Source: an uncultured Pseudomonadota bacterium (lineage in GTDB: Bacteria > Pseudomonadota > Alphaproteobacteria > RF32 > CAG-239). Taken from it: a stretch of 64,000 nucleotides of DNA. Position 1 is the stretch's first letter, and each line of letters begins with the position of its first letter. The notes under the pieces were generated by a model, which ran no database searches, was not told where the DNA came from, and saw only the letters and a program-made list of their open reading frames with translations. Shown here piece after piece: positions 1 to 64,000 of this stretch. The stretch is taken from the NCBI GenBank assembly GCA_902761535.1, contig CACWKS010000009.1, positions 1 to 64,000 of the forward strand, written 5' to 3'. The translations under genes and the position numbers were made by a program.

Positions 1-57
1 GGCGAAGAAAATTTTGTTACAAAATATTTAAATCTTTAGTTTTTGAGATGAAAATAT

Positions 58-86
58 TTGGAGTTTTGTTGATAAAGTAGTATAGT
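58..86 (+). promoter_or_regulatory. candidate promoter of the secretion operon
   Basis: A TATAGT hexamer (81-86, five of six to the -10 consensus) lies 17 bp after TTGGAG (58-63, a weak -35 matching only TTG). It would start transcription about 25 bp before the first gene's ATG at 117. The -35 match is poor and the true operon start could lie left of the window. Confidence 0.3.
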
Positions 87-116
87 AAAACTAAGGTCAC
101 AGTTGGGAGACGGACG

Positions 117-2141
117 ATGAGATTGCGAATATTATTACTAGTATTGATGTTGTTGCTGCCGATTAAGGCACAAGCAGCTATTACATGGGATTTCAGCGCA
201 ATTGCCGGAACAATCCAAACGGTCGTAACCAATGTTAAAACGCAAATTGATACGGTTAAAGCGACGGTTCTGGAGTGGAAGTTTGTTCAACGTCTGGGCT
301 CTTATATTTCTACGGTTGCAGATTTCTTCCAAAGTGTCAGATATGAATATATAAAAATTGTTGATTCCTATAACAAATGGCGAAAGGATATTTTAGAATT
401 TAAAAATCGACTTGCAGACTATTATTACAGTGCGGTGGATGTTTATAAAGCGGCTCTTGATACTGCCGAACACATATCCGAAATAGCAGCAAGAGTGCAA
501 AAATATTTTGAAGAATCCAAAGCCATTATCCAATATATCGGCGATACCATAACCAAATGTTCTGATAATGCCAAAGAGTTGGTCAGTTTTCGTAAACATT
601 TTGATGAACAGAAAAGAGAATACGAAGCCAATATTGCAGAATATAGAGCAGCTCAGGCTTCCTTGCGACAAGAATATGATGAAATAGCAGCTGTTTCAGA
701 AAAAACTGCTGATCAAATCAGTAGGATGCATTATCTGAGAGAGCAAATCGATATTAAAGAGACACAAATTGCCAATTTCTCATCAATGATTGATAACATT
801 GATATTCAAATTAATAACTTTATTGCCTCGCAAAAAAGTCTTGTTTATGAATGTGTTTATGCTGTACGCAGTATCAGAGGACGTATTGATCGCTTGGCTT
901 GTTATATAAACAATAGCGAAATTAAAGGATTTGAAAGCAGAATCAATCAAATCGGCGACAGTATAAATAATTGGGCAAACCAAACATCGGCTTTAGAAAG
1001 TGCTACAACCGATTTAGCTAATGATTTTACTTCCGGATGCGGCAATATAGCCGCCGTTATGGATGATTGCATAACTTGTGAGCATACTCCGTCTAACCAA
1101 GCCGCATGTAATAAATGTAATACCTGTAAGCCGGCTGAGGGGGAAACTTATGTTTATGTGCCTTTATCCGATGACAATCCAAATTGTGAAAACAAAATAA
1201 AAGAAATATTGGGGCGACCGGGATTTGAGAGTTGCCAAGATTATAAAAAAACTTGTGAAACTCAAATTGCAGCCGGAAATCCTAATTCGGAAACTTGTGA
1301 GATAAGTTGCAGTCCGTTGTGTAATTATTCAATGGGAGCAAGTAGTCAGGTTTGTTGCAACATATTCAGATCTAAATGTAACTCAAACAACAAAAGCGGA
1401 TATTGTAACGAATTAGGGAAATACTGCGGAGCCGGATTAAGCTATAATTATTCCATTTCTACTTCTTCTTCGACAGCTTTTGCCTTTAGCTTCACCAAAG
1501 AAAACGATAAAATTGTTGTAAACGGAGATGTCAAAAGCGGTGAAGATGGGTATGGCAATTTAATATTGCCGGATAATTTAGCCGTATGTTGCCAAATTGA
1601 TTACTCGGATGTTCAAAAAACAGCAAAAAAAGACGAAGATAAAGAAAAGCAAGAAGCTCTGGAAAATCAAGGCACAGAAGAATTATACACCTGTTTAAGC
1701 CGTTATATAAAGGCGATTTATACTCCTGCCGGAACAGTTATTCCTAATGAAGATAAAACTTTTTTTCAGTGTTTGCGCAGAGAAATAGGTATATCTGAAC
1801 AGAATTTTGAAGAAAAATCAAAAGTTATTCCTTCTGACAATTTGGCCGCAGCTAATTTTCTTGAAGAGGCTTATGCTGAATACTTGGCCGGAGCTTATTT
1901 GGATTCTCTCCGTGCTTATCACGATTCTATTGAATATGTCGAAAAAGAAATCAGATCAGTTGCTAATTCCTCATATAAAGACATAGGTTCGAATTGGACT
2001 GCCGTTGTAAATATGAATCTTCAAGTAAACAATCGCATTAACGAAATTAGCAAAATTTGGTCACGTGAACATTTAATCAGTGCGGCTAATAGAGCGCGAA
2101 ATTCTAAAATTTCAACAAAGGAAAAGAACGATGCGCAATAA
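117..2141 (+). CDS. exported coiled-coil, Cys-rich protein of the T4SS locus (unknown function)
   Basis: I do not recognise a family. The 674-residue product begins with a clear signal peptide (residues 1-20, ending KAQA before AITW), so it should be periplasmic, outer-membrane or secreted. Residues about 25-120 are amphipathic helix and about 160-270 are strongly heptad-like. Residues about 310-470 are rich in cysteine, with several CxxC and CC pairs, suggesting a disulfide-stabilised domain. The start at 117 has GGGAG at 105-109. It is the first of six exported proteins that run without gaps into virB8, the place where VirB5 and VirB6 sit in classical operons. That suggests a surface or channel-associated accessory part of the secretion system, but this is inference from position only. 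The stop overlaps the next start. Confidence 0.7.
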   Translation: MRLRILLLVLMLLLPIKAQAAITWDFSAIAGTIQTVVTNVKTQIDTVKATVLEWKFVQRLGSYISTVADFFQSVRYEYIKIVDSYNKWRKDILEFKNRLADYYYSAVDVYKAALDTAEHISEIAARVQKYFEESKAIIQYIGDTITKCSDNAKELVSFRKHFDEQKREYEANIAEYRAAQASLRQEYDEIAAVSEKTADQISRMHYLREQIDIKETQIANFSSMIDNIDIQINNFIASQKSLVYECVYAVRSIRGRIDRLACYINNSEIKGFESRINQIGDSINNWANQTSALESATTDLANDFTSGCGNIAAVMDDCITCEHTPSNQAACNKCNTCKPAEGETYVYVPLSDDNPNCENKIKEILGRPGFESCQDYKKTCETQIAAGNPNSETCEISCSPLCNYSMGASSQVCCNIFRSKCNSNNKSGYCNELGKYCGAGLSYNYSISTSSSTAFAFSFTKENDKIVVNGDVKSGEDGYGNLILPDNLAVCCQIDYSDVQKTAKKDEDKEKQEALENQGTEELYTCLSRYIKAIYTPAGTVIPNEDKTFFQCLRREIGISEQNFEEKSKVIPSDNLAAANFLEEAYAEYLAGAYLDSLRAYHDSIEYVEKEIRSVANSSYKDIGSNWTAVVNMNLQVNNRINEISKIWSREHLISAANRARNSKISTKEKNDAQ

Positions 2142-2931
2142 TTTTTTCATTTTAAGATTGGTTTTGCTGCTATCTTTCATTTTTTTTACAGTTGCTCATG
2201 CAGAAGAAAATGATGCTATAACTGATGAGGTTGATCCTATAGAAATTGCCAAAGAAGGATCTACCGATTGTGATGGTAATGATCCTAATAGCGGCGTAGT
2301 TTTAATTCCCGAAGAATGGGTTAAGCGTTGCAAATTATGCACCAAAGACGGACAATTGGAATTTGATCGCAGTTGTCTGCAACGAATAGCTTATGACCAA
2401 AAATATCAGCAAGACCAGTATCAAGAACAATTTGATGCCGCAATGGAAACATACATAAAAGATGATTTGAAAGCCGCATTAAAAGATTTTATCAGTATCG
2501 GTCAAAACACCAATCGGGCCAAGACGCAGGCAGGCTACGGTAAAAATTTAGGGATTGAAAAAATAACTAAAATCTTTGCGGAAGAAGAAGGTGAAGAAAC
2601 TGAAGTTGATACGGAAAGTCTTTCTGATCTTTTGCAAACCGGGCTGGATGAGAAAAAAGATATAAGTGTTGATAAATGTATAGAAGAACAAACTGGTGAC
2701 AGCGGACGTTGTTACATTGAGGCTAACAATCGAGTAACTTCCGAAAGCACTCGTATCCTTAATCGTTCGTTGGCTACAATATCCATGTTGGGACGTTCTC
2801 AAACTATCGATAATATTATGGAGCTTATACCAGTTATTGAGGTTAGCAAAAGTGATAAAGCACTTATTCTTCCCAGTGATGATGACGTTAACGAGATTGA
2901 CAAATCTGAAAAGGGGAAGACTAATGAATAG
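2131..2931 (+). CDS. exported hypothetical protein of the T4SS locus
   Basis: This 266-residue product has a signal peptide (residues 1-24, ending VAHA) followed by an acidic mature chain. A CxxC (CKLC) and further single cysteines lie in residues 40-80, and another Cys pair lies near residue 200. The C-terminus is Asp/Lys/Glu-rich. I chose the ATG at 2131 because the signal peptide starts there; the longer frame upstream overlaps the preceding gene. The start lies inside the last codons of the 117-2141 gene, so the two are probably translationally coupled. No known family recognised. Its role is inferred only from its place among exported proteins upstream of virB8. Confidence 0.65.
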   Translation: MRNNFFILRLVLLLSFIFFTVAHAEENDAITDEVDPIEIAKEGSTDCDGNDPNSGVVLIPEEWVKRCKLCTKDGQLEFDRSCLQRIAYDQKYQQDQYQEQFDAAMETYIKDDLKAALKDFISIGQNTNRAKTQAGYGKNLGIEKITKIFAEEEGEETEVDTESLSDLLQTGLDEKKDISVDKCIEEQTGDSGRCYIEANNRVTSESTRILNRSLATISMLGRSQTIDNIMELIPVIEVSKSDKALILPSDDDVNEIDKSEKGKTNE

Positions 2932-3574
2932 GTTTATAGGCATATTTTTGTTATTCTTAAGTCTGAACTTTAGTAGCATATCCAATGCCTATGCCGGCAC
3001 GGATATTATCAATAATCTTTTGATTAAAGCCGGTAATGTTATTGATAAAGTTGCCTTAAAATATCAGAAGATATCTATTAAAATAAATGAGTTGACTGAA
3101 GGCAAAATGTTTCAGCTTGATGAAACCACCAGTGATTTAATTCGCAATTTAATGGAGGATTATTATTTAACTGAAGCTAAAATAAAACGATTTGATGATG
3201 ATATAAAATTAGCTAAAGAAGTTTATCAGGATGCCGTAGATTACTATAACCAAGTTAATGAACGCATGAACGAGATTCAAGATAAGGCGGAAGATTTGCT
3301 ACGCAAACGCGGTTGGAATACTGATAACGCATCTGATGATAGCGATGAAGCTAATGAAGAAGACGAAGATGAATCATTCGGAAGCATTACCAATCCTCGT
3401 GCAACAGGCAGTAGTCGAACGATAGTCGGTGGTGGTAGTAGGGGAGATGATTCCTCATCAGGTAGTGGCTCAACAAGAAAACGTTTTATTGATGGAGATG
3501 ATACACCGGATAATCAAAATAATAGTTATTCACCAAATAACCAACTATTGGAGAAATCACATGCTGAAAACTAA
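2924..3574 (+). CDS. exported coiled-coil protein with disordered tail
   Basis: 216 residues. A signal peptide (residues 1-25, ending NAYA) is followed by about 100 residues of amphipathic helix with heptad character, then an acidic stretch (about 135-160) and a Ser/Gly/Asp/Asn-rich, probably disordered tail. The start at 2924 overlaps the end of the previous gene by 8 bases and has GGGGA upstream at 2913-2917. The layout (signal peptide, short amphipathic helices, coil, polar tail) resembles its neighbours at 4226 and 5615, hinting at a divergent family, but I cannot prove homology by eye. Family unknown. Confidence 0.6.
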   Translation: MNRFIGIFLLFLSLNFSSISNAYAGTDIINNLLIKAGNVIDKVALKYQKISIKINELTEGKMFQLDETTSDLIRNLMEDYYLTEAKIKRFDDDIKLAKEVYQDAVDYYNQVNERMNEIQDKAEDLLRKRGWNTDNASDDSDEANEEDEDESFGSITNPRATGSSRTIVGGGSRGDDSSSGSGSTRKRFIDGDDTPDNQNNSYSPNNQLLEKSHAEN

Positions 3575-4220
3575 CCGATTTGTAATTATGCTGAGTTTAT
3601 TGCTGTGTGGTTGTTTTTTACCGTTCGGTCGAGCGGTTTTTGCCGGTGATTTTGATACATTGTTAAGCGGAGCAAAAAATATGGGCGAATTTTTGGCTAG
3701 CGGTGCCGGAGCAAAATATTATGATGACAAAGTAACGGTTTTAAGCGCTGTTTCAGGTCAACCAATGTATGTTTGGAAAGCTCCTTGGGGTGATAATGAA
3801 GAAGGTGCTAATATTGAAAACAATAGCACCAATCGTTGCCGTCTTATCAAAACTCTCAAACCGGGAGAAACTTTAGTTATGCAAACACGCCATAACACAG
3901 AGGCTCTTTTATCTCGCTACGCTACTGACTTATATGTTGAGGCGATAAAAACTGAATTTGATATTGATCGAGAAAATGCTATAGCTCCTGTAAAACATGC
4001 TGCTGAACATACCTTGATTAAGCGTGAGGTTTTGGCTCGTTTGGCCAATATTGCCACTCGCCTTAATGTTATTGTATCATTGGAGGCTCGGACGGCAGCT
4101 ATGGATAACATTGCTAAACTCAGCAAAGTCGGATCTTATGTTTTTAATGAATATGTATATAATCCGGAAGACGGAACTTGTGCCATACCTCATGCAACCA
4201 AGTCGAAAAAAGGAGAATAG
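3561..4220 (+). CDS. exported protein of the T4SS locus, possible lipoprotein
   Basis: 219 residues from the ATG at 3561, preceded by GGAG (3550-3553) and overlapping the end of the previous gene. The N-terminus is a signal sequence with two possible ends: a lipobox-like LCGC near residue 18, or a signal peptidase I site after AVFA near residue 28. The mature part is predominantly helical and ends with a short Cys-containing tail. In classical VirB operons a small helical exported protein in this region is VirB5. The length would fit, but I see no diagnostic motif, so that identity is only a possibility. Confidence 0.6.
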   Translation: MLKTNRFVIMLSLLLCGCFLPFGRAVFAGDFDTLLSGAKNMGEFLASGAGAKYYDDKVTVLSAVSGQPMYVWKAPWGDNEEGANIENNSTNRCRLIKTLKPGETLVMQTRHNTEALLSRYATDLYVEAIKTEFDIDRENAIAPVKHAAEHTLIKREVLARLANIATRLNVIVSLEARTAAMDNIAKLSKVGSYVFNEYVYNPEDGTCAIPHATKSKKGE

Positions 4221-4225
4221 CTGTC

Positions 4226-5602
4226 ATGAAAAAATTTAGTATATTTATTTTATTGACAGTTATGCTAGTAGGTATGACGCTTCCGCTCAAATCGGCTGAT
4301 GCACTGATTCCTTTTGAATTCACTATCCCTGAAACCGCCGGCAAAATCGGTACTTGGGTTCAAGAAAAATTGGCCTGGGTACAATTACAAATCTCTTCAA
4401 TCAGCGAAAGTAAAATTGCTCGACGAATTGGTGATGGTATGAGAACTATTAGAGAAGTGCGCGGTTGCATTCGTAAAATTTATCGCGGACAACCGGTTGA
4501 TAAGTTAGCAGATTATTATAAGAAGTTTGAATTTTCGGAAAATGACGATTGCTACAAATATGTAAAAAAATATCCTTTTTTAGCAAACATTCTTAGAATA
4601 ACCGGTCAGACTCAGCGTATTCTCGGCGAAATCAAAAATGAAGATGCTTACCTGATAATGGATGCCGCTCGCAACGTTGTTGAAGATACAGTACGCATTA
4701 CCGAACTTGAAGAATTGAAAAAACATCGTTTGGAAGAGTTAGAATATCAGGCAGAAATCGATAAAACAACTCTTGCCGCCAAAATTCAAATTGCAGAGAA
4801 AGATTTAGCACAAATGCATGCTGAACATGCGGCTCGACAAGATACCGCTGATAAACTGGATAAAGAGGCAATGCTTCAAGAAGAGGAGCAAATGAAAGTC
4901 GCCATTGCCGATATGAAAATAAGAATGGGCGAAATAAATTTAAAACTTGTAAATGATAAGCTTGTAATAACTCAACAAATCGAAACCGAGATTGCATTGC
5001 TTATCGAAAAACGAGTAAATGATTCCAAATTGCTTGAAGGTCTTCGTGAAAGAGTTAAACAAGGAATAAGAGATAATGCAAATAAAAAAACCGGATTAGA
5101 TATTGCTCTTGAAGCCAAGCAGACCTATAGTGTCGAAGATGACATGAATGATACTATGGAAGCACAGTTAAAACGCATTCAAGCCATCAGAAAAGATATT
5201 ACCAAATCCGATATTGCGGCTCTTAATGAAAGTAACAATTATATTGCTTATGCTCATGACCCGTCCAACAATCCTGAAGTTGATACCGAATTGGGTAGTA
5301 CCACCGAAGGAAAATCGGAAACCTTGCAGGCTTCGATTGATAACACTCTGCGTCAAATAGAAGTAATTGAAAAAATAATCAAAATGGAATTAACTTCTTT
5401 GGAAATGCAAACCAAGAACATCATTTCGCAAAATATCAACCATCATCTTAGCCACAAACGAGAAAATAGCTTAATCATTGATTTTTGTCGTTATCAGGAG
5501 GGGCGTAATCCCAAAAATTCAAAACGCGATAATAATAAAAATAAATCTGAAGATAACAAAAAAAATGATAGCAACGATGATAACAAAACGGAGCATTGGT
5601 AA
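4226..5602 (+). CDS. exported long coiled-coil protein of the T4SS locus
   Basis: 458 residues. The signal peptide is residues 1-26 (ending SADA). After an amphipathic region with two cysteines (about 75 and 110), residues about 155-400 are almost uninterrupted charged helix with heptads, a long coiled coil. The last 35 residues are Asn/Lys/Asp-rich and probably disordered. AGGAG at 4211-4215 decides the start at 4226, since the longer frame has no signal peptide. It sits 5 bp after the preceding stop and 12 bp before the next gene, so it belongs to the same operon. Function unknown; a filament-like or spacer role in the envelope is a guess from the coil length. Confidence 0.65.
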   Translation: MKKFSIFILLTVMLVGMTLPLKSADALIPFEFTIPETAGKIGTWVQEKLAWVQLQISSISESKIARRIGDGMRTIREVRGCIRKIYRGQPVDKLADYYKKFEFSENDDCYKYVKKYPFLANILRITGQTQRILGEIKNEDAYLIMDAARNVVEDTVRITELEELKKHRLEELEYQAEIDKTTLAAKIQIAEKDLAQMHAEHAARQDTADKLDKEAMLQEEEQMKVAIADMKIRMGEINLKLVNDKLVITQQIETEIALLIEKRVNDSKLLEGLRERVKQGIRDNANKKTGLDIALEAKQTYSVEDDMNDTMEAQLKRIQAIRKDITKSDIAALNESNNYIAYAHDPSNNPEVDTELGSTTEGKSETLQASIDNTLRQIEVIEKIIKMELTSLEMQTKNIISQNINHHLSHKRENSLIIDFCRYQEGRNPKNSKRDNNKNKSEDNKKNDSNDDNKTEHW

Positions 5603-5614
5603 AGGAGCAAAAAA

Positions 5615-8600
5615 ATGAAAAAAATATTTTTGACATTATTGATTGCCCTGACAGTTATAATGGCACCCAAAACTTCTTCGGCATTTATATTAAAAGCCAT
5701 TGAAGAGGCTTATAACGTTATACCTTTGTCTCCTGTTATCAATTTTGGCGAAGATATAGCCGAAACCGGTAAATTGCTTAACAAAACCGCAATGAAAGTG
5801 CAAAAACTGGCTATACAAATTAAAAAAGACATTATTACCTTAAAAACTTCTATTTTGGATATTAAGAACAAAGTTGTTGCTGTTGCTCATGGTAATTTTG
5901 GTGCGATAGGGCTAATTATCGGTTTATCCGATCCTAACGCCGAAGTTAAAATCTGTGATGCCGATATGTCTCAAACCAAGCATTCCGGTCTTGCTAAAAA
6001 GCTTCAAGAAATTTTGTTAACTTATGGTGTTGGTGAAAAAGAAATTGTCGAACGTAATCGTCGTAAATTTTATCTTGACAACATATATAATATCTATGCT
6101 GCTGTTCAAGTGCTTAAAGATAATATGTCAGCAAACGGCATCATTGGAACCCAAATTATTGAAACACAAAGTTGTTGCGGCGAAGGTCAAGGAGAACTGT
6201 GTGGTCTTCCGCCGATTATTGAAGGTTCAGAAGAAAACATGACCGAAAAAGACGTAGGCAACAGTGAAATGCTGATGTATTACGGTTATGCACTTGGCAC
6301 TTTAGAAAATCTTATTAAAACTTGGGAGCAGGTTGCCGCCTTAAAAGCTCAGCTTCAAGCTGTCGAAACTTTATTGAATATTGAGCTTAAACCTGATTTC
6401 AGCATTGAAGAAAACGAGGAAATATCCTCTATTGAAACACCTTCGCCGATATATGCCTCAGCCCAAACAATCTACAATCAGCCATTATCTTTTGCACAAA
6501 TGATATATAAAGATAACAGCGATTCTGGTTTTGACGAAATCATTGAAGAAGAGATACATGCCGTTCCCAATGATGGTTTTAGCGGTACTAATATAAAATT
6601 TGTTGAACCGAAAGCAACTCTGCCGGATTCTCCTTATAACAAACGTAAAGAAGCAATGGAAAAATATAGTGACCTTTCAGATATTGAAAATAAAATATCA
6701 AAAGCTCTATCTATTCATAGCAAAATACGCGACATCGATTCATACCAAAAAACTGCTATAGAATATAACAATCTTAAAGATGAATATAATAAAAAATTGG
6801 AAATTATCGAGGATTCGCATAAATGCGGGCTTGGTTATGTCAAACAATATTTTATGGATGAAGATAGTGTTTGGTCCGGAAAGAAATTAAGCGGAACTGC
6901 TCCTGCAGAAACAGAAATGACTGGTGAATACGAATATACAATTAACAATTATGATATTCGTTCCGGAATTTCAGGTTGGGCGATTAACGCTTATGAAATG
7001 GCCAAAGCTGCCTCTGCCAATGATGTTGAAGGATACATAACAAATCTTAATCAAACCAAAGAAAAACTTAAAGACTATGAAAAAGCGGAAGAACAAAGAG
7101 AAGCGGAAGATAAAGATGATTACGATATAAGCGAGAGACAGAGCTCCGAAGGGGTGGATGTTAGTGATGTTAATAGAAAGGCAAGTGAAAATAGAGAAGG
7201 CTCCTATGAAGCAGAAGAAGCAGAAGGAACAGTCACCAACGAAGATCTTGAAGAAGAGACATTGCTTGATGATGATCTGGAGGGTAAAGAAGGTAAAGCT
7301 GACCTGCGAAGCATAGAAGGAAAGAAGGTGGCTGGTAAACAAGATGATTATGATTCCGGTAAAGGTATAAGTGCAGAAAAATCCAAAGAAACTCAAAAAG
7401 AAAATCGTCGTGCCAATATGATAGCATGGCAAATCGGTGCATTAGCCTCAGAGGATTTAGGTATTAACGGCGGTTCTGAAGGACCTTGGGGCCAAACTAA
7501 GGATAAGTTGATGGTTTGGCAAGATGCTAAGATTTTTTACGACCAATATCTTTACCGTAAATATGAAAATATTAAAAAATATCTCCAAAGATATATCGAA
7601 GCCGATATAATTGAGCTGTTTGCATCTCTCATAAACAATGGCCAAGTAATGAACATTAATCAAACATCTTATCAGAAACTATGGAAAGATAAATATGCAA
7701 CAGCTATTGCTGAAATAGAAGAAGTATTTCCATCTGACAGTAATAAAATTGAAGCAGATCCGACTTTAATAAGCGAAAGAGACCGGCTTGAAGCTGAGAT
7801 AAACAAATTAGATAAGCAAATCAAAGACCTTGCCCAAAATGTCAATGATGCGTATTTTGGAGCTGAAACAAAATCCTATGAGGATAATGATAGGATTGCT
7901 GCTGAATCAATCGACTATTTAACACCTGATGAAGAAAAAGAAAAAAAGGTCAAGAGTATTGATGAGGTAAAGCGAAAAGTTAATAGTGATAGTCTAGAAG
8001 GGAAAGGGTATGCTTTAAGTAGTAAATCAAATTTAGATGTCCTTAAAAGCTCTATTCGTGATGCCCAAATTAAGTTGGACGATGTAAACCGGAAGATTGA
8101 AGAAAATATACGAAAAAAGCAAGAAGAACTCGTAAAAAATGCAGCAGTTAATAGAAATAAAATAAATCTTATAATTGATGAATTTGAAGATGCTGTTCGA
8201 GGTAAGATGGATAAGAAAGGTGAGTATGATATTCCGAAGGCGCGTAAAAATAAAGCATTATCAACTCTCGAAAATGTATTAAAAGACAAGATTCAAATTG
8301 ATGATTCAGGAGAAAAAACTAGATTGATTAAAACCATCAAGAATGGAATTAATAAACAAGCTGGCTCCATCATAACAGAATTAAATAAACAAATAGATAA
8401 AATAGTAAATGATGGTTTGGCTGATATGAAGTATCAATTAGGAGATGAAATGTATCTTCCCGACCGTACAACTTCTGCAAAAATCGTTAATCTTCACAAA
8501 GGTATTATTAGCCGACTTCAAAGAGTATCGGTTACTGCAACCGTTTCTGAAATGATTGGCACAACCTTAGAAACATTCACGTTCCCTGTAACGATCAGCT

Positions 8601-10222
8601 CTTTAATTCCCGGTGCAGCTGCAATTTCCGCCGTTGGCGGTCCGCTTTCCTCCGCAGCAATGGCAACTGATTTGTTGACCATCAATACTGATGCTGACGA
8701 TAATTTCTTTGTTGGTGCTTTACCTGCCAGACGAGATTTCAAAGCTCCGTATCCGATGGAAGATTTCAGCCAACCGCCGGTCCGCGAAATTTTTCACTTT
8801 GATATGGTTGATTTTGCCAATATTCAGCCCTATAATGCGAAAAGATTTGAGCAATTCGACAAAAACCCCACTGAAAAATATCAAGAAATGTTAGCTATCT
8901 CTCGCGGTGATTTCTTAAATTATGGCGGTAAAGTTCCTGAATTATGGAAAAAGATGCTAGGTGCTTATGGGCCGGCCTTTGTTCAATCTGAATTTCAGCT
9001 GCAGCCGGCACTCAATCAGGGGTGTGAGGCAGTAGCTCTTCTGCGCGGTGGTATTATGCCATGCCGTGTTGGCAATACGTCAACTGTAATGGATGTTTTA
9101 GTAGAAAAAAGCAATAAAAATAAAGATGGATATAAAGAAAATGAATTTTATTATAAACCGAACAAGCCTTTGGAGGTAGATAAATATTATGTTACCAGAA
9201 ATGATTTGGATGCTAAAGATTTACCTAAATGTATTTTAATTGAAATGGGAGAAAAAGGACCGTTTTTATCTTATTACGAAGAATATGCCAAGATTGAAGA
9301 TGGAATAAGTGAAGAAGATTTACCGCCATTACCGTATCAATGTATAGCCAGTGAATTGGGTATGATACTCGATGCCGATGAGGATAATAATCTTTATTTC
9401 AAACCCTTTATTTATAAACTGTTCAATGATAATTATTATATAAACGAAAAGCAGGGTCATGGAAAAAAGAAATATAAAAGCGAGTCAAGTGCCTTGGCTC
9501 TTTCCGAGCAGGCTCAGCTATCCCGTAATCAAGTCGGTGATTTCTTGCGTCAGGCTGAATCCGAGAAAAAAATGCGCCAATCTTTGGAAGAAATGAAAGC
9601 TAAAAAAGACGCTCAGATGAAGGAATTGGAAACATTATTCAAAGACGAAAATAACGAGCTGTTTCCTGCAAACAATAAGCCGAATTTTAATAAGGATTGG
9701 GATTTGACTGATGACAATATAGTTAATCAGATTAAAAATTCATTGAGAGAAGCAAAAAATAATCTCATTGGAGATGAAAATAATGGCATTGGAAATGACA
9801 TTAATAATGTCCTTAATAATAACAAAAATAATGAAGGCTCCGCAACATCTGATGAAGAAGATAGCGAAAGCCAAAAATTGATTAAAGAACGCTTAAGAAA
9901 ATTACAGGAACTTGTTAATTATCTTAATATATCTGGTAAAAAATATTCAAAAGATGGTAAAACTTGTTATCAATATAAAGGTATCAAAGACGACGAAAAC
10001 AAAGATGTATGCGGAGCATTTGAATATCCCAGTGAATATATTAATGTAACCATGGATGCTGTTGAAGAAGAAAATTGGCAAGAGGAGCTGAATAAACAAA
10101 TAGGAAATGCTGTCGCCGATAATGATGCTACCACTGAATACCATGAGGGAAAAAAGAAAAAAGCACATGAAGATGACGGAAATTATCGTGATTTAGAGGA
10201 GGCGTATTGCGCTAATTACTGA
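5615..10222 (+). CDS. giant exported coiled-coil protein of the T4SS locus (1535 aa)
   Basis: The second largest protein in the locus, unrecognised. A signal peptide (residues 1-23, ending TSSA) precedes amphipathic helices. A cysteine cluster (CC and nearby C) lies around residue 190, and charged low-complexity helix covers about 470-600 and 700-950. A short Gly/Ala/Ser-rich hydrophobic stretch sits near residues 985-1025. A more globular segment (about 1040-1270) with four or five cysteines follows, and the C-terminus is a highly charged, Asn-rich tail. AAAGGAG precedes the start. The stop (TGA, 10220-10222) overlaps the ATG of virB8 by one base, so this protein is almost certainly made with the secretion core. 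VirB6 of Rickettsiales can be this large but is strongly polytopic; this one is not, so I do not call it VirB6. Confidence 0.65.
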   Translation: MKKIFLTLLIALTVIMAPKTSSAFILKAIEEAYNVIPLSPVINFGEDIAETGKLLNKTAMKVQKLAIQIKKDIITLKTSILDIKNKVVAVAHGNFGAIGLIIGLSDPNAEVKICDADMSQTKHSGLAKKLQEILLTYGVGEKEIVERNRRKFYLDNIYNIYAAVQVLKDNMSANGIIGTQIIETQSCCGEGQGELCGLPPIIEGSEENMTEKDVGNSEMLMYYGYALGTLENLIKTWEQVAALKAQLQAVETLLNIELKPDFSIEENEEISSIETPSPIYASAQTIYNQPLSFAQMIYKDNSDSGFDEIIEEEIHAVPNDGFSGTNIKFVEPKATLPDSPYNKRKEAMEKYSDLSDIENKISKALSIHSKIRDIDSYQKTAIEYNNLKDEYNKKLEIIEDSHKCGLGYVKQYFMDEDSVWSGKKLSGTAPAETEMTGEYEYTINNYDIRSGISGWAINAYEMAKAASANDVEGYITNLNQTKEKLKDYEKAEEQREAEDKDDYDISERQSSEGVDVSDVNRKASENREGSYEAEEAEGTVTNEDLEEETLLDDDLEGKEGKADLRSIEGKKVAGKQDDYDSGKGISAEKSKETQKENRRANMIAWQIGALASEDLGINGGSEGPWGQTKDKLMVWQDAKIFYDQYLYRKYENIKKYLQRYIEADIIELFASLINNGQVMNINQTSYQKLWKDKYATAIAEIEEVFPSDSNKIEADPTLISERDRLEAEINKLDKQIKDLAQNVNDAYFGAETKSYEDNDRIAAESIDYLTPDEEKEKKVKSIDEVKRKVNSDSLEGKGYALSSKSNLDVLKSSIRDAQIKLDDVNRKIEENIRKKQEELVKNAAVNRNKINLIIDEFEDAVRGKMDKKGEYDIPKARKNKALSTLENVLKDKIQIDDSGEKTRLIKTIKNGINKQAGSIITELNKQIDKIVNDGLADMKYQLGDEMYLPDRTTSAKIVNLHKGIISRLQRVSVTATVSEMIGTTLETFTFPVTISSLIPGAAAISAVGGPLSSAAMATDLLTINTDADDNFFVGALPARRDFKAPYPMEDFSQPPVREIFHFDMVDFANIQPYNAKRFEQFDKNPTEKYQEMLAISRGDFLNYGGKVPELWKKMLGAYGPAFVQSEFQLQPALNQGCEAVALLRGGIMPCRVGNTSTVMDVLVEKSNKNKDGYKENEFYYKPNKPLEVDKYYVTRNDLDAKDLPKCILIEMGEKGPFLSYYEEYAKIEDGISEEDLPPLPYQCIASELGMILDADEDNNLYFKPFIYKLFNDNYYINEKQGHGKKKYKSESSALALSEQAQLSRNQVGDFLRQAESEKKMRQSLEEMKAKKDAQMKELETLFKDENNELFPANNKPNFNKDWDLTDDNIVNQIKNSLREAKNNLIGDENNGIGNDINNVLNNNKNNEGSATSDEEDSESQKLIKERLRKLQELVNYLNISGKKYSKDGKTCYQYKGIKDDENKDVCGAFEYPSEYINVTMDAVEEENWQEELNKQIGNAVADNDATTEYHEGKKKKAHEDDGNYRDLEEAYCANY

Positions 10223-10980
10223 TGGAAGAAAATATTCAAAATCCGCAAATTAATAACGATTCCACAATCAAGGCTATTACCGGTGACACTCCGCAAGGTC
10301 CGCAATATCTTGAACACTTGGATAAAATATCTCACTCCGCCAAAATGGTTTATTATATGTTGATATCGCGCTTTTTGGTGTTGGTTACAATATTATCCAT
10401 GACTTTTTTGGTTTTATCCTCATTGGTATTATTTCGTATGGCTCCGCGCGTTACGGTTGAACCGCTCTTATTGGTTAAAAATACCTCATCGAATGATTTA
10501 ATCAGTCATGAGCCCATTGCCTTTAATATGCCCTCGCGTGATGCCCTGATGAAAATGTATATTCGTCAGTATATAATGTTGCGTAATACTATCATTCACG
10601 ATCAAACCGAAATGCAAACTCGCTGGATGGCCGGCGGCATGGTGCATTTTTTGTCTTCTCCCGAAGTTTATAACGAATTTGGGGCTTCTACTGCCAAAAA
10701 TTGGAAACAGATTATCAGTCAGCCGCTCACCCGTGAAGTTGAGATAGTATCAATGAGCAAACAAGGAGGAAACAATTCTCCGACTTGGGTAGTCGATTTT
10801 AAGACCTATGATTTACCCAATGTCAAGGGAACCAGGGCTTCTGCCGAAAATGTAGACAGTAAATTTTGGACAACCGCCATCACCGCTATGTTTATTCCCG
10901 AGCGCTCTTTTTCGTTCAATCGTTTAATCAATCCATTAGGCTTTACAGTTGTTCGTTATTCTCAAACCGACAAATATTAA
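10222..10980 (+). CDS. virB8: VirB8-like T4SS inner-membrane protein, copy 1
   Basis: VirB8 is a bitopic inner-membrane assembly factor of type IV secretion systems with an NTF2-like periplasmic domain. This 252-residue protein has a cytoplasmic N-tail, one transmembrane helix (about 43-71) and a periplasmic domain. The domain ends with the family's conserved NPLGF-TVVRY stretch before the C-terminus. Size and layout match the family (about 220-250 residues). The start overlaps the upstream stop (TGATG), implying translational coupling; the GAGGAGG at about 10196 is rather far away. A second VirB8 lies at 11315. The two are similar in layout but clearly diverged. Confidence 0.88.
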   Translation: MEENIQNPQINNDSTIKAITGDTPQGPQYLEHLDKISHSAKMVYYMLISRFLVLVTILSMTFLVLSSLVLFRMAPRVTVEPLLLVKNTSSNDLISHEPIAFNMPSRDALMKMYIRQYIMLRNTIIHDQTEMQTRWMAGGMVHFLSSPEVYNEFGASTAKNWKQIISQPLTREVEIVSMSKQGGNNSPTWVVDFKTYDLPNVKGTRASAENVDSKFWTTAITAMFIPERSFSFNRLINPLGFTVVRYSQTDKY

Positions 10981-11049
10981 AAAGTTATGCAATATTTCAA
11001 CCAATTGTTGATAAGTGTCAAGCAATAGTTAGACATTTAAAATAAAACA

Positions 11050-11072
11050 GTATACCTTTATATAAGGTATAC
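11050..11072. promoter_or_regulatory. perfect 9-bp dyad in the virB8-virB7 gap (operator or hairpin)
   Basis: The arms GTATACCTT and AAGGTATAC are separated by TATAT. This is the centre of the only gap (10981-11105) inside the run from 117 to 22455. A TATAAT hexamer follows at 11076-11081, 25 bp before the next ATG. The dyad is not followed by a T-run on the + strand, so an operator next to an internal promoter seems at least as likely as a terminator. No well-placed -35 box is evident. Confidence 0.5.
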
Positions 11073-11105
11073 TTGTATAATTGTTTGTAAAGAGGGTAAA
11101 AAACA

Positions 11106-11294
11106 ATGAAAACTCGCTCTAAGTTATTGATATTTGCGGTTTTGTTTCTTATATCCGGATGTTATGGCTCTTATTATGAACCGGAACCGATAGGTATAGG
11201 TACAGGTATTGATGAGCTTAAATTATCACCTTGTGCTTGTATCGAGGTTGAGCTGCCTCACACTTTGCCGGATTGGTTTGTTGCCACAATTTAA
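11106..11294 (+). CDS. virB7: small VirB7-like lipoprotein
   Basis: 62 residues with a lipoprotein signal peptide ending in a good lipobox (LISGC, Cys about residue 19). A short mature chain containing a CAC pair and Pro residues follows. VirB7 proteins are short outer-membrane lipoproteins that bind VirB9. The size, lipobox and location just before virB8/virB9 fit, but the sequence is too short to prove homology. The start is supported by AGAGGG (about 11091-11096). If correct, the mature protein is only about 43 residues. Confidence 0.65.
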   Translation: MKTRSKLLIFAVLFLISGCYGSYYEPEPIGIGTGIDELKLSPCACIEVELPHTLPDWFVATI

Positions 11295-11314
11295 TGGGGT
11301 GAAAGCTGAAGAAT

Positions 11315-12055
11315 ATGGTGGAAGAAATAAAATACGGACAAACTCAGCCGAAAATGCTGGAAGGAAGACGAGCTCCAAACAATGCTCGACGTTCCGTATC
11401 TAATGCGAATGAAAAATTATTCGTTGCAAATATCGCTGAAAAACGCTATTTGTGGACAGCTCGTGCTTTTGCTATTATTACTGCTTTGAGTGTTTGTTGT
11501 AATATTGTTCTTATCATGGCAATATTTCAAATAATACCTTTATACCGCGTAGCACCTTTTTTGCTTACTTTTCAAAATCAGTCTGAACGTGTCTATAATA
11601 TTACCCCTATAACCGGAGAATTGCGTAATTATCGCGCTATTACCGAGGTTTTTGTCAGAGACTATGTATTGCAACGCAGTACATTCGATCATAATCTTGA
11701 TGTCGATAAAGCACGCTGGAACCCCGGTGGTATTATCCAGGAATTATCAACTCCGCAAATTTATCAGGAATTTTGGGATAATGTCGGCAAAAAGGCTTTA
11801 TCTATGATTAAAGATAAAGGGATGGAACGCAAAATTAAAATTCTCTCTATCAATGAATTGTCTAATAATATATGGCAGGTGGAATATGAGGCCAGTGATA
11901 CTTATCCTGATTCTCTGAGCCCTGAAATAAGTTATTGGACTGCAACTCTGACTGTTAATTATCGTCGTAAAACGGTAAAATACGGTGAAAGATTAAAAAA
12001 TCCTTTGGGGTTTACGGTTGTAAAATACGCGCTTAGTCGCAATAATGTGGAGTAA
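11315..12055 (+). CDS. virB8: VirB8-like T4SS inner-membrane protein, copy 2
   Basis: 246 residues with the same plan as copy 1: a basic cytoplasmic tail, a transmembrane helix at about 49-75, then a periplasmic NTF2-like domain ending in NPLGFTVVKY. Two VirB8 paralogues flanking a VirB7-like lipoprotein are known in Rickettsiales-type systems, where VirB8 and other components are duplicated. The Shine-Dalgarno is weak (AAGAA), so the start at 11315 is the best available but not certain. The gene ends just after a GGAG used by the next gene (virB9). Confidence 0.87.
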   Translation: MVEEIKYGQTQPKMLEGRRAPNNARRSVSNANEKLFVANIAEKRYLWTARAFAIITALSVCCNIVLIMAIFQIIPLYRVAPFLLTFQNQSERVYNITPITGELRNYRAITEVFVRDYVLQRSTFDHNLDVDKARWNPGGIIQELSTPQIYQEFWDNVGKKALSMIKDKGMERKIKILSINELSNNIWQVEYEASDTYPDSLSPEISYWTATLTVNYRRKTVKYGERLKNPLGFTVVKYALSRNNVE

Positions 12056-12062
12056 ACGTGTC

Positions 12063-13730
12063 GTGAACATATTTATGAAAAAAAGTTGTTTTTGGGCGGT
12101 GGTTATGACGTCTTTATTGTCGGCAAAATTTTCTTTTGCTCAAGCTACTCAACAGTTGTTAGATGCTAGTGCTGACCAATCTCAAGGAAATTATACTCCT
12201 ATGAATTTAGATTATGCCGGTTTTAATTCCTTGGGAATGACGCAGGCAGCTTGGCTTGACCCTCTGCAAAATTTAGGCGAAGGACAAAGTCGTCCGGCTT
12301 ACTCCAAATATTATTGGTCGCCTGATTTGGTTTTGCCTGTTCGTGTCCGTGAGGGGATGTTAACTATGATTAATTTCCCTGAATGGGAGCTGATTGAATC
12401 CATTAACTTTGGCGATGCAAATTCATTTGCCGGTGAAATACAGTCACCTAATACTATTTTATTATATCCTAATCCTGGCGCACAGGTAGGGGTTGATACT
12501 AACGTTGTAGCTTTCGGGCGTTCCGGCAATCGCTATGTTTTTTACCTTAAATCCGAAGCGGTTAATACCGAACGTTTAACTAATGCAATTATTGATATAG
12601 AGGTTGTTAATGGTAACAATCCCGATTCTAATAGCGGCCAACCTTATGCCGGAAGCGGTTCGGGAAGAGGTGGTAACGGTGGCATTAAAAATGTCAGCGG
12701 TAACAATCCAAGCTATACCAGACGCTTTCAGAAAAGTGATTGGATAAAATCTATACCGGTAGATCCTACAGATTTTAAGTTTGATTTGGAAGTTTACGTG
12801 CCGAACCCCGATGATGTGGTTATAGCTCCGGAAAGAGTTTGGCGTGATAATATTTTCACTTATATTGATTTAGGTAAAAAAGCACTCAATATGGTGCAAC
12901 GTCCGGTGGTTAGTATGATCGTGGAAAGAGTCGAAGTTCCGGTTGGCTTTCGTTCTACAGGTCCGGACAATCGTCTGATTGTTGTAGAGGGTATCGGGGA
13001 TATGGTCTTGCGTAATGGTAAGAGGATTATTTGTATCAAAATGCGTCGTTCTGACGAAAGCGGACTTGAATATGCGGTTAATTCGGCTGATTATTTGCCG
13101 CCCAGTTGGGATGTTTCTCCGGCTATTCCCAATGGAAAAACTACTGGAATCGATAACAATATAAATCCTGCTTATGATACCGGGCAAGGTTATGTTCCTC
13201 AAGGTGGCAGCCAACCTTTCGAAATGCAAAATAATTCCGGAAATATGCCTTTAGGGCAACAAAGTAACGGACAAATGGATATAAAAAACAGTCAGGGACA
13301 AATTATAGTTCCCGAATATGCTAAAAATGGCACTTCTGACTGGCAAGGCGGAAATGCCGCTGATAATTTTGACTATTCCAAAATGCAAAGTATGAGTGTA
13401 GGTCAAGGTGGTGCTGGAAATTATTCAATGTTGCCTCAATATACTTATGGAGCCGGTTTTAATGGTGCAGATACTCAAAATATATCCATAGAGTTAGGAA
13501 CCGACGGAGATGTCAATAATTTGGAAACTTTATGGGGAAAACTTTCCGGTAAATATAAGGAATTGAGCGGTTACACTCCGTTTTTTTCAGTGGATGCTCC
13601 GGCTGATGGTAATGGACGAGAATTATTTCACTTAAGAATAGGTCCGGTAAAAAGCCTTGATGCCGGTGATAAAATATGCAGTTCTTTAGGACGCAACGGC
13701 GTATTTTGCAGTGTGGTTAGGACACAATAG
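12063..13730 (+). CDS. virB9: VirB9-like outer-membrane complex protein with C-terminal SPOR-like domain
   Basis: VirB9 forms the outer-membrane core ring with VirB7 and VirB10. After a signal peptide (MKKSCFW to SFAQA), residues about 80-180 match the VirB9 N-terminal beta domain (the reading begins LPVRVREGMLTMINFPEWE). About 240-340 match the C-terminal domain (RVWRDNIFTYIDL, then RLIVVEGIGDMVLRNG). A Pro/Gly/Gln-rich linker follows. The last ~75 residues look like a SPOR peptidoglycan-binding domain (FHLRIGPVKSL, then GVFCSVV). VirB9 is normally about 250-300 residues, so the 555-residue length comes from the linker and this extra domain. A GGAG at 12049-12052 favours the GTG at 12063; the ATG at 12075 is the alternative. 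Confidence 0.85.
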   Translation: MNIFMKKSCFWAVVMTSLLSAKFSFAQATQQLLDASADQSQGNYTPMNLDYAGFNSLGMTQAAWLDPLQNLGEGQSRPAYSKYYWSPDLVLPVRVREGMLTMINFPEWELIESINFGDANSFAGEIQSPNTILLYPNPGAQVGVDTNVVAFGRSGNRYVFYLKSEAVNTERLTNAIIDIEVVNGNNPDSNSGQPYAGSGSGRGGNGGIKNVSGNNPSYTRRFQKSDWIKSIPVDPTDFKFDLEVYVPNPDDVVIAPERVWRDNIFTYIDLGKKALNMVQRPVVSMIVERVEVPVGFRSTGPDNRLIVVEGIGDMVLRNGKRIICIKMRRSDESGLEYAVNSADYLPPSWDVSPAIPNGKTTGIDNNINPAYDTGQGYVPQGGSQPFEMQNNSGNMPLGQQSNGQMDIKNSQGQIIVPEYAKNGTSDWQGGNAADNFDYSKMQSMSVGQGGAGNYSMLPQYTYGAGFNGADTQNISIELGTDGDVNNLETLWGKLSGKYKELSGYTPFFSVDAPADGNGRELFHLRIGPVKSLDAGDKICSSLGRNGVFCSVVRTQ

Positions 13731-13739
13731 ACCAAAAGT

Positions 13740-16700
13740 ATGAGTGATGAGCAATTAACAAATTCTGAAAGATATGTTAAAAAGACCAATACAGTAATCC
13801 TGATTATAGGTCTTGTTTCTTTACTTATATTTATTTTTGGTCTTATTCTGCTTATGAGCAGCGGAGACGATTCTAATTTGTATGAAGAGCCGGTATTTAA
13901 CGATCAAGATGATGTTTTTACCCAGCAGCAAACCACCGATCAATCGACTTCAATCGAAATGGTAACGGCTGAAAGCGATAGTCCTTTTACGGCAACTCCC
14001 GATCCTGTTCCTATGGGGGAGGTTGTTTTGGGTACTGAAGCCAAGAATGTCTTAACTCTGGGTACAAATGGTAAATCAGCAATAAAAATTGTTTCCGTAG
14101 AACTGGCAGAACCTCCTTCAGCAGGATTTGTTTATAACGATAAATGTTCCGGAATAGCTTTAAGCGGTAAAGAAACTTGTCATATAACGATGACATGGAA
14201 ACCGATTATTGCTGGTAATGTCCAAAATAATTTTTTAATAATGTGGCATGAAATTAATATAAATCAAGAAAATACCAAAACCGCCAAAATTCCGGTAAAC
14301 GGCAACGCTGTAAATCGTGAAGAGTGCCGTTATTGCGAAAATGAAACAGCACCGCTTGAACAGCAGGAATATGGCAAAGCTTTGCAGGCTGCTATAGGCC
14401 CAGATGGAAAAAATATAGGAGTTGTTGATAAAGAAGGTTATGCCCGAGACGATAATGGAAATATTATCGGAAAGATAGCAACAGACGGACTTATCATGGA
14501 TAAGGATGGTAACGTTATAGGTGTAGCAGAAAATAATAAAATAGCATATGACGAGTTTTCTAATTTGGTTGGATATGTTACCCCGGATAATGAAATAGTT
14601 GATGATGAAGGAAAAGTAATCGGAAAAGTGCTCCCTGACGGTACGGCCTTAGATCCGAGCGGAGGGATAATAGGCAACACAACAAACATTGGTTTGGTTT
14701 ATAACGATTCCGGAGAAATAATAGGAAAAGCTGTCCCTGATGGATCAATAGTTAATGAAGATGGTGATATCATAGGACAAGTGCTGTCAAATGATAAAGT
14801 TGTTGATAAAAATGGCAATAATATAGGACATATTGCTCAAACCGGAAGAGCTGTTATAGATGTAAAAGGCGACATCCTTGGTGTGACTTTGCCCAGCGGA
14901 GAAGTTGTAAATTCAAAAGGAGAAATAATAGGTAAAGTAAAAGATAATGGCGAGGTTGTTGTTGAAAATTCACCTTTAATCGGTAAGAAAGTACGAATAG
15001 CATATGATAAAAACGGCACAACTGTAGGTTATATAGATACAAATAATAATTTGGTAGATGCCCATGGGGAAGTAATCGGTAAGGCTCGAAGTGACAACAA
15101 AGTAGAAAATCTTAAAGGGGACGTTCTGGGATACGCCGATGAAGAAATAACATTTAGTGCTGATAATTCGGTAATAGGTAAAATAGTTACATTTGAGCGT
15201 ATTCCGATTACTCCGGCAGGTTCAGTTTTAGGCAAACTTAAAAATGACGGAAGTATCGAAAATGAGCGTTCGCAAATAGTTGGACGTATGTTGCCTAATG
15301 GATTGGTTAAAGATCAAAGCGGGGCAAAAGTAATTGCCAAAATGGTCAGAGCAGGAAATGTTATGGGGTTTGGCTGCAATATTATAGGTTATTTGGATGT
15401 GGATGGTAAAATTAAAAATAATAACAGTGATACCAATTATAAAATAACCCCGGAAGGCTTGGTTTTAGATACGGAAGGAAATTATTTAGGCGGAATACTT
15501 CCTCGAGGTAAGGTTTTCAGCAATGATTGCAAATTATTGGGAAACATAGACAATTCTGGTTTAGTAAAAGATGAAAGTAACCGATTCGTCGGTTGTGTAA
15601 ACCCTGATGGCACGGTACTCAATGAAAAAGGTGATTTAATAGGTGCTGTTGCCAAACAAGGTACAGCTGTCAATATTAACGGTAAATATCTTGGATATGT
15701 AAATGCAAATAATATTTTGATTAATAACAAAAATGAGCCTATCGGATGTGTCGGTATATTTGGTGATATTTTTAATAATAAAGGATCTTATATCGGAAAG
15801 ATGTTGGATAGAAAATATGCCTATGATTTTAGTGGTAATTATATCGGTGAGGTTGATGCTAATGCAAAAATTAAAGTTTATGAAAATCCGGCATATATGT
15901 TGTCTTCTGACGGATTGGTGTTAGAAGACAACAATACTATAAAAGGTATAGCTCTTCCGTCAAACGCATCAGTAATCAGTTCTTCAGGAAAAATAATAGG
16001 TTTTTTATTTCCGGATGGCAATGTGTATAATATTCAAGGTGTGGTTCAAGGCAAATTGGTTAATGGCGGATATGGAGAATATAATGGTGTTTTGGGAGCA
16101 CTATTGCCCAAAGGTGAAGTCATAGATATAAACGGCAAAATTATCGGAACGGTTGCTCCTGATGGGCGAGTTTTGACACGCTATGGCGATGCTATTGGTA
16201 AAGTCAATTCTAAAGGAGATTATTATGATGTTAAAGGCGAGTATAAAGGGCATATTGTTTCCAAAGGAGTTGGTATCAGTTATAATGGTTCTTATATAGG
16301 TTATGCTGTTTCTGATGGAAAGGTTATTGATGAAAGTGGCAAAATTGTAGGGCATGTTACTCATGATAAAAAAGTAGTTGATAATGCCGGTAAGATTATA
16401 GGAGAAATATTATCAGAAGGTGCAGTAATAGATGTTACCGGTAATTATCAAGGAATTATGAATTCACTCGGAGATATCATAAATAAAAAAAATGAGGTTG
16501 TAACAGCTATTTTGCCAGGAGGAAGTAGCGATAAAGGATTAAATTTATTTAATACCGGTGTAGTAATTGATTTCGGAGGATCAGTTATAGGTTTTGTATT
16601 ACCTGACGGACAAGTTAATGGATTAAACAACTCTCCTTTAGGTAAAGTTTTTCCTGATGGCAATGTATTAAGTTCAAGCGGAAAAATTATTGGGGAAGTT

Positions 16701-17042
16701 GTTAGCGGTGATATAGTTATATCAAATAGCGATAAAGTTGTGGGTTATGTTAATTTTGATGGTCAAATTATAGGATTTGATGGTACAATAATCGGCAGAG
16801 TTCTATCAGGGGGATTGGCTGCAGATATGAATAACCACGTTTTAGGCAAGACATATAAGATCGGCGCAACTGTTTTAGATAGTAAAGGAATATATCGCGG
16901 ACGGATTTCTCCTTCCGGATCAGTTATTAATGCCCAAAGCAAAATAATCGGTAGTATTAAGAGCAACGGTTCTTTTGTTGATTTGGATAAGAATGTCGCC
17001 GGATATGTCTTAGGCGAAGTTGCTAAGAATAGGAGGAACTGA
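13740..17042 (+). CDS. inner-membrane-anchored ASH/Ig-domain protein with ~50 17-residue repeats
   Basis: 1100 residues. A cytoplasmic tail and one transmembrane helix (about 18-39) place the rest in the periplasm. Residues about 80-190 resemble an ASH-type (choice-of-anchor D) Ig fold: VPMGEVVLGT, two cysteines, then TMTWKPIIAGN. From about 215 to the end there are roughly 50 copies of a 17-residue unit, approximately DG-x-V-x-D-xx-G-xx-IG-x-V-xx, related to fungal DUF3659-like repeats in look. The next gene has the same repeats joined to a VirB10 channel domain. The pair together covers the anchor, stalk and outer-membrane parts normally found in one VirB10/DotG polypeptide. The AGGAGG of the next gene lies inside this gene's last codons. 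Function as half of a split scaffold is inference. Confidence 0.75.
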   Translation: MSDEQLTNSERYVKKTNTVILIIGLVSLLIFIFGLILLMSSGDDSNLYEEPVFNDQDDVFTQQQTTDQSTSIEMVTAESDSPFTATPDPVPMGEVVLGTEAKNVLTLGTNGKSAIKIVSVELAEPPSAGFVYNDKCSGIALSGKETCHITMTWKPIIAGNVQNNFLIMWHEININQENTKTAKIPVNGNAVNREECRYCENETAPLEQQEYGKALQAAIGPDGKNIGVVDKEGYARDDNGNIIGKIATDGLIMDKDGNVIGVAENNKIAYDEFSNLVGYVTPDNEIVDDEGKVIGKVLPDGTALDPSGGIIGNTTNIGLVYNDSGEIIGKAVPDGSIVNEDGDIIGQVLSNDKVVDKNGNNIGHIAQTGRAVIDVKGDILGVTLPSGEVVNSKGEIIGKVKDNGEVVVENSPLIGKKVRIAYDKNGTTVGYIDTNNNLVDAHGEVIGKARSDNKVENLKGDVLGYADEEITFSADNSVIGKIVTFERIPITPAGSVLGKLKNDGSIENERSQIVGRMLPNGLVKDQSGAKVIAKMVRAGNVMGFGCNIIGYLDVDGKIKNNNSDTNYKITPEGLVLDTEGNYLGGILPRGKVFSNDCKLLGNIDNSGLVKDESNRFVGCVNPDGTVLNEKGDLIGAVAKQGTAVNINGKYLGYVNANNILINNKNEPIGCVGIFGDIFNNKGSYIGKMLDRKYAYDFSGNYIGEVDANAKIKVYENPAYMLSSDGLVLEDNNTIKGIALPSNASVISSSGKIIGFLFPDGNVYNIQGVVQGKLVNGGYGEYNGVLGALLPKGEVIDINGKIIGTVAPDGRVLTRYGDAIGKVNSKGDYYDVKGEYKGHIVSKGVGISYNGSYIGYAVSDGKVIDESGKIVGHVTHDKKVVDNAGKIIGEILSEGAVIDVTGNYQGIMNSLGDIINKKNEVVTAILPGGSSDKGLNLFNTGVVIDFGGSVIGFVLPDGQVNGLNNSPLGKVFPDGNVLSSSGKIIGEVVSGDIVISNSDKVVGYVNFDGQIIGFDGTIIGRVLSGGLAADMNNHVLGKTYKIGATVLDSKGIYRGRISPSGSVINAQSKIIGSIKSNGSFVDLDKNVAGYVLGEVAKNRRN

Positions 17043-17043
17043 G

Positions 17044-20000
17044 ATGAAAAAAATCTCTTTATTCAGATTCGTTGTAGCAACCTTAACAAGTGTAATAAGC
17101 ATTTATTCGTTTAACAATGTATCAGCCCAAGAAATTACCGCAATCAATTTTCAGGGTGAAATTTTAGGAAAAGTTATTTCCGATGGTAAAGTAGTCAGCA
17201 TGGAAAATAAGGTTTTAGGAAATGTCACGGCTGATAGTTTTATATTAGATAATAAAGGGAATATTATTGGAGGAGTTGTACCGCAGGGAGTAGCTATCGG
17301 CAACGATGCTAAAGTATTGGGAAAAGTAAGCGGCGATGGTATTATAAGAAGCGCTGCCGGACAAATAATGGGAAAGGCTTTGCCTAGCGGTCTTGTAGTT
17401 AATGACTATTTCGATATAGTAGGACAAATAATATTTCCTGGGTTGGTTTATGATGATGAAGGAAAAATTGCAGGGCGTGTAACCGGCGACGGCTCATATA
17501 GTGATTTAAGCGGAAAGCAAAAAGGTATTATTACTCCTGATGGTTACGCCTATCGTAAAGAAAATAAAGATTACATTCTGGACGGACGGCTTATTTCATC
17601 ACGAATGGTCGTTTCAACCGGTGGAAACTTTATAGGTAGTGTTGTCCCAGGAGGACAAGTCACTGATTTTAATTCGGAAGTGCTCGGCTATATAAAAGCT
17701 AATGAGTATGTATATGATAATCAGAATAGTATTATAGGAAAATTAGTAAATACAGGTTATGCCATCAATGAAAATGGTGAAGAACTCGGTATTGTCAGCT
17801 ATAACGGAGTTGTTATTAAAGAAGGAAAATCAATTGGAAAAATCAGAGCCGATGGGCGTATTGTAGGAAATACTGGTTCAGTAATCGGTTCCGAATTGCC
17901 CTTTACCGGAGTAGCTGCCGATATGCAAGGAAATTATTTAGGATATATGAATGTCAACGGGCAAATTGCTAAAGGATCATCTGTTATAGGCAAGGTTGGT
18001 TCGCGTGGTTTTGTTTTTGACAAAGATGGTGATGTTAAAGGAAAAATTGTTAAAACCGGACCAATTTATAATTATCAAGGAGAACAGGTTGGACACGCTG
18101 TAAGTAACGGCTCAGTTATTAATCTTGATGGTACAACTATCGGATATATGATAGGAGAAACTGCTTATAATCTGTCGGGAGAAATAATAGGTAATGTATT
18201 GAATAATCAAATCATTTTTACTAATACAGGATCTTATGTCGGAATGTGCGGTATATCGTCACAGTTTAATTATAAAGGGGATAAATTAAAGATATCCCCC
18301 TTGGGATATGTCTGGAATTCCAAAGGAGATATTATCGGACGAACTCTGCACAACAGTTCTTTTTACACGGCTGCAGGAACCTTGTATGCTTATATGAATT
18401 TGTCAGGACAAGCTTTAAGAGCAGATGGTGGCGATACGGAAAAAATTATCGGCAATGGCATGACCTTAAATATTCAGGATAATATAACAGCACAAACTAT
18501 TAATATTCAAACAGCCGTAAATTATGAAGGTATAATGGTGGGTGTTCCGAATCAACATAATGCTTTGTTGAATAAAAATATGAAGCAAATTGGTAAAGTA
18601 TTGCCCGATAGCAGTGTTTCAAGCTTTGGTGGAACCAATTATATGCCTAAAATAGGGCAAGCTTATCAAGAAAACATCGCTGTAAAATTTAATGGTGATT
18701 TTTTGGGACATATTGATGTTAGCGGCAATGTTATCGGACATGACGGAGTGAAAGTCGGTTATCTGGTAGAAAGAGGACTTGTCAGCAATAATGGAGGAAG
18801 CATTGTCGGCATGGTGATAAATTATTCCGGAGCAAGTAATGATAAATGTGAATTATTAGGTGTAACTACACAGCAGGGAACAGTTTTTAATGCTAGAGGA
18901 GTATTTGTCGGGAAAATATTGGGAGATAATAGTGTTATAGGAAGTTCTGGTATAGTTTTGGGCAAGATGTCACGACAGTTACCTTTAATTAATTTTTCCG
19001 GTAAAATAATCGGATATTCTGATTATCAAGGAATAGCCTATAATCTTAAAGGAGAAAGACTTGGGTGTATAGATTCTCAAGGACGTCTATATGATGCCTC
19101 AAAAGAATGGATAGGCGGTTTGGTTAGTTACGATTCATTTATAGATTTTAACGGCAAGATAAAAGGATTTGCCTTATTTGACGGCACTATTATTGATGAT
19201 AAAAATAGTATTTCTGCATATCAGCAACCTGATGGAAATATAAATTCAAATTCTGGTATTCCGCAAGGTATGCTTATGCATTATAAAGTCGCTTTTGATT
19301 TAAATAACCGATTTATGGGATATGTAGATAGTCAAGGAAAAGTATTGGATAGCCGGCATAAAGGAATTGGCAGGGTTGATTTTGATGGAAATGTATATTC
19401 AGGCAAGGATTTAATGGGCTATGCCCTTAATAATATGTATGTGTATGGAAATAACGGACAAGTACTTGGAGTGATTTCTCCGTCCGGTGAAGTTGCTGAT
19501 TTTAATAATCATAATTTAGGAATGTTAGATAAAGGTTTCGTAATTGCAAATAATGAAGTTATTGCACGTGGCGAACGCGATTATAATATCCGTGATAACC
19601 AAAAATTAGTATTGGGTGAGTTGCTGTTTAATGGCAATGTTATTAATAAAAAAGGTAAAGTTATCGGATCAATTAATAATGAAGGACAAGTTATCGATTC
19701 AGCAGGTTCTGTTATAGCTCAAGCAACTCCTTTACAATATTATCGTAAAAGTTTAATAAAGCCAAGTCCTTCATCACACCAAGATAAAAGTCGTGAAGTG
19801 GAAGCAATAGTAAATAATATGGGAGAAACGATAGGATATATCTCAGAAGGAGGAGTATTAATAAACAATCAAGGGAAAGTAGTCGGGCAAATAAATGCTG
19901 ATAATGAAGTAACAAACGAACAAGGCAAAAAAATCGGTAAAATAAATGAGCAAGGAAATGTTATAAACGAACAAGGTGAGGTTGTCGGAAGAAAAGAGAG

Positions 20001-22455
20001 TGTGGAGACTTTATTACCGACGATACCAATGGTTGAAACAATAGTAGATAATACAGGTTCGACAATAGGATATATTACGCCGCAAGGAGATGTGGTAAAT
20101 GATAAAGGAGAAAGTATCGGAGAGATAATGCAGGACGGTAAATTTATTGATTTGCAAGGAGAAGAGATAGGCCGCATTAATTCTCAAAATCAATTAGTGG
20201 ACAGCACAGGAAAAGTAATTGGCTTAAAGAGCAGAGTAGTAACATCGTTGCCGGTATCGCGTGAAGCTGAAGCCATAGTAGATAATATGGGAGAGACTTT
20301 AGGATATATCTCCGAAGAAGGAATATTGATAAACAATCAAGGGGAAGTAGTCGGGCAAATAAATGCTGATAATCAAGTAACAAACGAATATGGTGAAAAG
20401 ATTGGCAAAATAAATGAGCAAGGAAATGTTATAAATGAACAAGGTGAGGTTATCGGAAGAAAAGAGAGTATAGAAACTTTGTTGCCGACGATACCGATGG
20501 TTGAAACAATAGTAGATGCTTCAGGTAAAAAGATAGGACATGTAACAAGCAAGGGAATAATAATAGATGAACAAGGTCAGGTAACCGGAAAAATAGATTC
20601 ATCTGGCAAGGTTACCGATGAGCAAGGAAGTACAATCGGTCAGTTGAATCAGCGTAATGAAATAGTTGATGGCCAAGGCAAAGTTGTAGCTCGCAAAAAT
20701 AAAACCAAAACAACTTTATCAGCAGCTAAAGGTATAGGTGCATTGTTTGACAAACTTGGTAAGCTTATAGGGTATCTGACACCTGATGGTAAACTTATTG
20801 ATGAAGATATGGAAGTTTTGGGTGAAGTAAGTTCTGATGGTAAAATTATTAGTGCTGATGGCGAAATGGTAGGACGTATTAATTCTCGGAATGAAATAGT
20901 TGATAATCAAGGTAAAAAAATCGGGCGTAAAGGCCGAATATCTGCTAATAGCAAAATAATGAAAATGATACAGCAAAGCCAAAATCAATCAAATCCGATA
21001 GATCCTTTTACTATTCCTGTAAAACCCCAAGAGAATATTTCAGATATAATTATTACCGGTGATGATTATATAAAATCGTTAAATATAGCACTCACATCTG
21101 ACGGCAAATTTTTAGGTGACATATTACCCAGCGGAGAAGTTAAGGATGATAATGACAAAGTTGTCGGTTATCTTATGCCCGATAATACAGTTATTGATGG
21201 TAACGGTAACACAATAGGTGTTAAACAATCTTCTGGAGAAGATACAAAACCTATAGTTGAAAAACCATCAGGAGAAGTATTTATTCCTAGCGTTCCTAAT
21301 GCATATAGAAATGACGCTGTACCTAATATTGGTCCCGGAGGAGGTACCGGTCCTGGAGAGCGTTATGATCCAGTACGTCGAGCAGCATTAAATAGAGCTA
21401 TGCAACAAAGACGTGCCAACATAAGACCGGGTAGTGTAAAGAGTAAGATAAATGAATCTTCTTTTACCGGATATGAAAAGTTAAATACAACAAAATCTAC
21501 ATGGAAAATAGATTTAAGTAACATTATTTTGTCAGGTAAACCTATTCCGGCCGTAATAGCTAGAGCTATAGATACAAATCATCCTGCACCGGTAGTTGCT
21601 TATGTTGAACGTAATGTTTATGCTGAAGAGGGAAGAAATGTTATTATTCCTGCTGGTTCAAGAGTGCAGGGCCAATTCGGTAGTATTAGTGGTCCTACTG
21701 AGGCAACCTCAAATTCCGCTCGAGTGCAGATTTCATGGAATCGTTTAATCAGACCCGACGGATCAATGTTTGATTTAGGTGGTGCTTCAACTGCTGATGC
21801 TCAAGGACGTATAGGTGCGTTGGGCTATGTCGATCAACAATTATTAAAGAAATATACTTTACCGGCTCTTACAACGGTTCTTAGCTCAACAGCTGCATAC
21901 GTCATGGCAACAGATGATAATAGTAGCGGAAGCGTAGAAACTTCTAAACAGGAATCGGCAAATGATGCTCGAAGGAATTTTCTTGATAATATGCAGAATA
22001 TATTTGATCAAATTTTGACGGATAAAACCAACGTAAAAGCTGTGACTTATGTTCCTAACGGAACAAGAATTATTATTTATACTCAAAGAGATTTAGAAAT
22101 ACGCACTCCTGACAACGCTAATGAAGAAAATAACGAAGATGGAAATTTCCATGGGCTGATAGATAAAGATGTTACTCAAACTTCAGCTAATGTTCCGCCA
22201 GGAACTAAAACTTATGGTCCTGGAGGTCCTAGCAGTACTCTGAGTGGTGATACAGGAGGTCAAGTTGTCTATAATCCTGATTCGCTTAACCTTAAACCGT
22301 CAGGCACAACCCCGCTCATTTCTAACGGTACATCGGCAAAAAGAACGCCACCTCCGCCTCCGCCGATGTATGGTGCAAATAACAATAGCCAAAATACTGA
22401 AACTGGCAATACAAACTCTTCAAATAATGACAACAGCGTGCCGGCACTATTTTAG
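17044..22455 (+). CDS. virB10: giant exported repeat protein with C-terminal VirB10/TrbI domain
   Basis: 1803 residues. A signal peptide (residues 1-30, ending NVSA) is followed by about 75 copies of a 17-residue GxxIGxV-type repeat (about 35-1400). The VirB10/TrbI channel domain covers about 1485-1690: GKPIPAVIARAID, NVIIPAGSRVQGQ, then VTYVPNGTRIIIYTQRDLE. The tail contains a run of prolines. Classical VirB10 has an N-terminal inner-membrane helix and a Pro-rich stretch just after it. Here the N-terminus looks like a cleavable signal, and the Pro-run is at the far end. The start at 17044 has AGGAGG at 17031-17036; the earlier in-frame ATG lacks a signal. DotG of Legionella also pairs repeats with a VirB10 domain, so a long repeat stalk has precedent. 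The inner-membrane part seems to be supplied by the preceding gene. Confidence 0.83.
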   Translation: MKKISLFRFVVATLTSVISIYSFNNVSAQEITAINFQGEILGKVISDGKVVSMENKVLGNVTADSFILDNKGNIIGGVVPQGVAIGNDAKVLGKVSGDGIIRSAAGQIMGKALPSGLVVNDYFDIVGQIIFPGLVYDDEGKIAGRVTGDGSYSDLSGKQKGIITPDGYAYRKENKDYILDGRLISSRMVVSTGGNFIGSVVPGGQVTDFNSEVLGYIKANEYVYDNQNSIIGKLVNTGYAINENGEELGIVSYNGVVIKEGKSIGKIRADGRIVGNTGSVIGSELPFTGVAADMQGNYLGYMNVNGQIAKGSSVIGKVGSRGFVFDKDGDVKGKIVKTGPIYNYQGEQVGHAVSNGSVINLDGTTIGYMIGETAYNLSGEIIGNVLNNQIIFTNTGSYVGMCGISSQFNYKGDKLKISPLGYVWNSKGDIIGRTLHNSSFYTAAGTLYAYMNLSGQALRADGGDTEKIIGNGMTLNIQDNITAQTINIQTAVNYEGIMVGVPNQHNALLNKNMKQIGKVLPDSSVSSFGGTNYMPKIGQAYQENIAVKFNGDFLGHIDVSGNVIGHDGVKVGYLVERGLVSNNGGSIVGMVINYSGASNDKCELLGVTTQQGTVFNARGVFVGKILGDNSVIGSSGIVLGKMSRQLPLINFSGKIIGYSDYQGIAYNLKGERLGCIDSQGRLYDASKEWIGGLVSYDSFIDFNGKIKGFALFDGTIIDDKNSISAYQQPDGNINSNSGIPQGMLMHYKVAFDLNNRFMGYVDSQGKVLDSRHKGIGRVDFDGNVYSGKDLMGYALNNMYVYGNNGQVLGVISPSGEVADFNNHNLGMLDKGFVIANNEVIARGERDYNIRDNQKLVLGELLFNGNVINKKGKVIGSINNEGQVIDSAGSVIAQATPLQYYRKSLIKPSPSSHQDKSREVEAIVNNMGETIGYISEGGVLINNQGKVVGQINADNEVTNEQGKKIGKINEQGNVINEQGEVVGRKESVETLLPTIPMVETIVDNTGSTIGYITPQGDVVNDKGESIGEIMQDGKFIDLQGEEIGRINSQNQLVDSTGKVIGLKSRVVTSLPVSREAEAIVDNMGETLGYISEEGILINNQGEVVGQINADNQVTNEYGEKIGKINEQGNVINEQGEVIGRKESIETLLPTIPMVETIVDASGKKIGHVTSKGIIIDEQGQVTGKIDSSGKVTDEQGSTIGQLNQRNEIVDGQGKVVARKNKTKTTLSAAKGIGALFDKLGKLIGYLTPDGKLIDEDMEVLGEVSSDGKIISADGEMVGRINSRNEIVDNQGKKIGRKGRISANSKIMKMIQQSQNQSNPIDPFTIPVKPQENISDIIITGDDYIKSLNIALTSDGKFLGDILPSGEVKDDNDKVVGYLMPDNTVIDGNGNTIGVKQSSGEDTKPIVEKPSGEVFIPSVPNAYRNDAVPNIGPGGGTGPGERYDPVRRAALNRAMQQRRANIRPGSVKSKINESSFTGYEKLNTTKSTWKIDLSNIILSGKPIPAVIARAIDTNHPAPVVAYVERNVYAEEGRNVIIPAGSRVQGQFGSISGPTEATSNSARVQISWNRLIRPDGSMFDLGGASTADAQGRIGALGYVDQQLLKKYTLPALTTVLSSTAAYVMATDDNSSGSVETSKQESANDARRNFLDNMQNIFDQILTDKTNVKAVTYVPNGTRIIIYTQRDLEIRTPDNANEENNEDGNFHGLIDKDVTQTSANVPPGTKTYGPGGPSSTLSGDTGGQVVYNPDSLNLKPSGTTPLISNGTSAKRTPPPPPPMYGANNNSQNTETGNTNSSNNDNSVPALF
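19792..20049 (+). repeat. long direct repeat in the virB10 stalk, copy 1
   Basis: This 258-bp segment is repeated at 20260-20517, exactly 468 bp (156 codons) downstream, with only scattered substitutions. Most other 17-residue units in the protein are far more diverged, so this is a recent in-frame duplication of a block of repeats. Confidence 0.8.
20260..20517 (+). repeat. long direct repeat in the virB10 stalk, copy 2
   Basis: Second copy of the segment at 19792-20049, same frame and length. Recombination between the copies would remove or add 156 residues without breaking the frame. Confidence 0.8.
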
Positions 22456-22465
22456 GGAGAAAAAT

Positions 22466-23434
22466 ATGAGTTTTACCGTTCTTGAATCAATTTTAAGACC
22501 TTTGGCATACTGGTATAATCAGGATGGGATAGAAGAGGTTGCCATTAACCATGCCGGAGAAGTTTGGCTGCGTTTGCGAGGAAAGAGAGCCTATCCTTGG
22601 GTGGCATATAAAGATGAAAAGTTGTCAAAAGAATATTTGGTTGATTTACTTTATATTATTGCCAATACCTATGAATTACAATTTGATCCGGTTCAAGGAA
22701 ATCCGGTTGTCTATGCTACAATTCCGGGCGAACATCGTTTTTCTGCCATTTGCGGAAAGAATGTTATGTATGATAATCGCGATTTGACGGGCGGCATTGC
22801 TCTAACTATTCGTGTTCACGCAGATGATGTCGCCTTTGGACTAGGCGATTACGGACTTATGCAAGGTGGAAAACTTCACAAAGTAAATCCCTTGAAAGAT
22901 ATCAAAGAACCGCAAGACCCATATGAGAGATTGCTTTTGAGCATAAAACGTGGTGACCACATTCTTGTATCCGGTGCAACTTCTACCGGTAAAACGACAT
23001 TCTTAAATAACTTATTAAAAATTATTGATATTAATAAACGTATTTTAACTATTGAGGATACCAGAGAACTTATTGTCCCGCATCCTAATCGGGTACATAT
23101 AACCATGTCACGTACCGAACAAACCAATGCTTTTGATTATGCAAAGGTAATAGACTTGGTTGTTCGTTTTACTCCCGATGCAATTATCGGAGGCGAAATT
23201 TCGACATCTAATGCCGGTGCCATTTGGGAACTTATGGGATCAGGTCATGATAACTGTTTGGCAACCATCCATGCTGAAAGTTCCGAAGCGGCATACCAAG
23301 CATTCACCGATCGTATTTTGCATACTTATCCTACTATTGATCGTAAAAAAACCATTGAAGAAATGCATCAAAAATTGCGCGTGGTTCAAATAAATCGTGA
23401 TGGAAATTTACGTGCTGTCACCGAAATTACCTAA
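22466..23434 (+). CDS. virB11: VirB11-family T4SS ATPase
   Basis: VirB11 is a hexameric traffic ATPase on the cytoplasmic face of the T4SS. The 322-residue protein has an N-terminal domain and a RecA-like domain with Walker A GATSTGKTT (about 170-178). An Asp box (LTIEDTREL), Walker B region (DAIIGGEIS) and His box (CLATIHAESS) follow. In most family members the Glu of Walker B is followed by hydrophobic-Arg (GE-x-R); here the Arg position is Ser. The start at 22466 has GGGAGA upstream and lies 10 bp after virB10. Order VirB7-8-9-10-11 is as in classical virB operons. Confidence 0.92.
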   Translation: MSFTVLESILRPLAYWYNQDGIEEVAINHAGEVWLRLRGKRAYPWVAYKDEKLSKEYLVDLLYIIANTYELQFDPVQGNPVVYATIPGEHRFSAICGKNVMYDNRDLTGGIALTIRVHADDVAFGLGDYGLMQGGKLHKVNPLKDIKEPQDPYERLLLSIKRGDHILVSGATSTGKTTFLNNLLKIIDINKRILTIEDTRELIVPHPNRVHITMSRTEQTNAFDYAKVIDLVVRFTPDAIIGGEISTSNAGAIWELMGSGHDNCLATIHAESSEAAYQAFTDRILHTYPTIDRKKTIEEMHQKLRVVQINRDGNLRAVTEIT

Positions 23435-23527
23435 ATTTTGCAATATATAGTTTTTGTTAACAATAAATTTACAAGCATCAAAGTATAATGACCTGATTAT
23501 AGGTTAATTAAGAGATGTTGATGGGTT

Positions 23528-25516
23528 ATGGCGCAAGATGATGAAATAAATGAGGCTCGCCGCAAGGCTATGCGCAATGGCGAAGAAGATCCTGTCGTTG
23601 TTGCACAGCGCTATCTTAATATTTATCGCCAAATGCACATATTTCCTCCCGAGCGAAAAGAAGCTTTTGATAAAATGCTGATAGAAATTCCGGCAAATAT
23701 ACGCAGCATTCTTGGCTCTTTGCCCGGAGGGTTGATGCTTCAAGATTATATTGGTGATTTAATCGAAAAGCAAGGTGGAAAACCGATATCTTCGGATACT
23801 CAAGCACCATCTTCAAAGCCGATTCTCGAAACTGTATTGGAACAGAAAAATACAGCAACGGATTCAACACCTGTTCAACCGGTTATTACACAACCGACAC
23901 CGATAATTCAGGGAGGTAATGTCGAAATATCTCTAGGTAAAGATTTTGCCGAACAATTTGCCGGTGCTTTTGATGCATTATTAAAAAAACAAAGCGATTT
24001 ACATAATGAAAGTATTGAAAAAATAGGTGCCGATTTAAGTCGTGGACAGCAAGAACTTGCACAATATATTGCTAAAAATCAAGAAAATGAACAAAAGATT
24101 TTTGCATTAATAACTAAAGCATTGGAACAACATCAAATACCAAATCAACCGGCAATTAGCGGAGATGAGCTTAATACTGATCAATCTTTGGCTGTCCAAC
24201 AACTTATTGATGGTCAAAAAGAAATAAACTTACGTCTTAATAAAATGGAATCAACTTCGCTAAATCATAGTAACGAAAACAATCAGGAATTAATTAATGC
24301 TTTGATAAAATCAAATACTGAAGCTATGCAGAAATTTGCCGCCATGCAGCAATCATCAACCTCGTTAAATCAAGCGACCAATTCTGTTTCGCTTCCTGAT
24401 AATACTGAGCATATAATAAATCTTATAGAACAATCGCAAGCACGCCTTATTGAAGGTGTCGTTGAACGCGTGATGCAAAACAATTTGGCACAAGGGCAAA
24501 GTCAAACGGCCAACAATGCCAACAATATTCAAATTAATACTCCGGATACTTCTGCACAAACATTAATGTTGGTAAATAAAATAGCCGACTTACAAACGGC
24601 TAATGAAAAAAATATGGAAAGTGCTATCGAACGATTAATCAAAGCTCAAAAAGAAATCTATGCAACAATTGATAATAATCGCAGTCAGGAAATTGCAGAA
24701 GCTATTGTAAAAGGCCTTCAGTCTTCTTCTCTTGTTATAAATAACTATGTACCTGCCGAAAGTACAAAACATTCATCTGATTTTGCAAAAGATGATTTGG
24801 AACAACCTGTGACAGCCGAAAATATTGTTGATGAAATCAAAGCAGATGACGATAATATGGAACCTGATTATACTGAACCTGATTATATCGAGCCGAAACC
24901 TATCGAAACAGTCAAAAAAAAGAAGAAAAAAAAGAAAAAGAAGAAAGAATTTAATTTACCAAATACTGATGTAAAATTTGAGAATAATACACAATATAGT
25001 GAAACAAATAGCGAATTAAGCTATCAAAATAATGATAACAATTATTTCGATAGCAATAAAACAATTATTGATGAAGTTCAAAAAAATGCAGTTGAAAATA
25101 AAATATATGAAAAAGATAATGACGTTAAAAATATAAAATCGAATTCTGCAAATAAACCCATTTCAGATTTAACTGAAAAAAGTTTTATCATACCATCTTT
25201 TGATTCTGATAATGATATCTCGACTAATGAGGTAGAAATTACATCATCAAGCAGTGATTGGGGTTTTAGTGAAACTGAAAATGATGCAATAACCGATGAT
25301 AATACAGCGATTATGAATAACGATGAAAATACCAATTATGATAATGTTGAAACAATCGGTTCTGACAGTTATATCTATATAGATGATTTATCAAATCAAA
25401 CTGATATGCAGAATACCTCACCTGTCGTTTATAATACCGATCATCCTCAAATTAAAGTTATGCCGCAAATTTACGATGATGAAGATGACGATGAAAAAGA
25501 TCCCTACGTAAAATAA
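23528..25516 (+). CDS. soluble coiled-coil protein with polylysine tract
   Basis: No signal peptide or membrane segment, so probably cytoplasmic. The 662-residue protein has an ordered N-terminal ~85 residues (PERKEAFDKML region). A Gln/Asn-rich helical middle with coiled-coil stretches (about 130-420) follows. Residues about 460-475 are almost all Lys, encoded by an A/G run, and the C-terminal ~180 residues are acidic, Asp/Asn-rich and probably disordered. It follows virB11 after a 93-bp gap and precedes other locus genes, so a cytoplasmic role (for example cargo handling or ATPase partner) is conceivable, but I see no family match. Confidence 0.6.
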   Translation: MAQDDEINEARRKAMRNGEEDPVVVAQRYLNIYRQMHIFPPERKEAFDKMLIEIPANIRSILGSLPGGLMLQDYIGDLIEKQGGKPISSDTQAPSSKPILETVLEQKNTATDSTPVQPVITQPTPIIQGGNVEISLGKDFAEQFAGAFDALLKKQSDLHNESIEKIGADLSRGQQELAQYIAKNQENEQKIFALITKALEQHQIPNQPAISGDELNTDQSLAVQQLIDGQKEINLRLNKMESTSLNHSNENNQELINALIKSNTEAMQKFAAMQQSSTSLNQATNSVSLPDNTEHIINLIEQSQARLIEGVVERVMQNNLAQGQSQTANNANNIQINTPDTSAQTLMLVNKIADLQTANEKNMESAIERLIKAQKEIYATIDNNRSQEIAEAIVKGLQSSSLVINNYVPAESTKHSSDFAKDDLEQPVTAENIVDEIKADDDNMEPDYTEPDYIEPKPIETVKKKKKKKKKKKEFNLPNTDVKFENNTQYSETNSELSYQNNDNNYFDSNKTIIDEVQKNAVENKIYEKDNDVKNIKSNSANKPISDLTEKSFIIPSFDSDNDISTNEVEITSSSSDWGFSETENDAITDDNTAIMNNDENTNYDNVETIGSDSYIYIDDLSNQTDMQNTSPVVYNTDHPQIKVMPQIYDDEDDDEKDPYVK

Positions 25517-25606
25517 CGTTAGAAAACATCAAAATAAAAATTTACAAATCATCATAAGCGAATTAAAATTATCACATAGATAATTAAAGCTTTTTAGGAG
25601 AGAAGT

Positions 25607-26164
25607 ATGGAACAAAACAAAGCATTTAGTTCCGGAAAAAACGTCGAAGGTGATACTTGGTACGTCGATAACTATGTTTTACTGAAAAATTATTACGATA
25701 TGACTATCTCTCGTATTGCAGCAAGATGTATCCGTAAAGGCAATATTGCTATCGAAGAATATAAGCATTATGCCTATGTTTTGGATGTCCTCGAAGAAAT
25801 AAATGAAACCGGAGAATATATTGTTGCACACCCTAATTTATATAGTTATGTAGAGAAAAAAATTGCCGGAGGAATCAATGCTCTTAAAAATAATTTACGG
25901 GAATTTAAAACAGAGTTGGAACACAATGCTTCTCCGGATATGATAAAGCAGGATAAAGACGAACTTAATAAAGTTAAGGAAGCACTGGGAGCTATTGATA
26001 AATCTAATGATCCTACTGTCGGTGCAGGAATGTCTGCTGATGAAGTTGTTAATAAACTTCTTAATCAACAAAAAGGTCATCCTCAATCGGTAAACTCTCA
26101 TTTATCGGATCATCAAAATCAACCGCACAATCCCAATCCTAATCCCAACCAATCACAGGGGTAA
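25607..26164 (+). CDS. small soluble helical protein of the T4SS locus
   Basis: 185 residues, no signal peptide. The first ~135 residues look like a compact helical domain (Tyr- and Leu-rich N-terminal part, then a charged helix). The last ~35 are Pro/Asn/Gln/His-rich and disordered. AGGAG precedes the ATG. The stop lies 3 bp from the next start (secretin-like lipoprotein), so the two are probably co-expressed. Family not recognised. Confidence 0.6.
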   Translation: MEQNKAFSSGKNVEGDTWYVDNYVLLKNYYDMTISRIAARCIRKGNIAIEEYKHYAYVLDVLEEINETGEYIVAHPNLYSYVEKKIAGGINALKNNLREFKTELEHNASPDMIKQDKDELNKVKEALGAIDKSNDPTVGAGMSADEVVNKLLNQQKGHPQSVNSHLSDHQNQPHNPNPNPNQSQG

Positions 26165-26167
26165 TCA

Positions 26168-27424
26168 ATGTTAAAAAAATATTCTTTATTGATTTTTGGT
26201 TTGACACTTTTCATCGGCGCATGTGAAGGTCCGGGGAGCTTGGATAATTCTAAACCTAAAAATACTACTCCGGTATATACCGCTAAAGTTGAAAAGAGCA
26301 CTTACCCGCTGATTCGTACTCCTAAAGGAGCCAATCAATTGGATTTGGAAACTCCGATGAGATGCTTTGTAAATTGGGAAACTCAGCAAATGATATCGAG
26401 TGTTCCTTACAATCTTAAGGCTTTTAATTTGGCAAATAATGATGTCAAAGATATGTTGCCCCGTTTTGAAGTTAATGGTTTTTCATTTGCAACCATGCCT
26501 GCAGAAAAAGCATTGTTAAAACTTACTAAAGAAGCAGACATAAAATTAGTTGCAAAAGATGCCCCTTACGCCAGCATATCTGCCGAAAATCTTCATGGCG
26601 ACTTTACCGAGGTAATAGATGTTATCGCTGATGCTGCCGAATTATACTACACTTATAATGCCACCAATAAAACCTTGCGCATATCACGTATGTCTAATTT
26701 TAATCTTTCCGTTCCCAAGTCGCGCCCGATCATGTTAGGTGTCTTGGATGTTTTACGCGGAGCAGGAATTACGGACTTTACGGCTAATTTTGATGATTAT
26801 ACTATCAATTTCAATGCAGACTATGAACTTAAAAATAAGATACTCAATCTTATCAGCTATTTTGAAGAAAATCCGGTGCTGTTAGCTTATGATGTTCGTG
26901 TTTATCATCTTTATCCTTATAATAAAGACGGCATAGAATGGCAGCAAATTATCAAAACATTTGACCTTGGCTCGGTAAAAAGCACAAAATCCGGAGTTTT
27001 AGGTCGTATCTTGACTACTTCTAATGAGATAAATGTTAACTCTTTAACTTCATTCTTGAGCAGACAGGCCAAAGTTGAAATCGCCGGAGAAGGAAAATTT
27101 GTCGTTCCCAATCAATGGTTCTCGCGTTTTGATATAGGTAAATGTATATCTGCTGACTCTGTTTTATCGCAATTATCTATTTTAGCTAAAGCTAATTTTT
27201 CGGCAGGCAACAAACTGTTGTCGCAAATAACGATAGAGGGTTCCGAAGGAGAAATATCGCAATATTCGATTCGTAATCGAATTGGCGAAAATTTCCTTAT
27301 TATAGGTCTGCCGGGAGCAATATTTGATATGAAAAAAGCTCAATCCGAAGTGGCAATAATGATTGTTCCCAGAGTTATTAAAACCGTTAAAACTCCCAGT
27401 GCTTTGACTAAAAGTTTGCAATGA
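26168..27424 (+). CDS. secretin-like lipoprotein (PilN-like)
   Basis: 418 residues with a lipobox (LFIGAC, Cys about residue 19). Residues about 105-165 read like a secretin N-type domain (PAEKALLKLTKEADIKLV, then EVIDVIADAAELYYTYN). The C-terminal end resembles the last strands of secretins (NFLIIGLP, then SEVAIMIVPRVIK). Secretins of R64-type thin pili (PilN) are lipoproteins, but usually about 550 residues, so this is compact. DotD of Dot/Icm systems also has a secretin-like N domain, so an outer-membrane lipoprotein of a T4SS is the alternative. The prepilin-like gene at 33085 makes a pilus link plausible. It is followed after 19 bp by another gene of the locus. Confidence 0.65.
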   Translation: MLKKYSLLIFGLTLFIGACEGPGSLDNSKPKNTTPVYTAKVEKSTYPLIRTPKGANQLDLETPMRCFVNWETQQMISSVPYNLKAFNLANNDVKDMLPRFEVNGFSFATMPAEKALLKLTKEADIKLVAKDAPYASISAENLHGDFTEVIDVIADAAELYYTYNATNKTLRISRMSNFNLSVPKSRPIMLGVLDVLRGAGITDFTANFDDYTINFNADYELKNKILNLISYFEENPVLLAYDVRVYHLYPYNKDGIEWQQIIKTFDLGSVKSTKSGVLGRILTTSNEINVNSLTSFLSRQAKVEIAGEGKFVVPNQWFSRFDIGKCISADSVLSQLSILAKANFSAGNKLLSQITIEGSEGEISQYSIRNRIGENFLIIGLPGAIFDMKKAQSEVAIMIVPRVIKTVKTPSALTKSLQ

Positions 27425-27443
27425 AATTTAAAGAGGTGAAATT

Positions 27444-28094
27444 ATGGAAAATGGGCCGATATTAAAAAAGGTCAGACGACCGATTAACCGATCAATTCCG
27501 GTGTCTTCATCTGAACCGGCAAAAAATACTGAACAAGCACCTGCTGTGAGTAATGCCAATAAGATAAATTCGGACACGACTTCTAAAGATATTTCTTTAC
27601 CTTCGGATACTCCTGTTGTTTCGCAGCATCTTTCAGTAGAAAAAAATTCTCAACAATATAATGAAAATTATTATGATAATCAGCGCTATGGTGAAGAATA
27701 TTTTGATGACGATATTTCTGAAAACAGCAAAGGCATTAATATAAGTGTTAAAATTTTTGTTCTTGTACTGGCAATATCTTTGTTGGCCGGATTATTTATG
27801 GGGCGTTTTTTATTTGGTGGACAACAAGTTACGCAAAATGGTCTGCAAGGTGTTGTAATTAATTCCGAAGTTCCTCGCGGGCGAGCTCGTTGCGGAGTTG
27901 CCGATCGTAATCAAGGATGTGTTATTTATATTATGAATTCACAACGGCAAAATGTTCGCGCCAAAGATTTTTACGATTTGGCAGCTCAAATGACCGGACG
28001 TCAAAAGTTTATGATTGAAACCGGTAACATGCGCTATGCTAATGTCGAAATACGTCCGGGTGATATAGCCCAAATCAATATTCCGCCATTGTAA
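27444..28094 (+). CDS. single-span membrane protein with conserved-looking periplasmic domain
   Basis: 216 residues: a disordered cytoplasmic part (about 1-95), one transmembrane helix (about 99-127), then a periplasmic ~90 residues. That domain contains two cysteines about 9 apart (RCGVADRNQGC) and ends with a short beta-rich stretch (PGDIAQINIPPL). The layout recalls DotF/TraP-type bitopic proteins of IncI/Dot systems, but I cannot claim homology. GAGGTG precedes the ATG. It is the last gene of the secretion block. Confidence 0.55.
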   Translation: MENGPILKKVRRPINRSIPVSSSEPAKNTEQAPAVSNANKINSDTTSKDISLPSDTPVVSQHLSVEKNSQQYNENYYDNQRYGEEYFDDDISENSKGINISVKIFVLVLAISLLAGLFMGRFLFGGQQVTQNGLQGVVINSEVPRGRARCGVADRNQGCVIYIMNSQRQNVRAKDFYDLAAQMTGRQKFMIETGNMRYANVEIRPGDIAQINIPPL

Positions 28095-28167
28095 TGTGGT
28101 TTACATTTTTCTGCTTGCAACAATTTTATTTAAAACATATATTGGCAGAAAATTGTTGGATAATAAA

Positions 28168-29208
28168 ATGGTAAAAGTAATAAATTTCGGCTGTCGCATT
28201 AATGCTTATGAAGCCGAGGCAATTAAAGAAAAATTAGCACATATCGACAATCTTATAATTGTCAACACCTGTGCGGTTACCGGTGAGGCTGAAAGACAAT
28301 GTCGCCAAATGGTTCGCAAGCTTGCTCGTGAAAATCCCGATTGCCGCATAGTTGTAACCGGTTGTGCAGCCCAAATTGCTCCGCAAAAATTCGCCGAAAT
28401 GGAAGGCGTTGATTTGGTGCTCGGCAATATCGAAAAAAATAGCATTGACAAATTATGGGCTTCATCTCCGCAAGAAAAAACGCTTGTCGGAGATATCGCA
28501 TTATATGACGGCTATGATGATTATCTAATTACCGGCTTTGAAGGACGGCAAAAAGCTTTTGTCCAAGTTCAACAAGGTTGCGATCATCGATGTACTTATT
28601 GTATTGTACCTTATGCCCGCGGGCGCAATCGCAGCGTCTCCGAAGATGAAGTTATTAAACAAATTCAAGAGTTGCTTAACGATGGCTTTAGCGAAATTTG
28701 CTTAACCGGTGTTGATATTTGTTCCTATCAACCATCATTTACCTTATTAGTGAAGCATATTATCGAGCAGCTTGATATACCTAAGCTCAATTTTGGTTCA
28801 TTAGATCCGGCAGCTCTTGACGATACCTTTATTGACTTGTTGGACAAACATCATAATATCGGCAATTATCTGCATTTCTCGGTTCAGTCCGGCGATAATT
28901 TAATCTTAAAGCGCATGAAACGCCGCCATACACGTGAAGATGTAATTCATCTTTGCCATAAGATACATCAAATTCGCCCTGATATAATTTTCGGAGCTGA
29001 CTTCATTTGCGGATTTCCTACCGAAACAATCGAACAATTTAACAATACTCTGCGCTTGGTTGATGAAGCTAATTTGCAAAAATTACATGTTTTTCCCTAC
29101 TCCGAACGCCAAGGAACACCGGCCTCGCTAATGCCGCAAATTCCGATGGAAGAACGTCGCCGCCGAGCTGAAATTTTACGCCAAAAAGGAGAAAATATCG
29201 ATGCTTAA
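28168..29208 (+). CDS. mtaB: tRNA t6A37 methylthiotransferase, MtaB-like
   Basis: MtaB is a radical-SAM methylthiotransferase that converts t6A to ms2t6A at position 37 of tRNAs reading ANN codons. The 346-residue product has the N-terminal MTTase cysteines (NFGCRIN, NTCAVT, VTGCAAQ) and the radical-SAM cluster motif CDHRCTYC (about residues 135-142). I chose ATG 28168 because the family begins with this VKVxxFGCR stretch; the longer frame adds an unrelated hydrophobic leader. It is shorter than many members because no TRAM domain follows. Its stop overlaps ftsY. Confidence 0.88.
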   Translation: MVKVINFGCRINAYEAEAIKEKLAHIDNLIIVNTCAVTGEAERQCRQMVRKLARENPDCRIVVTGCAAQIAPQKFAEMEGVDLVLGNIEKNSIDKLWASSPQEKTLVGDIALYDGYDDYLITGFEGRQKAFVQVQQGCDHRCTYCIVPYARGRNRSVSEDEVIKQIQELLNDGFSEICLTGVDICSYQPSFTLLVKHIIEQLDIPKLNFGSLDPAALDDTFIDLLDKHHNIGNYLHFSVQSGDNLILKRMKRRHTREDVIHLCHKIHQIRPDIIFGADFICGFPTETIEQFNNTLRLVDEANLQKLHVFPYSERQGTPASLMPQIPMEERRRRAEILRQKGENIDA

Positions 29209-30103
29209 TTGGTTATCCGGTATCAAAAAGAGCTTGAGTAAATCATCATCAAAAATCAGTTCCGGACTAAACGATATTTTTAATAAAAAATCAATTGATG
29301 AAACCACTCTCGAAGACTTGGAAGAACTTTTGCTGTCCGCCGACTTAGGTTACGAAGCCGCTTCGCGAATAGTTAAGGAATTTGCTTCCGTGAAAATTGC
29401 CAAAGATGCTGATTTAGCCGAAATCAAAGCGATTTTAGCTCAAAACATCTGCTCAATTCTTGCTCCTTGTCAAAAAGATATGCAAATCAGCCACCGTCCG
29501 CATGTTATTTTGATGATAGGTGTTAACGGCGCCGGCAAGACCACGACCATCGGCAAGTTGGCGCACAAATTCAAAGATAAAAAAATCAGTTTTATTGCCG
29601 GCGATACTTTTCGCGCCGCCGCAGTTGAGCAACTCAGTGTTTGGGGACAACGTAACAATGTCAAAGTCCACACGGCATCTTTAGGCGGTGACGCTGCGGG
29701 GTTGTGTTATGACGGACTCAATCAGGCAATTAAAGATGGCGATGAAATAGTATTTATTGACACGGCCGGTCGCCTGCAAAACAAAACCAACCTGACCGAC
29801 GAGTTGAAAAAGATTATTCGGGTTATTAAAAAGGTGATTCCTGATGCCCCGCATCATACAATATTATGTTTAGATGCTTCTACCGGACAAAATGCCGTTG
29901 AACAGGTTAAAACCTTCAAGGAAATAGCGGATATCAACGGCCTGATAATCAACAAACTCGATGGCACGGCCAAAGGTGGTGCACTCGTTGCCATAGCTTG
30001 CACCGCTCCCACGCCGGTCTATTACATAGGCACCGGCGAGGGTATCGATGACATAGCGGAATTTAATGCCTCGGCTTATGCCGATTCATTGCTTGATATA
30101 TAG
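29201..30103 (+). CDS. ftsY: signal recognition particle receptor FtsY
   Basis: FtsY is the membrane-associated SRP GTPase for co-translational targeting. Motifs in order are G1 GVNGAGKTTT (about 107), DTFRAAA, DTAGRLQ and NKLDGTAKGG. An NG-only protein of 300 residues, it lacks the acidic A domain of E. coli FtsY, as in many alphaproteobacteria. The ATG at 29201 overlaps mtaB, with AAGGAG just upstream. The stop lies 4 bp from the convergent marC stop. Confidence 0.95.
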   Translation: MLNWLSGIKKSLSKSSSKISSGLNDIFNKKSIDETTLEDLEELLLSADLGYEAASRIVKEFASVKIAKDADLAEIKAILAQNICSILAPCQKDMQISHRPHVILMIGVNGAGKTTTIGKLAHKFKDKKISFIAGDTFRAAAVEQLSVWGQRNNVKVHTASLGGDAAGLCYDGLNQAIKDGDEIVFIDTAGRLQNKTNLTDELKKIIRVIKKVIPDAPHHTILCLDASTGQNAVEQVKTFKEIADINGLIINKLDGTAKGGALVAIACTAPTPVYYIGTGEGIDDIAEFNASAYADSLLDI

Positions 30104-30107
30104 AAGG

Positions 30108-30719
30108 CTAGCTGATATGCGGCCAAAATTTTTCCAAAAGCAACATAATATTTGCGGTAAACAATTTGATAGAGATTGTCAGCAATATTATACCGAAAAA
30201 TTTCTTTATCATATATAAGATTCCGGGATTTACCACTTTGGCAATCAAATCGACCATTCGCAACATCAAATAAACGCAAACCATATTTGCGGCAATTGCC
30301 GTGATTAGGTTCACCGGAGCATATTGCGAACGGATTGCCAACATGGTAGTCAAAGCACCGGCACCCGAAACCAGCGGAAAAACAATCGGGAAAAAGCTGA
30401 TGTCGTTAGGTGTATCTTTGGCTTCCTTAAATATTGAAATATCAAGAATCATTTCAACTGCCATAACGAAAATAATCAACGAGCCGGCCACGGCAAACGA
30501 AGGCACATCAACTCCGAACAAAGTCAAAAAAGCATCACCGGCGACATAAAAAACCATAAACATACAAAAAGCCATCACAGCGGCTTTTATCGGGTTAATG
30601 GTTTTTCCGCGATTACGCAGTGACAAAATATAGGGCAGTGAGCCGGGAATATCAATAATTGCGAACAAAACAAAAAAACTTGCGATAAACTGTTGCCAGT
30701 CAAATCCTTTTAACATCAT
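30108..30719 (-). CDS. MarC family integral membrane protein
   Basis: 203 residues with about six hydrophobic helices. The opening FFVLFAIIDIPGSLPY and the SGAGALTTM stretch match the MarC/NAAT family pattern. Members are inner-membrane proteins of unclear substrate; the old multiple-antibiotic-resistance link was not upheld, so the gene should be treated as unknown function. It converges on ftsY with almost no spacer. Confidence 0.85.
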   Translation of the reverse strand: MMLKGFDWQQFIASFFVLFAIIDIPGSLPYILSLRNRGKTINPIKAAVMAFCMFMVFYVAGDAFLTLFGVDVPSFAVAGSLIIFVMAVEMILDISIFKEAKDTPNDISFFPIVFPLVSGAGALTTMLAIRSQYAPVNLITAIAANMVCVYLMLRMVDLIAKVVNPGILYMIKKFFGIILLTISIKLFTANIMLLLEKFWPHIS

Positions 30720-30840
30720 TTCTACCTTTCAAAAAATACATATTTAACACAGTCGCGCAAGCTAGCACAACAAAAGTTAACAATTCAATACCAAAAACAA
30801 ATTATGTACTGTTTTTTTCTTTTAGCTTATTTTCAGATAG

Positions 30841-32067
30841 CTATTTTTCAAAAACTCTCTGTAGCAAATATTGCATATATTTTGAGGCAAAAGTTTTGTC
30901 TTTTTCCAAACTTTCAAAATTAGGCATCTGTGTAGCTCGAACATCTTTAGCCTTAGCAAAAATCAGTCTTGCTTTATCTGCAGCCTCATCAAATTGCATA
31001 ATAGATTCTTCATTTATTTCACCGCCTCTTCCCCAAGTATCACAGCGACATAAGTTGATAAAATCGTCCATTTTTCCTTCATCTTTAAATCTATCGCTTA
31101 TATTACTGACCAATCTTATAGCTTTCATGTCTTTCATTATCGGCAAATCCCGAAATACCATGTGATATTCACATCCCAACAAAGCAAAATCGCGATACGA
31201 ATTCGGCACTTTCAGCCGCCGGCAAATATCTTTTATAATCGGCAAACCTCTCTTATCATGTCCGTGATGAGACGGCAAAATTTCTGCCGGTGTTTCTGAT
31301 TTACCCACATCATGCATCAAAAGTGCAAATTTCACCATCGGTGACAAATTATGTCCCTGTTTCAGTACCAAAATTGTATGAGCACCGCTGTTTCCTTCGG
31401 GGTGATACTTTGTTTTTTCCGGAATCTCCCACAACTTATCAATTTCCGGCAAAATTACCTTTAACGCTCCGCATTCTTTCGCCGTAATAATAAATTTCTC
31501 AAAATTATCGGTTTCCAAAGCTTTTTCTATTTCTTTCCAGATTCGCTCCGGAGTTAAATGGTCAATCATACCTTTATCAACCATACTTTTAGCCAATTTC
31601 ATGGTTTCCGGAGCAATTGTAAAGTCAAATTTAGCGGCAAAACGACACATCCTCAACACTCGCAAAGGATCTTCGCCGAAATGTTCATCGTTAACGTGAC
31701 GAATAATTCCATTTTTCAAATCATCGATTCCGCCGACCAAATCAATCACTTTTCCGCTATCAATATCTTTAGCGAGGGCATTTATGGTAAAATCTCGCCT
31801 TTGTGTATCTTCATCGAAAGTAACATGCGGTCCGAATTCGAATCGGAAATCGGTATGCTTATCACCGGTTTTTATCTCTTTACGCGCCAAGGCATATTCA
31901 GCTTTGGTTACCGGATTTAAGAACACCGGAAAATCCTTGCCGACCTGCTTATATCCTTGCTTAAGCATTTCTTCAACCGTTGCACCGACCACCACATAAT
32001 CCAAATCATGTGGTTCTTTACCTAGAATTTCATCACGAACTGCCCCGCCGACCAAATAAATTTTCAT
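30841..32067 (-). CDS. cca: CCA tRNA nucleotidyltransferase with HD domain
   Basis: This enzyme adds or repairs the 3' CCA of tRNAs. The N-terminus has the nucleotidyltransferase motif VGGAVRD and the metal ligands DLDYVV, followed by RRDFTINAL. The middle holds the RNA-binding RVLRMCRFAAKF region, and the C-terminal half has an HD-domain signature (LLMHDVGK), as in multifunctional Cca proteins. I start at 32067 (MKIYLVGG), the family start; in-frame ATGs at 32085 and 32112 are alternatives. 408 residues is normal for the HD-bearing class. Both tRNAs in this window already encode CCA, so the role here is probably repair. Confidence 0.92.
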   Translation of the reverse strand: MKIYLVGGAVRDEILGKEPHDLDYVVVGATVEEMLKQGYKQVGKDFPVFLNPVTKAEYALARKEIKTGDKHTDFRFEFGPHVTFDEDTQRRDFTINALAKDIDSGKVIDLVGGIDDLKNGIIRHVNDEHFGEDPLRVLRMCRFAAKFDFTIAPETMKLAKSMVDKGMIDHLTPERIWKEIEKALETDNFEKFIITAKECGALKVILPEIDKLWEIPEKTKYHPEGNSGAHTILVLKQGHNLSPMVKFALLMHDVGKSETPAEILPSHHGHDKRGLPIIKDICRRLKVPNSYRDFALLGCEYHMVFRDLPIMKDMKAIRLVSNISDRFKDEGKMDDFINLCRCDTWGRGGEINEESIMQFDEAADKARLIFAKAKDVRATQMPNFESLEKDKTFASKYMQYLLQRVFEK

Positions 32068-32173
32068 TAGTTTTTTCTTTTCCATAACCAAATAATAACA
32101 CTTTCTCACCATAATTGCAAGTTATAAGATACCTGAGCAAACCCGTCACCCGCCCCCTCAATCGAAATATAAC

Positions 32174-32270
32174 TTGTCACCCCTGAGCAACTGAAAGTTG
32201 CGAATAAGGGGTCTTCGAATTTGCCCTTCCCCTTACAAGTAAGGGGATAAGAGGGGATAAAATACTTCCT
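32174..32270. repeat. dispersed intergenic repeat A, copy 1
   Basis: About 97 bp beginning TTGTCACCCCTGAGC and containing the hairpin CCCCTTAC-AA-GTAAGGGG. It ends GGGGATAAAATACTTCCTT. A near-identical copy lies at 36417-36512, so the pilin-like gene pair (32375-36057) is flanked by the two copies in the same orientation. Shorter matches to its first ~15 bases lie near 36254 and 36987. Confidence 0.8.
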
Positions 32271-32306
32271 TTTTTGCTTAATAAAAACAAATGATTTTTA
32301 AAAAAT

Positions 32307-32334
32307 TTAACACTATTGTAACAATTGTTATGAT
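32307..32334 (+). promoter_or_regulatory. promoter candidate with palindromic spacer
   Basis: TTAACA (32307-32312, five of six to -35) and TATGAT (32329-32334, five of six to -10) are 16 bp apart. They lie 41 bp before the ATG of the 32375 gene. A perfect 12-bp palindrome TAACAATTGTTA (32319-32330) overlaps the spacer and -10, a good position for a repressor operator. Confidence 0.5.
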
Positions 32335-32374
32335 ACGATAGAGTAATAAAGAAGGACTTTAGGGAGCCGAACTG

Positions 32375-33067
32375 ATGTATTTATGGATGATTTTAGCAGC
32401 ATTTTTAGCGACTTTAGCTGCTTATGTTCTGCCCTTGCGCCATGATATGGACAAGATGCTGGACGATCCTATTGCCGAAACCGTGTTAATGAAAATGAAA
32501 ATCAAGCACTATACCGTACAAAAAATGATGAGAGCTCTAACCAATGATGATGATTCCGTCCACTATCAAGCAACCGAGCAGGCTGACGATTTCAAAAAAG
32601 AAGGCGGAGTTTCTATTAACATAGAATCTTACAAACCTTATGGTTTTAACCTGAGTACTGATTATCACAGCGTTATAAAGTGTTTTTGCTATACCCCCGG
32701 AGCAGAGGGAGCAGAAGGCACTTATAACTTAACCGCAAACAACGCTTGTAATCAAGAAGCATGCGATGAAGGGCAAGTCGTCAAGCGTGGTCTTTTGACT
32801 TACGGTCCGATTCCCCAACATTGGCTGATGAAAACATCGACCGGTTGGACACCCTCCGCAGATTTATTAGCGGCTTTTCGCAAAAATTTTGCCAGCGGAA
32901 TAAAAGTCGGCATCATCGTTGAAAATGATGGCAGCTATTCTATCCAAACTTATAGTGCGGTGGATAATGCAAGTTATTCTATTCCAGAGCAATTTGGTAT
33001 TTCTGCCACCGGCTGTGACAACAAAAACGTCAAAAACGTATGCTTTGGCTATTTGAGCGGCATCTAA
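32375..33067 (+). CDS. small exported/anchored protein upstream of giant pilin-like gene
   Basis: 230 residues starting with a hydrophobic helix at the extreme N-terminus (residues 2-20) and no charged leader. It should therefore be inner-membrane anchored with the rest outside. Residues about 108-135 and 215-226 hold six cysteines in pairs, typical of disulfide-stabilised minor pilins. AGGGAG (about 32361) precedes the ATG. It is separated from the prepilin-like gene by 17 bp, so the two probably form one transcript. No family recognised; a minor-pilin or pilin-assembly role is inferred from the neighbour. Confidence 0.55.
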   Translation: MYLWMILAAFLATLAAYVLPLRHDMDKMLDDPIAETVLMKMKIKHYTVQKMMRALTNDDDSVHYQATEQADDFKKEGGVSINIESYKPYGFNLSTDYHSVIKCFCYTPGAEGAEGTYNLTANNACNQEACDEGQVVKRGLLTYGPIPQHWLMKTSTGWTPSADLLAAFRKNFASGIKVGIIVENDGSYSIQTYSAVDNASYSIPEQFGISATGCDNKNVKNVCFGYLSGI

Positions 33068-33084
33068 CAATGAGGAGAAACTTT

Positions 33085-36057
33085 ATGAAAAACAATCTCA
33101 CATCCCAGAAAGGTAGCATTATGATTGAGGCGTTGGCAATGCTCGGCCTTATCGCCATGGTGACGCCGGTCTTATACCGCAAAGCTGCCGAACGCACCAG
33201 CGAGCTTCAAGACATTAATGTTGCCTCGCAAATTCGCATGGTCTCTCAAGCGGTTGATGCTTATCTGAAAGATAATTATCCCAAAGGTGATCGCGTTATT
33301 AATACTAAAAAATTAGACACTGGAAGTGATAGAGAGATATTGGCTGCTATCCAAAAATATTTACCTGAAGGTTTTAACTTGCAGGCTTCCAGCAAATTGT
33401 TTGAAAATTTTCAAATCGGTATTAATAATTCCGGCGATAATGATAACCCTGTCTATACTTCGGCGGTGGTTGCCAATCTGCATAATGATATGAACAAATC
33501 CCGTGCCGCCAAAATTGCCTCAATGATCGGTATTGCCGGTGGTTTGATCGATGGTGAAGGACAATTCCATGGTTCTCAAGGTGCTTGGAGTGCGTCTAAG
33601 GGTGATTTCGGTTTCAATGAGGATGACTTCCGCGAAAATTCATTAGTTGCAATTTCCAATAAAGCGATTAATACCGTGGTCGGTGAGGTCAACTCTGAAG
33701 AGGTTTTATACCGCACACAACAAGATGATCCTGATAGAAACGTCATGTCTACAACCTTGACTATGGGTGGAGATAACAGCATCGAATTTAGAGGTGTTGG
33801 TAATATCACAATGAACGGTGGTAATATCACAATGAACGATGGTGGTAATATCACCGGAGTTAACCAGTTTTTAGGTAATAGCATGACTTTGGACGAGGTG
33901 ATAACTGCAGCAAAAGGTAATATAGGTGAAGTAACTCTGAGTGATGGTAATGTTACCGCCGCAGGTAATGTTACCGCCCAAAATGTTCAAGCCTCAGGTA
34001 ATGTTACCGCCTCAGGTAATGTTATCGCCAGAGATGTTCAAGCCTCAGGTAATGTTACCGCCTCAGGTGATGTTATCGCCAGAGATGTTCAAGCCTCAGG
34101 TAATGTTACCGCTACGGGAACTGGTGATTTCGGCAACTTAATTCTTCGTGGTAATTTAAATATGTCCGAACATGATATTGAAAATGTTAAGACTATCACA
34201 GCTCAAAGTGGTATTTTTAATTATTTGCAACTTAACGGCGACCTTGATATGAACGAAAATGTTATCAAGAATGTCAAAGAACTTGATGCAAAAAATCTCC
34301 ATGCTCATGAGTCTTTATCGGTCGGTGGAAATGATGAAAAAGATGGATATAACCGCTATTTATATGTCGGCGATGGTAATCCTGACGACGCCACAACTTT
34401 ATTTGTCAATAAATCAGGTATTCGCGTCAATGCCGCAGATGCTGATATAAAACTTGACTTTAATGCTGCTAGCGGTTTTAATGTCTTAAGAGATGATGCT
34501 TCTGCCAGCGGTATTTTGAACTTTGATGGAGATCAATTAAATGTAGCCACATTATCCGGAGGAAATATGCAATTAGCTTCCGGTCTTACTGTAAAAACCG
34601 ATAATGACGAGACTGAATTTAACATTGCGGATAACGCCATGACATTTTCCTCTAACAGCGGTGGAGATAAAATGGTATACAAAAACGGTACCTTAATCAT
34701 CGGTGGCAGTCATATAGATGCGAATACCCCTCTTACATCTTTCACCACCGACAGTGGAAATACTTCGTATGATGGCAACAGTATTGTGATTACCCGAGAT
34801 GGTGTTATCAAGTTGGTTGCTCCGAGCGGTGGAGATAATCATGGTCAATCTCACGGCTATATCGAAGCTCGTCGTTTAGATAGTGATGTAAGATATAATC
34901 CGCTTAGTACAAGCACACATGATATAGATGCATGGAAAGCTTTTGATAAAAACTATCAATCTCATCAAGATGTACATAGATATGAAAGATATCAAGTCAA
35001 TCCTGCCTACACCTCGGTGATGAATGATATCAAATTAGCCACACGCGGCGGTGCACGTCTTAGCGATATTTTGCCTGATTATATCAACAAAGGTATCTAT
35101 GTCGCCGATAATACTTATAAGGCAAACGATAGCTCTGGTGGAATAGATAGGATTCTTGGTCAAACAGGTTCAACCGCCCCCACCGCTTCTAGTTTGATCG
35201 ATATAATGAAAAATCATGACAATTTTTGTAGTACGCAGACAAACAGTAATTGTACGGCTTCACCGTGGCTTGGATTTATTCCATTTCCGCAATGTCCGCC
35301 TGCGTATGATAAAGTTGTTACTATCGAGCCTTTCCGTTGGAGAATGTCCGAAATTTATACCATAACCCCCCAAGATAATCCAAACACTGAAGAGATATTC
35401 AACTATACCAGTAACCCAAGTGATCATTCTCCAAACCCTAAATTTCATGAGACATTTAGAAAACTTCAAAAAATAAGCGGATACTTAGAGAATAATGAGA
35501 ATGTATATAATAATGACTATATTATTGAAATACAGTCAGGCAGTACTCGCGCAATAGTCAAAAAAGCTCCGTTAATGATTCAAGCCAATACTTGGCTTAA
35601 TACTACTATGCGTGAACACAAATGCAGAAACAACAACGAAGATGAGAAAAGTTGTGGTTGGAGTGTCCTGATGGGCTTTTTATACCCGATAATCGAATAT
35701 CAAGATCTTGCTGAGATTACTATAGGCTCTGGTGTCACCGGTATAGGTTGGAATCTGTTTCCGGTACCCCAGCAGACTATGGCAGCTGTAGTAAAAACTT
35801 ATTGCTCATTCAACCGTCATAAAAACAATTATGATGAGAATAATGTGATTAGACACGATAGTCCTGGCTCTACTGAAGGTTATTGGAAGTGGGGCAATAA
35901 TACTCCGGTTGCTCGTTATGACCAACTCTATCGTGCCGTTACAAATGATAACATTGCCGATGGTTGGCCTACATTCCTTGATAATCCCGATGCCAAAGAT
36001 CCCGAGTGGGTAGAAGGAGTTAACGATCCGTCGCTTGACTATAACGAAGCCTGGTAA
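33085..36057 (+). CDS. giant type IV prepilin-like protein (PilV-like adhesin candidate)
   Basis: 990 residues. The N-terminus has a short leader ending QKG, then SIMIEALAMLGLIAMV: a prepilin peptidase site with Glu at +5, followed by the hydrophobic pilin helix and a DINVASQIRMVSQAVDAYL stretch. This resembles R64 PilV, the tip adhesin of the thin pilus, which fuses a pilin domain to a long variable C-terminal part. Residues about 235-350 are Gly/Asn/Val repeats, including a 17-residue unit in tandem. The long middle is beta-rich like a tail fibre, and the last ~270 residues contain several cysteines. GAGGAG (33072-33077) sets the start. Ordinary pilins are 130-200 residues, so this would be an exposed adhesin. 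No rci-type shufflon segments are visible next to it. Confidence 0.7.
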   Translation: MKNNLTSQKGSIMIEALAMLGLIAMVTPVLYRKAAERTSELQDINVASQIRMVSQAVDAYLKDNYPKGDRVINTKKLDTGSDREILAAIQKYLPEGFNLQASSKLFENFQIGINNSGDNDNPVYTSAVVANLHNDMNKSRAAKIASMIGIAGGLIDGEGQFHGSQGAWSASKGDFGFNEDDFRENSLVAISNKAINTVVGEVNSEEVLYRTQQDDPDRNVMSTTLTMGGDNSIEFRGVGNITMNGGNITMNDGGNITGVNQFLGNSMTLDEVITAAKGNIGEVTLSDGNVTAAGNVTAQNVQASGNVTASGNVIARDVQASGNVTASGDVIARDVQASGNVTATGTGDFGNLILRGNLNMSEHDIENVKTITAQSGIFNYLQLNGDLDMNENVIKNVKELDAKNLHAHESLSVGGNDEKDGYNRYLYVGDGNPDDATTLFVNKSGIRVNAADADIKLDFNAASGFNVLRDDASASGILNFDGDQLNVATLSGGNMQLASGLTVKTDNDETEFNIADNAMTFSSNSGGDKMVYKNGTLIIGGSHIDANTPLTSFTTDSGNTSYDGNSIVITRDGVIKLVAPSGGDNHGQSHGYIEARRLDSDVRYNPLSTSTHDIDAWKAFDKNYQSHQDVHRYERYQVNPAYTSVMNDIKLATRGGARLSDILPDYINKGIYVADNTYKANDSSGGIDRILGQTGSTAPTASSLIDIMKNHDNFCSTQTNSNCTASPWLGFIPFPQCPPAYDKVVTIEPFRWRMSEIYTITPQDNPNTEEIFNYTSNPSDHSPNPKFHETFRKLQKISGYLENNENVYNNDYIIEIQSGSTRAIVKKAPLMIQANTWLNTTMREHKCRNNNEDEKSCGWSVLMGFLYPIIEYQDLAEITIGSGVTGIGWNLFPVPQQTMAAVVKTYCSFNRHKNNYDENNVIRHDSPGSTEGYWKWGNNTPVARYDQLYRAVTNDNIADGWPTFLDNPDAKDPEWVEGVNDPSLDYNEAW
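33943..34116 (+). repeat. 51-bp in-frame tandem repeat in the pilin-like gene
   Basis: A variant 48-bp unit (33943-33990) is followed by two near-perfect 51-bp units (33991-34041 and 34042-34092) and a partial fourth. The unit encodes 17 residues, ASGNVTASGNVIARDVQ. Because the period is a multiple of three, copy-number change would only lengthen or shorten the protein. Confidence 0.85.
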
Positions 36058-36416
36058 GTAAAAGCATCATATTCTTTGGACCCTCGGATCAGGTCGCTGT
36101 CGCGACATGTCCGAGGGTGACAATTTAATATAATGTCATGCCCTTAAGTGAGTGAAACGAACGGAGTACAAAACAATGTCATTGCGAGGCGATGAAATCG
36201 CCGGGTCACAAGAAGAAATGTCATTGCGAGCCTCAATAGAGGCGTGGCAATCTCGGCAAATTAACTGTCACCCCTGAGCCGATTGAAACAAAACGAGCAA
36301 ATATGTCATGCCTCAATCGGCGAAAACAAAACGACCAAATATGTCATGCCTCAATCGGCGCACCCTTTATTGTCATTGCGAGGAACAATAGTGACGAAGC
36401 AATCTCGGCAAATTAA

Positions 36417-36512
36417 TTGTCACCCCTGAGCCGATTGAAATGAGGCGAATAAGGGGTCTTCGAATTTGTCCTTCCCCTTACAGGCAAGGGGATAAGAGGG
36501 GATAAAATACTT
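36417..36512. repeat. dispersed intergenic repeat A, copy 2
   Basis: Near-identical to 32174-32270, with a few substitutions and an altered spacer (CCGATTGAAATGAGG in place of AACTGAAAGTTG). The internal hairpin CCCCTTAC-AGGC-AAGGGG is shorter by one pair than in copy 1. Confidence 0.8.
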
Positions 36513-36643
36513 CCTTATTTTTACTTTATTTAAAAAATAATTCGAAGATGCCTAACTCCACTCACTTCGTTCGTTTCGGGCATGACATTATTGTTTTCAG
36601 GGTTTGGGATTCATGAGCCACAACTATTCTGGGTTTGGGCATT

Positions 36644-36741
36644 AGCAGATTTAAGATAAACAAAAATATCTCAACGCATGAAAACTTCCTTATTCGTTAA
36701 CTTGTCTGAGTCGCGTTGAAATATTTTTGCTTAAATCTGCT
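36644..36741. repeat. long imperfect inverted repeat (MITE-like or hairpin)
   Basis: AGCAGATTTAAG...CAACGC (36644-36677) pairs with GCGTTG...CTTAAATCTGCT (36713-36741) around a 35-base loop. The left arm has a five-base insertion relative to the right. No transposase is nearby. Confidence 0.6.
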
Positions 36742-36758
36742 TCGCCCAATGACTTTTG

Positions 36759-36784
36759 GTTACTTTTGGTCATGCAAAAGTAAC
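36759..36784. repeat. REP-like palindrome, copy 1
   Basis: Perfect 10-bp arms GTTACTTTTG / CAAAAGTAAC around a 6-base loop. A sister palindrome lies at 36878-36903. Confidence 0.7.
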
Positions 36785-36877
36785 ATAAATCACCGGTCCG
36801 ATGGTTTTTGTGCTACGTCAGTCCGAGACTGTTTGACCATTCAAAAGTAGCTAAAACAATCATCCCAGCAATTTTTG

Positions 36878-36903
36878 GTTACTTTTTGTTGCCAAAAAGT
36901 AAC
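36878..36903. repeat. REP-like palindrome, copy 2
   Basis: Perfect 11-bp arms GTTACTTTTTG / CAAAAAGTAAC around TTGC. Same family as 36759-36784. Confidence 0.7.
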
Positions 36904-37024
36904 GTAAATATAAATATAAAAATAATTCGAAGATGCCTTACTCCGTTCGCTATCGCTCTCTCCGGGCATGACATTAATATATAACCTGTCACCCCTGAGC
37001 TTTGAAACCTTATCCCAAAACCAA

Positions 37025-37058
37025 TAAAAAATCCCACCATAAAGGTAGGATTTTTTAT
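37025..37058 (-). terminator. rho-independent terminator of tRNA-Pro
   Basis: Read on the minus strand, immediately after the tRNA CCA end, AAAAATCCTACC...GGTGGGATTTTTT forms a hairpin followed by a T-run. Position and shape fit termination of the tRNA transcript. Confidence 0.75.
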
Positions 37059-37135
37059 TGGTCGGGACGAGAGGATTCGAACCTCCGACTTCTTGCACCC
37101 CATGCAAGCGCTCTACCAGACTGAACTACGTCCCG
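37059..37135 (-). tRNA. tRNA-Pro (anticodon GGG)
   Basis: 77 nt on the minus strand including encoded CCA. The acceptor stem CGGGACG/CGTCCCG is perfect. The D arm is GTTC/GAGC. The anticodon stem CTTGC/GCAAG encloses loop ATGGGGT, giving anticodon GGG with U33 and G37, and the T loop is TTCGAAT. C1-G72 is typical of tRNA-Pro. Reads CCC and CCU codons. Confidence 0.93.
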
Positions 37136-37279
37136 AAAACTCTACCACAATAATTTAATCAAACAGCAAGAAGTCGCCGACTTCTAAACTCGCGATTCTC
37201 GCTCGTTCCCGCTTGTTTGCTAAGATTTACGGCAACTCTTGCGACTTTTGTAAATCTAATCAAACTGCGCCTTTCGTCA

Positions 37280-37305
37280 GAAAATGACATTTAGAGGTCA
37301 TTTTC
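37280..37305. repeat. perfect 9-bp inverted repeat
   Basis: Arms GAAAATGAC / GTCATTTTC around eight bases, directly at the broken edge of the tRNA-Pro copy (37315). It may be a terminator-like hairpin or a recombination scar. Confidence 0.5.
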
Positions 37306-37314
37306 TTTCCTCAA

Positions 37315-37386
37315 GCCCCATGCAAGCGCTTTTGCGAGACTGAACTACGTCCCGAAAACTTTGCTATATCTACCACAATATTTTAA
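37315..37386 (-). pseudogene. duplicated 5' half of tRNA-Pro plus upstream flank
   Basis: Bases 37315-37354 repeat the tRNA-Pro acceptor 5' strand, D arm and anticodon stem 5' strand, up to just past the GGG anticodon, with a few changes (GAGACTGAACTACGTCCCG kept). The flank beyond (TCTACCACAATA...TTTAAT) is also duplicated, with about nine extra bases. The 3' half is missing, so it cannot be a functional tRNA. Confidence 0.8.
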
Positions 37387-37429
37387 TTTTGCAACAAGTT
37401 TTTGCAATATATCGATTCGCAATTCAAAA

Positions 37430-37454
37430 TAAAAGGCGGCCGATTTCAGCCGCC
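37430..37454 (-). terminator. terminator of the YgiW-like gene
   Basis: GGCGGC (37435-37440) and GCCGCC (37449-37454) pair. On the minus strand the hairpin is followed by TTTTATTTT. It lies 12 bp after the gene's stop. Confidence 0.75.
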
Positions 37455-37465
37455 CGATTCTTGCT

Positions 37466-37834
37466 TTATTTTTTGTGTACTGATTTTGCGTCAATCTCGG
37501 TTTTATCTTTGTCTTTATCAACTTCCCCATAGATGATGACTGTATCTTGTTCGGTAACAATATTTCCGTTCCAGTCTTCTTCATCTATTTCCACCATAAT
37601 CATACCGGTAGGATCTTCCAATTGATAGGTATCCCCTTTAACTTGTTTGGTCAGTTTGCCGCTGACCTTAACCGGCACATCATCTTCCATAACCAAAACT
37701 TCGGCAATTGTACTGGTAGGCATGGCAGAGTGCTGATATCCTCCGCCTTTATTATGCTTTCCGGCATTGGCAGTCGATAAACTGGCGAATCCGATAATCG
37801 CTGTTAAACACATGATATACAACAATTTTTTCAT
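37466..37834 (-). CDS. exported YgiW/BOF (OB-fold) family protein
   Basis: 122 residues: a signal peptide (residues 1-25, ending ANAG) and a small OB-fold-like domain. The pattern TIAEVL, DDVPVKVSGKL, GDTYQLEDPTG, MVEIDEEDW, then DTVIIYGEVDKD and a final EIDAKSVHK matches the YgiW/YdeI periplasmic stress-tolerance family. Start 37834 has AGGAG upstream on the minus strand; the longer frame has no signal peptide at its start. In enterobacteria relatives respond to peroxide, cadmium or acid; the exact role here is unknown. Confidence 0.8.
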   Translation of the reverse strand: MKKLLYIMCLTAIIGFASLSTANAGKHNKGGGYQHSAMPTSTIAEVLVMEDDVPVKVSGKLTKQVKGDTYQLEDPTGMIMVEIDEEDWNGNIVTEQDTVIIYGEVDKDKDKTEIDAKSVHKK

Positions 37835-38189
37835 AAATTTTCTCCTGCTTAAATAATTTAGAATCACTATATATGTATTGCAAAAATTTTTTTAATAGTT
37901 CTAAAGCATAGTTTGCTTTCGAGTCGTTTTAACCTTTGCCGAATTAGTGATAAAATGCTTAATTTTTAGCTTAAATTTCCTAAAAAAACGGCGGATTTTC
38001 GCACCTTTGAAACTTCTTAACAATGTTTAATAAAATTATCCTCATGTGCATAAAAATTTTTTATTACACTAATTTAAATAGATAGATGTGGAATCAAAAT
38101 TATCAACAAAATTTTGTTCGGCAAGGCTATTGAGAGTGGATTTTTTATTTGTAAAAATCATCCTAACAATTTCGCAAAAAAAATTGTGT

Positions 38190-38205
38190 ATACAATATCT
38201 AGTAT
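38190..38205 (+). promoter_or_regulatory. NrdR box 1
   Basis: The 16-mer ATACAATATCTAGTAT matches the NrdR consensus acaCwAtATaTwGtgt at the core C, A, AT, T, G positions. NrdR is the ATP/dATP-sensing repressor of ribonucleotide reductase genes. It is paired with box 2, 31 bp downstream. Confidence 0.72.
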
Positions 38206-38220
38206 ATTTACTTTTTATTA

Positions 38221-38236
38221 AGACTATATATTGTAT
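38221..38236 (+). promoter_or_regulatory. NrdR box 2
   Basis: AGACTATATATTGTAT matches the NrdR consensus even better than box 1. The start-to-start distance of 31 bp equals three helical turns, the usual spacing of tandem NrdR boxes. The pair ends 60 bp before the nrdD start. Confidence 0.75.
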
Positions 38237-38296
38237 GTTACCAGCAACAAAATAAAAATGGTTTAATATTTAAGCAGTGAAAGAAAGAACATAGAT

Positions 38297-40357
38297 ATGA
38301 CTAAAACAAATACCGCAAATTCATCTGCCGCCGAAGAAAATATCGGCATTGCCCATGTTTCAAAACGCGATGGCACATTAGCCCCCTTCGACTCGGAAAA
38401 GATTTATAACGCTATCAACAAGGCCGGTCAGGCTACCAAAGAATTTGATGAAGACGAAAGCCGTTTATTGACCGCTCAAGTATTGAAAGTTTTGAAGCAC
38501 AAGTTTTCGGCAAAAAATCTTCCTTCCATCGAACAGATTCAAGATGTGGTTGAACAGGTTTTAATTTCTTCCAACTATTTCAATACCGCCAAGGCCTATA
38601 TTTTGTATCGTGATCAACGTACGCGTATCCGCGAAGACAACAAGGTTATGGTTGATGTTGAAAGCTCCGTTAATGAATATTTGCAAAAACTTGATTGGCG
38701 TATTAACGAAAATGCCAACCAAGGTTACTCAAACGGCGGATTGATTCTCAATGTTGCCGGCAAGGTCACTGCCAACTATTGGTTAAGCCATGTTTATCCT
38801 GCCGCTATCGGCGAAGCTCACCGCAACGGCGACTTTCATATTCACGATTTGAGTATGTTGGCGGCATATTGCGCCGGTTGGTCACTCAAGAATCTTCTGC
38901 ATGAAGGTTTCAACGGTGTTCCCGGTAAAGCTGAAGCCGGTCCGGCCAAGCATTTGAGTGCTGCTGTCGGTCAAATGGTCAACTTTATGGGAACTTTGCA
39001 AAACGAGTGGGCAGGCGCTCAAGCATTTTCTTCGGTAGATACCTATCTTGCACCCTATATCCGCAAAGACAAACTCTCATACAAACAAGTTTATCAGAGC
39101 ATGCAGGAGCTTATCTATAATCTTAATGTTCCGTCACGTTGGGGATCTCAAACACCATTCACTAACTTCACATTCGATTGGGTATGCCCTGAAGATTTGC
39201 GTGACAAACATCCGATTATTGCCGGTCAAGAACAGGATTTTACTTACGGTGATCTGAAAGAAGAAATGCACATGATCAACAAAGCCTACATCGAAGTTAT
39301 GATGCAAGGCGATATCAAAGGCCGTCCGTTTACTTTTCCGATTCCCACCTACAATATGACTCCTGATTTTCCGTGGGAAGACGAAAACACCGAATTGTTA
39401 TTTGAGATGACCGCCAAGTATGGATTGCCTTATTTCCAAAACTTTATCAATTCGGTCTTAAAACCTGGTCAGATTCGTTCCATGTGCTGCCGCCTGCAGC
39501 TTGATTTGCGTGAGTTGTTGGCTCGCGGTAACGGCTTATTCGGTTCGGCTGAGCAAACCGGTTCGATTGGTGTTGTTACCATCAACTGCGCTCGCTTAGG
39601 CTATGTTTACAAAGGAAACGAAGCCGGACTTTATGCTCGTTTAGACGAGTTGATTGACATGGCCAAGGTATCTCTTGAAATCAAACGTAAACTTATTCAA
39701 CGTTTGATTGACCAAGGTCTTTTCCCCTATACCAAACGTTATTTGGGAACTTTGCGTAATCACTTCTCTACTATCGGGGTTAACGGTATTAACGAGATGA
39801 TTCGCAACTTTACCGATGACGCACATGAAATTGCCGATGAATGGGGGCAAAATTTTGCAATTAAATTCTTGGATTATATCCGCGATAAATTGGTTAAAAT
39901 CCAAGAAGAAACCGGACATATGTACAACTTGGAGGCAACTCCTGCCGAAGGAGCTACTACTCGTTTTGCTCGCGAAGATAAAAAACGTTATGCCGACATT
40001 ATCCAAGCCGGTCCGAAAGAAAATCCGTTTTATACCAATTCATCACAGCTGCCGGTCGGCTATACTGATGATCCGTTTGAGGCGTTGGAACTGCAGTCGA
40101 CACTTCAGACCAAATACACCGGCGGCACCGTGTTGCACCTGTATATGGGACAACGCATCTCCTCAGCCAAAGTTTGTCGCGACATTGTCAAGCGTGTTTT
40201 GACAAACTATCGGTTGCCTTATGTTACCATCACTCCTACTTTTTCCATTTGCCCGAAGCATGGATATATTTCAGGAGAACATAAATTCTGCCCGATTTGT
40301 GATGAAGAAAAGAAGGCAGAAAAAAGAGCCGCGGCATCAAGAAAAGATGTTGCTTAA
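38297..40357 (+). CDS. nrdD: anaerobic (class III) ribonucleotide reductase, catalytic part lacking glycyl-radical loop
   Basis: NrdD makes deoxyribonucleotides anaerobically using a glycyl radical. The 686-residue protein has an N-terminal ATP-cone (about 20-105, starting VSKRDGTLAPFD). A ten-stranded barrel core follows, with FHIHDL, GVPGKAEAGPAKHL and the GSIGVVTINCARLGY region. The Zn-site CPKHGY...CPICDEE lies near residues 650-670. One of the four usual Zn cysteines is His. Normally about 35 more residues with the radical RVxGY motif follow; here the frame ends at residue 686 in a short Lys/Ala tail. The missing segment is encoded by the next gene. Two NrdR boxes precede the operon. The Shine-Dalgarno is weak (AAAGAAAG). 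Confidence 0.93.
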   Translation: MTKTNTANSSAAEENIGIAHVSKRDGTLAPFDSEKIYNAINKAGQATKEFDEDESRLLTAQVLKVLKHKFSAKNLPSIEQIQDVVEQVLISSNYFNTAKAYILYRDQRTRIREDNKVMVDVESSVNEYLQKLDWRINENANQGYSNGGLILNVAGKVTANYWLSHVYPAAIGEAHRNGDFHIHDLSMLAAYCAGWSLKNLLHEGFNGVPGKAEAGPAKHLSAAVGQMVNFMGTLQNEWAGAQAFSSVDTYLAPYIRKDKLSYKQVYQSMQELIYNLNVPSRWGSQTPFTNFTFDWVCPEDLRDKHPIIAGQEQDFTYGDLKEEMHMINKAYIEVMMQGDIKGRPFTFPIPTYNMTPDFPWEDENTELLFEMTAKYGLPYFQNFINSVLKPGQIRSMCCRLQLDLRELLARGNGLFGSAEQTGSIGVVTINCARLGYVYKGNEAGLYARLDELIDMAKVSLEIKRKLIQRLIDQGLFPYTKRYLGTLRNHFSTIGVNGINEMIRNFTDDAHEIADEWGQNFAIKFLDYIRDKLVKIQEETGHMYNLEATPAEGATTRFAREDKKRYADIIQAGPKENPFYTNSSQLPVGYTDDPFEALELQSTLQTKYTGGTVLHLYMGQRISSAKVCRDIVKRVLTNYRLPYVTITPTFSICPKHGYISGEHKFCPICDEEKKAEKRAAASRKDVA

Positions 40358-40401
40358 GAACCCGATTTGTATTATAATTAATTACCACTGGAGAAAAAAT
40401 A

Positions 40402-40620
40402 ATGACAACTATCAATTTTGAAGACATTAAATTAAATGACGAAGAGAGACAGCCTTGCGAAGTATGGACTCGCGTAATGGGATATCTCCGCCCTTATTCT
40501 GAGTTCAATGTAGGCAAAAAGTCCGAATTTGATTCTCGCGTTTGTTTCTCAGAACTTAAGGCAGTTGATGGCTGCGCTTGTCATTGTGAGTGTGATGCTC
40601 AAGCTATTGCGGCAGAATAA
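40402..40620 (+). CDS. separate glycyl-radical subunit of the anaerobic ribonucleotide reductase
   Basis: 72 residues. CEVWTRVMGYLRPYSEFN (residues 19-36) is the C-terminal glycyl-radical segment of NrdD, with the radical Gly at about residue 27, followed by the usual GKKSEFDSR. It is not a frameshift. The gene has its own Shine-Dalgarno GGAG (40390-40393), ATG and a unique ~18-residue N-terminal extension, and stops lie in between. It also has an unusual C-terminal Cys-rich tail (CACHCEC). It lies between nrdD (44-bp gap) and nrdG (6-bp gap). I infer it associates with NrdD to rebuild the active enzyme, comparable in idea to GrcA/YfiD for pyruvate formate-lyase. Confidence 0.85.
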   Translation: MTTINFEDIKLNDEERQPCEVWTRVMGYLRPYSEFNVGKKSEFDSRVCFSELKAVDGCACHCECDAQAIAAE

Positions 40621-40626
40621 TTTCTA

Positions 40627-41331
40627 ATGAACAATTCCCAAATTGTGGTCGGCGGCGTTGAGAAATTCAGCGCCGTTGATTTTCCCGGAACCTTAAGTGC
40701 AGTTGTGTTTATGCAGGGTTGCCCGTGGAAATGTCCTTTTTGCCACAATGCCTCAATCAGAGAAATATTAAAAGAAACCGATTTTTCGTGGGAAAAATTC
40801 GTTGATTTTCTGCGTAAAAGAATAGGGCGATTGGATGCCGTAACCTTTTCCGGCGGAGAGCCCTTAGTGCAAGATTGCCTGAGTGATGCTATCAGGGACG
40901 TCAAGTCATTGGGATTTAAGATTGGCTTGCATACCGGTGGCTATCGCCCCGAGCATTTAGCCAAAATTCTGCCTTTAGTTGATTGGGTGGGATTAGATAT
41001 CAAAGCTCCGTTTGATGAAGCAAAATATCAAAAAATCATAGGTGTTAACCACCTTGCTAAAGTTGAACAAAGTTTACAACATTTATTGGATTGGGGCGGA
41101 GATTTTGAGTGCCGCACAACTTGTGATCCGCGATTTTTAAGTGTTGATGATTTATGGTCAATTGCTCAAACATTAAAACAAAAAGGCGTTAAGAAATATT
41201 TTTTACAAAAATATCGTCCTGTAACAAGCGACAAACTCACCACTGATGAAGCTTGCGAAAGCTTATTGTCAAAAGTTGATTTGTTACAATATTTGCGGGA
41301 TAATTTCCGCGATTTTGAAGTTCGCCGCTGA
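40627..41331 (+). CDS. nrdG: NrdD-activating radical-SAM enzyme (NrdG2 type)
   Basis: 234 residues. The GCPWKCPFCHN cluster (about 31-41) is the CxxxCxxC radical-SAM motif, and TFSGGEPL supplies the SAM-binding GGE. The enzyme would abstract hydrogen from the glycine of the NrdD radical segment. It resembles the longer NrdG2 class rather than the short E. coli NrdG (154 residues). It follows the small glycyl-radical gene directly, as expected of an operon. Confidence 0.9.
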   Translation: MNNSQIVVGGVEKFSAVDFPGTLSAVVFMQGCPWKCPFCHNASIREILKETDFSWEKFVDFLRKRIGRLDAVTFSGGEPLVQDCLSDAIRDVKSLGFKIGLHTGGYRPEHLAKILPLVDWVGLDIKAPFDEAKYQKIIGVNHLAKVEQSLQHLLDWGGDFECRTTCDPRFLSVDDLWSIAQTLKQKGVKKYFLQKYRPVTSDKLTTDEACESLLSKVDLLQYLRDNFRDFEVRR

Positions 41332-41427
41332 TAATTAGTTATTTTATTTAACCTTTTTTTAATATGCTCATGCTAGAAATATCACCATGTAGTAATTTTT
41401 TCTAATGTTAACAGAAGGATTGATATT

Positions 41428-43965
41428 ATGAAACATAATGCTTTTTTATATTCTCTTTTAGGGGCAACTTTTTTAAGCACCTCAGCTTTGGCCGAAGATG
41501 GTTTTGCCGTGACTGCGGAATATCTCAATGGAAAAACCTCACCCAAAGTAAATTGGTCCGAGGATTCATCTTCCGGCGGTACAGCAGTTAATATTAACGG
41601 ACAGGACTTTTATTATACTTATACCAATACTGATGGATATACTGAAGTAACAAGCCCATTAAGCAAAGATGGTACCCCCGTAACATCAGAGGAGGTTAAT
41701 AATAAACTTTTTAGCGGTATTGACAATAGCTCAAGTAGTAGCGGTGCCGTAGCCATTATAGGAATTGGTACAGACTCTCCCGTAGATATTGAATCTGATT
41801 TTATAAACAATCAAAGCGGTACCTACGGCGGTGCAATCAGATTAACTGCATCTTCAGGCGGACAGGCTTTTATCGGCGACATATCCGGTGACTTTGTCGG
41901 AAACATTGCCTCTAATGCTTCCGGAAGTGGAAAAGGATTAGGAGGTGCTATATATTTGGAAAGTACTGCTACCGGCAATGATGCAAAAATCGGTGATATT
42001 ACCGGTAACTTCATTAATAACATTGCTAATTCTACACAAAGTGGAGATTGGACTCACGGCGGTGCTATTGATAACCATGGTATAATTCAAAGTATTGATG
42101 CCAATTTTATTGGTAATAAAGCTACCGGCAGTGGACAATATGTTTACGGTGGTGCCATCAATAATGGTAAAAATTACACCGGAGGGGTAGTAATTGGAAC
42201 AATTCATGGCGACTTTATCGGCAATTTAGCTCAGTCCACAGGAAGTCACGCTACCGGCGGTGCGATTCGTAATACCGGTACAATCGGCGACATTATCAAT
42301 TCTAACTTTTTATATAACAGAGTGGAAGGAAATTCCTTATCCAGAGGTGGTGCCATATATTCTACAAACAACCTGAATATCTCTGCTGATGATGGAACAT
42401 CATTGTTCGAAGGTAATAAGGCTAATGGTGCGTCCAATGCGATTTATATGCTCGGAACTGCAACCGGTATAGTTGATTTGAATCTCCGTGCCGAAAACGA
42501 TGGCGCATTAACTTTTAACGATGACATCGATGGAAACTATTATAACATAAAAGTATTGGGCGATTCGGATAGTGAAGTTGTGTTTAACACCAATGTAAGC
42601 AATGTTAATAATTTATCCATTGCCAGCGATGCTGTAATGCGTATGGGTACCGGAGCTCGGATTTATACCAATACAATGAATGATGCCAATGGTGGCGAGA
42701 TTAAGGTTGATGTGGATATCGATAGTGCTAATCAAACCATGACTTCCGGCTTGATAACGGTCAGCGGCGAAGTCAGCGGTAATTACCGAGTAATTGTAAA
42801 TGATCCTAATGCATCAAGCGGTTATACCGGTATGCACACCAAATTTTTAACTGCCGCCAATGATACCAATCGTGATGACGAGAGTTTTGAGGTCAGCCGT
42901 GTTATCGGCAGTCCTTATATGTGGCATACTGTATTGAACTATGAACTTGACTATGAAGGTCAGGATACCGGTTCGGATTGGTATTTGGCTCTTGAGGGAG
43001 ATAATGGTTGGGGCAGCGACGATCCGGTTGAAACTCCCGAAGTTGTAGCCGCCATTGGTCTGCATCAGGCAGCAATCGAACAAACCCGCAGCGTTGTCCG
43101 TAACGTCAGCAACAAAGTTGCCGCCGGTAGAGAATATTGCCCGAATTGCGGTGTATATGACTACAATTGGGACGGCGAAAAATTGCGCAACCTGTGGGTA
43201 TTGGTCAACGGCGAGAATGCCCAAATTGACAAGCATATCGATATGGAAGCTAAAATCTGGGGAATTGAAGCCGGATTCGATGTTCAAAAAGATCCTTGCA
43301 ACACTTTAGGTGTATTTGCCTCCTATCGTCGTGGTGATTATGACTTGTCCGGCGATGGTGATAAATATCGTTCATCGATTGGCTCGGATATCGATATCGA
43401 CAGCTATTTAGCCGGATTATACTATCGTTATGACCGCAATATGAATTGGTTGTTTGCCACTATCTACGGCGGTCTGCAAAAAGCCGAAATCAAAACTAAT
43501 GATGGTGTTACCGAATTTGATACCGACGGAGTTGAATTAGGCGCCGGAGTAGAAGTAGGGCGGACCATACCGTTGAATGATACCGTCACCTTAACCCCGA
43601 GTTTCGGTTTGTATTATAATCAGGTCAACTTTGATGAAGCAGATGATAATGTCGGTAAACATTATAAATGGAGCACAATCCGCCATGCCGAAGCTGAGGC
43701 GGGAGTTCGCTTGGAAAAACAATTTGAGCGCGGTAAATTATACCTCAAACCGAGCATAATCCGCACCTTGACCGGCAATGACAAAGTCAAAATCACCGGC
43801 ATGGACGAAGCCGATACTTATCATGACCAAACCTTGGGACGTATCGAGGTCGGCGGACGCTATGGCTTTACCGATGCTTTCTCGGGCTATGCTTGGGGTA
43901 ATTACACCTTTGGCTCGGATTACCAAGCAACCGGAGCCGGAGCCGGCGTCAGCTACTCTTGGTAA
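41428..43965 (+). CDS. autotransporter (type Va) with Gly-rich repeat passenger
   Basis: 845 residues. A signal peptide (residues 1-22, ending SALA) is followed by a passenger (about 25-550) built of parallel beta-helix-type repeats with GGAI and NFIGN motifs, resembling polymorphic outer-membrane protein repeats. The last ~270 residues form an autotransporter barrel with alternating strands, ending SYSW. A CPNC pair lies in the linker before the barrel (about 572-575), which is unusual because autotransporter passengers generally avoid cysteine. The protein should be surface exposed, most likely an adhesin; no protease motif is seen. AGAAGGA precedes the ATG. Confidence 0.88.
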   Translation: MKHNAFLYSLLGATFLSTSALAEDGFAVTAEYLNGKTSPKVNWSEDSSSGGTAVNINGQDFYYTYTNTDGYTEVTSPLSKDGTPVTSEEVNNKLFSGIDNSSSSSGAVAIIGIGTDSPVDIESDFINNQSGTYGGAIRLTASSGGQAFIGDISGDFVGNIASNASGSGKGLGGAIYLESTATGNDAKIGDITGNFINNIANSTQSGDWTHGGAIDNHGIIQSIDANFIGNKATGSGQYVYGGAINNGKNYTGGVVIGTIHGDFIGNLAQSTGSHATGGAIRNTGTIGDIINSNFLYNRVEGNSLSRGGAIYSTNNLNISADDGTSLFEGNKANGASNAIYMLGTATGIVDLNLRAENDGALTFNDDIDGNYYNIKVLGDSDSEVVFNTNVSNVNNLSIASDAVMRMGTGARIYTNTMNDANGGEIKVDVDIDSANQTMTSGLITVSGEVSGNYRVIVNDPNASSGYTGMHTKFLTAANDTNRDDESFEVSRVIGSPYMWHTVLNYELDYEGQDTGSDWYLALEGDNGWGSDDPVETPEVVAAIGLHQAAIEQTRSVVRNVSNKVAAGREYCPNCGVYDYNWDGEKLRNLWVLVNGENAQIDKHIDMEAKIWGIEAGFDVQKDPCNTLGVFASYRRGDYDLSGDGDKYRSSIGSDIDIDSYLAGLYYRYDRNMNWLFATIYGGLQKAEIKTNDGVTEFDTDGVELGAGVEVGRTIPLNDTVTLTPSFGLYYNQVNFDEADDNVGKHYKWSTIRHAEAEAGVRLEKQFERGKLYLKPSIIRTLTGNDKVKITGMDEADTYHDQTLGRIEVGGRYGFTDAFSGYAWGNYTFGSDYQATGAGAGVSYSW

Positions 43966-44166
43966 ACGTTACCTTTATTCACAGATAAAAAAACAATGCT
44001 TAAATTGACCTCTTTGAAACGAAAAAAATGTATAAAATAGAAAGCAAATAAACTGAAAAATTAACAAAATACCAATAAAATCAAAGCGTAAGGCAAATGA
44101 CAGATTTTTGTTGTGTAATTGACAAAATTATGTTAATATACATTCACAAGAGGTTAAACTTAAACA
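43966..44166. other. short gene-free region
   Basis: 200 AT-rich bases between the autotransporter and the small gene. I see no terminator and no RNA gene. TTGACA (44120-44125) followed 16 bp later by TATACA-like sequence (ATATACATTC) could be a promoter of the downstream gene. Confidence 0.35.
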
Positions 44167-44181
44167 ATGAAAGGGAAAAAA

Positions 44182-44670
44182 ATGAATAATAAGTATATAA
44201 TAAAAGTAGTAGAAGATACATCGGAAAAGGCCGTTTATCGAGTTGTTGATAAAACAGGAGCTGAGAAATGGACTTTATCAATCAAAACTAAAGCAGATTA
44301 TATGCATGTAAAAAATTGGGGAGATCATGATACACATCAATGTGATGCTCTATCATTAGATTTAACATCAAACGGAAAAAATATTTTTAATCTGTGTGTA
44401 AAAAGTATGAAAGATGGATATCCTGGAAGTTATGATAGTTTCAGAGACAACAGTAGACCATCCGAATCAGTTGAAGATTATAAAACAATTTTTTTCCGCC
44501 AATTAGTTAATGATAAGTCAAAAGAAGCAAATTTAGCAAAGAAGATATTGCAAAAAGTAAATGGGCAAATTGCTGATGAAATTAAACAAGGAATGGTAGA
44601 GATTAAAAAAGGAAATGAAACACAAATAATGCCGCTAAAATCTTTACTGAATAGGCTCCGAACTAAATAA
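44182..44670 (+). CDS. small hypothetical protein (orphan-like)
   Basis: 162 residues from ATG 44182 (AAGGG upstream); ATG 44167 is an equally possible start, giving 167. No signal peptide. Four early beta-like strands (YIIKVVED, AVYRVVDK, KWTLSIKT) are followed by a helical C-terminus ending in basic residues. I recognise no family. Local AT content is slightly higher than in its neighbours, and it sits alone between the autotransporter and a strong bidirectional terminator, so recent acquisition is possible. Confidence 0.6.
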   Translation: MNNKYIIKVVEDTSEKAVYRVVDKTGAEKWTLSIKTKADYMHVKNWGDHDTHQCDALSLDLTSNGKNIFNLCVKSMKDGYPGSYDSFRDNSRPSESVEDYKTIFFRQLVNDKSKEANLAKKILQKVNGQIADEIKQGMVEIKKGNETQIMPLKSLLNRLRTK

Positions 44671-44685
44671 AAAATTGCAATATAA

Positions 44686-44713
44686 TAAGAGCTGGTTATA
44701 TAACCAGCTCTTA
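44686..44713. terminator. perfect 28-bp palindromic bidirectional terminator
   Basis: TAAGAGCTGGTTAT and its exact complement ATAACCAGCTCTTA form one uninterrupted palindrome between two convergent genes, flanked by A- and T-rich bases on both sides. Confidence 0.75.
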
Positions 44714-44716
44714 AAA

Positions 44717-45871
44717 TTAATCACATAGCTCTTCTGCCAGTTTTTCCAGTTGAGGTAAATCTTCTTTCTTCATCGCCGATTTAATTGTTACTTTGTTTTC
44801 GCAAAATGTCAGATTTTTGCAACCTTCCAACGTCTCGCGCATTTTTTTTGCCGCCATCGGCGCCCAAGAACCATTCTCAATCAAACCTATTTTACGATTT
44901 TGATAATTTTTATCTTTCAACTGAGTAATAAAATTTTCCATCTGCGGCATAATTCCGGCATCATGAGTAACACTCGCCAAAACCAACCGATCATAACGAA
45001 AAGCATCTTCTACCGCCTCTGCCATATCTTCTCGTGCTAAGTCGGTAATTGCAACCTTTTCTCCTCTTTCCTCCAACATATCTTTCAGTTTTAATGCCGC
45101 CGCTTTAGTGTGCCCGTAAATTGAGGTATAAGCAATAAACACTCCTTTGTCTTCCGGCTGATAACTGCTCCAAATATTGTATTTATTCACATAATAATCC
45201 AGATTTTCCTTTAACATCGGACCATGTAAAGGAAATATTTTTTGAATATCTAAAATCGCCGCTTTTTTCAGCACATTTTGCACTTGTTGTCCGTATTTGC
45301 CGACAATATTAAAATAATAGCGTCTGGCTTCGCAAGTCCAATCCTCATCGCAATCTAACGTTCCGAATTTACCGAAAGCATCTGCCGAGAACAACACTTT
45401 GTCTTGTTTGTCATAAGCAAACATAACTTCCGGCCAATGGACCATCGGTGCGGTAATAAATTGCAGTTTATGTTTACCCAAATCCAATTCATCGCCGTCT
45501 TTTATCTCAACTTTGCGATTTGTTATATCCAAATCTTCAAAAAATTGCTCCAATAAACCGAAACTTTTAGCCGTTGCCACCATTTTAGCATTGGGATAAA
45601 ACTCCATAAATTGAGCTATATTAGCCGCGTGATCCGGCTCCATATGCAAAACAACCAAATAATTCGGCAACCTTTCGCCTAAAATTGCTCTGAGATTGGC
45701 AAACCACTCAGCGGTAACTCGTTTATCCGCCGTATCCATCACCGCAATTTTATCATCTTTAATCACATAAGAATTATATGATATTCCATTGGGAACAATA
45801 TATTGCCCTTCAAACAAATCGAGAGTCTTATCATCAACCCCGATATAAAAAATATCATTGGTCAACTGCAT
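44717..45871 (-). CDS. flavodiiron protein (A-type flavoprotein)
   Basis: 384 residues. The metallo-beta-lactamase-like half has the diiron ligands HMEPDH (about 79-84), a His in MVHWPE, an Asp in FSADAFG, and LHGP near 225. The C-terminal half is flavodoxin-like (YTSIYGHTK FMN loop, about 253-262). These enzymes reduce O2 to water or NO to N2O and protect anaerobes, which suits the anaerobic ribonucleotide reductase nearby. I start at 45871 (MQLTNDIFYIG, with AAGGA upstream) rather than 45892. There is no rubredoxin domain attached. Confidence 0.92.
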   Translation of the reverse strand: MQLTNDIFYIGVDDKTLDLFEGQYIVPNGISYNSYVIKDDKIAVMDTADKRVTAEWFANLRAILGERLPNYLVVLHMEPDHAANIAQFMEFYPNAKMVATAKSFGLLEQFFEDLDITNRKVEIKDGDELDLGKHKLQFITAPMVHWPEVMFAYDKQDKVLFSADAFGKFGTLDCDEDWTCEARRYYFNIVGKYGQQVQNVLKKAAILDIQKIFPLHGPMLKENLDYYVNKYNIWSSYQPEDKGVFIAYTSIYGHTKAAALKLKDMLEERGEKVAITDLAREDMAEAVEDAFRYDRLVLASVTHDAGIMPQMENFITQLKDKNYQNRKIGLIENGSWAPMAAKKMRETLEGCKNLTFCENKVTIKSAMKKEDLPQLEKLAEELCD

Positions 45872-45902
45872 CTGTTTTTCCTTCTTATTCAATATATTGC
45901 TT

Positions 45903-47270
45903 TTATATTTTTTTCCAAGTCGTTCCGGCAGGCGAATCTTCCAAAACGATTCCTTTTGCTTTTAAATCATCACGAATTTTATCGGCTTTGGCGAAATCTT
46001 TGGCTTTTTTAGCCGCCGCACGTTCGGCTATCAATTGTTCGATTTCCTGTGCTTCGTCACCGTTGTCGCCCTTAAACCAAACTTCAGGATCTTGATAAAG
46101 CAACCCTAATAAATCGGCCGAAGCCAGTAATATCGATTTTTTATTCTTTATCTCATCGGCAGTTTCAGCCTTGTTCAAATCACTTACCAGCTCATGAATA
46201 TAGCTCAAGGCAAGAGGAGTGTTCAAATCATCTTCTAAAGCTTTTACCACTCTTTCATCTGGTGCAACCTTGTCTGTTGCAATATCTTTAACCCTTAGCA
46301 AGGCATTATAAAATTTATCCAAATTCTGCTTAGCCGATTCCAATCCCTCAAAAGTGAAATTAAACGGCTGATGATAATGAGTGGTCAAAAAAGTCAAACG
46401 CAAAGCTTCTGCCGGTGCTTTATCCAATACTTGGTCAATGGTATAAAAATTGCCCAAAGATTTTGACATTTTCACTCCATCAACCATCAACATACCGCCG
46501 TGCACCCAAACTTTGGCAAAATCATCATTTGGGTGGGCACACATTGATTGAGCGCACTCATTTTCATGATGCGGAAAAATTAAATCCGAACCGCCGCCGT
46601 GAATATCAAACGAATTACCCAACAGTTTAGAACTCATTGCCGAGCATTCCAAATGCCATCCCGGACGACCGAATCCCCAAGGGCTGTTCCATCCGGGTTG
46701 ATTTTTATCCGAAGGTTTCCACAAAACGAAGTCTGCCGGATTCTTTTTATAATCGGCAACCTCGATTCGTGCTCCGGCTAACATTTCTTTCATTGAGCGT
46801 TTAGATAAAAATCCGTAATTTGGCATTGATTCCACATCAAACAGTACATGTCCGTTTGCTTCATAAGCATGTCCGTTTTTGAGCAATAATTGCACCAATT
46901 CAATCATTTCATTGATATATTCGGTCGCTTTGGGACGATAATTGGGAGACAAAACATTTAATTTTGCCATATCATCAATATACCATTGATACGTTTCACG
47001 AGTAATTTCAGCAATAGGCTTGCCGGTTGCAATTGACTTATTGATTATCTTGTCATCAATGTCGGTAATATTGGAAACATAAGTTACATGATCCTTGCCG
47101 TAAATATATCGCAATAAACGATACAGAATATCAAAAGTTACCGGAGTTTTGATATTTCCCAAATGGGCATGATCATAAACGGTCGGACCGCAAACATACA
47201 TCCGCACATTATTCTTATCTATCGGCTTAAATTCTTCCTTTAATCCGCTTAATGTATTAAAAATCTGCAT
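45903..47270 (-). CDS. cysS: cysteinyl-tRNA synthetase
   Basis: 455 residues of the class I synthetase fold. It has the HIGH-equivalent HLGN after YDHA (about 34-37), the CysRS zinc ligands C (MYVCGPTVYD), C (LECSAMS) and HHENE, and KMSKSLGNF near 270. All core motifs are present. GGGAG precedes the ATG. It is 31 bp upstream of the flavodiiron start in the same direction, and its own start is 11 bp after gltX, so gltX, cysS and the flavodiiron gene probably share a transcript. Confidence 0.96.
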   Translation of the reverse strand: MQIFNTLSGLKEEFKPIDKNNVRMYVCGPTVYDHAHLGNIKTPVTFDILYRLLRYIYGKDHVTYVSNITDIDDKIINKSIATGKPIAEITRETYQWYIDDMAKLNVLSPNYRPKATEYINEMIELVQLLLKNGHAYEANGHVLFDVESMPNYGFLSKRSMKEMLAGARIEVADYKKNPADFVLWKPSDKNQPGWNSPWGFGRPGWHLECSAMSSKLLGNSFDIHGGGSDLIFPHHENECAQSMCAHPNDDFAKVWVHGGMLMVDGVKMSKSLGNFYTIDQVLDKAPAEALRLTFLTTHYHQPFNFTFEGLESAKQNLDKFYNALLRVKDIATDKVAPDERVVKALEDDLNTPLALSYIHELVSDLNKAETADEIKNKKSILLASADLLGLLYQDPEVWFKGDNGDEAQEIEQLIAERAAAKKAKDFAKADKIRDDLKAKGIVLEDSPAGTTWKKI

Positions 47271-47281
47271 AAAACTCTCCC

Positions 47282-48604
47282 TTAAGCTTTTTGTCCCGAC
47301 AAACGAGCTTTGGCTTTTTCATAACCGATAAATTTGAGTAAAACTTTCAATTCGGGACCATTGTCCAAACCGGTCAAAGCCATACGCAAAGGATGGAATA
47401 AATCTTTGCCTTTCTTATCGGTATTTTGTTTGATGACATTAATCCAACTACTATAAGCATTATCCGCCGCTAAATCATCAGGCAGTAATTCCGTAGCTTT
47501 AGTACAGAGCTCGTTGTCTTCAATAATCGGTTCAATAGTATCATAACAAACTTTTTGCCATATTTTAGCTTCTTCAACCGTATTAAGATTACCTTTAACC
47601 GCTTCCCAAAATTCTTCGGATACATCCAAGCGATTTTTAACGGCTGTGAACCTTAATTGATGCACAACTTTATGATTAAATAATTTTAATTCTTCTTCAT
47701 CAAATTTAGGCTGTGAGCGTCCTAATTTACTAAAGTCTAAGGATTGAGCCAAATCTGTCAAATTATCCCAAGGCTCAATGGCTTCTGATGTTCCCAATTT
47801 AGCAAGAAAGGCGCAAATTGCCATATTTTCGATTCCCTCGGCGCGTAACTCACGCACTCCTAACGAACCTAAACGTTTAGATAATTTGCCTTCTTTACCT
47901 GTCAATAACGGCAGGTGAGCAAATTGTGGAGCTTTTCCGCCTAAGGCTTCAAACATCTGAATTTGTGCAGCCGTGTTGGTAACGTGATCCTCGCCGCGCA
48001 CGATATGCGTAATTCCGAAATCAAAATCATCAATTACCGAAGGCAAATGGTACAGATAACTGCCGTCTTCGCGTATAATCACCGGATCAGCCAAATTTTC
48101 CGCTTCGTATTTGATGTGTCCTCGCACCAAATCATCCCACTCAATTATACCGGGATTTAATTTAAAACGATAGTGCGGTCTGCGACCTTCTGCTTCATAT
48201 TTAGCAATATCGCCGACAGTTAATTTCAAAGCTCCGCGGTCATAAATCGGTGGTTTCCCTTGTGTCATCAGCTTTTTGCGCATAACTTCCAGTTCTTCCG
48301 CCGTTTCATAACAAGCATAAATACGGCCATCAGCCTTTAATTTTGCGACAACTTCATCATATCTGGCCGTACGGGCAGATTGTCTGGCTTCTTCATCCCA
48401 GTTTAATCCTAACCATACCAATATATCGCGAATAGCATCTTCATATTCTTTTTTTGACCTTACCGCATCAGTATCATCGATTCGCAACATAAACTTTCCA
48501 TCGAGTTTTTTTGCCAACAACCAATTAAATACCGCTGTGCGTGTATTTCCAATATGCATCCAACCCGTCGGACTGGGGGCAAACCTTACCTTTACATTAC
48601 TCAT
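47282..48604 (-). CDS. gltX: glutamyl-tRNA synthetase
   Basis: 440 residues. The class I motif is PTGWMHIGNTRTAVFNW (HIGN for HIGH, about 17-20), and the second signature is KLSKRLG (about 240). Many alphaproteobacteria have two gltX copies, one acting on tRNA-Gln followed by amidation. Which type this is cannot be told by eye, so a non-discriminating or Glu-Q activity is possible. First gene of the gltX-cysS-flavodiiron set. Confidence 0.94.
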   Translation of the reverse strand: MSNVKVRFAPSPTGWMHIGNTRTAVFNWLLAKKLDGKFMLRIDDTDAVRSKKEYEDAIRDILVWLGLNWDEEARQSARTARYDEVVAKLKADGRIYACYETAEELEVMRKKLMTQGKPPIYDRGALKLTVGDIAKYEAEGRRPHYRFKLNPGIIEWDDLVRGHIKYEAENLADPVIIREDGSYLYHLPSVIDDFDFGITHIVRGEDHVTNTAAQIQMFEALGGKAPQFAHLPLLTGKEGKLSKRLGSLGVRELRAEGIENMAICAFLAKLGTSEAIEPWDNLTDLAQSLDFSKLGRSQPKFDEEELKLFNHKVVHQLRFTAVKNRLDVSEEFWEAVKGNLNTVEEAKIWQKVCYDTIEPIIEDNELCTKATELLPDDLAADNAYSSWINVIKQNTDKKGKDLFHPLRMALTGLDNGPELKVLLKFIGYEKAKARLSGQKA

Positions 48605-48655
48605 TTATAAAAAACCCTGTTATTATTTCAAAAATTTACAGAAACATTATAGGTT

Positions 48656-49327
48656 TTATTGCTCAATTTCAAGGGATTTTTGTTTGTTTGTTGCATTTTC
48701 CTTTAAACTGTTTTCCCAAGAATTGGTTATATCTTCCAAATCCTCTAAAAACCAATCAATCTCTTCATCATTTTGCGCTATCATTTCATAAAATTTAGAA
48801 CGATAGGCCAACAGCATACTGCTTTCTGCAATTTTTACATCAACTGCTTTTATTATTCCTCCGGATTCATGCAATCTGAAAATTAAAGCCATCTCTTGAT
48901 GTTGATTATTTATATCAAAATGCACTATAGTTGATACATTTGTAAATTTTCCGTCGGTTTCCGCTTTGATTACTTCATAAGTAAGGGATGCGGCAAAATC
49001 TAAAGGAAGAGTTTTATAATAAGCCAATCCGTAACGTTTGAAAATATCAATATATTTTTGCTGTTGTTCTGTCGTCATATTGCGCCAGTACTTTCCGATT
49101 ACAAATTTAGCTATATAGTCAATGTCAATGTGTTTGACCAATAAATTGTCAAGTTTCTCATAACGCTTTGCCAAATTTTGTTCTTGAAAATCCATAATCA
49201 ATTCCTTGCCTATCGTGTTGGCAAAATTCAAAGCGTCTTGCGACGCAATCGGCGCGGCCTGAAGAGGGGTAGTACAAAATAATAAAGTAAGCACGATGAT
49301 AAGTCGTAAAAATATATTACTTTTCAT
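48656..49327 (-). CDS. mlaC: MlaC-like periplasmic phospholipid-binding protein
   Basis: 223 residues with a signal peptide (ending LQAA, about 26). The chain matches the MlaC/Ttg2D family: FANTIGKELI, IDIDYIAKFVIGKYWRNMT, YIDIFKRYGLAYYK, then a lipid-cradle beta sheet. MlaC carries phospholipids between the outer-membrane MlaA and the inner-membrane MlaFEDB complex. The other mla genes are not in this window. It is divergent from the solute-binding protein gene across a 47-bp gap. Confidence 0.85.
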   Translation of the reverse strand: MKSNIFLRLIIVLTLLFCTTPLQAAPIASQDALNFANTIGKELIMDFQEQNLAKRYEKLDNLLVKHIDIDYIAKFVIGKYWRNMTTEQQQKYIDIFKRYGLAYYKTLPLDFAASLTYEVIKAETDGKFTNVSTIVHFDINNQHQEMALIFRLHESGGIIKAVDVKIAESSMLLAYRSKFYEMIAQNDEEIDWFLEDLEDITNSWENSLKENATNKQKSLEIEQ

Positions 49328-49374
49328 TTTTTATGCCTTATAATAAAACCAGTTTTTACATATTATAACACAAA

Positions 49375-50400
49375 ATGGTTAATAAAATGAAACTTAAAGC
49401 AAAATTTGTACTTTATTTGTTGTTTTGTCTTCCTTTTAATGTATATGGTGTCGAACCTGGTTTTTCTGCTTTGAAACAGCGCAATTATGTCGTTTGCGGT
49501 ATTGATGCGGATTACAATTATTTAGCTTATAAAAAAGAAGGTCGTTGGCAAGGTTTGGATGCCGATATGTGTCGAGCAGTCGCCCAAGCTGTATTGCATG
49601 ATTCCGAGAGTTTTAAATTATTACCGGTTAAAATGAAGAAAATAGGTCAATTACTTAATTCTGGATCCGTTGATGTTGTGCTGGGGCATAATTGGATACC
49701 TCCGCGAATTCTTGCCAAACAAAATATTACTCCGACTGATATCATCTATTATGATAAGATAGTTTTAGCTGTACGCGACCAAAAAATAAAAGCTTCATCA
49801 CTTAAAGATTATTTCGGCTCAAAAATTTGCGTACAAGATAATTCAATTACTCTTGATAATATAGTTCGGTATAATTCCAAATACAATTTGGGTTTTAGTA
49901 TTTTAAAGTTTTCACAACTTTCCGAGCTTAAAAGTGCATTTTATCTTAAACGTTGTAATTTGATTGCTGGAGATGAAGTATATATTACCGGAATAGTTAA
50001 AGATTTGCGTAATGAATCAGCTAAAGTATTGCCGGAAGAAATGTCGGTTATTCCCGTAAAATATTATACTTCCGGTATCAACAATTATTTTAATATTGTT
50101 ATTCGCAATATATTCAATGCGCTGAAAGTTGCCGCTGAAGAAGGAATTAATTCTGCTAATGTTGATACATTTAAAATTGATAAAAGAACTTCTGTTCAAA
50201 ATATCTTAGGCTTCAATTCCAAGTTTTGGGAGCAGTTGCATTTAGATTCATCATGGCTGGAAAAATATATACAAAAATATGGAAACTACTATGATATATT
50301 GGAACGAAACATAGGCTACAGCTCGCCGCTTAATTTAAACACAAAATACAACACATCATATAAAAAAGGTGGAATAGATATTAATATGCCACTTTTATGA
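49375..50400 (+). CDS. periplasmic amino-acid-type solute-binding protein (SBP family 3)
   Basis: 341 residues from ATG 49375, or 337 from ATG 49387. A signal peptide ends near NVYG. The mature part resembles amino-acid ABC binding proteins such as AapJ: RNYVVCGIDADYN, GRWQGLDADMCRAVAQAV, then the second lobe. No transporter genes adjoin it, so it may serve a transporter elsewhere. No clear Shine-Dalgarno is present. The stop overlaps by six bases the stop end of the convergent hydrolase. Confidence 0.82.
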   Translation: MVNKMKLKAKFVLYLLFCLPFNVYGVEPGFSALKQRNYVVCGIDADYNYLAYKKEGRWQGLDADMCRAVAQAVLHDSESFKLLPVKMKKIGQLLNSGSVDVVLGHNWIPPRILAKQNITPTDIIYYDKIVLAVRDQKIKASSLKDYFGSKICVQDNSITLDNIVRYNSKYNLGFSILKFSQLSELKSAFYLKRCNLIAGDEVYITGIVKDLRNESAKVLPEEMSVIPVKYYTSGINNYFNIVIRNIFNALKVAAEEGINSANVDTFKIDKRTSVQNILGFNSKFWEQLHLDSSWLEKYIQKYGNYYDILERNIGYSSPLNLNTKYNTSYKKGGIDINMPLL

Positions 50401-51078
50401 GTGACGTATAATAAAGTCTTTTGCCTTAGCGATTCCTTCATCGGTTATTTTATGAGGGGTATTGTCAAATGCCCAAATTTCAGTGTTGCAACCTAAATTA
50501 CGAAGATTTTCTTCGGTAAATTTTAAGGCTTCAATACGAATTTTATTATCATCTTTCCCATGTAATAACAAAAAATCAGGTCTACTGTTATAATGCTGTT
50601 CAACATAACCTTGTGCTGCTAATAATCCGCCAAAACTGATTACTCCGGCAATTTTTAATGGACACATCAGCCCCGAATATATAGCACACATAGCACCTTG
50701 AGAAAAACCGCATAAAAATAAATCACTATAATCCAGTTGATACTCATTGAGTAAAATATCTGCATACTCCATGATGTTTTGATAAGCTGTTTCCATTCCC
50801 ACTGTCATTTTGTTGTACAACTCAACAAATTCTTGCCATGAAGGAGTATCACGTCGCTTGTCATTTGGATCAAATTGACGTATAGAAAACCATTGCCTCG
50901 TTGTTTTATCCACCTCGCTGATAAAAGGAGCTTCCGGTATATGCAGAGCGGTATCTCTTAAATCTTGTAATCCGATACTTTTATGGTCAATATGTCCGGC
51001 ACAATCTTGATAGCCGTGTAAAAAAATTATCAATTTCTTCGGATATCCGTTAATATGAACAATTTCCTCTTCTATCAT
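50395..51078 (-). CDS. alpha/beta hydrolase, carboxylesterase/phospholipase (YpfH-like)
   Basis: 227 residues. FLHGYQDCAGH opens the fold, GFSQGA (about 111) carries the nucleophile Ser, and LLHGKDDNKIR and TPHKITDEG supply the Asp and His. The pattern fits the phospholipase/carboxylesterase group (PF02230), acting on short acyl esters. It has no signal peptide, so is cytoplasmic. Substrate cannot be told. Confidence 0.85.
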   Translation of the reverse strand: MIEEEIVHINGYPKKLIIFLHGYQDCAGHIDHKSIGLQDLRDTALHIPEAPFISEVDKTTRQWFSIRQFDPNDKRRDTPSWQEFVELYNKMTVGMETAYQNIMEYADILLNEYQLDYSDLFLCGFSQGAMCAIYSGLMCPLKIAGVISFGGLLAAQGYVEQHYNSRPDFLLLHGKDDNKIRIEALKFTEENLRNLGCNTEIWAFDNTPHKITDEGIAKAKDFIIRHS

Positions 51079-51122
51079 GTTCTAAAAAGCCTTAAATTGC
51101 CTTATAATTATTGTTATATGAA

Positions 51123-51893
51123 TTAGTCATCGTTTTTCAAAACCATATAAGTAATCTTATCATTATCGGCATTTATTATTCTAAAACCTTTGCCGTTTAT
51201 GGTAATTAACCCCGGTTTATTGGGAAAGCTGATTTTCTTAAAATTGCCGGAACTGTCATTGCCATCGTATGTCAGATAATCAAACCATATCCTATCCAAT
51301 TGAATGCCACCGTATTTAACTTCATAGCCATTGTGAACATTACTGATTTCATCACGTGTCTGAACAATTTTGTTCATTTTCAGATTTGAAGGATAACGCA
51401 TAAATGTTTCCGACATAACTTGCAACGTTCCGTCTTTATCAATACCTTCATGTTCATAAAAATTACCGTCATCATCAAACAAGAAATAAGAATTACCGAT
51501 ATTATTTTGCAATAAATAATACTTTACCCCGTCAATTTTTACCCATTTATCTATATCATAAGTTTTTCTCGCATCTAACTTGAAGGTAAAAGCTCCTTGA
51601 AGAGTGCCACTGACATTAGGCATAAATATAGTTTTTTCATAAACTGATTTATCAAAAAATTTATCACTCAAAATAGCTTCGCCTTTTCTGGCTGTCAAAG
51701 CTTTATTCATTATTACTTCACTTTCGCGAATAGTTTCAGTATCTTTATAAACATCATCACTGAAATCATGAATGGTATATCCTCTGATAGAATTAACCAA
51801 TCCTTTTCTAAAGGGCAACAAATCATAATCACCTGCTCTTATACACGAGGTAATTGTTAACACACCAACGAAAGCCGCTAAATATTTTTTCAT
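51123..51893 (-). CDS. hypothetical lipoprotein
   Basis: 256 residues. The N-terminal signal ends in ITSC, a lipobox, with Cys at about 17, so the protein should be membrane anchored in the envelope. The rest is beta-rich with repeated YxL/YF segments, possibly a small beta-sandwich. No family recognised. It is the only gene between the hydrolase (44 bp) and prmA, transcribed with the hydrolase. Confidence 0.6.
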   Translation of the reverse strand: MKKYLAAFVGVLTITSCIRAGDYDLLPFRKGLVNSIRGYTIHDFSDDVYKDTETIRESEVIMNKALTARKGEAILSDKFFDKSVYEKTIFMPNVSGTLQGAFTFKLDARKTYDIDKWVKIDGVKYYLLQNNIGNSYFLFDDDGNFYEHEGIDKDGTLQVMSETFMRYPSNLKMNKIVQTRDEISNVHNGYEVKYGGIQLDRIWFDYLTYDGNDSSGNFKKISFPNKPGLITINGKGFRIINADNDKITYMVLKNDD

Positions 51894-51994
51894 GCTTTTT
51901 CTCTTGATAAAAATTGCTACGTCAATCTATTTTTAATTATTATATCATAAAGTTATGGTTAGCAAATAAAATTATGCAATTATAGGATAAATAA

Positions 51995-52858
51995 ATGGAA
52001 AGCAAATGTTGGCAGGTTATTTTTCGAGTTTCTGATGCCCAAACGGAGTTTATGGATTTTTTAGATGATTTTTTTGATGTAACGGCCGTAAATTATCTCG
52101 ATTCGGGAGATGAGGAATATGTCGGTTACGCAAATTATAATAATTTTTCCGAGCAGAATATGTTATCTCAAGCCAGCTTAAAAAAAATAGAGCTTCCCCC
52201 ATATCGCATAATTGAACTTAAAAGTGAAAATTGGCTGAAAGACTATGTCATTAAATTTGATGCTTTCGAAGTGGCAGATTTTTGCATATACGGAGCTCAT
52301 CAAGAACACCCGCCGCACACGGATAAAATATGTTTACAAATTTATGCTGCGACAGCCTTTGGTTCCAATCACCAAACAACTCGTGCCTGTATAACGGCAA
52401 TTTCCGAGCTGTATCATCAAGGTTTTTTACCTAAATCAATATTAGATATGGGATGCGGATCGGGTATCCTGTCTTTATGCGCCGCCAAACTTTGGCCGAA
52501 CGGCAAAATTGTCGGTGTTGATATTGATGACGAGGCGGTGGTCGTAACCTTAAGCAATGCTCAAAACAATGGGGTATCATCACAAATTGAAGCGTTTGTC
52601 GGTGATGGATATACTGACTCTCGCCTTAATAAAAAAACACCTTATGATCTAATTTTGAGCAATATTTTAGCCAATCCGCTTAAAGAATTTGCTCCTCATT
52701 TAGCCGGACATCTTGCCCAAGGAGGTTATGCCGTATTATCCGGTTTTGTTGACAATCAGGTCGAAGAGGTTGTCAAAGCCCATACTTCTCAAGGGCTGAA
52801 ATTGAAAAAAATTTATAAAATAGACAATTGGCGCGCTGCGCTTTTACAAAAGGAATAA
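51995..52858 (+). CDS. prmA: ribosomal protein L11 methyltransferase
   Basis: 287 residues. The SAM-binding motif is LDMGCGSGILSLCAAKL (about 150-166), followed by VDIDDEAVVVTLSNA, and the catalytic-motif region is LILSNILANPLKEFAP. These match PrmA, which trimethylates L11 lysines and the N-terminus. The N-terminal domain (about 1-90) is poorly conserved, as usual. It is 4 bp from the aminopeptidase gene, so co-transcribed. Confidence 0.93.
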   Translation: MESKCWQVIFRVSDAQTEFMDFLDDFFDVTAVNYLDSGDEEYVGYANYNNFSEQNMLSQASLKKIELPPYRIIELKSENWLKDYVIKFDAFEVADFCIYGAHQEHPPHTDKICLQIYAATAFGSNHQTTRACITAISELYHQGFLPKSILDMGCGSGILSLCAAKLWPNGKIVGVDIDDEAVVVTLSNAQNNGVSSQIEAFVGDGYTDSRLNKKTPYDLILSNILANPLKEFAPHLAGHLAQGGYAVLSGFVDNQVEEVVKAHTSQGLKLKKIYKIDNWRAALLQKE

Positions 52859-52862
52859 AACC

Positions 52863-54524
52863 ATGACTATAAATGAAATCCAAGATTATCTCAAACAACA
52901 CGAACTTAATGCCTATATCGTTACTCGTAACAATATGTTTATCGGTCAAGATATTTTGCCGGAGGAAAATAAAATTAAAGAGCTTACAGGTTTCAGCGGT
53001 TCTGCCGGAAATCTTATTATCTTTCAAGATAGAGCTGTTTTGTTGGTTGACGGACGTTATGATATTCAAGCCTGCCGCCAGACAGATTCTTCCACGGTTG
53101 AGGTTGTTTGTACACGTGATTCGGTTAGTTCCTGGATTCATCACAATGTTCACGAGCCGCAAAAATTCATTTATAATGCATGGTGCCACTCTATTTCCGA
53201 AGTAGACTATTGGCGTCGTTCACTCAATTGGCACCTGTTTATTGAAGATCGAGATAATCTGTTGGGGAGCAGAGTTTCTCCTAAGCAAGCTGAAATCTTT
53301 GAAATGAAGGAAGAATTTGTCGGTGTTTCATCGGAAGAAAAAATATCTTATCTTGCTGATTTTATGGCTAAAAACCGTTTAGATGCCTATCTTTTATGCG
53401 AGAGCGACAGTGTTTCTTGGTTGATGAATTTACGCTCTGATTTAATACCGTATTCTTGTATTTTGCGTGCCTATGCTCTTGTTCATACCGGTGGTGAGGT
53501 TAGTTTATACACCAGTGATTTTTCTAAATTGGTGGACGAGCTATCCTTATTGCAAGGCAAATCAATCGGTATCAATTTTTCACGCACACCCAAAAAGGTG
53601 CAGGATATTATCAAAATTGCCGGAGCTGTATATCGCGGTGTTAATAATCCGATAACTGATTGGAAATCGATTAAAAATCCGGTGGAAATATCGGGTTTTA
53701 AGGCTTGTCATGTTCGCGATGGCGAAGCTGTCTGTCGCTTTTTAAGTTGGTTAGATAAAAATTATACTGATGTTGATGAGTTGGGATGCGTTGCCAAATT
53801 GCACGAGTTGCGCCAACAGCAAAAAGATTTTTATTCTGAAAGTTTTGCTACGATTGCCGGATATGGTGCTAATGGAGCAATAATTCATTATCAACCGACT
53901 GCCGAAACTAATCAGAAATTAAATGCCGGCTCATTGCTTTTGCTCGATTCCGGTGCTCATTATTATGATGGTACTACTGATATTACTCGTACAATTGCTC
54001 TCGGCAAACCAACCGATGCCATGATTGATGATTATACCATGGTGCTCAAAGCTCACATAGCATTGAGTTCACAAATTTTCCCCATAGGTACCATCGGTTC
54101 TCAACTCGATGCCATAACCCGTTCAGCTCTGTGGAACAAGGGTAAAGACTATTCTCACGGTACCGGTCACGGAGTTGGATATTGTCTTAATGTTCACGAA
54201 GGCCCACAATCAATCTCATTAAAAAATCCGGTTCCTTTGCAATCGGGAATGGTTTGTTCAATTGAACCGGGGTATTATTTGGAAGGGCAATACGGAGTCA
54301 GAATAGAGAATTTAGCTTTAATCATCGAAGCCCAAGAAGGTTGGTTAAAATTTGAGCCGCTGACTTTGGTGCCTTATGATCACAACCTTATCAATAAGTC
54401 ACAGCTTACTGAAACGGAAATTACTTGGATAAACAACTATCATCAACAAGTTGGTGAGAAGTTGTTGCCTTTACTGGATGCAGAAACGGCTCAGTGGCTT
54501 AAAAATCAGATTCGCCCCTTGTAA
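52863..54524 (+). CDS. pepP: M24 family Xaa-Pro aminopeptidase
   Basis: 553 residues with two N-terminal creatinase-like domains and a C-terminal pita-bread domain. The metal ligands are visible in LLLDSGAHYYDGTTDITRT (two Asp), HGTGHGVG (His) and SIEPGYY (Glu), with another Glu in the GVRIENLA stretch. It removes N-terminal residues preceding proline. The size and domain pattern fit the longer Xaa-Pro aminopeptidase type of bacteria (about 550-600). No signal peptide. Confidence 0.92.
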   Translation: MTINEIQDYLKQHELNAYIVTRNNMFIGQDILPEENKIKELTGFSGSAGNLIIFQDRAVLLVDGRYDIQACRQTDSSTVEVVCTRDSVSSWIHHNVHEPQKFIYNAWCHSISEVDYWRRSLNWHLFIEDRDNLLGSRVSPKQAEIFEMKEEFVGVSSEEKISYLADFMAKNRLDAYLLCESDSVSWLMNLRSDLIPYSCILRAYALVHTGGEVSLYTSDFSKLVDELSLLQGKSIGINFSRTPKKVQDIIKIAGAVYRGVNNPITDWKSIKNPVEISGFKACHVRDGEAVCRFLSWLDKNYTDVDELGCVAKLHELRQQQKDFYSESFATIAGYGANGAIIHYQPTAETNQKLNAGSLLLLDSGAHYYDGTTDITRTIALGKPTDAMIDDYTMVLKAHIALSSQIFPIGTIGSQLDAITRSALWNKGKDYSHGTGHGVGYCLNVHEGPQSISLKNPVPLQSGMVCSIEPGYYLEGQYGVRIENLALIIEAQEGWLKFEPLTLVPYDHNLINKSQLTETEITWINNYHQQVGEKLLPLLDAETAQWLKNQIRPL

Positions 54525-54580
54525 AATATTTTTTATCCCCCATATTTATCGGCGATATACCAATAATAAAGGAGGATAAA

Positions 54581-55030
54581 ATGAAAAAAATTTTATTTTG
54601 TTTAGCTTTATTGCTCAGCACCGTTCCTGCTCGAGCACAGGATAATATGTTGCAAATGGAAAATGAAGAGCAATATTTTCAGGCAAATAATCAAAATCCC
54701 GATAAGTCGATAATTTATATCTTTTTCAACAACCAACCTTGTCCGACCTGCCCGCAGGCAATAGAAATGATTGAAAAGGTTTATAATCAAAATTTTCTCA
54801 ATAATTACAGTCTGTTTCTTATCAACTATGATGAGGATAGCAATGCCGGATTCGTTCAAACCTACAACTTGACCAATCCTTTAGAGGTTGTAATGGTTGA
54901 TGTCCAAGACGGAAATTTTCAGGGTTATCAAAAAATCGAAGGTTTGCAGGATATGACCAACACTCCGCAAGGGTTTAACGATTTTGTCATCACCGAAGTA
55001 AACGGTTATCTGGGCAAAGCAAATGAATAA
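54581..55030 (+). CDS. exported thioredoxin-like protein with CPTC motif
   Basis: 149 residues: a signal peptide (residues 1-19, ending ARAQ) and a thioredoxin-fold domain with the active-site-like CPTC (about 52-55) after IIYIFFNNQP. The length and SLFLINYDEDSNA and DVQDGNF strands fit a small periplasmic oxidoreductase. AAGGAGG precedes the ATG strongly. The partner is unknown; a bidirectional terminator follows at 55092. Confidence 0.78.
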   Translation: MKKILFCLALLLSTVPARAQDNMLQMENEEQYFQANNQNPDKSIIYIFFNNQPCPTCPQAIEMIEKVYNQNFLNNYSLFLINYDEDSNAGFVQTYNLTNPLEVVMVDVQDGNFQGYQKIEGLQDMTNTPQGFNDFVITEVNGYLGKANE

Positions 55031-55091
55031 CCTGTTCCGAATTATAATGTTTTATATAGAAAAAATCATGGTAATTTTTTGATTTTGAATT

Positions 55092-55124
55092 AAAAAAAGT
55101 GCCGCTCAAAAGCGGCACTTTTTT
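55092..55124. terminator. bidirectional rho-independent terminator
   Basis: AAGTGCCGCT-CAAA-AGCGGCACTT with seven A before and TTTTTT after. Located between the convergent thioredoxin-like gene and thyA. Confidence 0.9.
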
Positions 55125-55938
55125 ACACGGCAACATCAGCTTTGATTGCCGGATGGCATTGATAGCCTACCAGTTCAAAGTCGTCAAACCGGAATTTATT
55201 AATGTCTTTGACATTCGGGTTGATTTTCATTTGCGGCAAAGGATAAGGCTCCCTTGAGAGCTGGAGCTTTACCTGCTCAAAGTGATTTGAGTAGATGTGC
55301 GTATTACCCAAGGTATGCACAAACTCTCCGGCTTTGAGCCCGCAAACCTGCGCAATCATCATCGTCAACAATGAGTATGAGGCAATGTTGAACGGCACAC
55401 CCAAAAACATATCGCAGCTGCGTTGGTAGAGCAGGCAATTCAAATAGCCGTCGGGTGTGACATCAAACTGGAAAAAGCAGTGACAAGGTGGCAAAGCCAT
55501 CTCATCAATCTGCGCCGGATTCCAAGCCGTAACAATCAAACGACGATCCTGCGGATTCTTTTTGATACGATCAATGACGTCCGCAATCTGGTCAATTCCA
55601 CCTTCAGTTTTAACCCCTTTAGCCCAAGGGGCACCGAAGTGGCGCCATTGATGTCCGTAAACCGGACCCAAGTCCCCTTCGGCATCAGCCCACTCATCCC
55701 AGATGTGAACGTTATTATCCTGAAGGTACTTGATGTTGGTATCGCCTGACAGCAACCAAATCAGCTCATAGATTATTCCCTTAAGGAACACTTTTTTTGT
55801 GGTTACCAGAGGAAAACCTTGGCGCAAATCAAAGCGCATTTGCCGTCCGAAAACCTTGCGGGCATAAATGCCGGTGCGGTTATTGGCATCTTGTCCGTTT
55901 TCCATAACGTCTCTTAATAAATCAAGATACTGTTTCAT
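55123..55938 (-). CDS. thyA: thymidylate synthase
   Basis: 271 residues, the ThyA (not ThyX) family. The nucleophile Cys is in PPCHCFFQF (about 150), and [16 protein letters not shown] (dUMP-binding) and HIYSNH follow. It makes dTMP from dUMP with methylene-THF. The stop side overlaps the terminator by two bases. It is followed by folA 12 bp downstream of its start, a common pairing because ThyA oxidises folate to DHF. Confidence 0.97.
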
Positions 55939-55950
55939 TTTTTTTGACCT

Positions 55951-56508
55951 TTAGTTAATAATTGAATTAATTATATGTTTTAAAACTTCTTGCGGTACAA
56001 ACTCACCTTTTTTCACCCAAACTGTAGTGGTGACATTATCTTCCTCATAATCCGGTGAAATTTTGCTGTAATCTTTTTCCATTTTTTCAATACACTCTTT
56101 TATATCTACTGGATTACCGCTCAAACTTTTATCAATTTCATTATGATTGCATGAGTCTACAATCACTTCCGGAGCCAAATTTTTCATAAACAGCTTATAA
56201 ATACTGGCACCGCCTGCAATATACAAAGGCTCGGCAAAATCTTTTAAGCTCATCATATCATTAACCACATGATGATTTTGCTTATCCGAAACCTCATAAT
56301 CTTTTTCGAAAGTCAAAACATAAATCTGCCGATTCGGTAAAGTGCGGTTGGGAAAACTCTCATAGGTAGTCTGTCCGCAAGTAATGCTTGCTCCCGAGGT
56401 AATACGGCGAAATCTCTGTAAATCTGACGGAATATTCCATGGGATTTTAGGTCCGATACCAATAATGCAGTCGTTTTCATGACGACACCAAACGGCAATT
56501 TTAGTCAT
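55951..56508 (-). CDS. folA: dihydrofolate reductase
   Basis: 185 residues. The DHFR layout is VWCRHENDCIIGIGPKIPWNIPSDLQRF (the substrate-binding region with W and the catalytic acidic position), GQTTYESFP, and IAGGASIYKLF. The C-terminus extends about 25 residues beyond the short E. coli enzyme. Together with thyA it recycles folate for dTMP synthesis. Its ATG follows GGGAG. Confidence 0.93.
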   Translation of the reverse strand: MTKIAVWCRHENDCIIGIGPKIPWNIPSDLQRFRRITSGASITCGQTTYESFPNRTLPNRQIYVLTFEKDYEVSDKQNHHVVNDMMSLKDFAEPLYIAGGASIYKLFMKNLAPEVIVDSCNHNEIDKSLSGNPVDIKECIEKMEKDYSKISPDYEEDNVTTTVWVKKGEFVPQEVLKHIINSIIN

Positions 56509-56656
56509 ATAAATTCTCCCTGTATAGCACCTGAAGTATAAATAATTTGTTAAAAAAAAGCAATAATTTTTTCCAGTACTATTTATATCCTGATTTTTTT
56601 ACTTAACAAATCAAAAGACATTTTGTAGATTTGCAAATAAATTGAAAGTTATAAAA

Positions 56657-58015
56657 ATGGAAGATTTATTCAGTCCCCAAGCAAACTCCGGCGAACAACC
56701 GGAACTCACCGTAAGCGAGATTTCCGCACTTATCAAAAAAAGTGTGGAGACAACCTTTTCGCATGTGCGGATTCGCGGTGAAATTTTCGGTGCCAAACGT
56801 GCCGATTCGGGACATTGGTACTTAAGTCTTAAAGATGAAAACGCTGTTCTTTCTGCGGTTGTTTGGCGCGGTGTTGCTGCAGGTTTAGCTGTCAAACCTG
56901 AGGACGGATTGGAAGTTATAGCAACCGGCAAAATAACCACTTTTGCCGGCAAATCATCTTATCAATTGGTTATCGAACGCATGGAGCCGGCGGGGCAGGG
57001 TGCTTTGCTTAAATTATTGGAAGAGCGTAAACAGGCTTTTGCCAAAGAGGGATTGTTTGACGCTTCCCATAAAAAAGCCATTCCTTTTTTACCGCAAACA
57101 ATAGGTGTGGTAACTTCTGCTTCGGGGGCGGTTATTCGTGATATTATCCATCGGGTTCACGACCGATTCCCAACCCGTATTTTACTGATTCCCACTCCGG
57201 TTCAAGGCGAAGGAGCCGCCCTGAAAATTGCTCAGGCCATTAAAGATTTCAATCGCTTGGATACTATTTCTTCTTTTCCCAAACCTGATGTTTTGATTGT
57301 AGCACGCGGTGGCGGAAGTCTGGAAGATTTGTGGCCGTTTAACGAAGAATGTGTCGTGCGCGCGGTTTATGATTCTGTTATTCCGATTATCTCAGCGGTA
57401 GGGCACGAAACCGACACTATGCTGATAGATTATGTTGCCGACAAACGCGCTCCGACCCCGACCGGAGCTGCCGAATTTGCCGTTCCTGTATTGACCGAGT
57501 TGCAAATGCGTGTCAATAATTTAGATAATCGGCTTAAAAACGGTGCCTTGCGCTATTTTAGCGAAAAGAAAAATTATCTTGCCGCTTTGTCGCGCGGTAT
57601 TCCCAATCTCAACCAGATATTGCAAGAGGCAACGCAAAAATTTGACACGCGTATCGAAAGGCTTAATTTGGCTTTTTGCCGTTTGCTCAAAGATAAATTA
57701 CACCAAATTGAAATGTGTCGATTGCAACCTCTGAGTGTGATAAAAATTATTGAGCGTAATCAAGAAAATTTAAACCATTTATGGCTAAGATTATCTTCGG
57801 TATCGGTCGGTTCGGTGCTCAATCGAGGTTTTGCCTGGGTAAAAAATGAGTGCAACCAAACCGTCTATAATACCAAACAAGCCAAAGCATCAAAAGAATT
57901 TACCGTAAAATTTGCCGATGGCGAAATTAAAGCTGTAAATTCAACATCTTTTAATGCTAAACCAACCAAAGGAAAAAATAATGAAACTGAACAAATATCT
58001 TTGTTTGACTTGTAG
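56657..58015 (+). CDS. xseA: exodeoxyribonuclease VII large subunit
   Basis: 452 residues. N-terminal OB domain (EISALIKKSVETTFSHVRIRGE), then the catalytic region VVTSASGAVIRDIIHR, VARGGGSLEDLWPFNEE, and SAVGHETD with KRAPTPTGAAE. It degrades single-stranded DNA with XseB. Start chosen at ATG 56657 (MEDLFSPQ), since the TTG 15 bases earlier has no clear Shine-Dalgarno. The stop overlaps the start of the next gene. Confidence 0.96.
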   Translation: MEDLFSPQANSGEQPELTVSEISALIKKSVETTFSHVRIRGEIFGAKRADSGHWYLSLKDENAVLSAVVWRGVAAGLAVKPEDGLEVIATGKITTFAGKSSYQLVIERMEPAGQGALLKLLEERKQAFAKEGLFDASHKKAIPFLPQTIGVVTSASGAVIRDIIHRVHDRFPTRILLIPTPVQGEGAALKIAQAIKDFNRLDTISSFPKPDVLIVARGGGSLEDLWPFNEECVVRAVYDSVIPIISAVGHETDTMLIDYVADKRAPTPTGAAEFAVPVLTELQMRVNNLDNRLKNGALRYFSEKKNYLAALSRGIPNLNQILQEATQKFDTRIERLNLAFCRLLKDKLHQIEMCRLQPLSVIKIIERNQENLNHLWLRLSSVSVGSVLNRGFAWVKNECNQTVYNTKQAKASKEFTVKFADGEIKAVNSTSFNAKPTKGKNNETEQISLFDL

Positions 58016-58826
58016 CTTGGCATTTTTGGCAGTTAATGCCGATGCGGTAGAACTTTGCGGTAACCTTAATCAAGGTGAATTGGTTATCGGCAAACTTGAT
58101 TCTTCAGGTGAAGTCTATCTCAACGGTAATAAAATTAATGTCGATAAAGACGGTACTTTTTTAATGGCTTTCTCCCGTGATGAAAAAAATGACCAATTGT
58201 TATCGGTTGTCAATGGTCAAGGTGAAACGCAAAATTTTACTCTTTCCATAGCTCCGACCGATTGGAATATTCAAAATATAACCGGTGTTCCTCCACGCAA
58301 AGTCAATCCGTCTGATGGAGATTTGGCGGCAATAAATAAAGAAAATTCGCTTTTGGGGCGAGCTTTCAAAGTTGTAAATCAAGAAACTTTTTGGCATCAG
58401 GGGTTTATTAAGCCGGTTGACGGACGTATATCCGGTGAATTCGGCGGACAGCGTATTATGAACAAAGTTCCCAAAAGTCCTCATCGCGGCATGGATATTG
58501 CCGCTAAAGAAGGTACTCCGGTTAAGGCAGCCGCATCCGGCAAAGTGGCTTTAGCCTATCCTGATTTATTTTATTCCGGCAATGTGGTGGTGCTTGACCA
58601 CGGCTTCGGTTTGCAAACCATTTATGCACACTTAAAAGAAATTAAAGTAAAACTCGGTGAAACGGTTGCTCAAGGTGACATTATCGGTTTAGTCGGCAAA
58701 ACCGGACGTGCAACCGGTCCGCATTTGCACTTCGGTGCATCGTTGCGAAATCTTCGTTTCAATCCGCAATCGTTGCTAGATATGAACAACAACTTGCAAA
58801 AATGTTTTACATTACAAACAAAATGA
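57981..58826 (+). CDS. exported M23 family metallopeptidase (LytM-type)
   Basis: 281 residues with a signal peptide (ending ADAV, about 25) and a C-terminal LytM domain. The Zn ligands are H-x3-D in SPHRGMDIA (about 167-173) and HLHFG (about 250). These motifs imply active peptidoglycan endopeptidase activity. The ATG overlaps xseA, with AAAGGA upstream. Cell-wall remodelling is the likely function. Confidence 0.92.
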   Translation: MKLNKYLCLTCSLAFLAVNADAVELCGNLNQGELVIGKLDSSGEVYLNGNKINVDKDGTFLMAFSRDEKNDQLLSVVNGQGETQNFTLSIAPTDWNIQNITGVPPRKVNPSDGDLAAINKENSLLGRAFKVVNQETFWHQGFIKPVDGRISGEFGGQRIMNKVPKSPHRGMDIAAKEGTPVKAAASGKVALAYPDLFYSGNVVVLDHGFGLQTIYAHLKEIKVKLGETVAQGDIIGLVGKTGRATGPHLHFGASLRNLRFNPQSLLDMNNNLQKCFTLQTK

Positions 58827-58866
58827 ATAAAATCTAATCAAAGGAAAGATATTTAAGAGGCCGAAA

Positions 58867-59289
58867 ATGAATGATACAGTTAATAAACCTATGACTTTGG
58901 ATACAGTAACCTGCCTGATTGTTGATGATGATAAGTTTTCGCGAACTTTTACCAAAACCGCACTTTATCAAATTGGTATTAAAAATACCAAAGAAGCGGC
59001 TACGGCACTTGAAGCCTCGGAAATCATCCGCAGTTATAAAATAGATGTAGTTTTGTTGGATCATCAAATGCCGGAGCAAAGCGGCTTGGAATTAGCGCGC
59101 CAAATCAGAGAAGGTAAGCTTGGTGAACACAAAGATTTACCGATTATTATGGTTACTATCGATACCAAAGAAAAAACGGTTATGGATGCCAAATCAATCG
59201 GTCTCCATGAATATTTGGTAAAACCTATTTCTCCCTTGGCTTTGCGTAAACGCATTTGCACGGCATTAGGTATTAAAGAAAGAGTATAA
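58867..59289 (+). CDS. CheY-like single-domain response regulator
   Basis: 140 residues, receiver only. The acid pocket VDDDKF (about 20-24), phospho-acceptor Asp in LLDHQMPEQSG (about 60), a Thr in MVTID and Lys in LVKPIS (about 118) are all present. It has no output domain, and no cognate kinase is adjacent. Its target (motility, cell cycle or other) cannot be judged. Confidence 0.9.
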   Translation: MNDTVNKPMTLDTVTCLIVDDDKFSRTFTKTALYQIGIKNTKEAATALEASEIIRSYKIDVVLLDHQMPEQSGLELARQIREGKLGEHKDLPIIMVTIDTKEKTVMDAKSIGLHEYLVKPISPLALRKRICTALGIKERV

Positions 59290-59293
59290 AACG

Positions 59294-60121
59294 GTGTTGG
59301 ATAATTTATATGTTTTGTATCTGTCCGTCTTGCAGGGCTTGACCGAATTTCTGCCGGTAAGTTCTTCGGGACATTTAATTTTGTTTTCTAAATTTACATC
59401 TTTTCCCGACCAAGGTTTGGTATTGGACGTAGCGGTACATTTTGGTTCGATATTGGCGGTTATGCTCTATTTTTCCTCAACCTTATTTGACATATTAAAA
59501 TCTTTATGGAAGACCAAATTTTTGCCAACTTTCAAAGATGAAAATGCTAAATTGTTTTGGTTGCTGATTATCGGTACTATACCGATCATTTTTGCTGGAC
59601 TATTGCTCCGCAATTACGGAACCGAATGGTTGCGCAGCACTCGACTTGTCGGTTGGACAATTCTTGGCTACGGATTATTGTTGTTCTTTGCCGACAGTTG
59701 CTCAATGACTATCCGCCAAATCAAACACATGGGAGTTATGGATGCTGTTTTGATAGGATTGGCCCAATGCTTGGCTCTTATTCCGGGGACATCACGCTCC
59801 GGCATAACCATAACCATGGCACGATTTTTAGGGCTTGAACGCACCGAAGCCGCCAAGTTTTCGATGCTCTTATCCATACCCGCAATTATCGGAGCAACGG
59901 CCTTAGTTTGCTGGAAAATTGTAGTACAAGGCAATTTTGCCGAGATATCTCAGGTGTTTGATGGCGTGGTTTATTCCTATGTTGCTTCAATTCTTGCTAT
60001 TTATATTGTAATGTGGTGGCTGAAAAAATCGACATTTTTGCCTTTTGTAATTTATCGTATTGCTTTAGGATCGTTCTTGTTGCTTGATTCATACGGATAT
60101 TTGAACAAGTGGCTTGACTAA
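59294..60121 (+). CDS. uppP: undecaprenyl-diphosphatase
   Basis: 275 residues, polytopic. LTEFLPVSSSGHL (about 17-29) and LIPGTSRSGITITMARFLG (about 160-178) are the two signature motifs of the BacA/UppP family. It recycles undecaprenyl phosphate for cell-wall synthesis. The GTG at 59294 is the first possible start and lies 4 bp after the response regulator stop. UppS, the enzyme making the lipid, is at 62314. Confidence 0.95.
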   Translation: MLDNLYVLYLSVLQGLTEFLPVSSSGHLILFSKFTSFPDQGLVLDVAVHFGSILAVMLYFSSTLFDILKSLWKTKFLPTFKDENAKLFWLLIIGTIPIIFAGLLLRNYGTEWLRSTRLVGWTILGYGLLLFFADSCSMTIRQIKHMGVMDAVLIGLAQCLALIPGTSRSGITITMARFLGLERTEAAKFSMLLSIPAIIGATALVCWKIVVQGNFAEISQVFDGVVYSYVASILAIYIVMWWLKKSTFLPFVIYRIALGSFLLLDSYGYLNKWLD

Positions 60122-60158
60122 ATCAAAATTTGAGTCTATAGATTGCACATCCTGAGTT

Positions 60159-60245
60159 GCTCTGGTGGCGGAATTGGTAGACGCGCAAGTTTCAGGTACT
60201 TGTGGGGGTTTCCCCGTGAAAGTTCAAGTCTTTTCCAGAGCACCA
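60159..60245 (+). tRNA. tRNA-Leu (anticodon CAG)
   Basis: 87 nt with encoded CCA. The acceptor stem is GCTCTGG/CCAGAGC. The anticodon stem CAAGT/ACTTG encloses TTCAGGT, anticodon CAG, and a long variable arm (GTGGGGGTTTCCCCGT) is typical of Leu. Reads CUG. Confidence 0.92.
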
Positions 60246-60258
60246 ATTACCAAAAAAG

Positions 60259-60280
60259 CCGCTTATCCAAGCGGTTTTTT
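60259..60280. terminator. terminator shared by tRNA-Leu and the recombinase
   Basis: CCGCTT-ATCC-AAGCGG followed by TTTTTT on the plus strand, with AAAAAA on the other side. It overlaps the last codons of the truncated recombinase gene. Confidence 0.75.
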
Positions 60281-60760
60281 AATTTGAGTAAATTTTTTTA
60301 ATATTGTTTTCGGCGGACGTCCCAGTTTTTTGCCCGATGCTTTAAGATTTGCCAAACTGGCTTTAGTGCGTTCCGAAATCAGTTTACGCTCAATTTCCGC
60401 CGCCAAACCGAAAGCAAAAGCCAACACTTTTGATTGAATATCGTTGCCTAAACGATAGTTTTCTTTCAAGGTCCAAACTTGACAGTTTTTATTCAAACAA
60501 GTTTCCAAGATTCGCATAACTTCCATCAATGAACGTCCTAAACGCGATATTTCACAAGCAATTAAAATATCATTTTCTTGCAAGTTATCCAACAATTCTC
60601 CTAATTTACGTTTTTTAAGTTCTTGACGTGAAGATATTTTTTCTTCAACCCAGCGGTCGATTTTGAAATCGTTTTTGAGTGCATATTGAACAATCTCATA
60701 ATGTTGATGTTCTAATGTCTGTTTATCCGAACTAACTCGGACATAACCTATTGTCGCCAT
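60263..60760 (-). CDS. serine recombinase (resolvase/invertase), C-terminally truncated
   Basis: 165 residues. The catalytic Ser is in YVRVSSDKQT (about 9), with SRLGRSL (about 69) in the usual place. GRPPKT marks the start of the C-terminal DNA-binding region, but only about 20 residues follow instead of the ~45 of a helix-turn-helix. The frame ends 18 bp from the tRNA-Leu 3' end. Start 60760 (MATIGYVRV, AGAGGA upstream) was preferred over the long upstream frame. It resembles Mpi/Hin-type invertases. Without a complete HTH it may be inactive or need a partner; no invertible segment is visible in this window. Confidence 0.82.
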   Translation of the reverse strand: MATIGYVRVSSDKQTLEHQHYEIVQYALKNDFKIDRWVEEKISSRQELKKRKLGELLDNLQENDILIACEISRLGRSLMEVMRILETCLNKNCQVWTLKENYRLGNDIQSKVLAFAFGLAAEIERKLISERTKASLANLKASGKKLGRPPKTILKKFTQIKKPLG

Positions 60761-60850
60761 TTGATTTTCCTCTGAAAATGATGAATTTAAACCAACGTTT
60801 TTACAAAGAAAATATAAAAAACAAGGAAAATAACTCAGTAATTTTTTTCC

Positions 60851-60883
60851 AAAATCACCCCAATTTAATGTTGGGGGGATTTT
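60851..60883. promoter_or_regulatory. strong hairpin upstream of the recombinase
   Basis: AAAATC-a-CCCCAA pairs with TTGGGG-g-GATTTT, one mismatch, loop of seven. It lies in the 246-bp gap between recombinase and pyrH starts, 91 bp before the recombinase ATG. Could be a terminator, an attenuator or a recombinase binding site. Confidence 0.4.
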
Positions 60884-61006
60884 GTTATTATGCATTAAAT
60901 ATTTCTCTTACACATATTTTGTGAAGTGTCGGCAAAAAGTTAATGACAAAAAGATTCTTTAGGTTAATATAAAGCAAAACAACTTTATGCATAAGAGTTT
61001 AGTTTG

Positions 61007-61720
61007 ATGAAAACGTTATATAAAAGGGTTTTGCTCAAATTGTCCGGTGAAGGTTTGTCGGGCGATAAAGGATTCGGAGTTGATTCGTCGTCGGTAGTTT
61101 CGCTTGCCGAGCAAATCAAAAAAATAGTTCAAGCCAAAGTTCAAGTTTGTATTGTGGTTGGCGGTGGTAATATCTTTCGCGGAGCTAAAGATTGCACTAT
61201 CGGACTTGATCGTTCTCAAGCCGACCAAATCGGTATGATGGCGACAGTCATGAATGCGGTTGTCTTGCGCGGTGCTTTGCATCATCTCGGAGTTGACGCT
61301 GTCGTAATGAGCGGTTTGAGTATGCCCAAAGTTTGTCCTGATTATAATTATGATCAGGCAATCAATCATTTGCAAAACAATCAGGTAATTATTTTTGCCG
61401 GCGGCACCGGTAACCCTTATTTTACCACCGATACCGGCGCAGTATTGCGTGCGGTTGAAATGCATTGTGATGCGGTTCTGAAATCCAGTCAGGTTGACGG
61501 CGTTTATTCGGCAGACCCCAATAAAGATCCTAAAGCCGTCAAGTATGATTTGATTTCCTATGACCAAGTTATTGCTAAAAATCTCAAAGTTATGGATTTA
61601 ACTGCGGTGGCTTTAGCTCGAGAAAACAATTTACCTTTGGTTGTTTTTTCTCAACATGTTGCCGATTCGCTGATTAATATAATTCAAGGTAAAGGTAGTT
61701 ATTCAATTATCAAAAATTAG
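61007..61720 (+). CDS. pyrH: UMP kinase
   Basis: 237 residues. LLKLSGEGL, VVGGGNIFRGA (about 58-68) and GTGNPYFTTDTGA are the family signatures. It phosphorylates UMP to UDP for nucleotide synthesis. First gene of the pyrH-frr-uppS-cdsA-rseP block; ATG 61007 chosen over the TTG just before it. Confidence 0.96.
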   Translation: MKTLYKRVLLKLSGEGLSGDKGFGVDSSSVVSLAEQIKKIVQAKVQVCIVVGGGNIFRGAKDCTIGLDRSQADQIGMMATVMNAVVLRGALHHLGVDAVVMSGLSMPKVCPDYNYDQAINHLQNNQVIIFAGGTGNPYFTTDTGAVLRAVEMHCDAVLKSSQVDGVYSADPNKDPKAVKYDLISYDQVIAKNLKVMDLTAVALARENNLPLVVFSQHVADSLINIIQGKGSYSIIKN

Positions 61721-61731
61721 GTGAGGTATTT

Positions 61732-62295
61732 ATGGAAGATTTTAATGAAGTTAAAAGCAGTGCCGTAACGCGTATGGATAAAACCATCGAAACGCTTAAG
61801 GCGGACTTCGGCTCTTTGCGAGCCGGCAGAGCTCATGTCAGTTTGCTTGACGGAATTATGGTTGAGGCATACGGCTCAATGACACCGATTGCTCAAGTCG
61901 GTTCAATTTCAACCCCTGATGCTCGCACTTTGTCGGTGAGTGTGTGGGACAGAGGTTTAACCAAAGCTGTCGAAAAGGCTATAATGGAGGCTGACCTTGG
62001 CTTAAATCCTTCCAGTGACGGACAATTAATTCGTATTCCTGTTCCGCCTTTGTCGGAAGAACGCCGTAAGGAATTGATTAAGGTCGCCGGCAAATATGCT
62101 GAAAATGCCAAAGTCGCAGTTCGTAATATTCGTCGCGATTCTATGGATGGTATCAAAAAACTCAAGAAAGACAATCTTATTTCCGAAGATGAAGAAAAAC
62201 GTTTTGAGAATGAGATTCAAAAGCTCACCGATGATGCCATCAAAAAAATTGATGACATATTGAGTCAAAAAGAAAAAGACATTTTACAGGTATAA
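61732..62295 (+). CDS. frr: ribosome recycling factor
   Basis: 187 residues, the expected length. Opening RMDKTIETLKADFGSLRAGRAH and the VRNIRRDSMDGIKKL region are diagnostic. It releases ribosomes from mRNA after termination with EF-G. It lies 11 bp after pyrH. Confidence 0.97.
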   Translation: MEDFNEVKSSAVTRMDKTIETLKADFGSLRAGRAHVSLLDGIMVEAYGSMTPIAQVGSISTPDARTLSVSVWDRGLTKAVEKAIMEADLGLNPSSDGQLIRIPVPPLSEERRKELIKVAGKYAENAKVAVRNIRRDSMDGIKKLKKDNLISEDEEKRFENEIQKLTDDAIKKIDDILSQKEKDILQV

Positions 62296-62313
62296 TTATT
62301 AAGGTATCAACAG

Positions 62314-63015
62314 TTGACTGACACAATACAACATATTGCGGTTATTATGGATGGCAACGGGCGTTGGGCAAAGGCTCGCGGTCTGCCTCGTTCTGCCGGA
62401 CATAAGCAAGGTGCCGAAACCCTGCAAAAAATTGCCGAAGCGGTTGCCGATATGGGAATAAAGTGTTTAACCGTTTATGCCTTTTCTACCGAGAACTGGA
62501 ACCGTCCTAAGGAAGAGGTTGATTATCTGATGGGGCTTTTGCGGCAATATCTCAAATCTGAATTTAAACAAATTCAAGAGCGCGGCGCCCGTATTCGCTT
62601 TATCGGTGAGCGTCAGATGTTGGCAGATGACATTGTTGAGCAGATGGAAAAAATCGAAAGCGATACCAAAAATAATGACAAATTTACATTCTGCATCGCT
62701 TTAAGTTACGGCTCTCGTCAGGAAATAACTTCAACGTTTCGTAAATTAGCCGAAAGGGTAAAAAACGGACAGCTTGATATAGATAACATCAACGAAAAAT
62801 TAATCAGTAACGAGCTATATACCCAAGGTATACCGGATCCTGATTTAGTGATTCGCACCAGTGGCGAGGAACGTATCAGTAATTATTTGCTGTGGCAAAT
62901 AGCATATAGTGAGCTGTTTTTCACTAAGACTCTATGGCCGGATTTTTCGGTCGATGAATTAAAAGATATTATCAACCAGTATCAGACTAGGGAGCGACGT
63001 TATGGCAAAGTCTAA
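62314..63015 (+). CDS. uppS: undecaprenyl diphosphate synthase
   Basis: 233 residues. IAVIMDGNGRWAKARGL (about 7-23) is the catalytic region, and RTSGEERISNYLLWQ completes the motif set. The start is TTG at 62314 with AAGG upstream (62301); no better ATG exists upstream of the DGNGR motif. It supplies the lipid carrier for peptidoglycan and LPS. Confidence 0.95.
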   Translation: MTDTIQHIAVIMDGNGRWAKARGLPRSAGHKQGAETLQKIAEAVADMGIKCLTVYAFSTENWNRPKEEVDYLMGLLRQYLKSEFKQIQERGARIRFIGERQMLADDIVEQMEKIESDTKNNDKFTFCIALSYGSRQEITSTFRKLAERVKNGQLDIDNINEKLISNELYTQGIPDPDLVIRTSGEERISNYLLWQIAYSELFFTKTLWPDFSVDELKDIINQYQTRERRYGKV

Positions 63016-63793
63016 GATGAATTCTTTTGTTAAAAGACTTATTACAACTCTTGTATTGGTGCCGATAGTCGTCGGTTGTATATTAGCCGGTCGGACATCT
63101 GTATCTCTGTTGGCAATGACGGCAGCAGTGTTGTTGTCTTGGGAATGGGCTAATATGCTCAAAGGCAAAAGTGAGCAATTCTTGTCACTTGCTTATTTGT
63201 TTACGGCAGCAATAGCTATTCTGATACCTTCAATAAATGTAGCTTTAGGCGTTATAATATTTTTAAGTATATTGGGATTTGCCTGTTGCCGCAAAGAGAA
63301 TCATTGTTTCCTAAGAGTTTTGGGTATTCCTTACATCTCAATCGGCATTGCCTCAATAGTTGCTTTATACGACAGTTATGGTGCCGGTGTGGTTTTATGG
63401 TATATGTTTTTGGTATGGTGTGTCGATATCGGCGGTTATTTATTCGGCACAGCATTACGCGGACCGAAATTAGCTCCGAAAATTTCCCCCAATAAAACTT
63501 GGGCCGGATTATTTGGCGGCATGTTATTGGCGGTTGTGGTCAGCATGTGTGCTTGTCACTTTTTCGGTGGCGAAAAATATATGGCTAATGCCGTAATTTT
63601 GGCCGGTATCCTTACCATTATTGCCCAAATCGGCGATCTTATCGAGTCAGCCATCAAACGTCGTTTACAGCTCAAAGACTCCAGCAATCTTATTCCCGGA
63701 CATGGGGGAATATTTGACCGAATTGACGGGCTGATTTTTGCTGCTCCTTTTGCTTACGGACTGCTTAAAATTTTAACGGTAGCTTTTAGTTAG
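63002..63793 (+). CDS. cdsA: phosphatidate cytidylyltransferase
   Basis: 263 residues, polytopic. The C-terminal signature SAIKRRLQLKDSSNLIPGHG and then GIFDRIDG match the CdsA family pattern. It makes CDP-diacylglycerol for phospholipid synthesis. The ATG overlaps the uppS end by 14 bases. Confidence 0.96.
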   Translation: MAKSKMNSFVKRLITTLVLVPIVVGCILAGRTSVSLLAMTAAVLLSWEWANMLKGKSEQFLSLAYLFTAAIAILIPSINVALGVIIFLSILGFACCRKENHCFLRVLGIPYISIGIASIVALYDSYGAGVVLWYMFLVWCVDIGGYLFGTALRGPKLAPKISPNKTWAGLFGGMLLAVVVSMCACHFFGGEKYMANAVILAGILTIIAQIGDLIESAIKRRLQLKDSSNLIPGHGGIFDRIDGLIFAAPFAYGLLKILTVAFS

Positions 63794-63802
63794 GATAAAC
63801 AA

Positions 63803-64000
63803 ATGAATTGGCTTTGGAATATTTTATATTATGTTGTTCCGTTTTTAGTAGTTCTCGGAATATTAGTTTTTGTTCACGAGTTCGGACATTATTTGGTTGC
63901 CAAACTATGCGGAGTTAAGGTTGAAGAATTTTCGCTCGGTTTTGGCAAAATGTTGTGGGGAAAACGCGACAAGTCCGGCACTTTGTGGAAAATATCGGCA
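63803..64000 (+). CDS. rseP: site-2 protease RseP, cut by the window end
   Basis: Only the first 66 residues are visible. VFVHEFGHYLVA (about 23-34) is the Zn-binding HExxH motif within the first transmembrane helix, followed by the KVEEFSLGFG stretch typical of the family. RseP cleaves membrane-bound anti-sigma factors. It directly follows cdsA by 9 bp. Confidence 0.93.
   Translation, partial: MNWLWNILYYVVPFLVVLGILVFVHEFGHYLVAKLCGVKVEEFSLGFGKMLWGKRDKSGTLWKISA

Follow-up and report, generated by a model that had tools for sequence, protein, structure and literature searches.

In the alphaproteobacterial order RF32, the VirB10 scaffold of a type IV secretion system is encoded by two adjacent genes, and this division is, judged by gene content, gene order and phylogeny, an old and conserved gene fission that cut the scaffold inside its repeat array. 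We consider it probable that the fission yielded a two-chain VirB10 whose chains meet via blocks of fixed length on either side of the break, with the bridge between the membranes rebuilt non-covalently. The pair of genes was studied in the window, by which we mean the whole stretch of 64,000 nucleotides that was analysed, and its parts are as follows.

13740..17042, forward strand: gene 1 ('VirB10-N'), 1100 aa, ATG at 13740 and stop at 17042, defined by its ORF, domains and fold
13782..13860, forward strand: approximate coding stretch of the single transmembrane (TM) helix of gene 1, residues about 15-40; AF2 helix at 8-40
13980..14330, forward strand: ASH/PapD-like domain of gene 1, PF15780 at residues 81-163, VIA-align Z 12.8 to 6fvi
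14400..17030, forward strand: repeat array of gene 1, length-locked from about residue 501 in 59 loci, with expansions at about 401-500
17028..17042, forward strand: last codons of gene 1, AAT AGG AGG AAC TGA, which encode NRRN and hold the Shine-Dalgarno sequence of gene 2
17044..22455, forward strand: gene 2 ('VirB10-C'), 1803 aa, ATG at 17044, with TTG at 17020 as an upstream alternative start
17044..17127, forward strand: signal peptide of gene 2, predicted cleavage VSA↓QE
17128..21320, forward strand: repeat array of gene 2, mature residues 1 to about 850 length-locked and about 850-1350 variable
21526..22098, forward strand: TrbI/VirB10 outer-membrane channel domain of gene 2, residues 1495-1685, PF03743 at 1.1e-35

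The gene 1 protein has a short cytoplasmic end followed by one TM helix, a periplasmic ASH domain and about 50 beta-hairpin repeats that extend to the C-terminus. Its helix reaches a maximal 19-residue hydropathy of 3.27 in the window copy, and the uncharged core spans 21-28 aa in the orthologues. PF15780 (ASH) scores 24.6 bits, slightly under the 27-bit Pfam cut-off, and the assignment is backed by the predicted fold, residues 71-194 of the model aligning with the ASH/PapD-like domain of CEP192 at the Z value given above. Gene 2 encodes, in order, the signal peptide, the repeat array, a Pro-rich linker and the VirB10 channel domain. A profile search of gene 2 against VirB10/TrbI, which an earlier sequence-only reading of this DNA had proposed, yielded 123.6 bits for PF03743 (cut-off 35) and 112 bits for the VirB10 model NF038091, the latter under its whole-protein cut-off of 220. 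AF2 models were confidently all-beta both for gene 1 (pLDDT 82.3, pTM 0.71) and for residues 1-640 of gene 2 (pLDDT 88.8, pTM 0.86). The sequence-only reading had described the first gene as a TM helix, an Ig-like ASH domain and repeats, and the second as a cleavable-looking signal, the same repeats and a VirB10 domain, and both descriptions are borne out.

Two separate genes occur in every locus of the order in which both ends were readable, and 59 distinct loci were used for comparison. The split loci cover 14 genera of the family and one further family (L031-L059, L091-L093 and L110-L149, with contig ends, Ns or a clear frameshift breaking up a few of them). Locus L065, from the second family, shows the same division, as does locus L094 of genome G083, which belongs to another order and whose two contigs overlap at the end of gene 1. 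A search of other genomes for the same adjacency, also proposed earlier, found it kept in every read locus of the order.

By established rules, the N-terminus of gene 2 is a predicted signal peptidase I substrate, and neither an anchor nor a lipoprotein. All 59 orthologues have a small residue at -1 and a permitted residue at -3, none has Cys at +1, and the median length of the signal is 28. It might nevertheless be supposed that this N-terminus is an uncleaved anchor, such that gene 2 alone would be the envelope-spanning VirB10 and gene 1 an extra partner. The stretch is indeed hydrophobic, with a median 19-residue hydropathy of 1.68, and in some species it includes up to 22 uncharged residues. 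We nevertheless regard an uncleaved anchor as very improbable, given the uniform fit to the -3/-1 pattern, a median uncharged core of 14 aa as against 22 aa for the gene 1 TM helix over the 59 loci, and the homology of the N-terminal TM helix and ASH domain of fused homologues, described below, to gene 1 and not to gene 2.

The junction between the genes is tight: among the 59 loci the gap from the gene 1 stop to the gene 2 start is mostly 1-4 nt, and gene 2 begins with TTG in 28 loci, ATG in 21 and GTG in 10. The conserved protein end of gene 1, NRRN, is mostly coded as AAY CGG AGG AAY, which contains a Shine-Dalgarno sequence, and the last Arg, the penultimate codon, is AGG in 57 of the 59 loci as compared with 130 of 2862 Arg codons in the remainder of gene 1. 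The ribosome-binding site of gene 2 thus lies within the last codons of gene 1, which indicates that translation of the two genes is probably coupled. In locus L145 (7400-7446) the Shine-Dalgarno sequence has been lost from the end of gene 1 (AGA AGA) while the NRRN protein sequence is kept, and a 19-nt gap precedes gene 2; NRRN may thus be important as protein too.

Genes that overlap or nearly touch could, in principle, yield one polypeptide by programmed frameshifting or readthrough, or could result from an assembly or sequencing error. An example of what an error or a recent frameshift would look like, as distinct from a genuine split, is provided by the outgroup locus L101 (4131-10693, reverse strand), where a fused-type scaffold is spread over two ORFs (589 + 1598 aa) and the second lacks a signal peptide; the break there looks like a frameshift, and an error or a phase switch can also be named. 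In the order itself, gene 2 lies in the three possible frames relative to gene 1 in 27, 20 and 12 of the 59 loci, so that there is no shared slip relation, and programmed frameshifting or readthrough was rejected on this ground. A sequencing or assembly frameshift was likewise rejected, as the sequence-only reading had maintained, since the same gene pair recurs in 59 loci, the second gene each time with a signal peptide; many independent assemblies agree, and in a joined product the signal peptide would fall mid-chain. A single polypeptide, or an artefact, is therefore scarcely credible.

The origin of the split is indicated by its relatives. Seven outgroup genomes from four families carry a single ORF of 1273-2831 aa with the TM helix and ASH domain of gene 1 first, repeats following and the VirB10 domain last (L060, 2831 aa; L063, 1273; L095, 2521; L096, 2149; L097, 2348; L100, 2216; L102, 2193). 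All seven occupy the same place between virB9 and virB11, with the same gene order, and nothing comparable to a signal or an anchor occurs inside the fused chains; these differ from the window genes in being one chain instead of two. The N-terminus of gene 1 is, by sequence comparison, homologous to that of the fused chains. On a tree of VirB8, VirB9 and VirB11 the split rows together with L094 form one branch (SH-aLRT 99), and the split or fused label requires one change. The outgroup rows have long branches and L063 is placed with uncertainty, but all fused rows fall outside the split branch. Since the fused outgroups hold the same place and the split rows form one clade with one change on the tree, the split is old, and it is most simply read as one fission that took place in an ancestor shared by this order and the order of G083. 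The sequence-only reading had regarded single fused ORFs in relatives as counting against a two-part scaffold. Such ORFs do exist, but only outside the split clade, where they reveal fission and do not refute the division, and the proposal that one VirB10 scaffold is divided into two chains is strongly supported by the fused outgroups, the identical gene order and the single change on the tree.

Profiles joined across the end of gene 1 and the start of gene 2 mapped the break in tidy order in L060 only, with the gene 1 end at 988-1139 and the gene 2 start at 1151-1319. On most other fused chains the joined profiles scored like control joins, and for this reason the mapping was not used.

More distant homologues in L061, L062, L066 and L107 consist of one short chain that is free of repeats, and several of them have an ASH domain. 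Three of the short homologues with ASH have a lipoprotein-like N-terminus (LTAC↓GK, LASC↓GE) instead of a plain TM anchor, which looks like another putative departure from the usual VirB10 anchor.

L061, 3-1829, reverse strand: short VirB10 homologue with ASH
L062, 7864-9456, reverse strand: short VirB10 homologue with ASH
L107, 4225-5742, reverse strand: short VirB10 homologue with ASH

Within the window the gene pair sits between virB9 and virB11, the position of VirB10/TrbI, and the surrounding secretion genes are the following.

10222..10980, forward strand: second VirB8-like gene, PF04335 at 53.9 bits
11315..12055, forward strand: VirB8-like gene, PF04335 at 83.8 bits
12045..13730, forward strand: VirB9-like gene (CagX family) with a C-terminal SPOR domain, PF03524 at 51.4 bits and SPOR at 21.4 bits
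22355..23434, forward strand: VirB11-like ATPase, TIGR02788, the downstream neighbour in the read loci

The VirB9-like gene is the upstream neighbour of gene 1 in all read loci; the SPOR domain at its C-terminus, of the peptidoglycan-binding type, barely exceeds the Pfam cut-off. A VirD4-like coupling protein is encoded on another contig of the genome, and weak VirB6/TrbL-like matches occur on other contigs. Three weak TrbL/VirB6-like matches that lie near one another (L164 and L165, at about 77-82 kb of contig C3 of the same genome), in frames of 446, 969 and 1042 aa, might constitute a VirB6 series. Upstream of the virB8 genes, at 117-10222 of the window, lies a series of genes for exported proteins, in part coiled-coil-like and in one case 1535 aa long, for which no convincing family match was found. 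Elsewhere in the window, 33040-36057 encodes a protein of 1005 aa whose N-terminus (KGSIMIEALAMLGLIAMVTPVLYRKA) is of type IV pilin-like character and precedes ASGNVTA-type repeats, with a weak FapA beta-solenoid match, and 41428-43965 encodes an autotransporter-type protein (PF03797).

Legionella DotG/IcmE carries repeats, and the sequence-only reading had filed the scaffold with DotG. This filing was not supported. The ATPase scores 139.5 bits with the VirB11 model TIGR02788 as against 15.9 bits with the DotB model TIGR02524 (cut-off 463.3), and the solved structures matched by the gene 2 channel domain are those of ComB10 (2bhv, 7.5e-15), TraF, CagY, TrwE and VirB10, the family entry 3jqo being matched at 3e-8, with DotG not among them at E<=1. 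Because the ATPase fits VirB11 and not DotB, and the channel matches lack DotG, the system is assigned as VirB-like rather than Dot/Icm-like.

The inventory is also relevant to whether the system is decaying, the split being an early step of loss. The N-terminus of gene 1 was detected in 117 of 153 genomes of the order, and the 36 in which this part was not detected include some incomplete assemblies; moreover, no VirB4 was found in this genome with PF03135, PF19044 or TIGR00929. Against decay, both genes are intact across the 14 genera with gap-free conserved blocks, and VirD4, VirB8, VirB9 and VirB11 are present, which leaves it an extremely improbable explanation.

The two arrays are built of the same kind of repeat. 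The top autocorrelation is at 17 residues both for gene 1 and for the first half of the gene 2 array, while in the last part of the latter a 78-residue super-repeat is strongest and period 17 comes second. Dividing array length by 17 gives about 52 repeats for gene 1 and about 75 for gene 2, close to the roughly 50 and 75 first proposed, and a 17-mer profile counts 45 and 60, respectively, as against about 2 in shuffled sequences. PF21785 (beta-flower) scores 208.9 bits on gene 1 and 269.5 bits on gene 2 (cut-off 38) and both arrays also match DUF3659; by these profile matches the repeats are of beta-flower/DUF3659 type, and each 17-residue unit is predicted to contribute two short strands to an all-beta array. 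Predicted structures, of proteins of unknown function, served to define the beta-flower fold (PMC10584680). The window repeats exceed the Pfam cut-offs of this group (PF21784/PF21785), but beta-flower proteins are single small barrels of 4-6 hairpins (PMC10584680), whereas the family described here carries 42-127 repeats in gene 1 and 35-81 in gene 2 as part of a secretion scaffold. In the rest of this 1.44 Mb genome no other copy of the repeat family was found, and donation of the signal and array by another repeat protein of the genome was rejected on that account.

Fold searches of the array gave local hairpin matches only, also with regard to a closed 4-, 5- or 6-fold barrel of the beta-flower type. 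Foldseek matched the array to the YD-repeat shells of Rhs and teneurin proteins with an E value of 2e-21 but with TM values of 0.05-0.12, in agreement with a weak YD-repeat profile match; VIA-align against the PDB produced nothing at Z 5 or more, and a viral fold library produced no usable match. Given the low TM values and the lack of VIA-align hits at that threshold, the modelled resemblance to Rhs/YD shells is read as one of local hairpins only.

The array runs to within a few residues of the gene 1 C-terminus and begins at mature residue 2 of gene 2, and its behaviour differs strongly along its length. Residues 501-1103 of gene 1 (in alignment numbering, where the row begins 3 residues before the ATG) and the first 850 or so mature residues of gene 2 align with near-zero indels across the 59 loci, and length variation is confined to about 401-500 of gene 1 and about 850-1350 of gene 2. 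The former region, beside the N-terminal block of gene 1, holds an average of 423 inserted residues per sequence. Identity to the window copy is 0.56 at residues 1001-1100 of gene 1 and 0.58 and 0.54 at mature residues 1-100 and 101-200 of gene 2, as compared with 0.26-0.50 in the other length-locked stretches of the array. The sequence-only reading had envisaged matched repeats in the two chains. Matched or compensating repeat numbers were not found: the counts vary independently and anticorrelate across loci (rho -0.61, a value not corrected for relatedness).

The break-facing halves keep a fixed length and are best conserved at the new termini, whereas the repeats in other parts of the arrays are free to multiply; this pattern suggests that the chains rejoin through these blocks. 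The sequence-only reading had proposed homotypic contact between the repeats, and contact at the break is plausible. The gene 1 protein would stay anchored in the inner membrane, the gene 2 protein would be released to the periplasm with its VirB10 domain inserting in the outer membrane, and coupled translation would hold the amounts of the two proteins comparable. The blocks beside the break, about 600 residues of gene 1 and about 850 of gene 2, would then meet in the periplasm near the new termini, and so restore a bridge between inner and outer membrane that is covalent in the outgroups and would now be non-covalent. That the two exported chains rejoin in the periplasm via their length-locked beta-hairpin arrays, such that transfer of force or signal needs no covalent link, is in our estimate somewhat more probable than its contrary.

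The main rival explanation is that the two halves have lost contact and the envelope is bridged by other subunits, gene 1 having become an anchored periplasmic scaffold of the inner-membrane complex and gene 2 an outer-membrane channel only, with VirB9, VirB8 or the large upstream proteins spanning the distance. Such a parting would accord with repeat numbers that evolve independently and anticorrelate, with the long, confidently modelled array that each protein possesses, and with the several large exported proteins of unknown family in the same cluster. Conservation of the facing ends could also be due to something else, for example to contacts made with VirB9 or VirB8. However, no read locus departs from the adjacency, the coupled start site or the gene order, and the blocks flanking the break are fixed in length and reach their highest conservation at the ends that face each other, for which reasons we consider a functional parting of the halves rather unlikely and favour their rejoining at the break.

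The C-terminal channel domain of gene 2 is common to VirB10/TrbI proteins including VirB10, TrwE, TraF of pKM101 and ComB10. In known members of this group a single chain holds both the inner-membrane anchor and the channel (PMC9371333), and the beta arrays of the window pair are absent; in the window the anchor lies in gene 1 and gene 2 has a signal of predicted cleavable type. In Helicobacter CagY a VirB10 domain ends a very long repeat protein, as in gene 2 (PMC9371333), but CagY is one chain, and its repeats are an alpha-helical module, to go by the title of reference 80 in that article, whereas those of the window pair form two chains and are modelled as all-beta. Legionella DotG/IcmE is the VirB10-class core protein of an expanded system (PMC9371333). 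A DotB-type ATPase belongs to systems of that type, and the window ATPase scores very low with the DotB model. CagY and DotG, the long versions known so far, each consist of one chain, and the two-gene VirB10 is a new form of a known kind of scaffold. We found no account of a split VirB10 in the literature, in a search made without most subscription journals, nor any literature linking RF32 with type IV secretion.

The coupling of inner and outer parts in type IV secretion machines is poorly resolved; density that possibly belongs to the N-terminal part of VirB10 could not be assigned in the R388 structure (PMC9259494). A whole order with VirB10 cut in two, together with single-chain outgroups, constitutes a natural experiment on the need for a covalent link, and the two new termini offer a defined place to look for the joint. 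It also places beta-flower repeats, so far without a known role, in a secretion scaffold. With no continuous chain, these gut bacteria must either reassemble the bridge or replace it, and if they reassemble it, transfer of force or signal from the inner to the outer membrane would be possible without a covalent link in type IV secretion.
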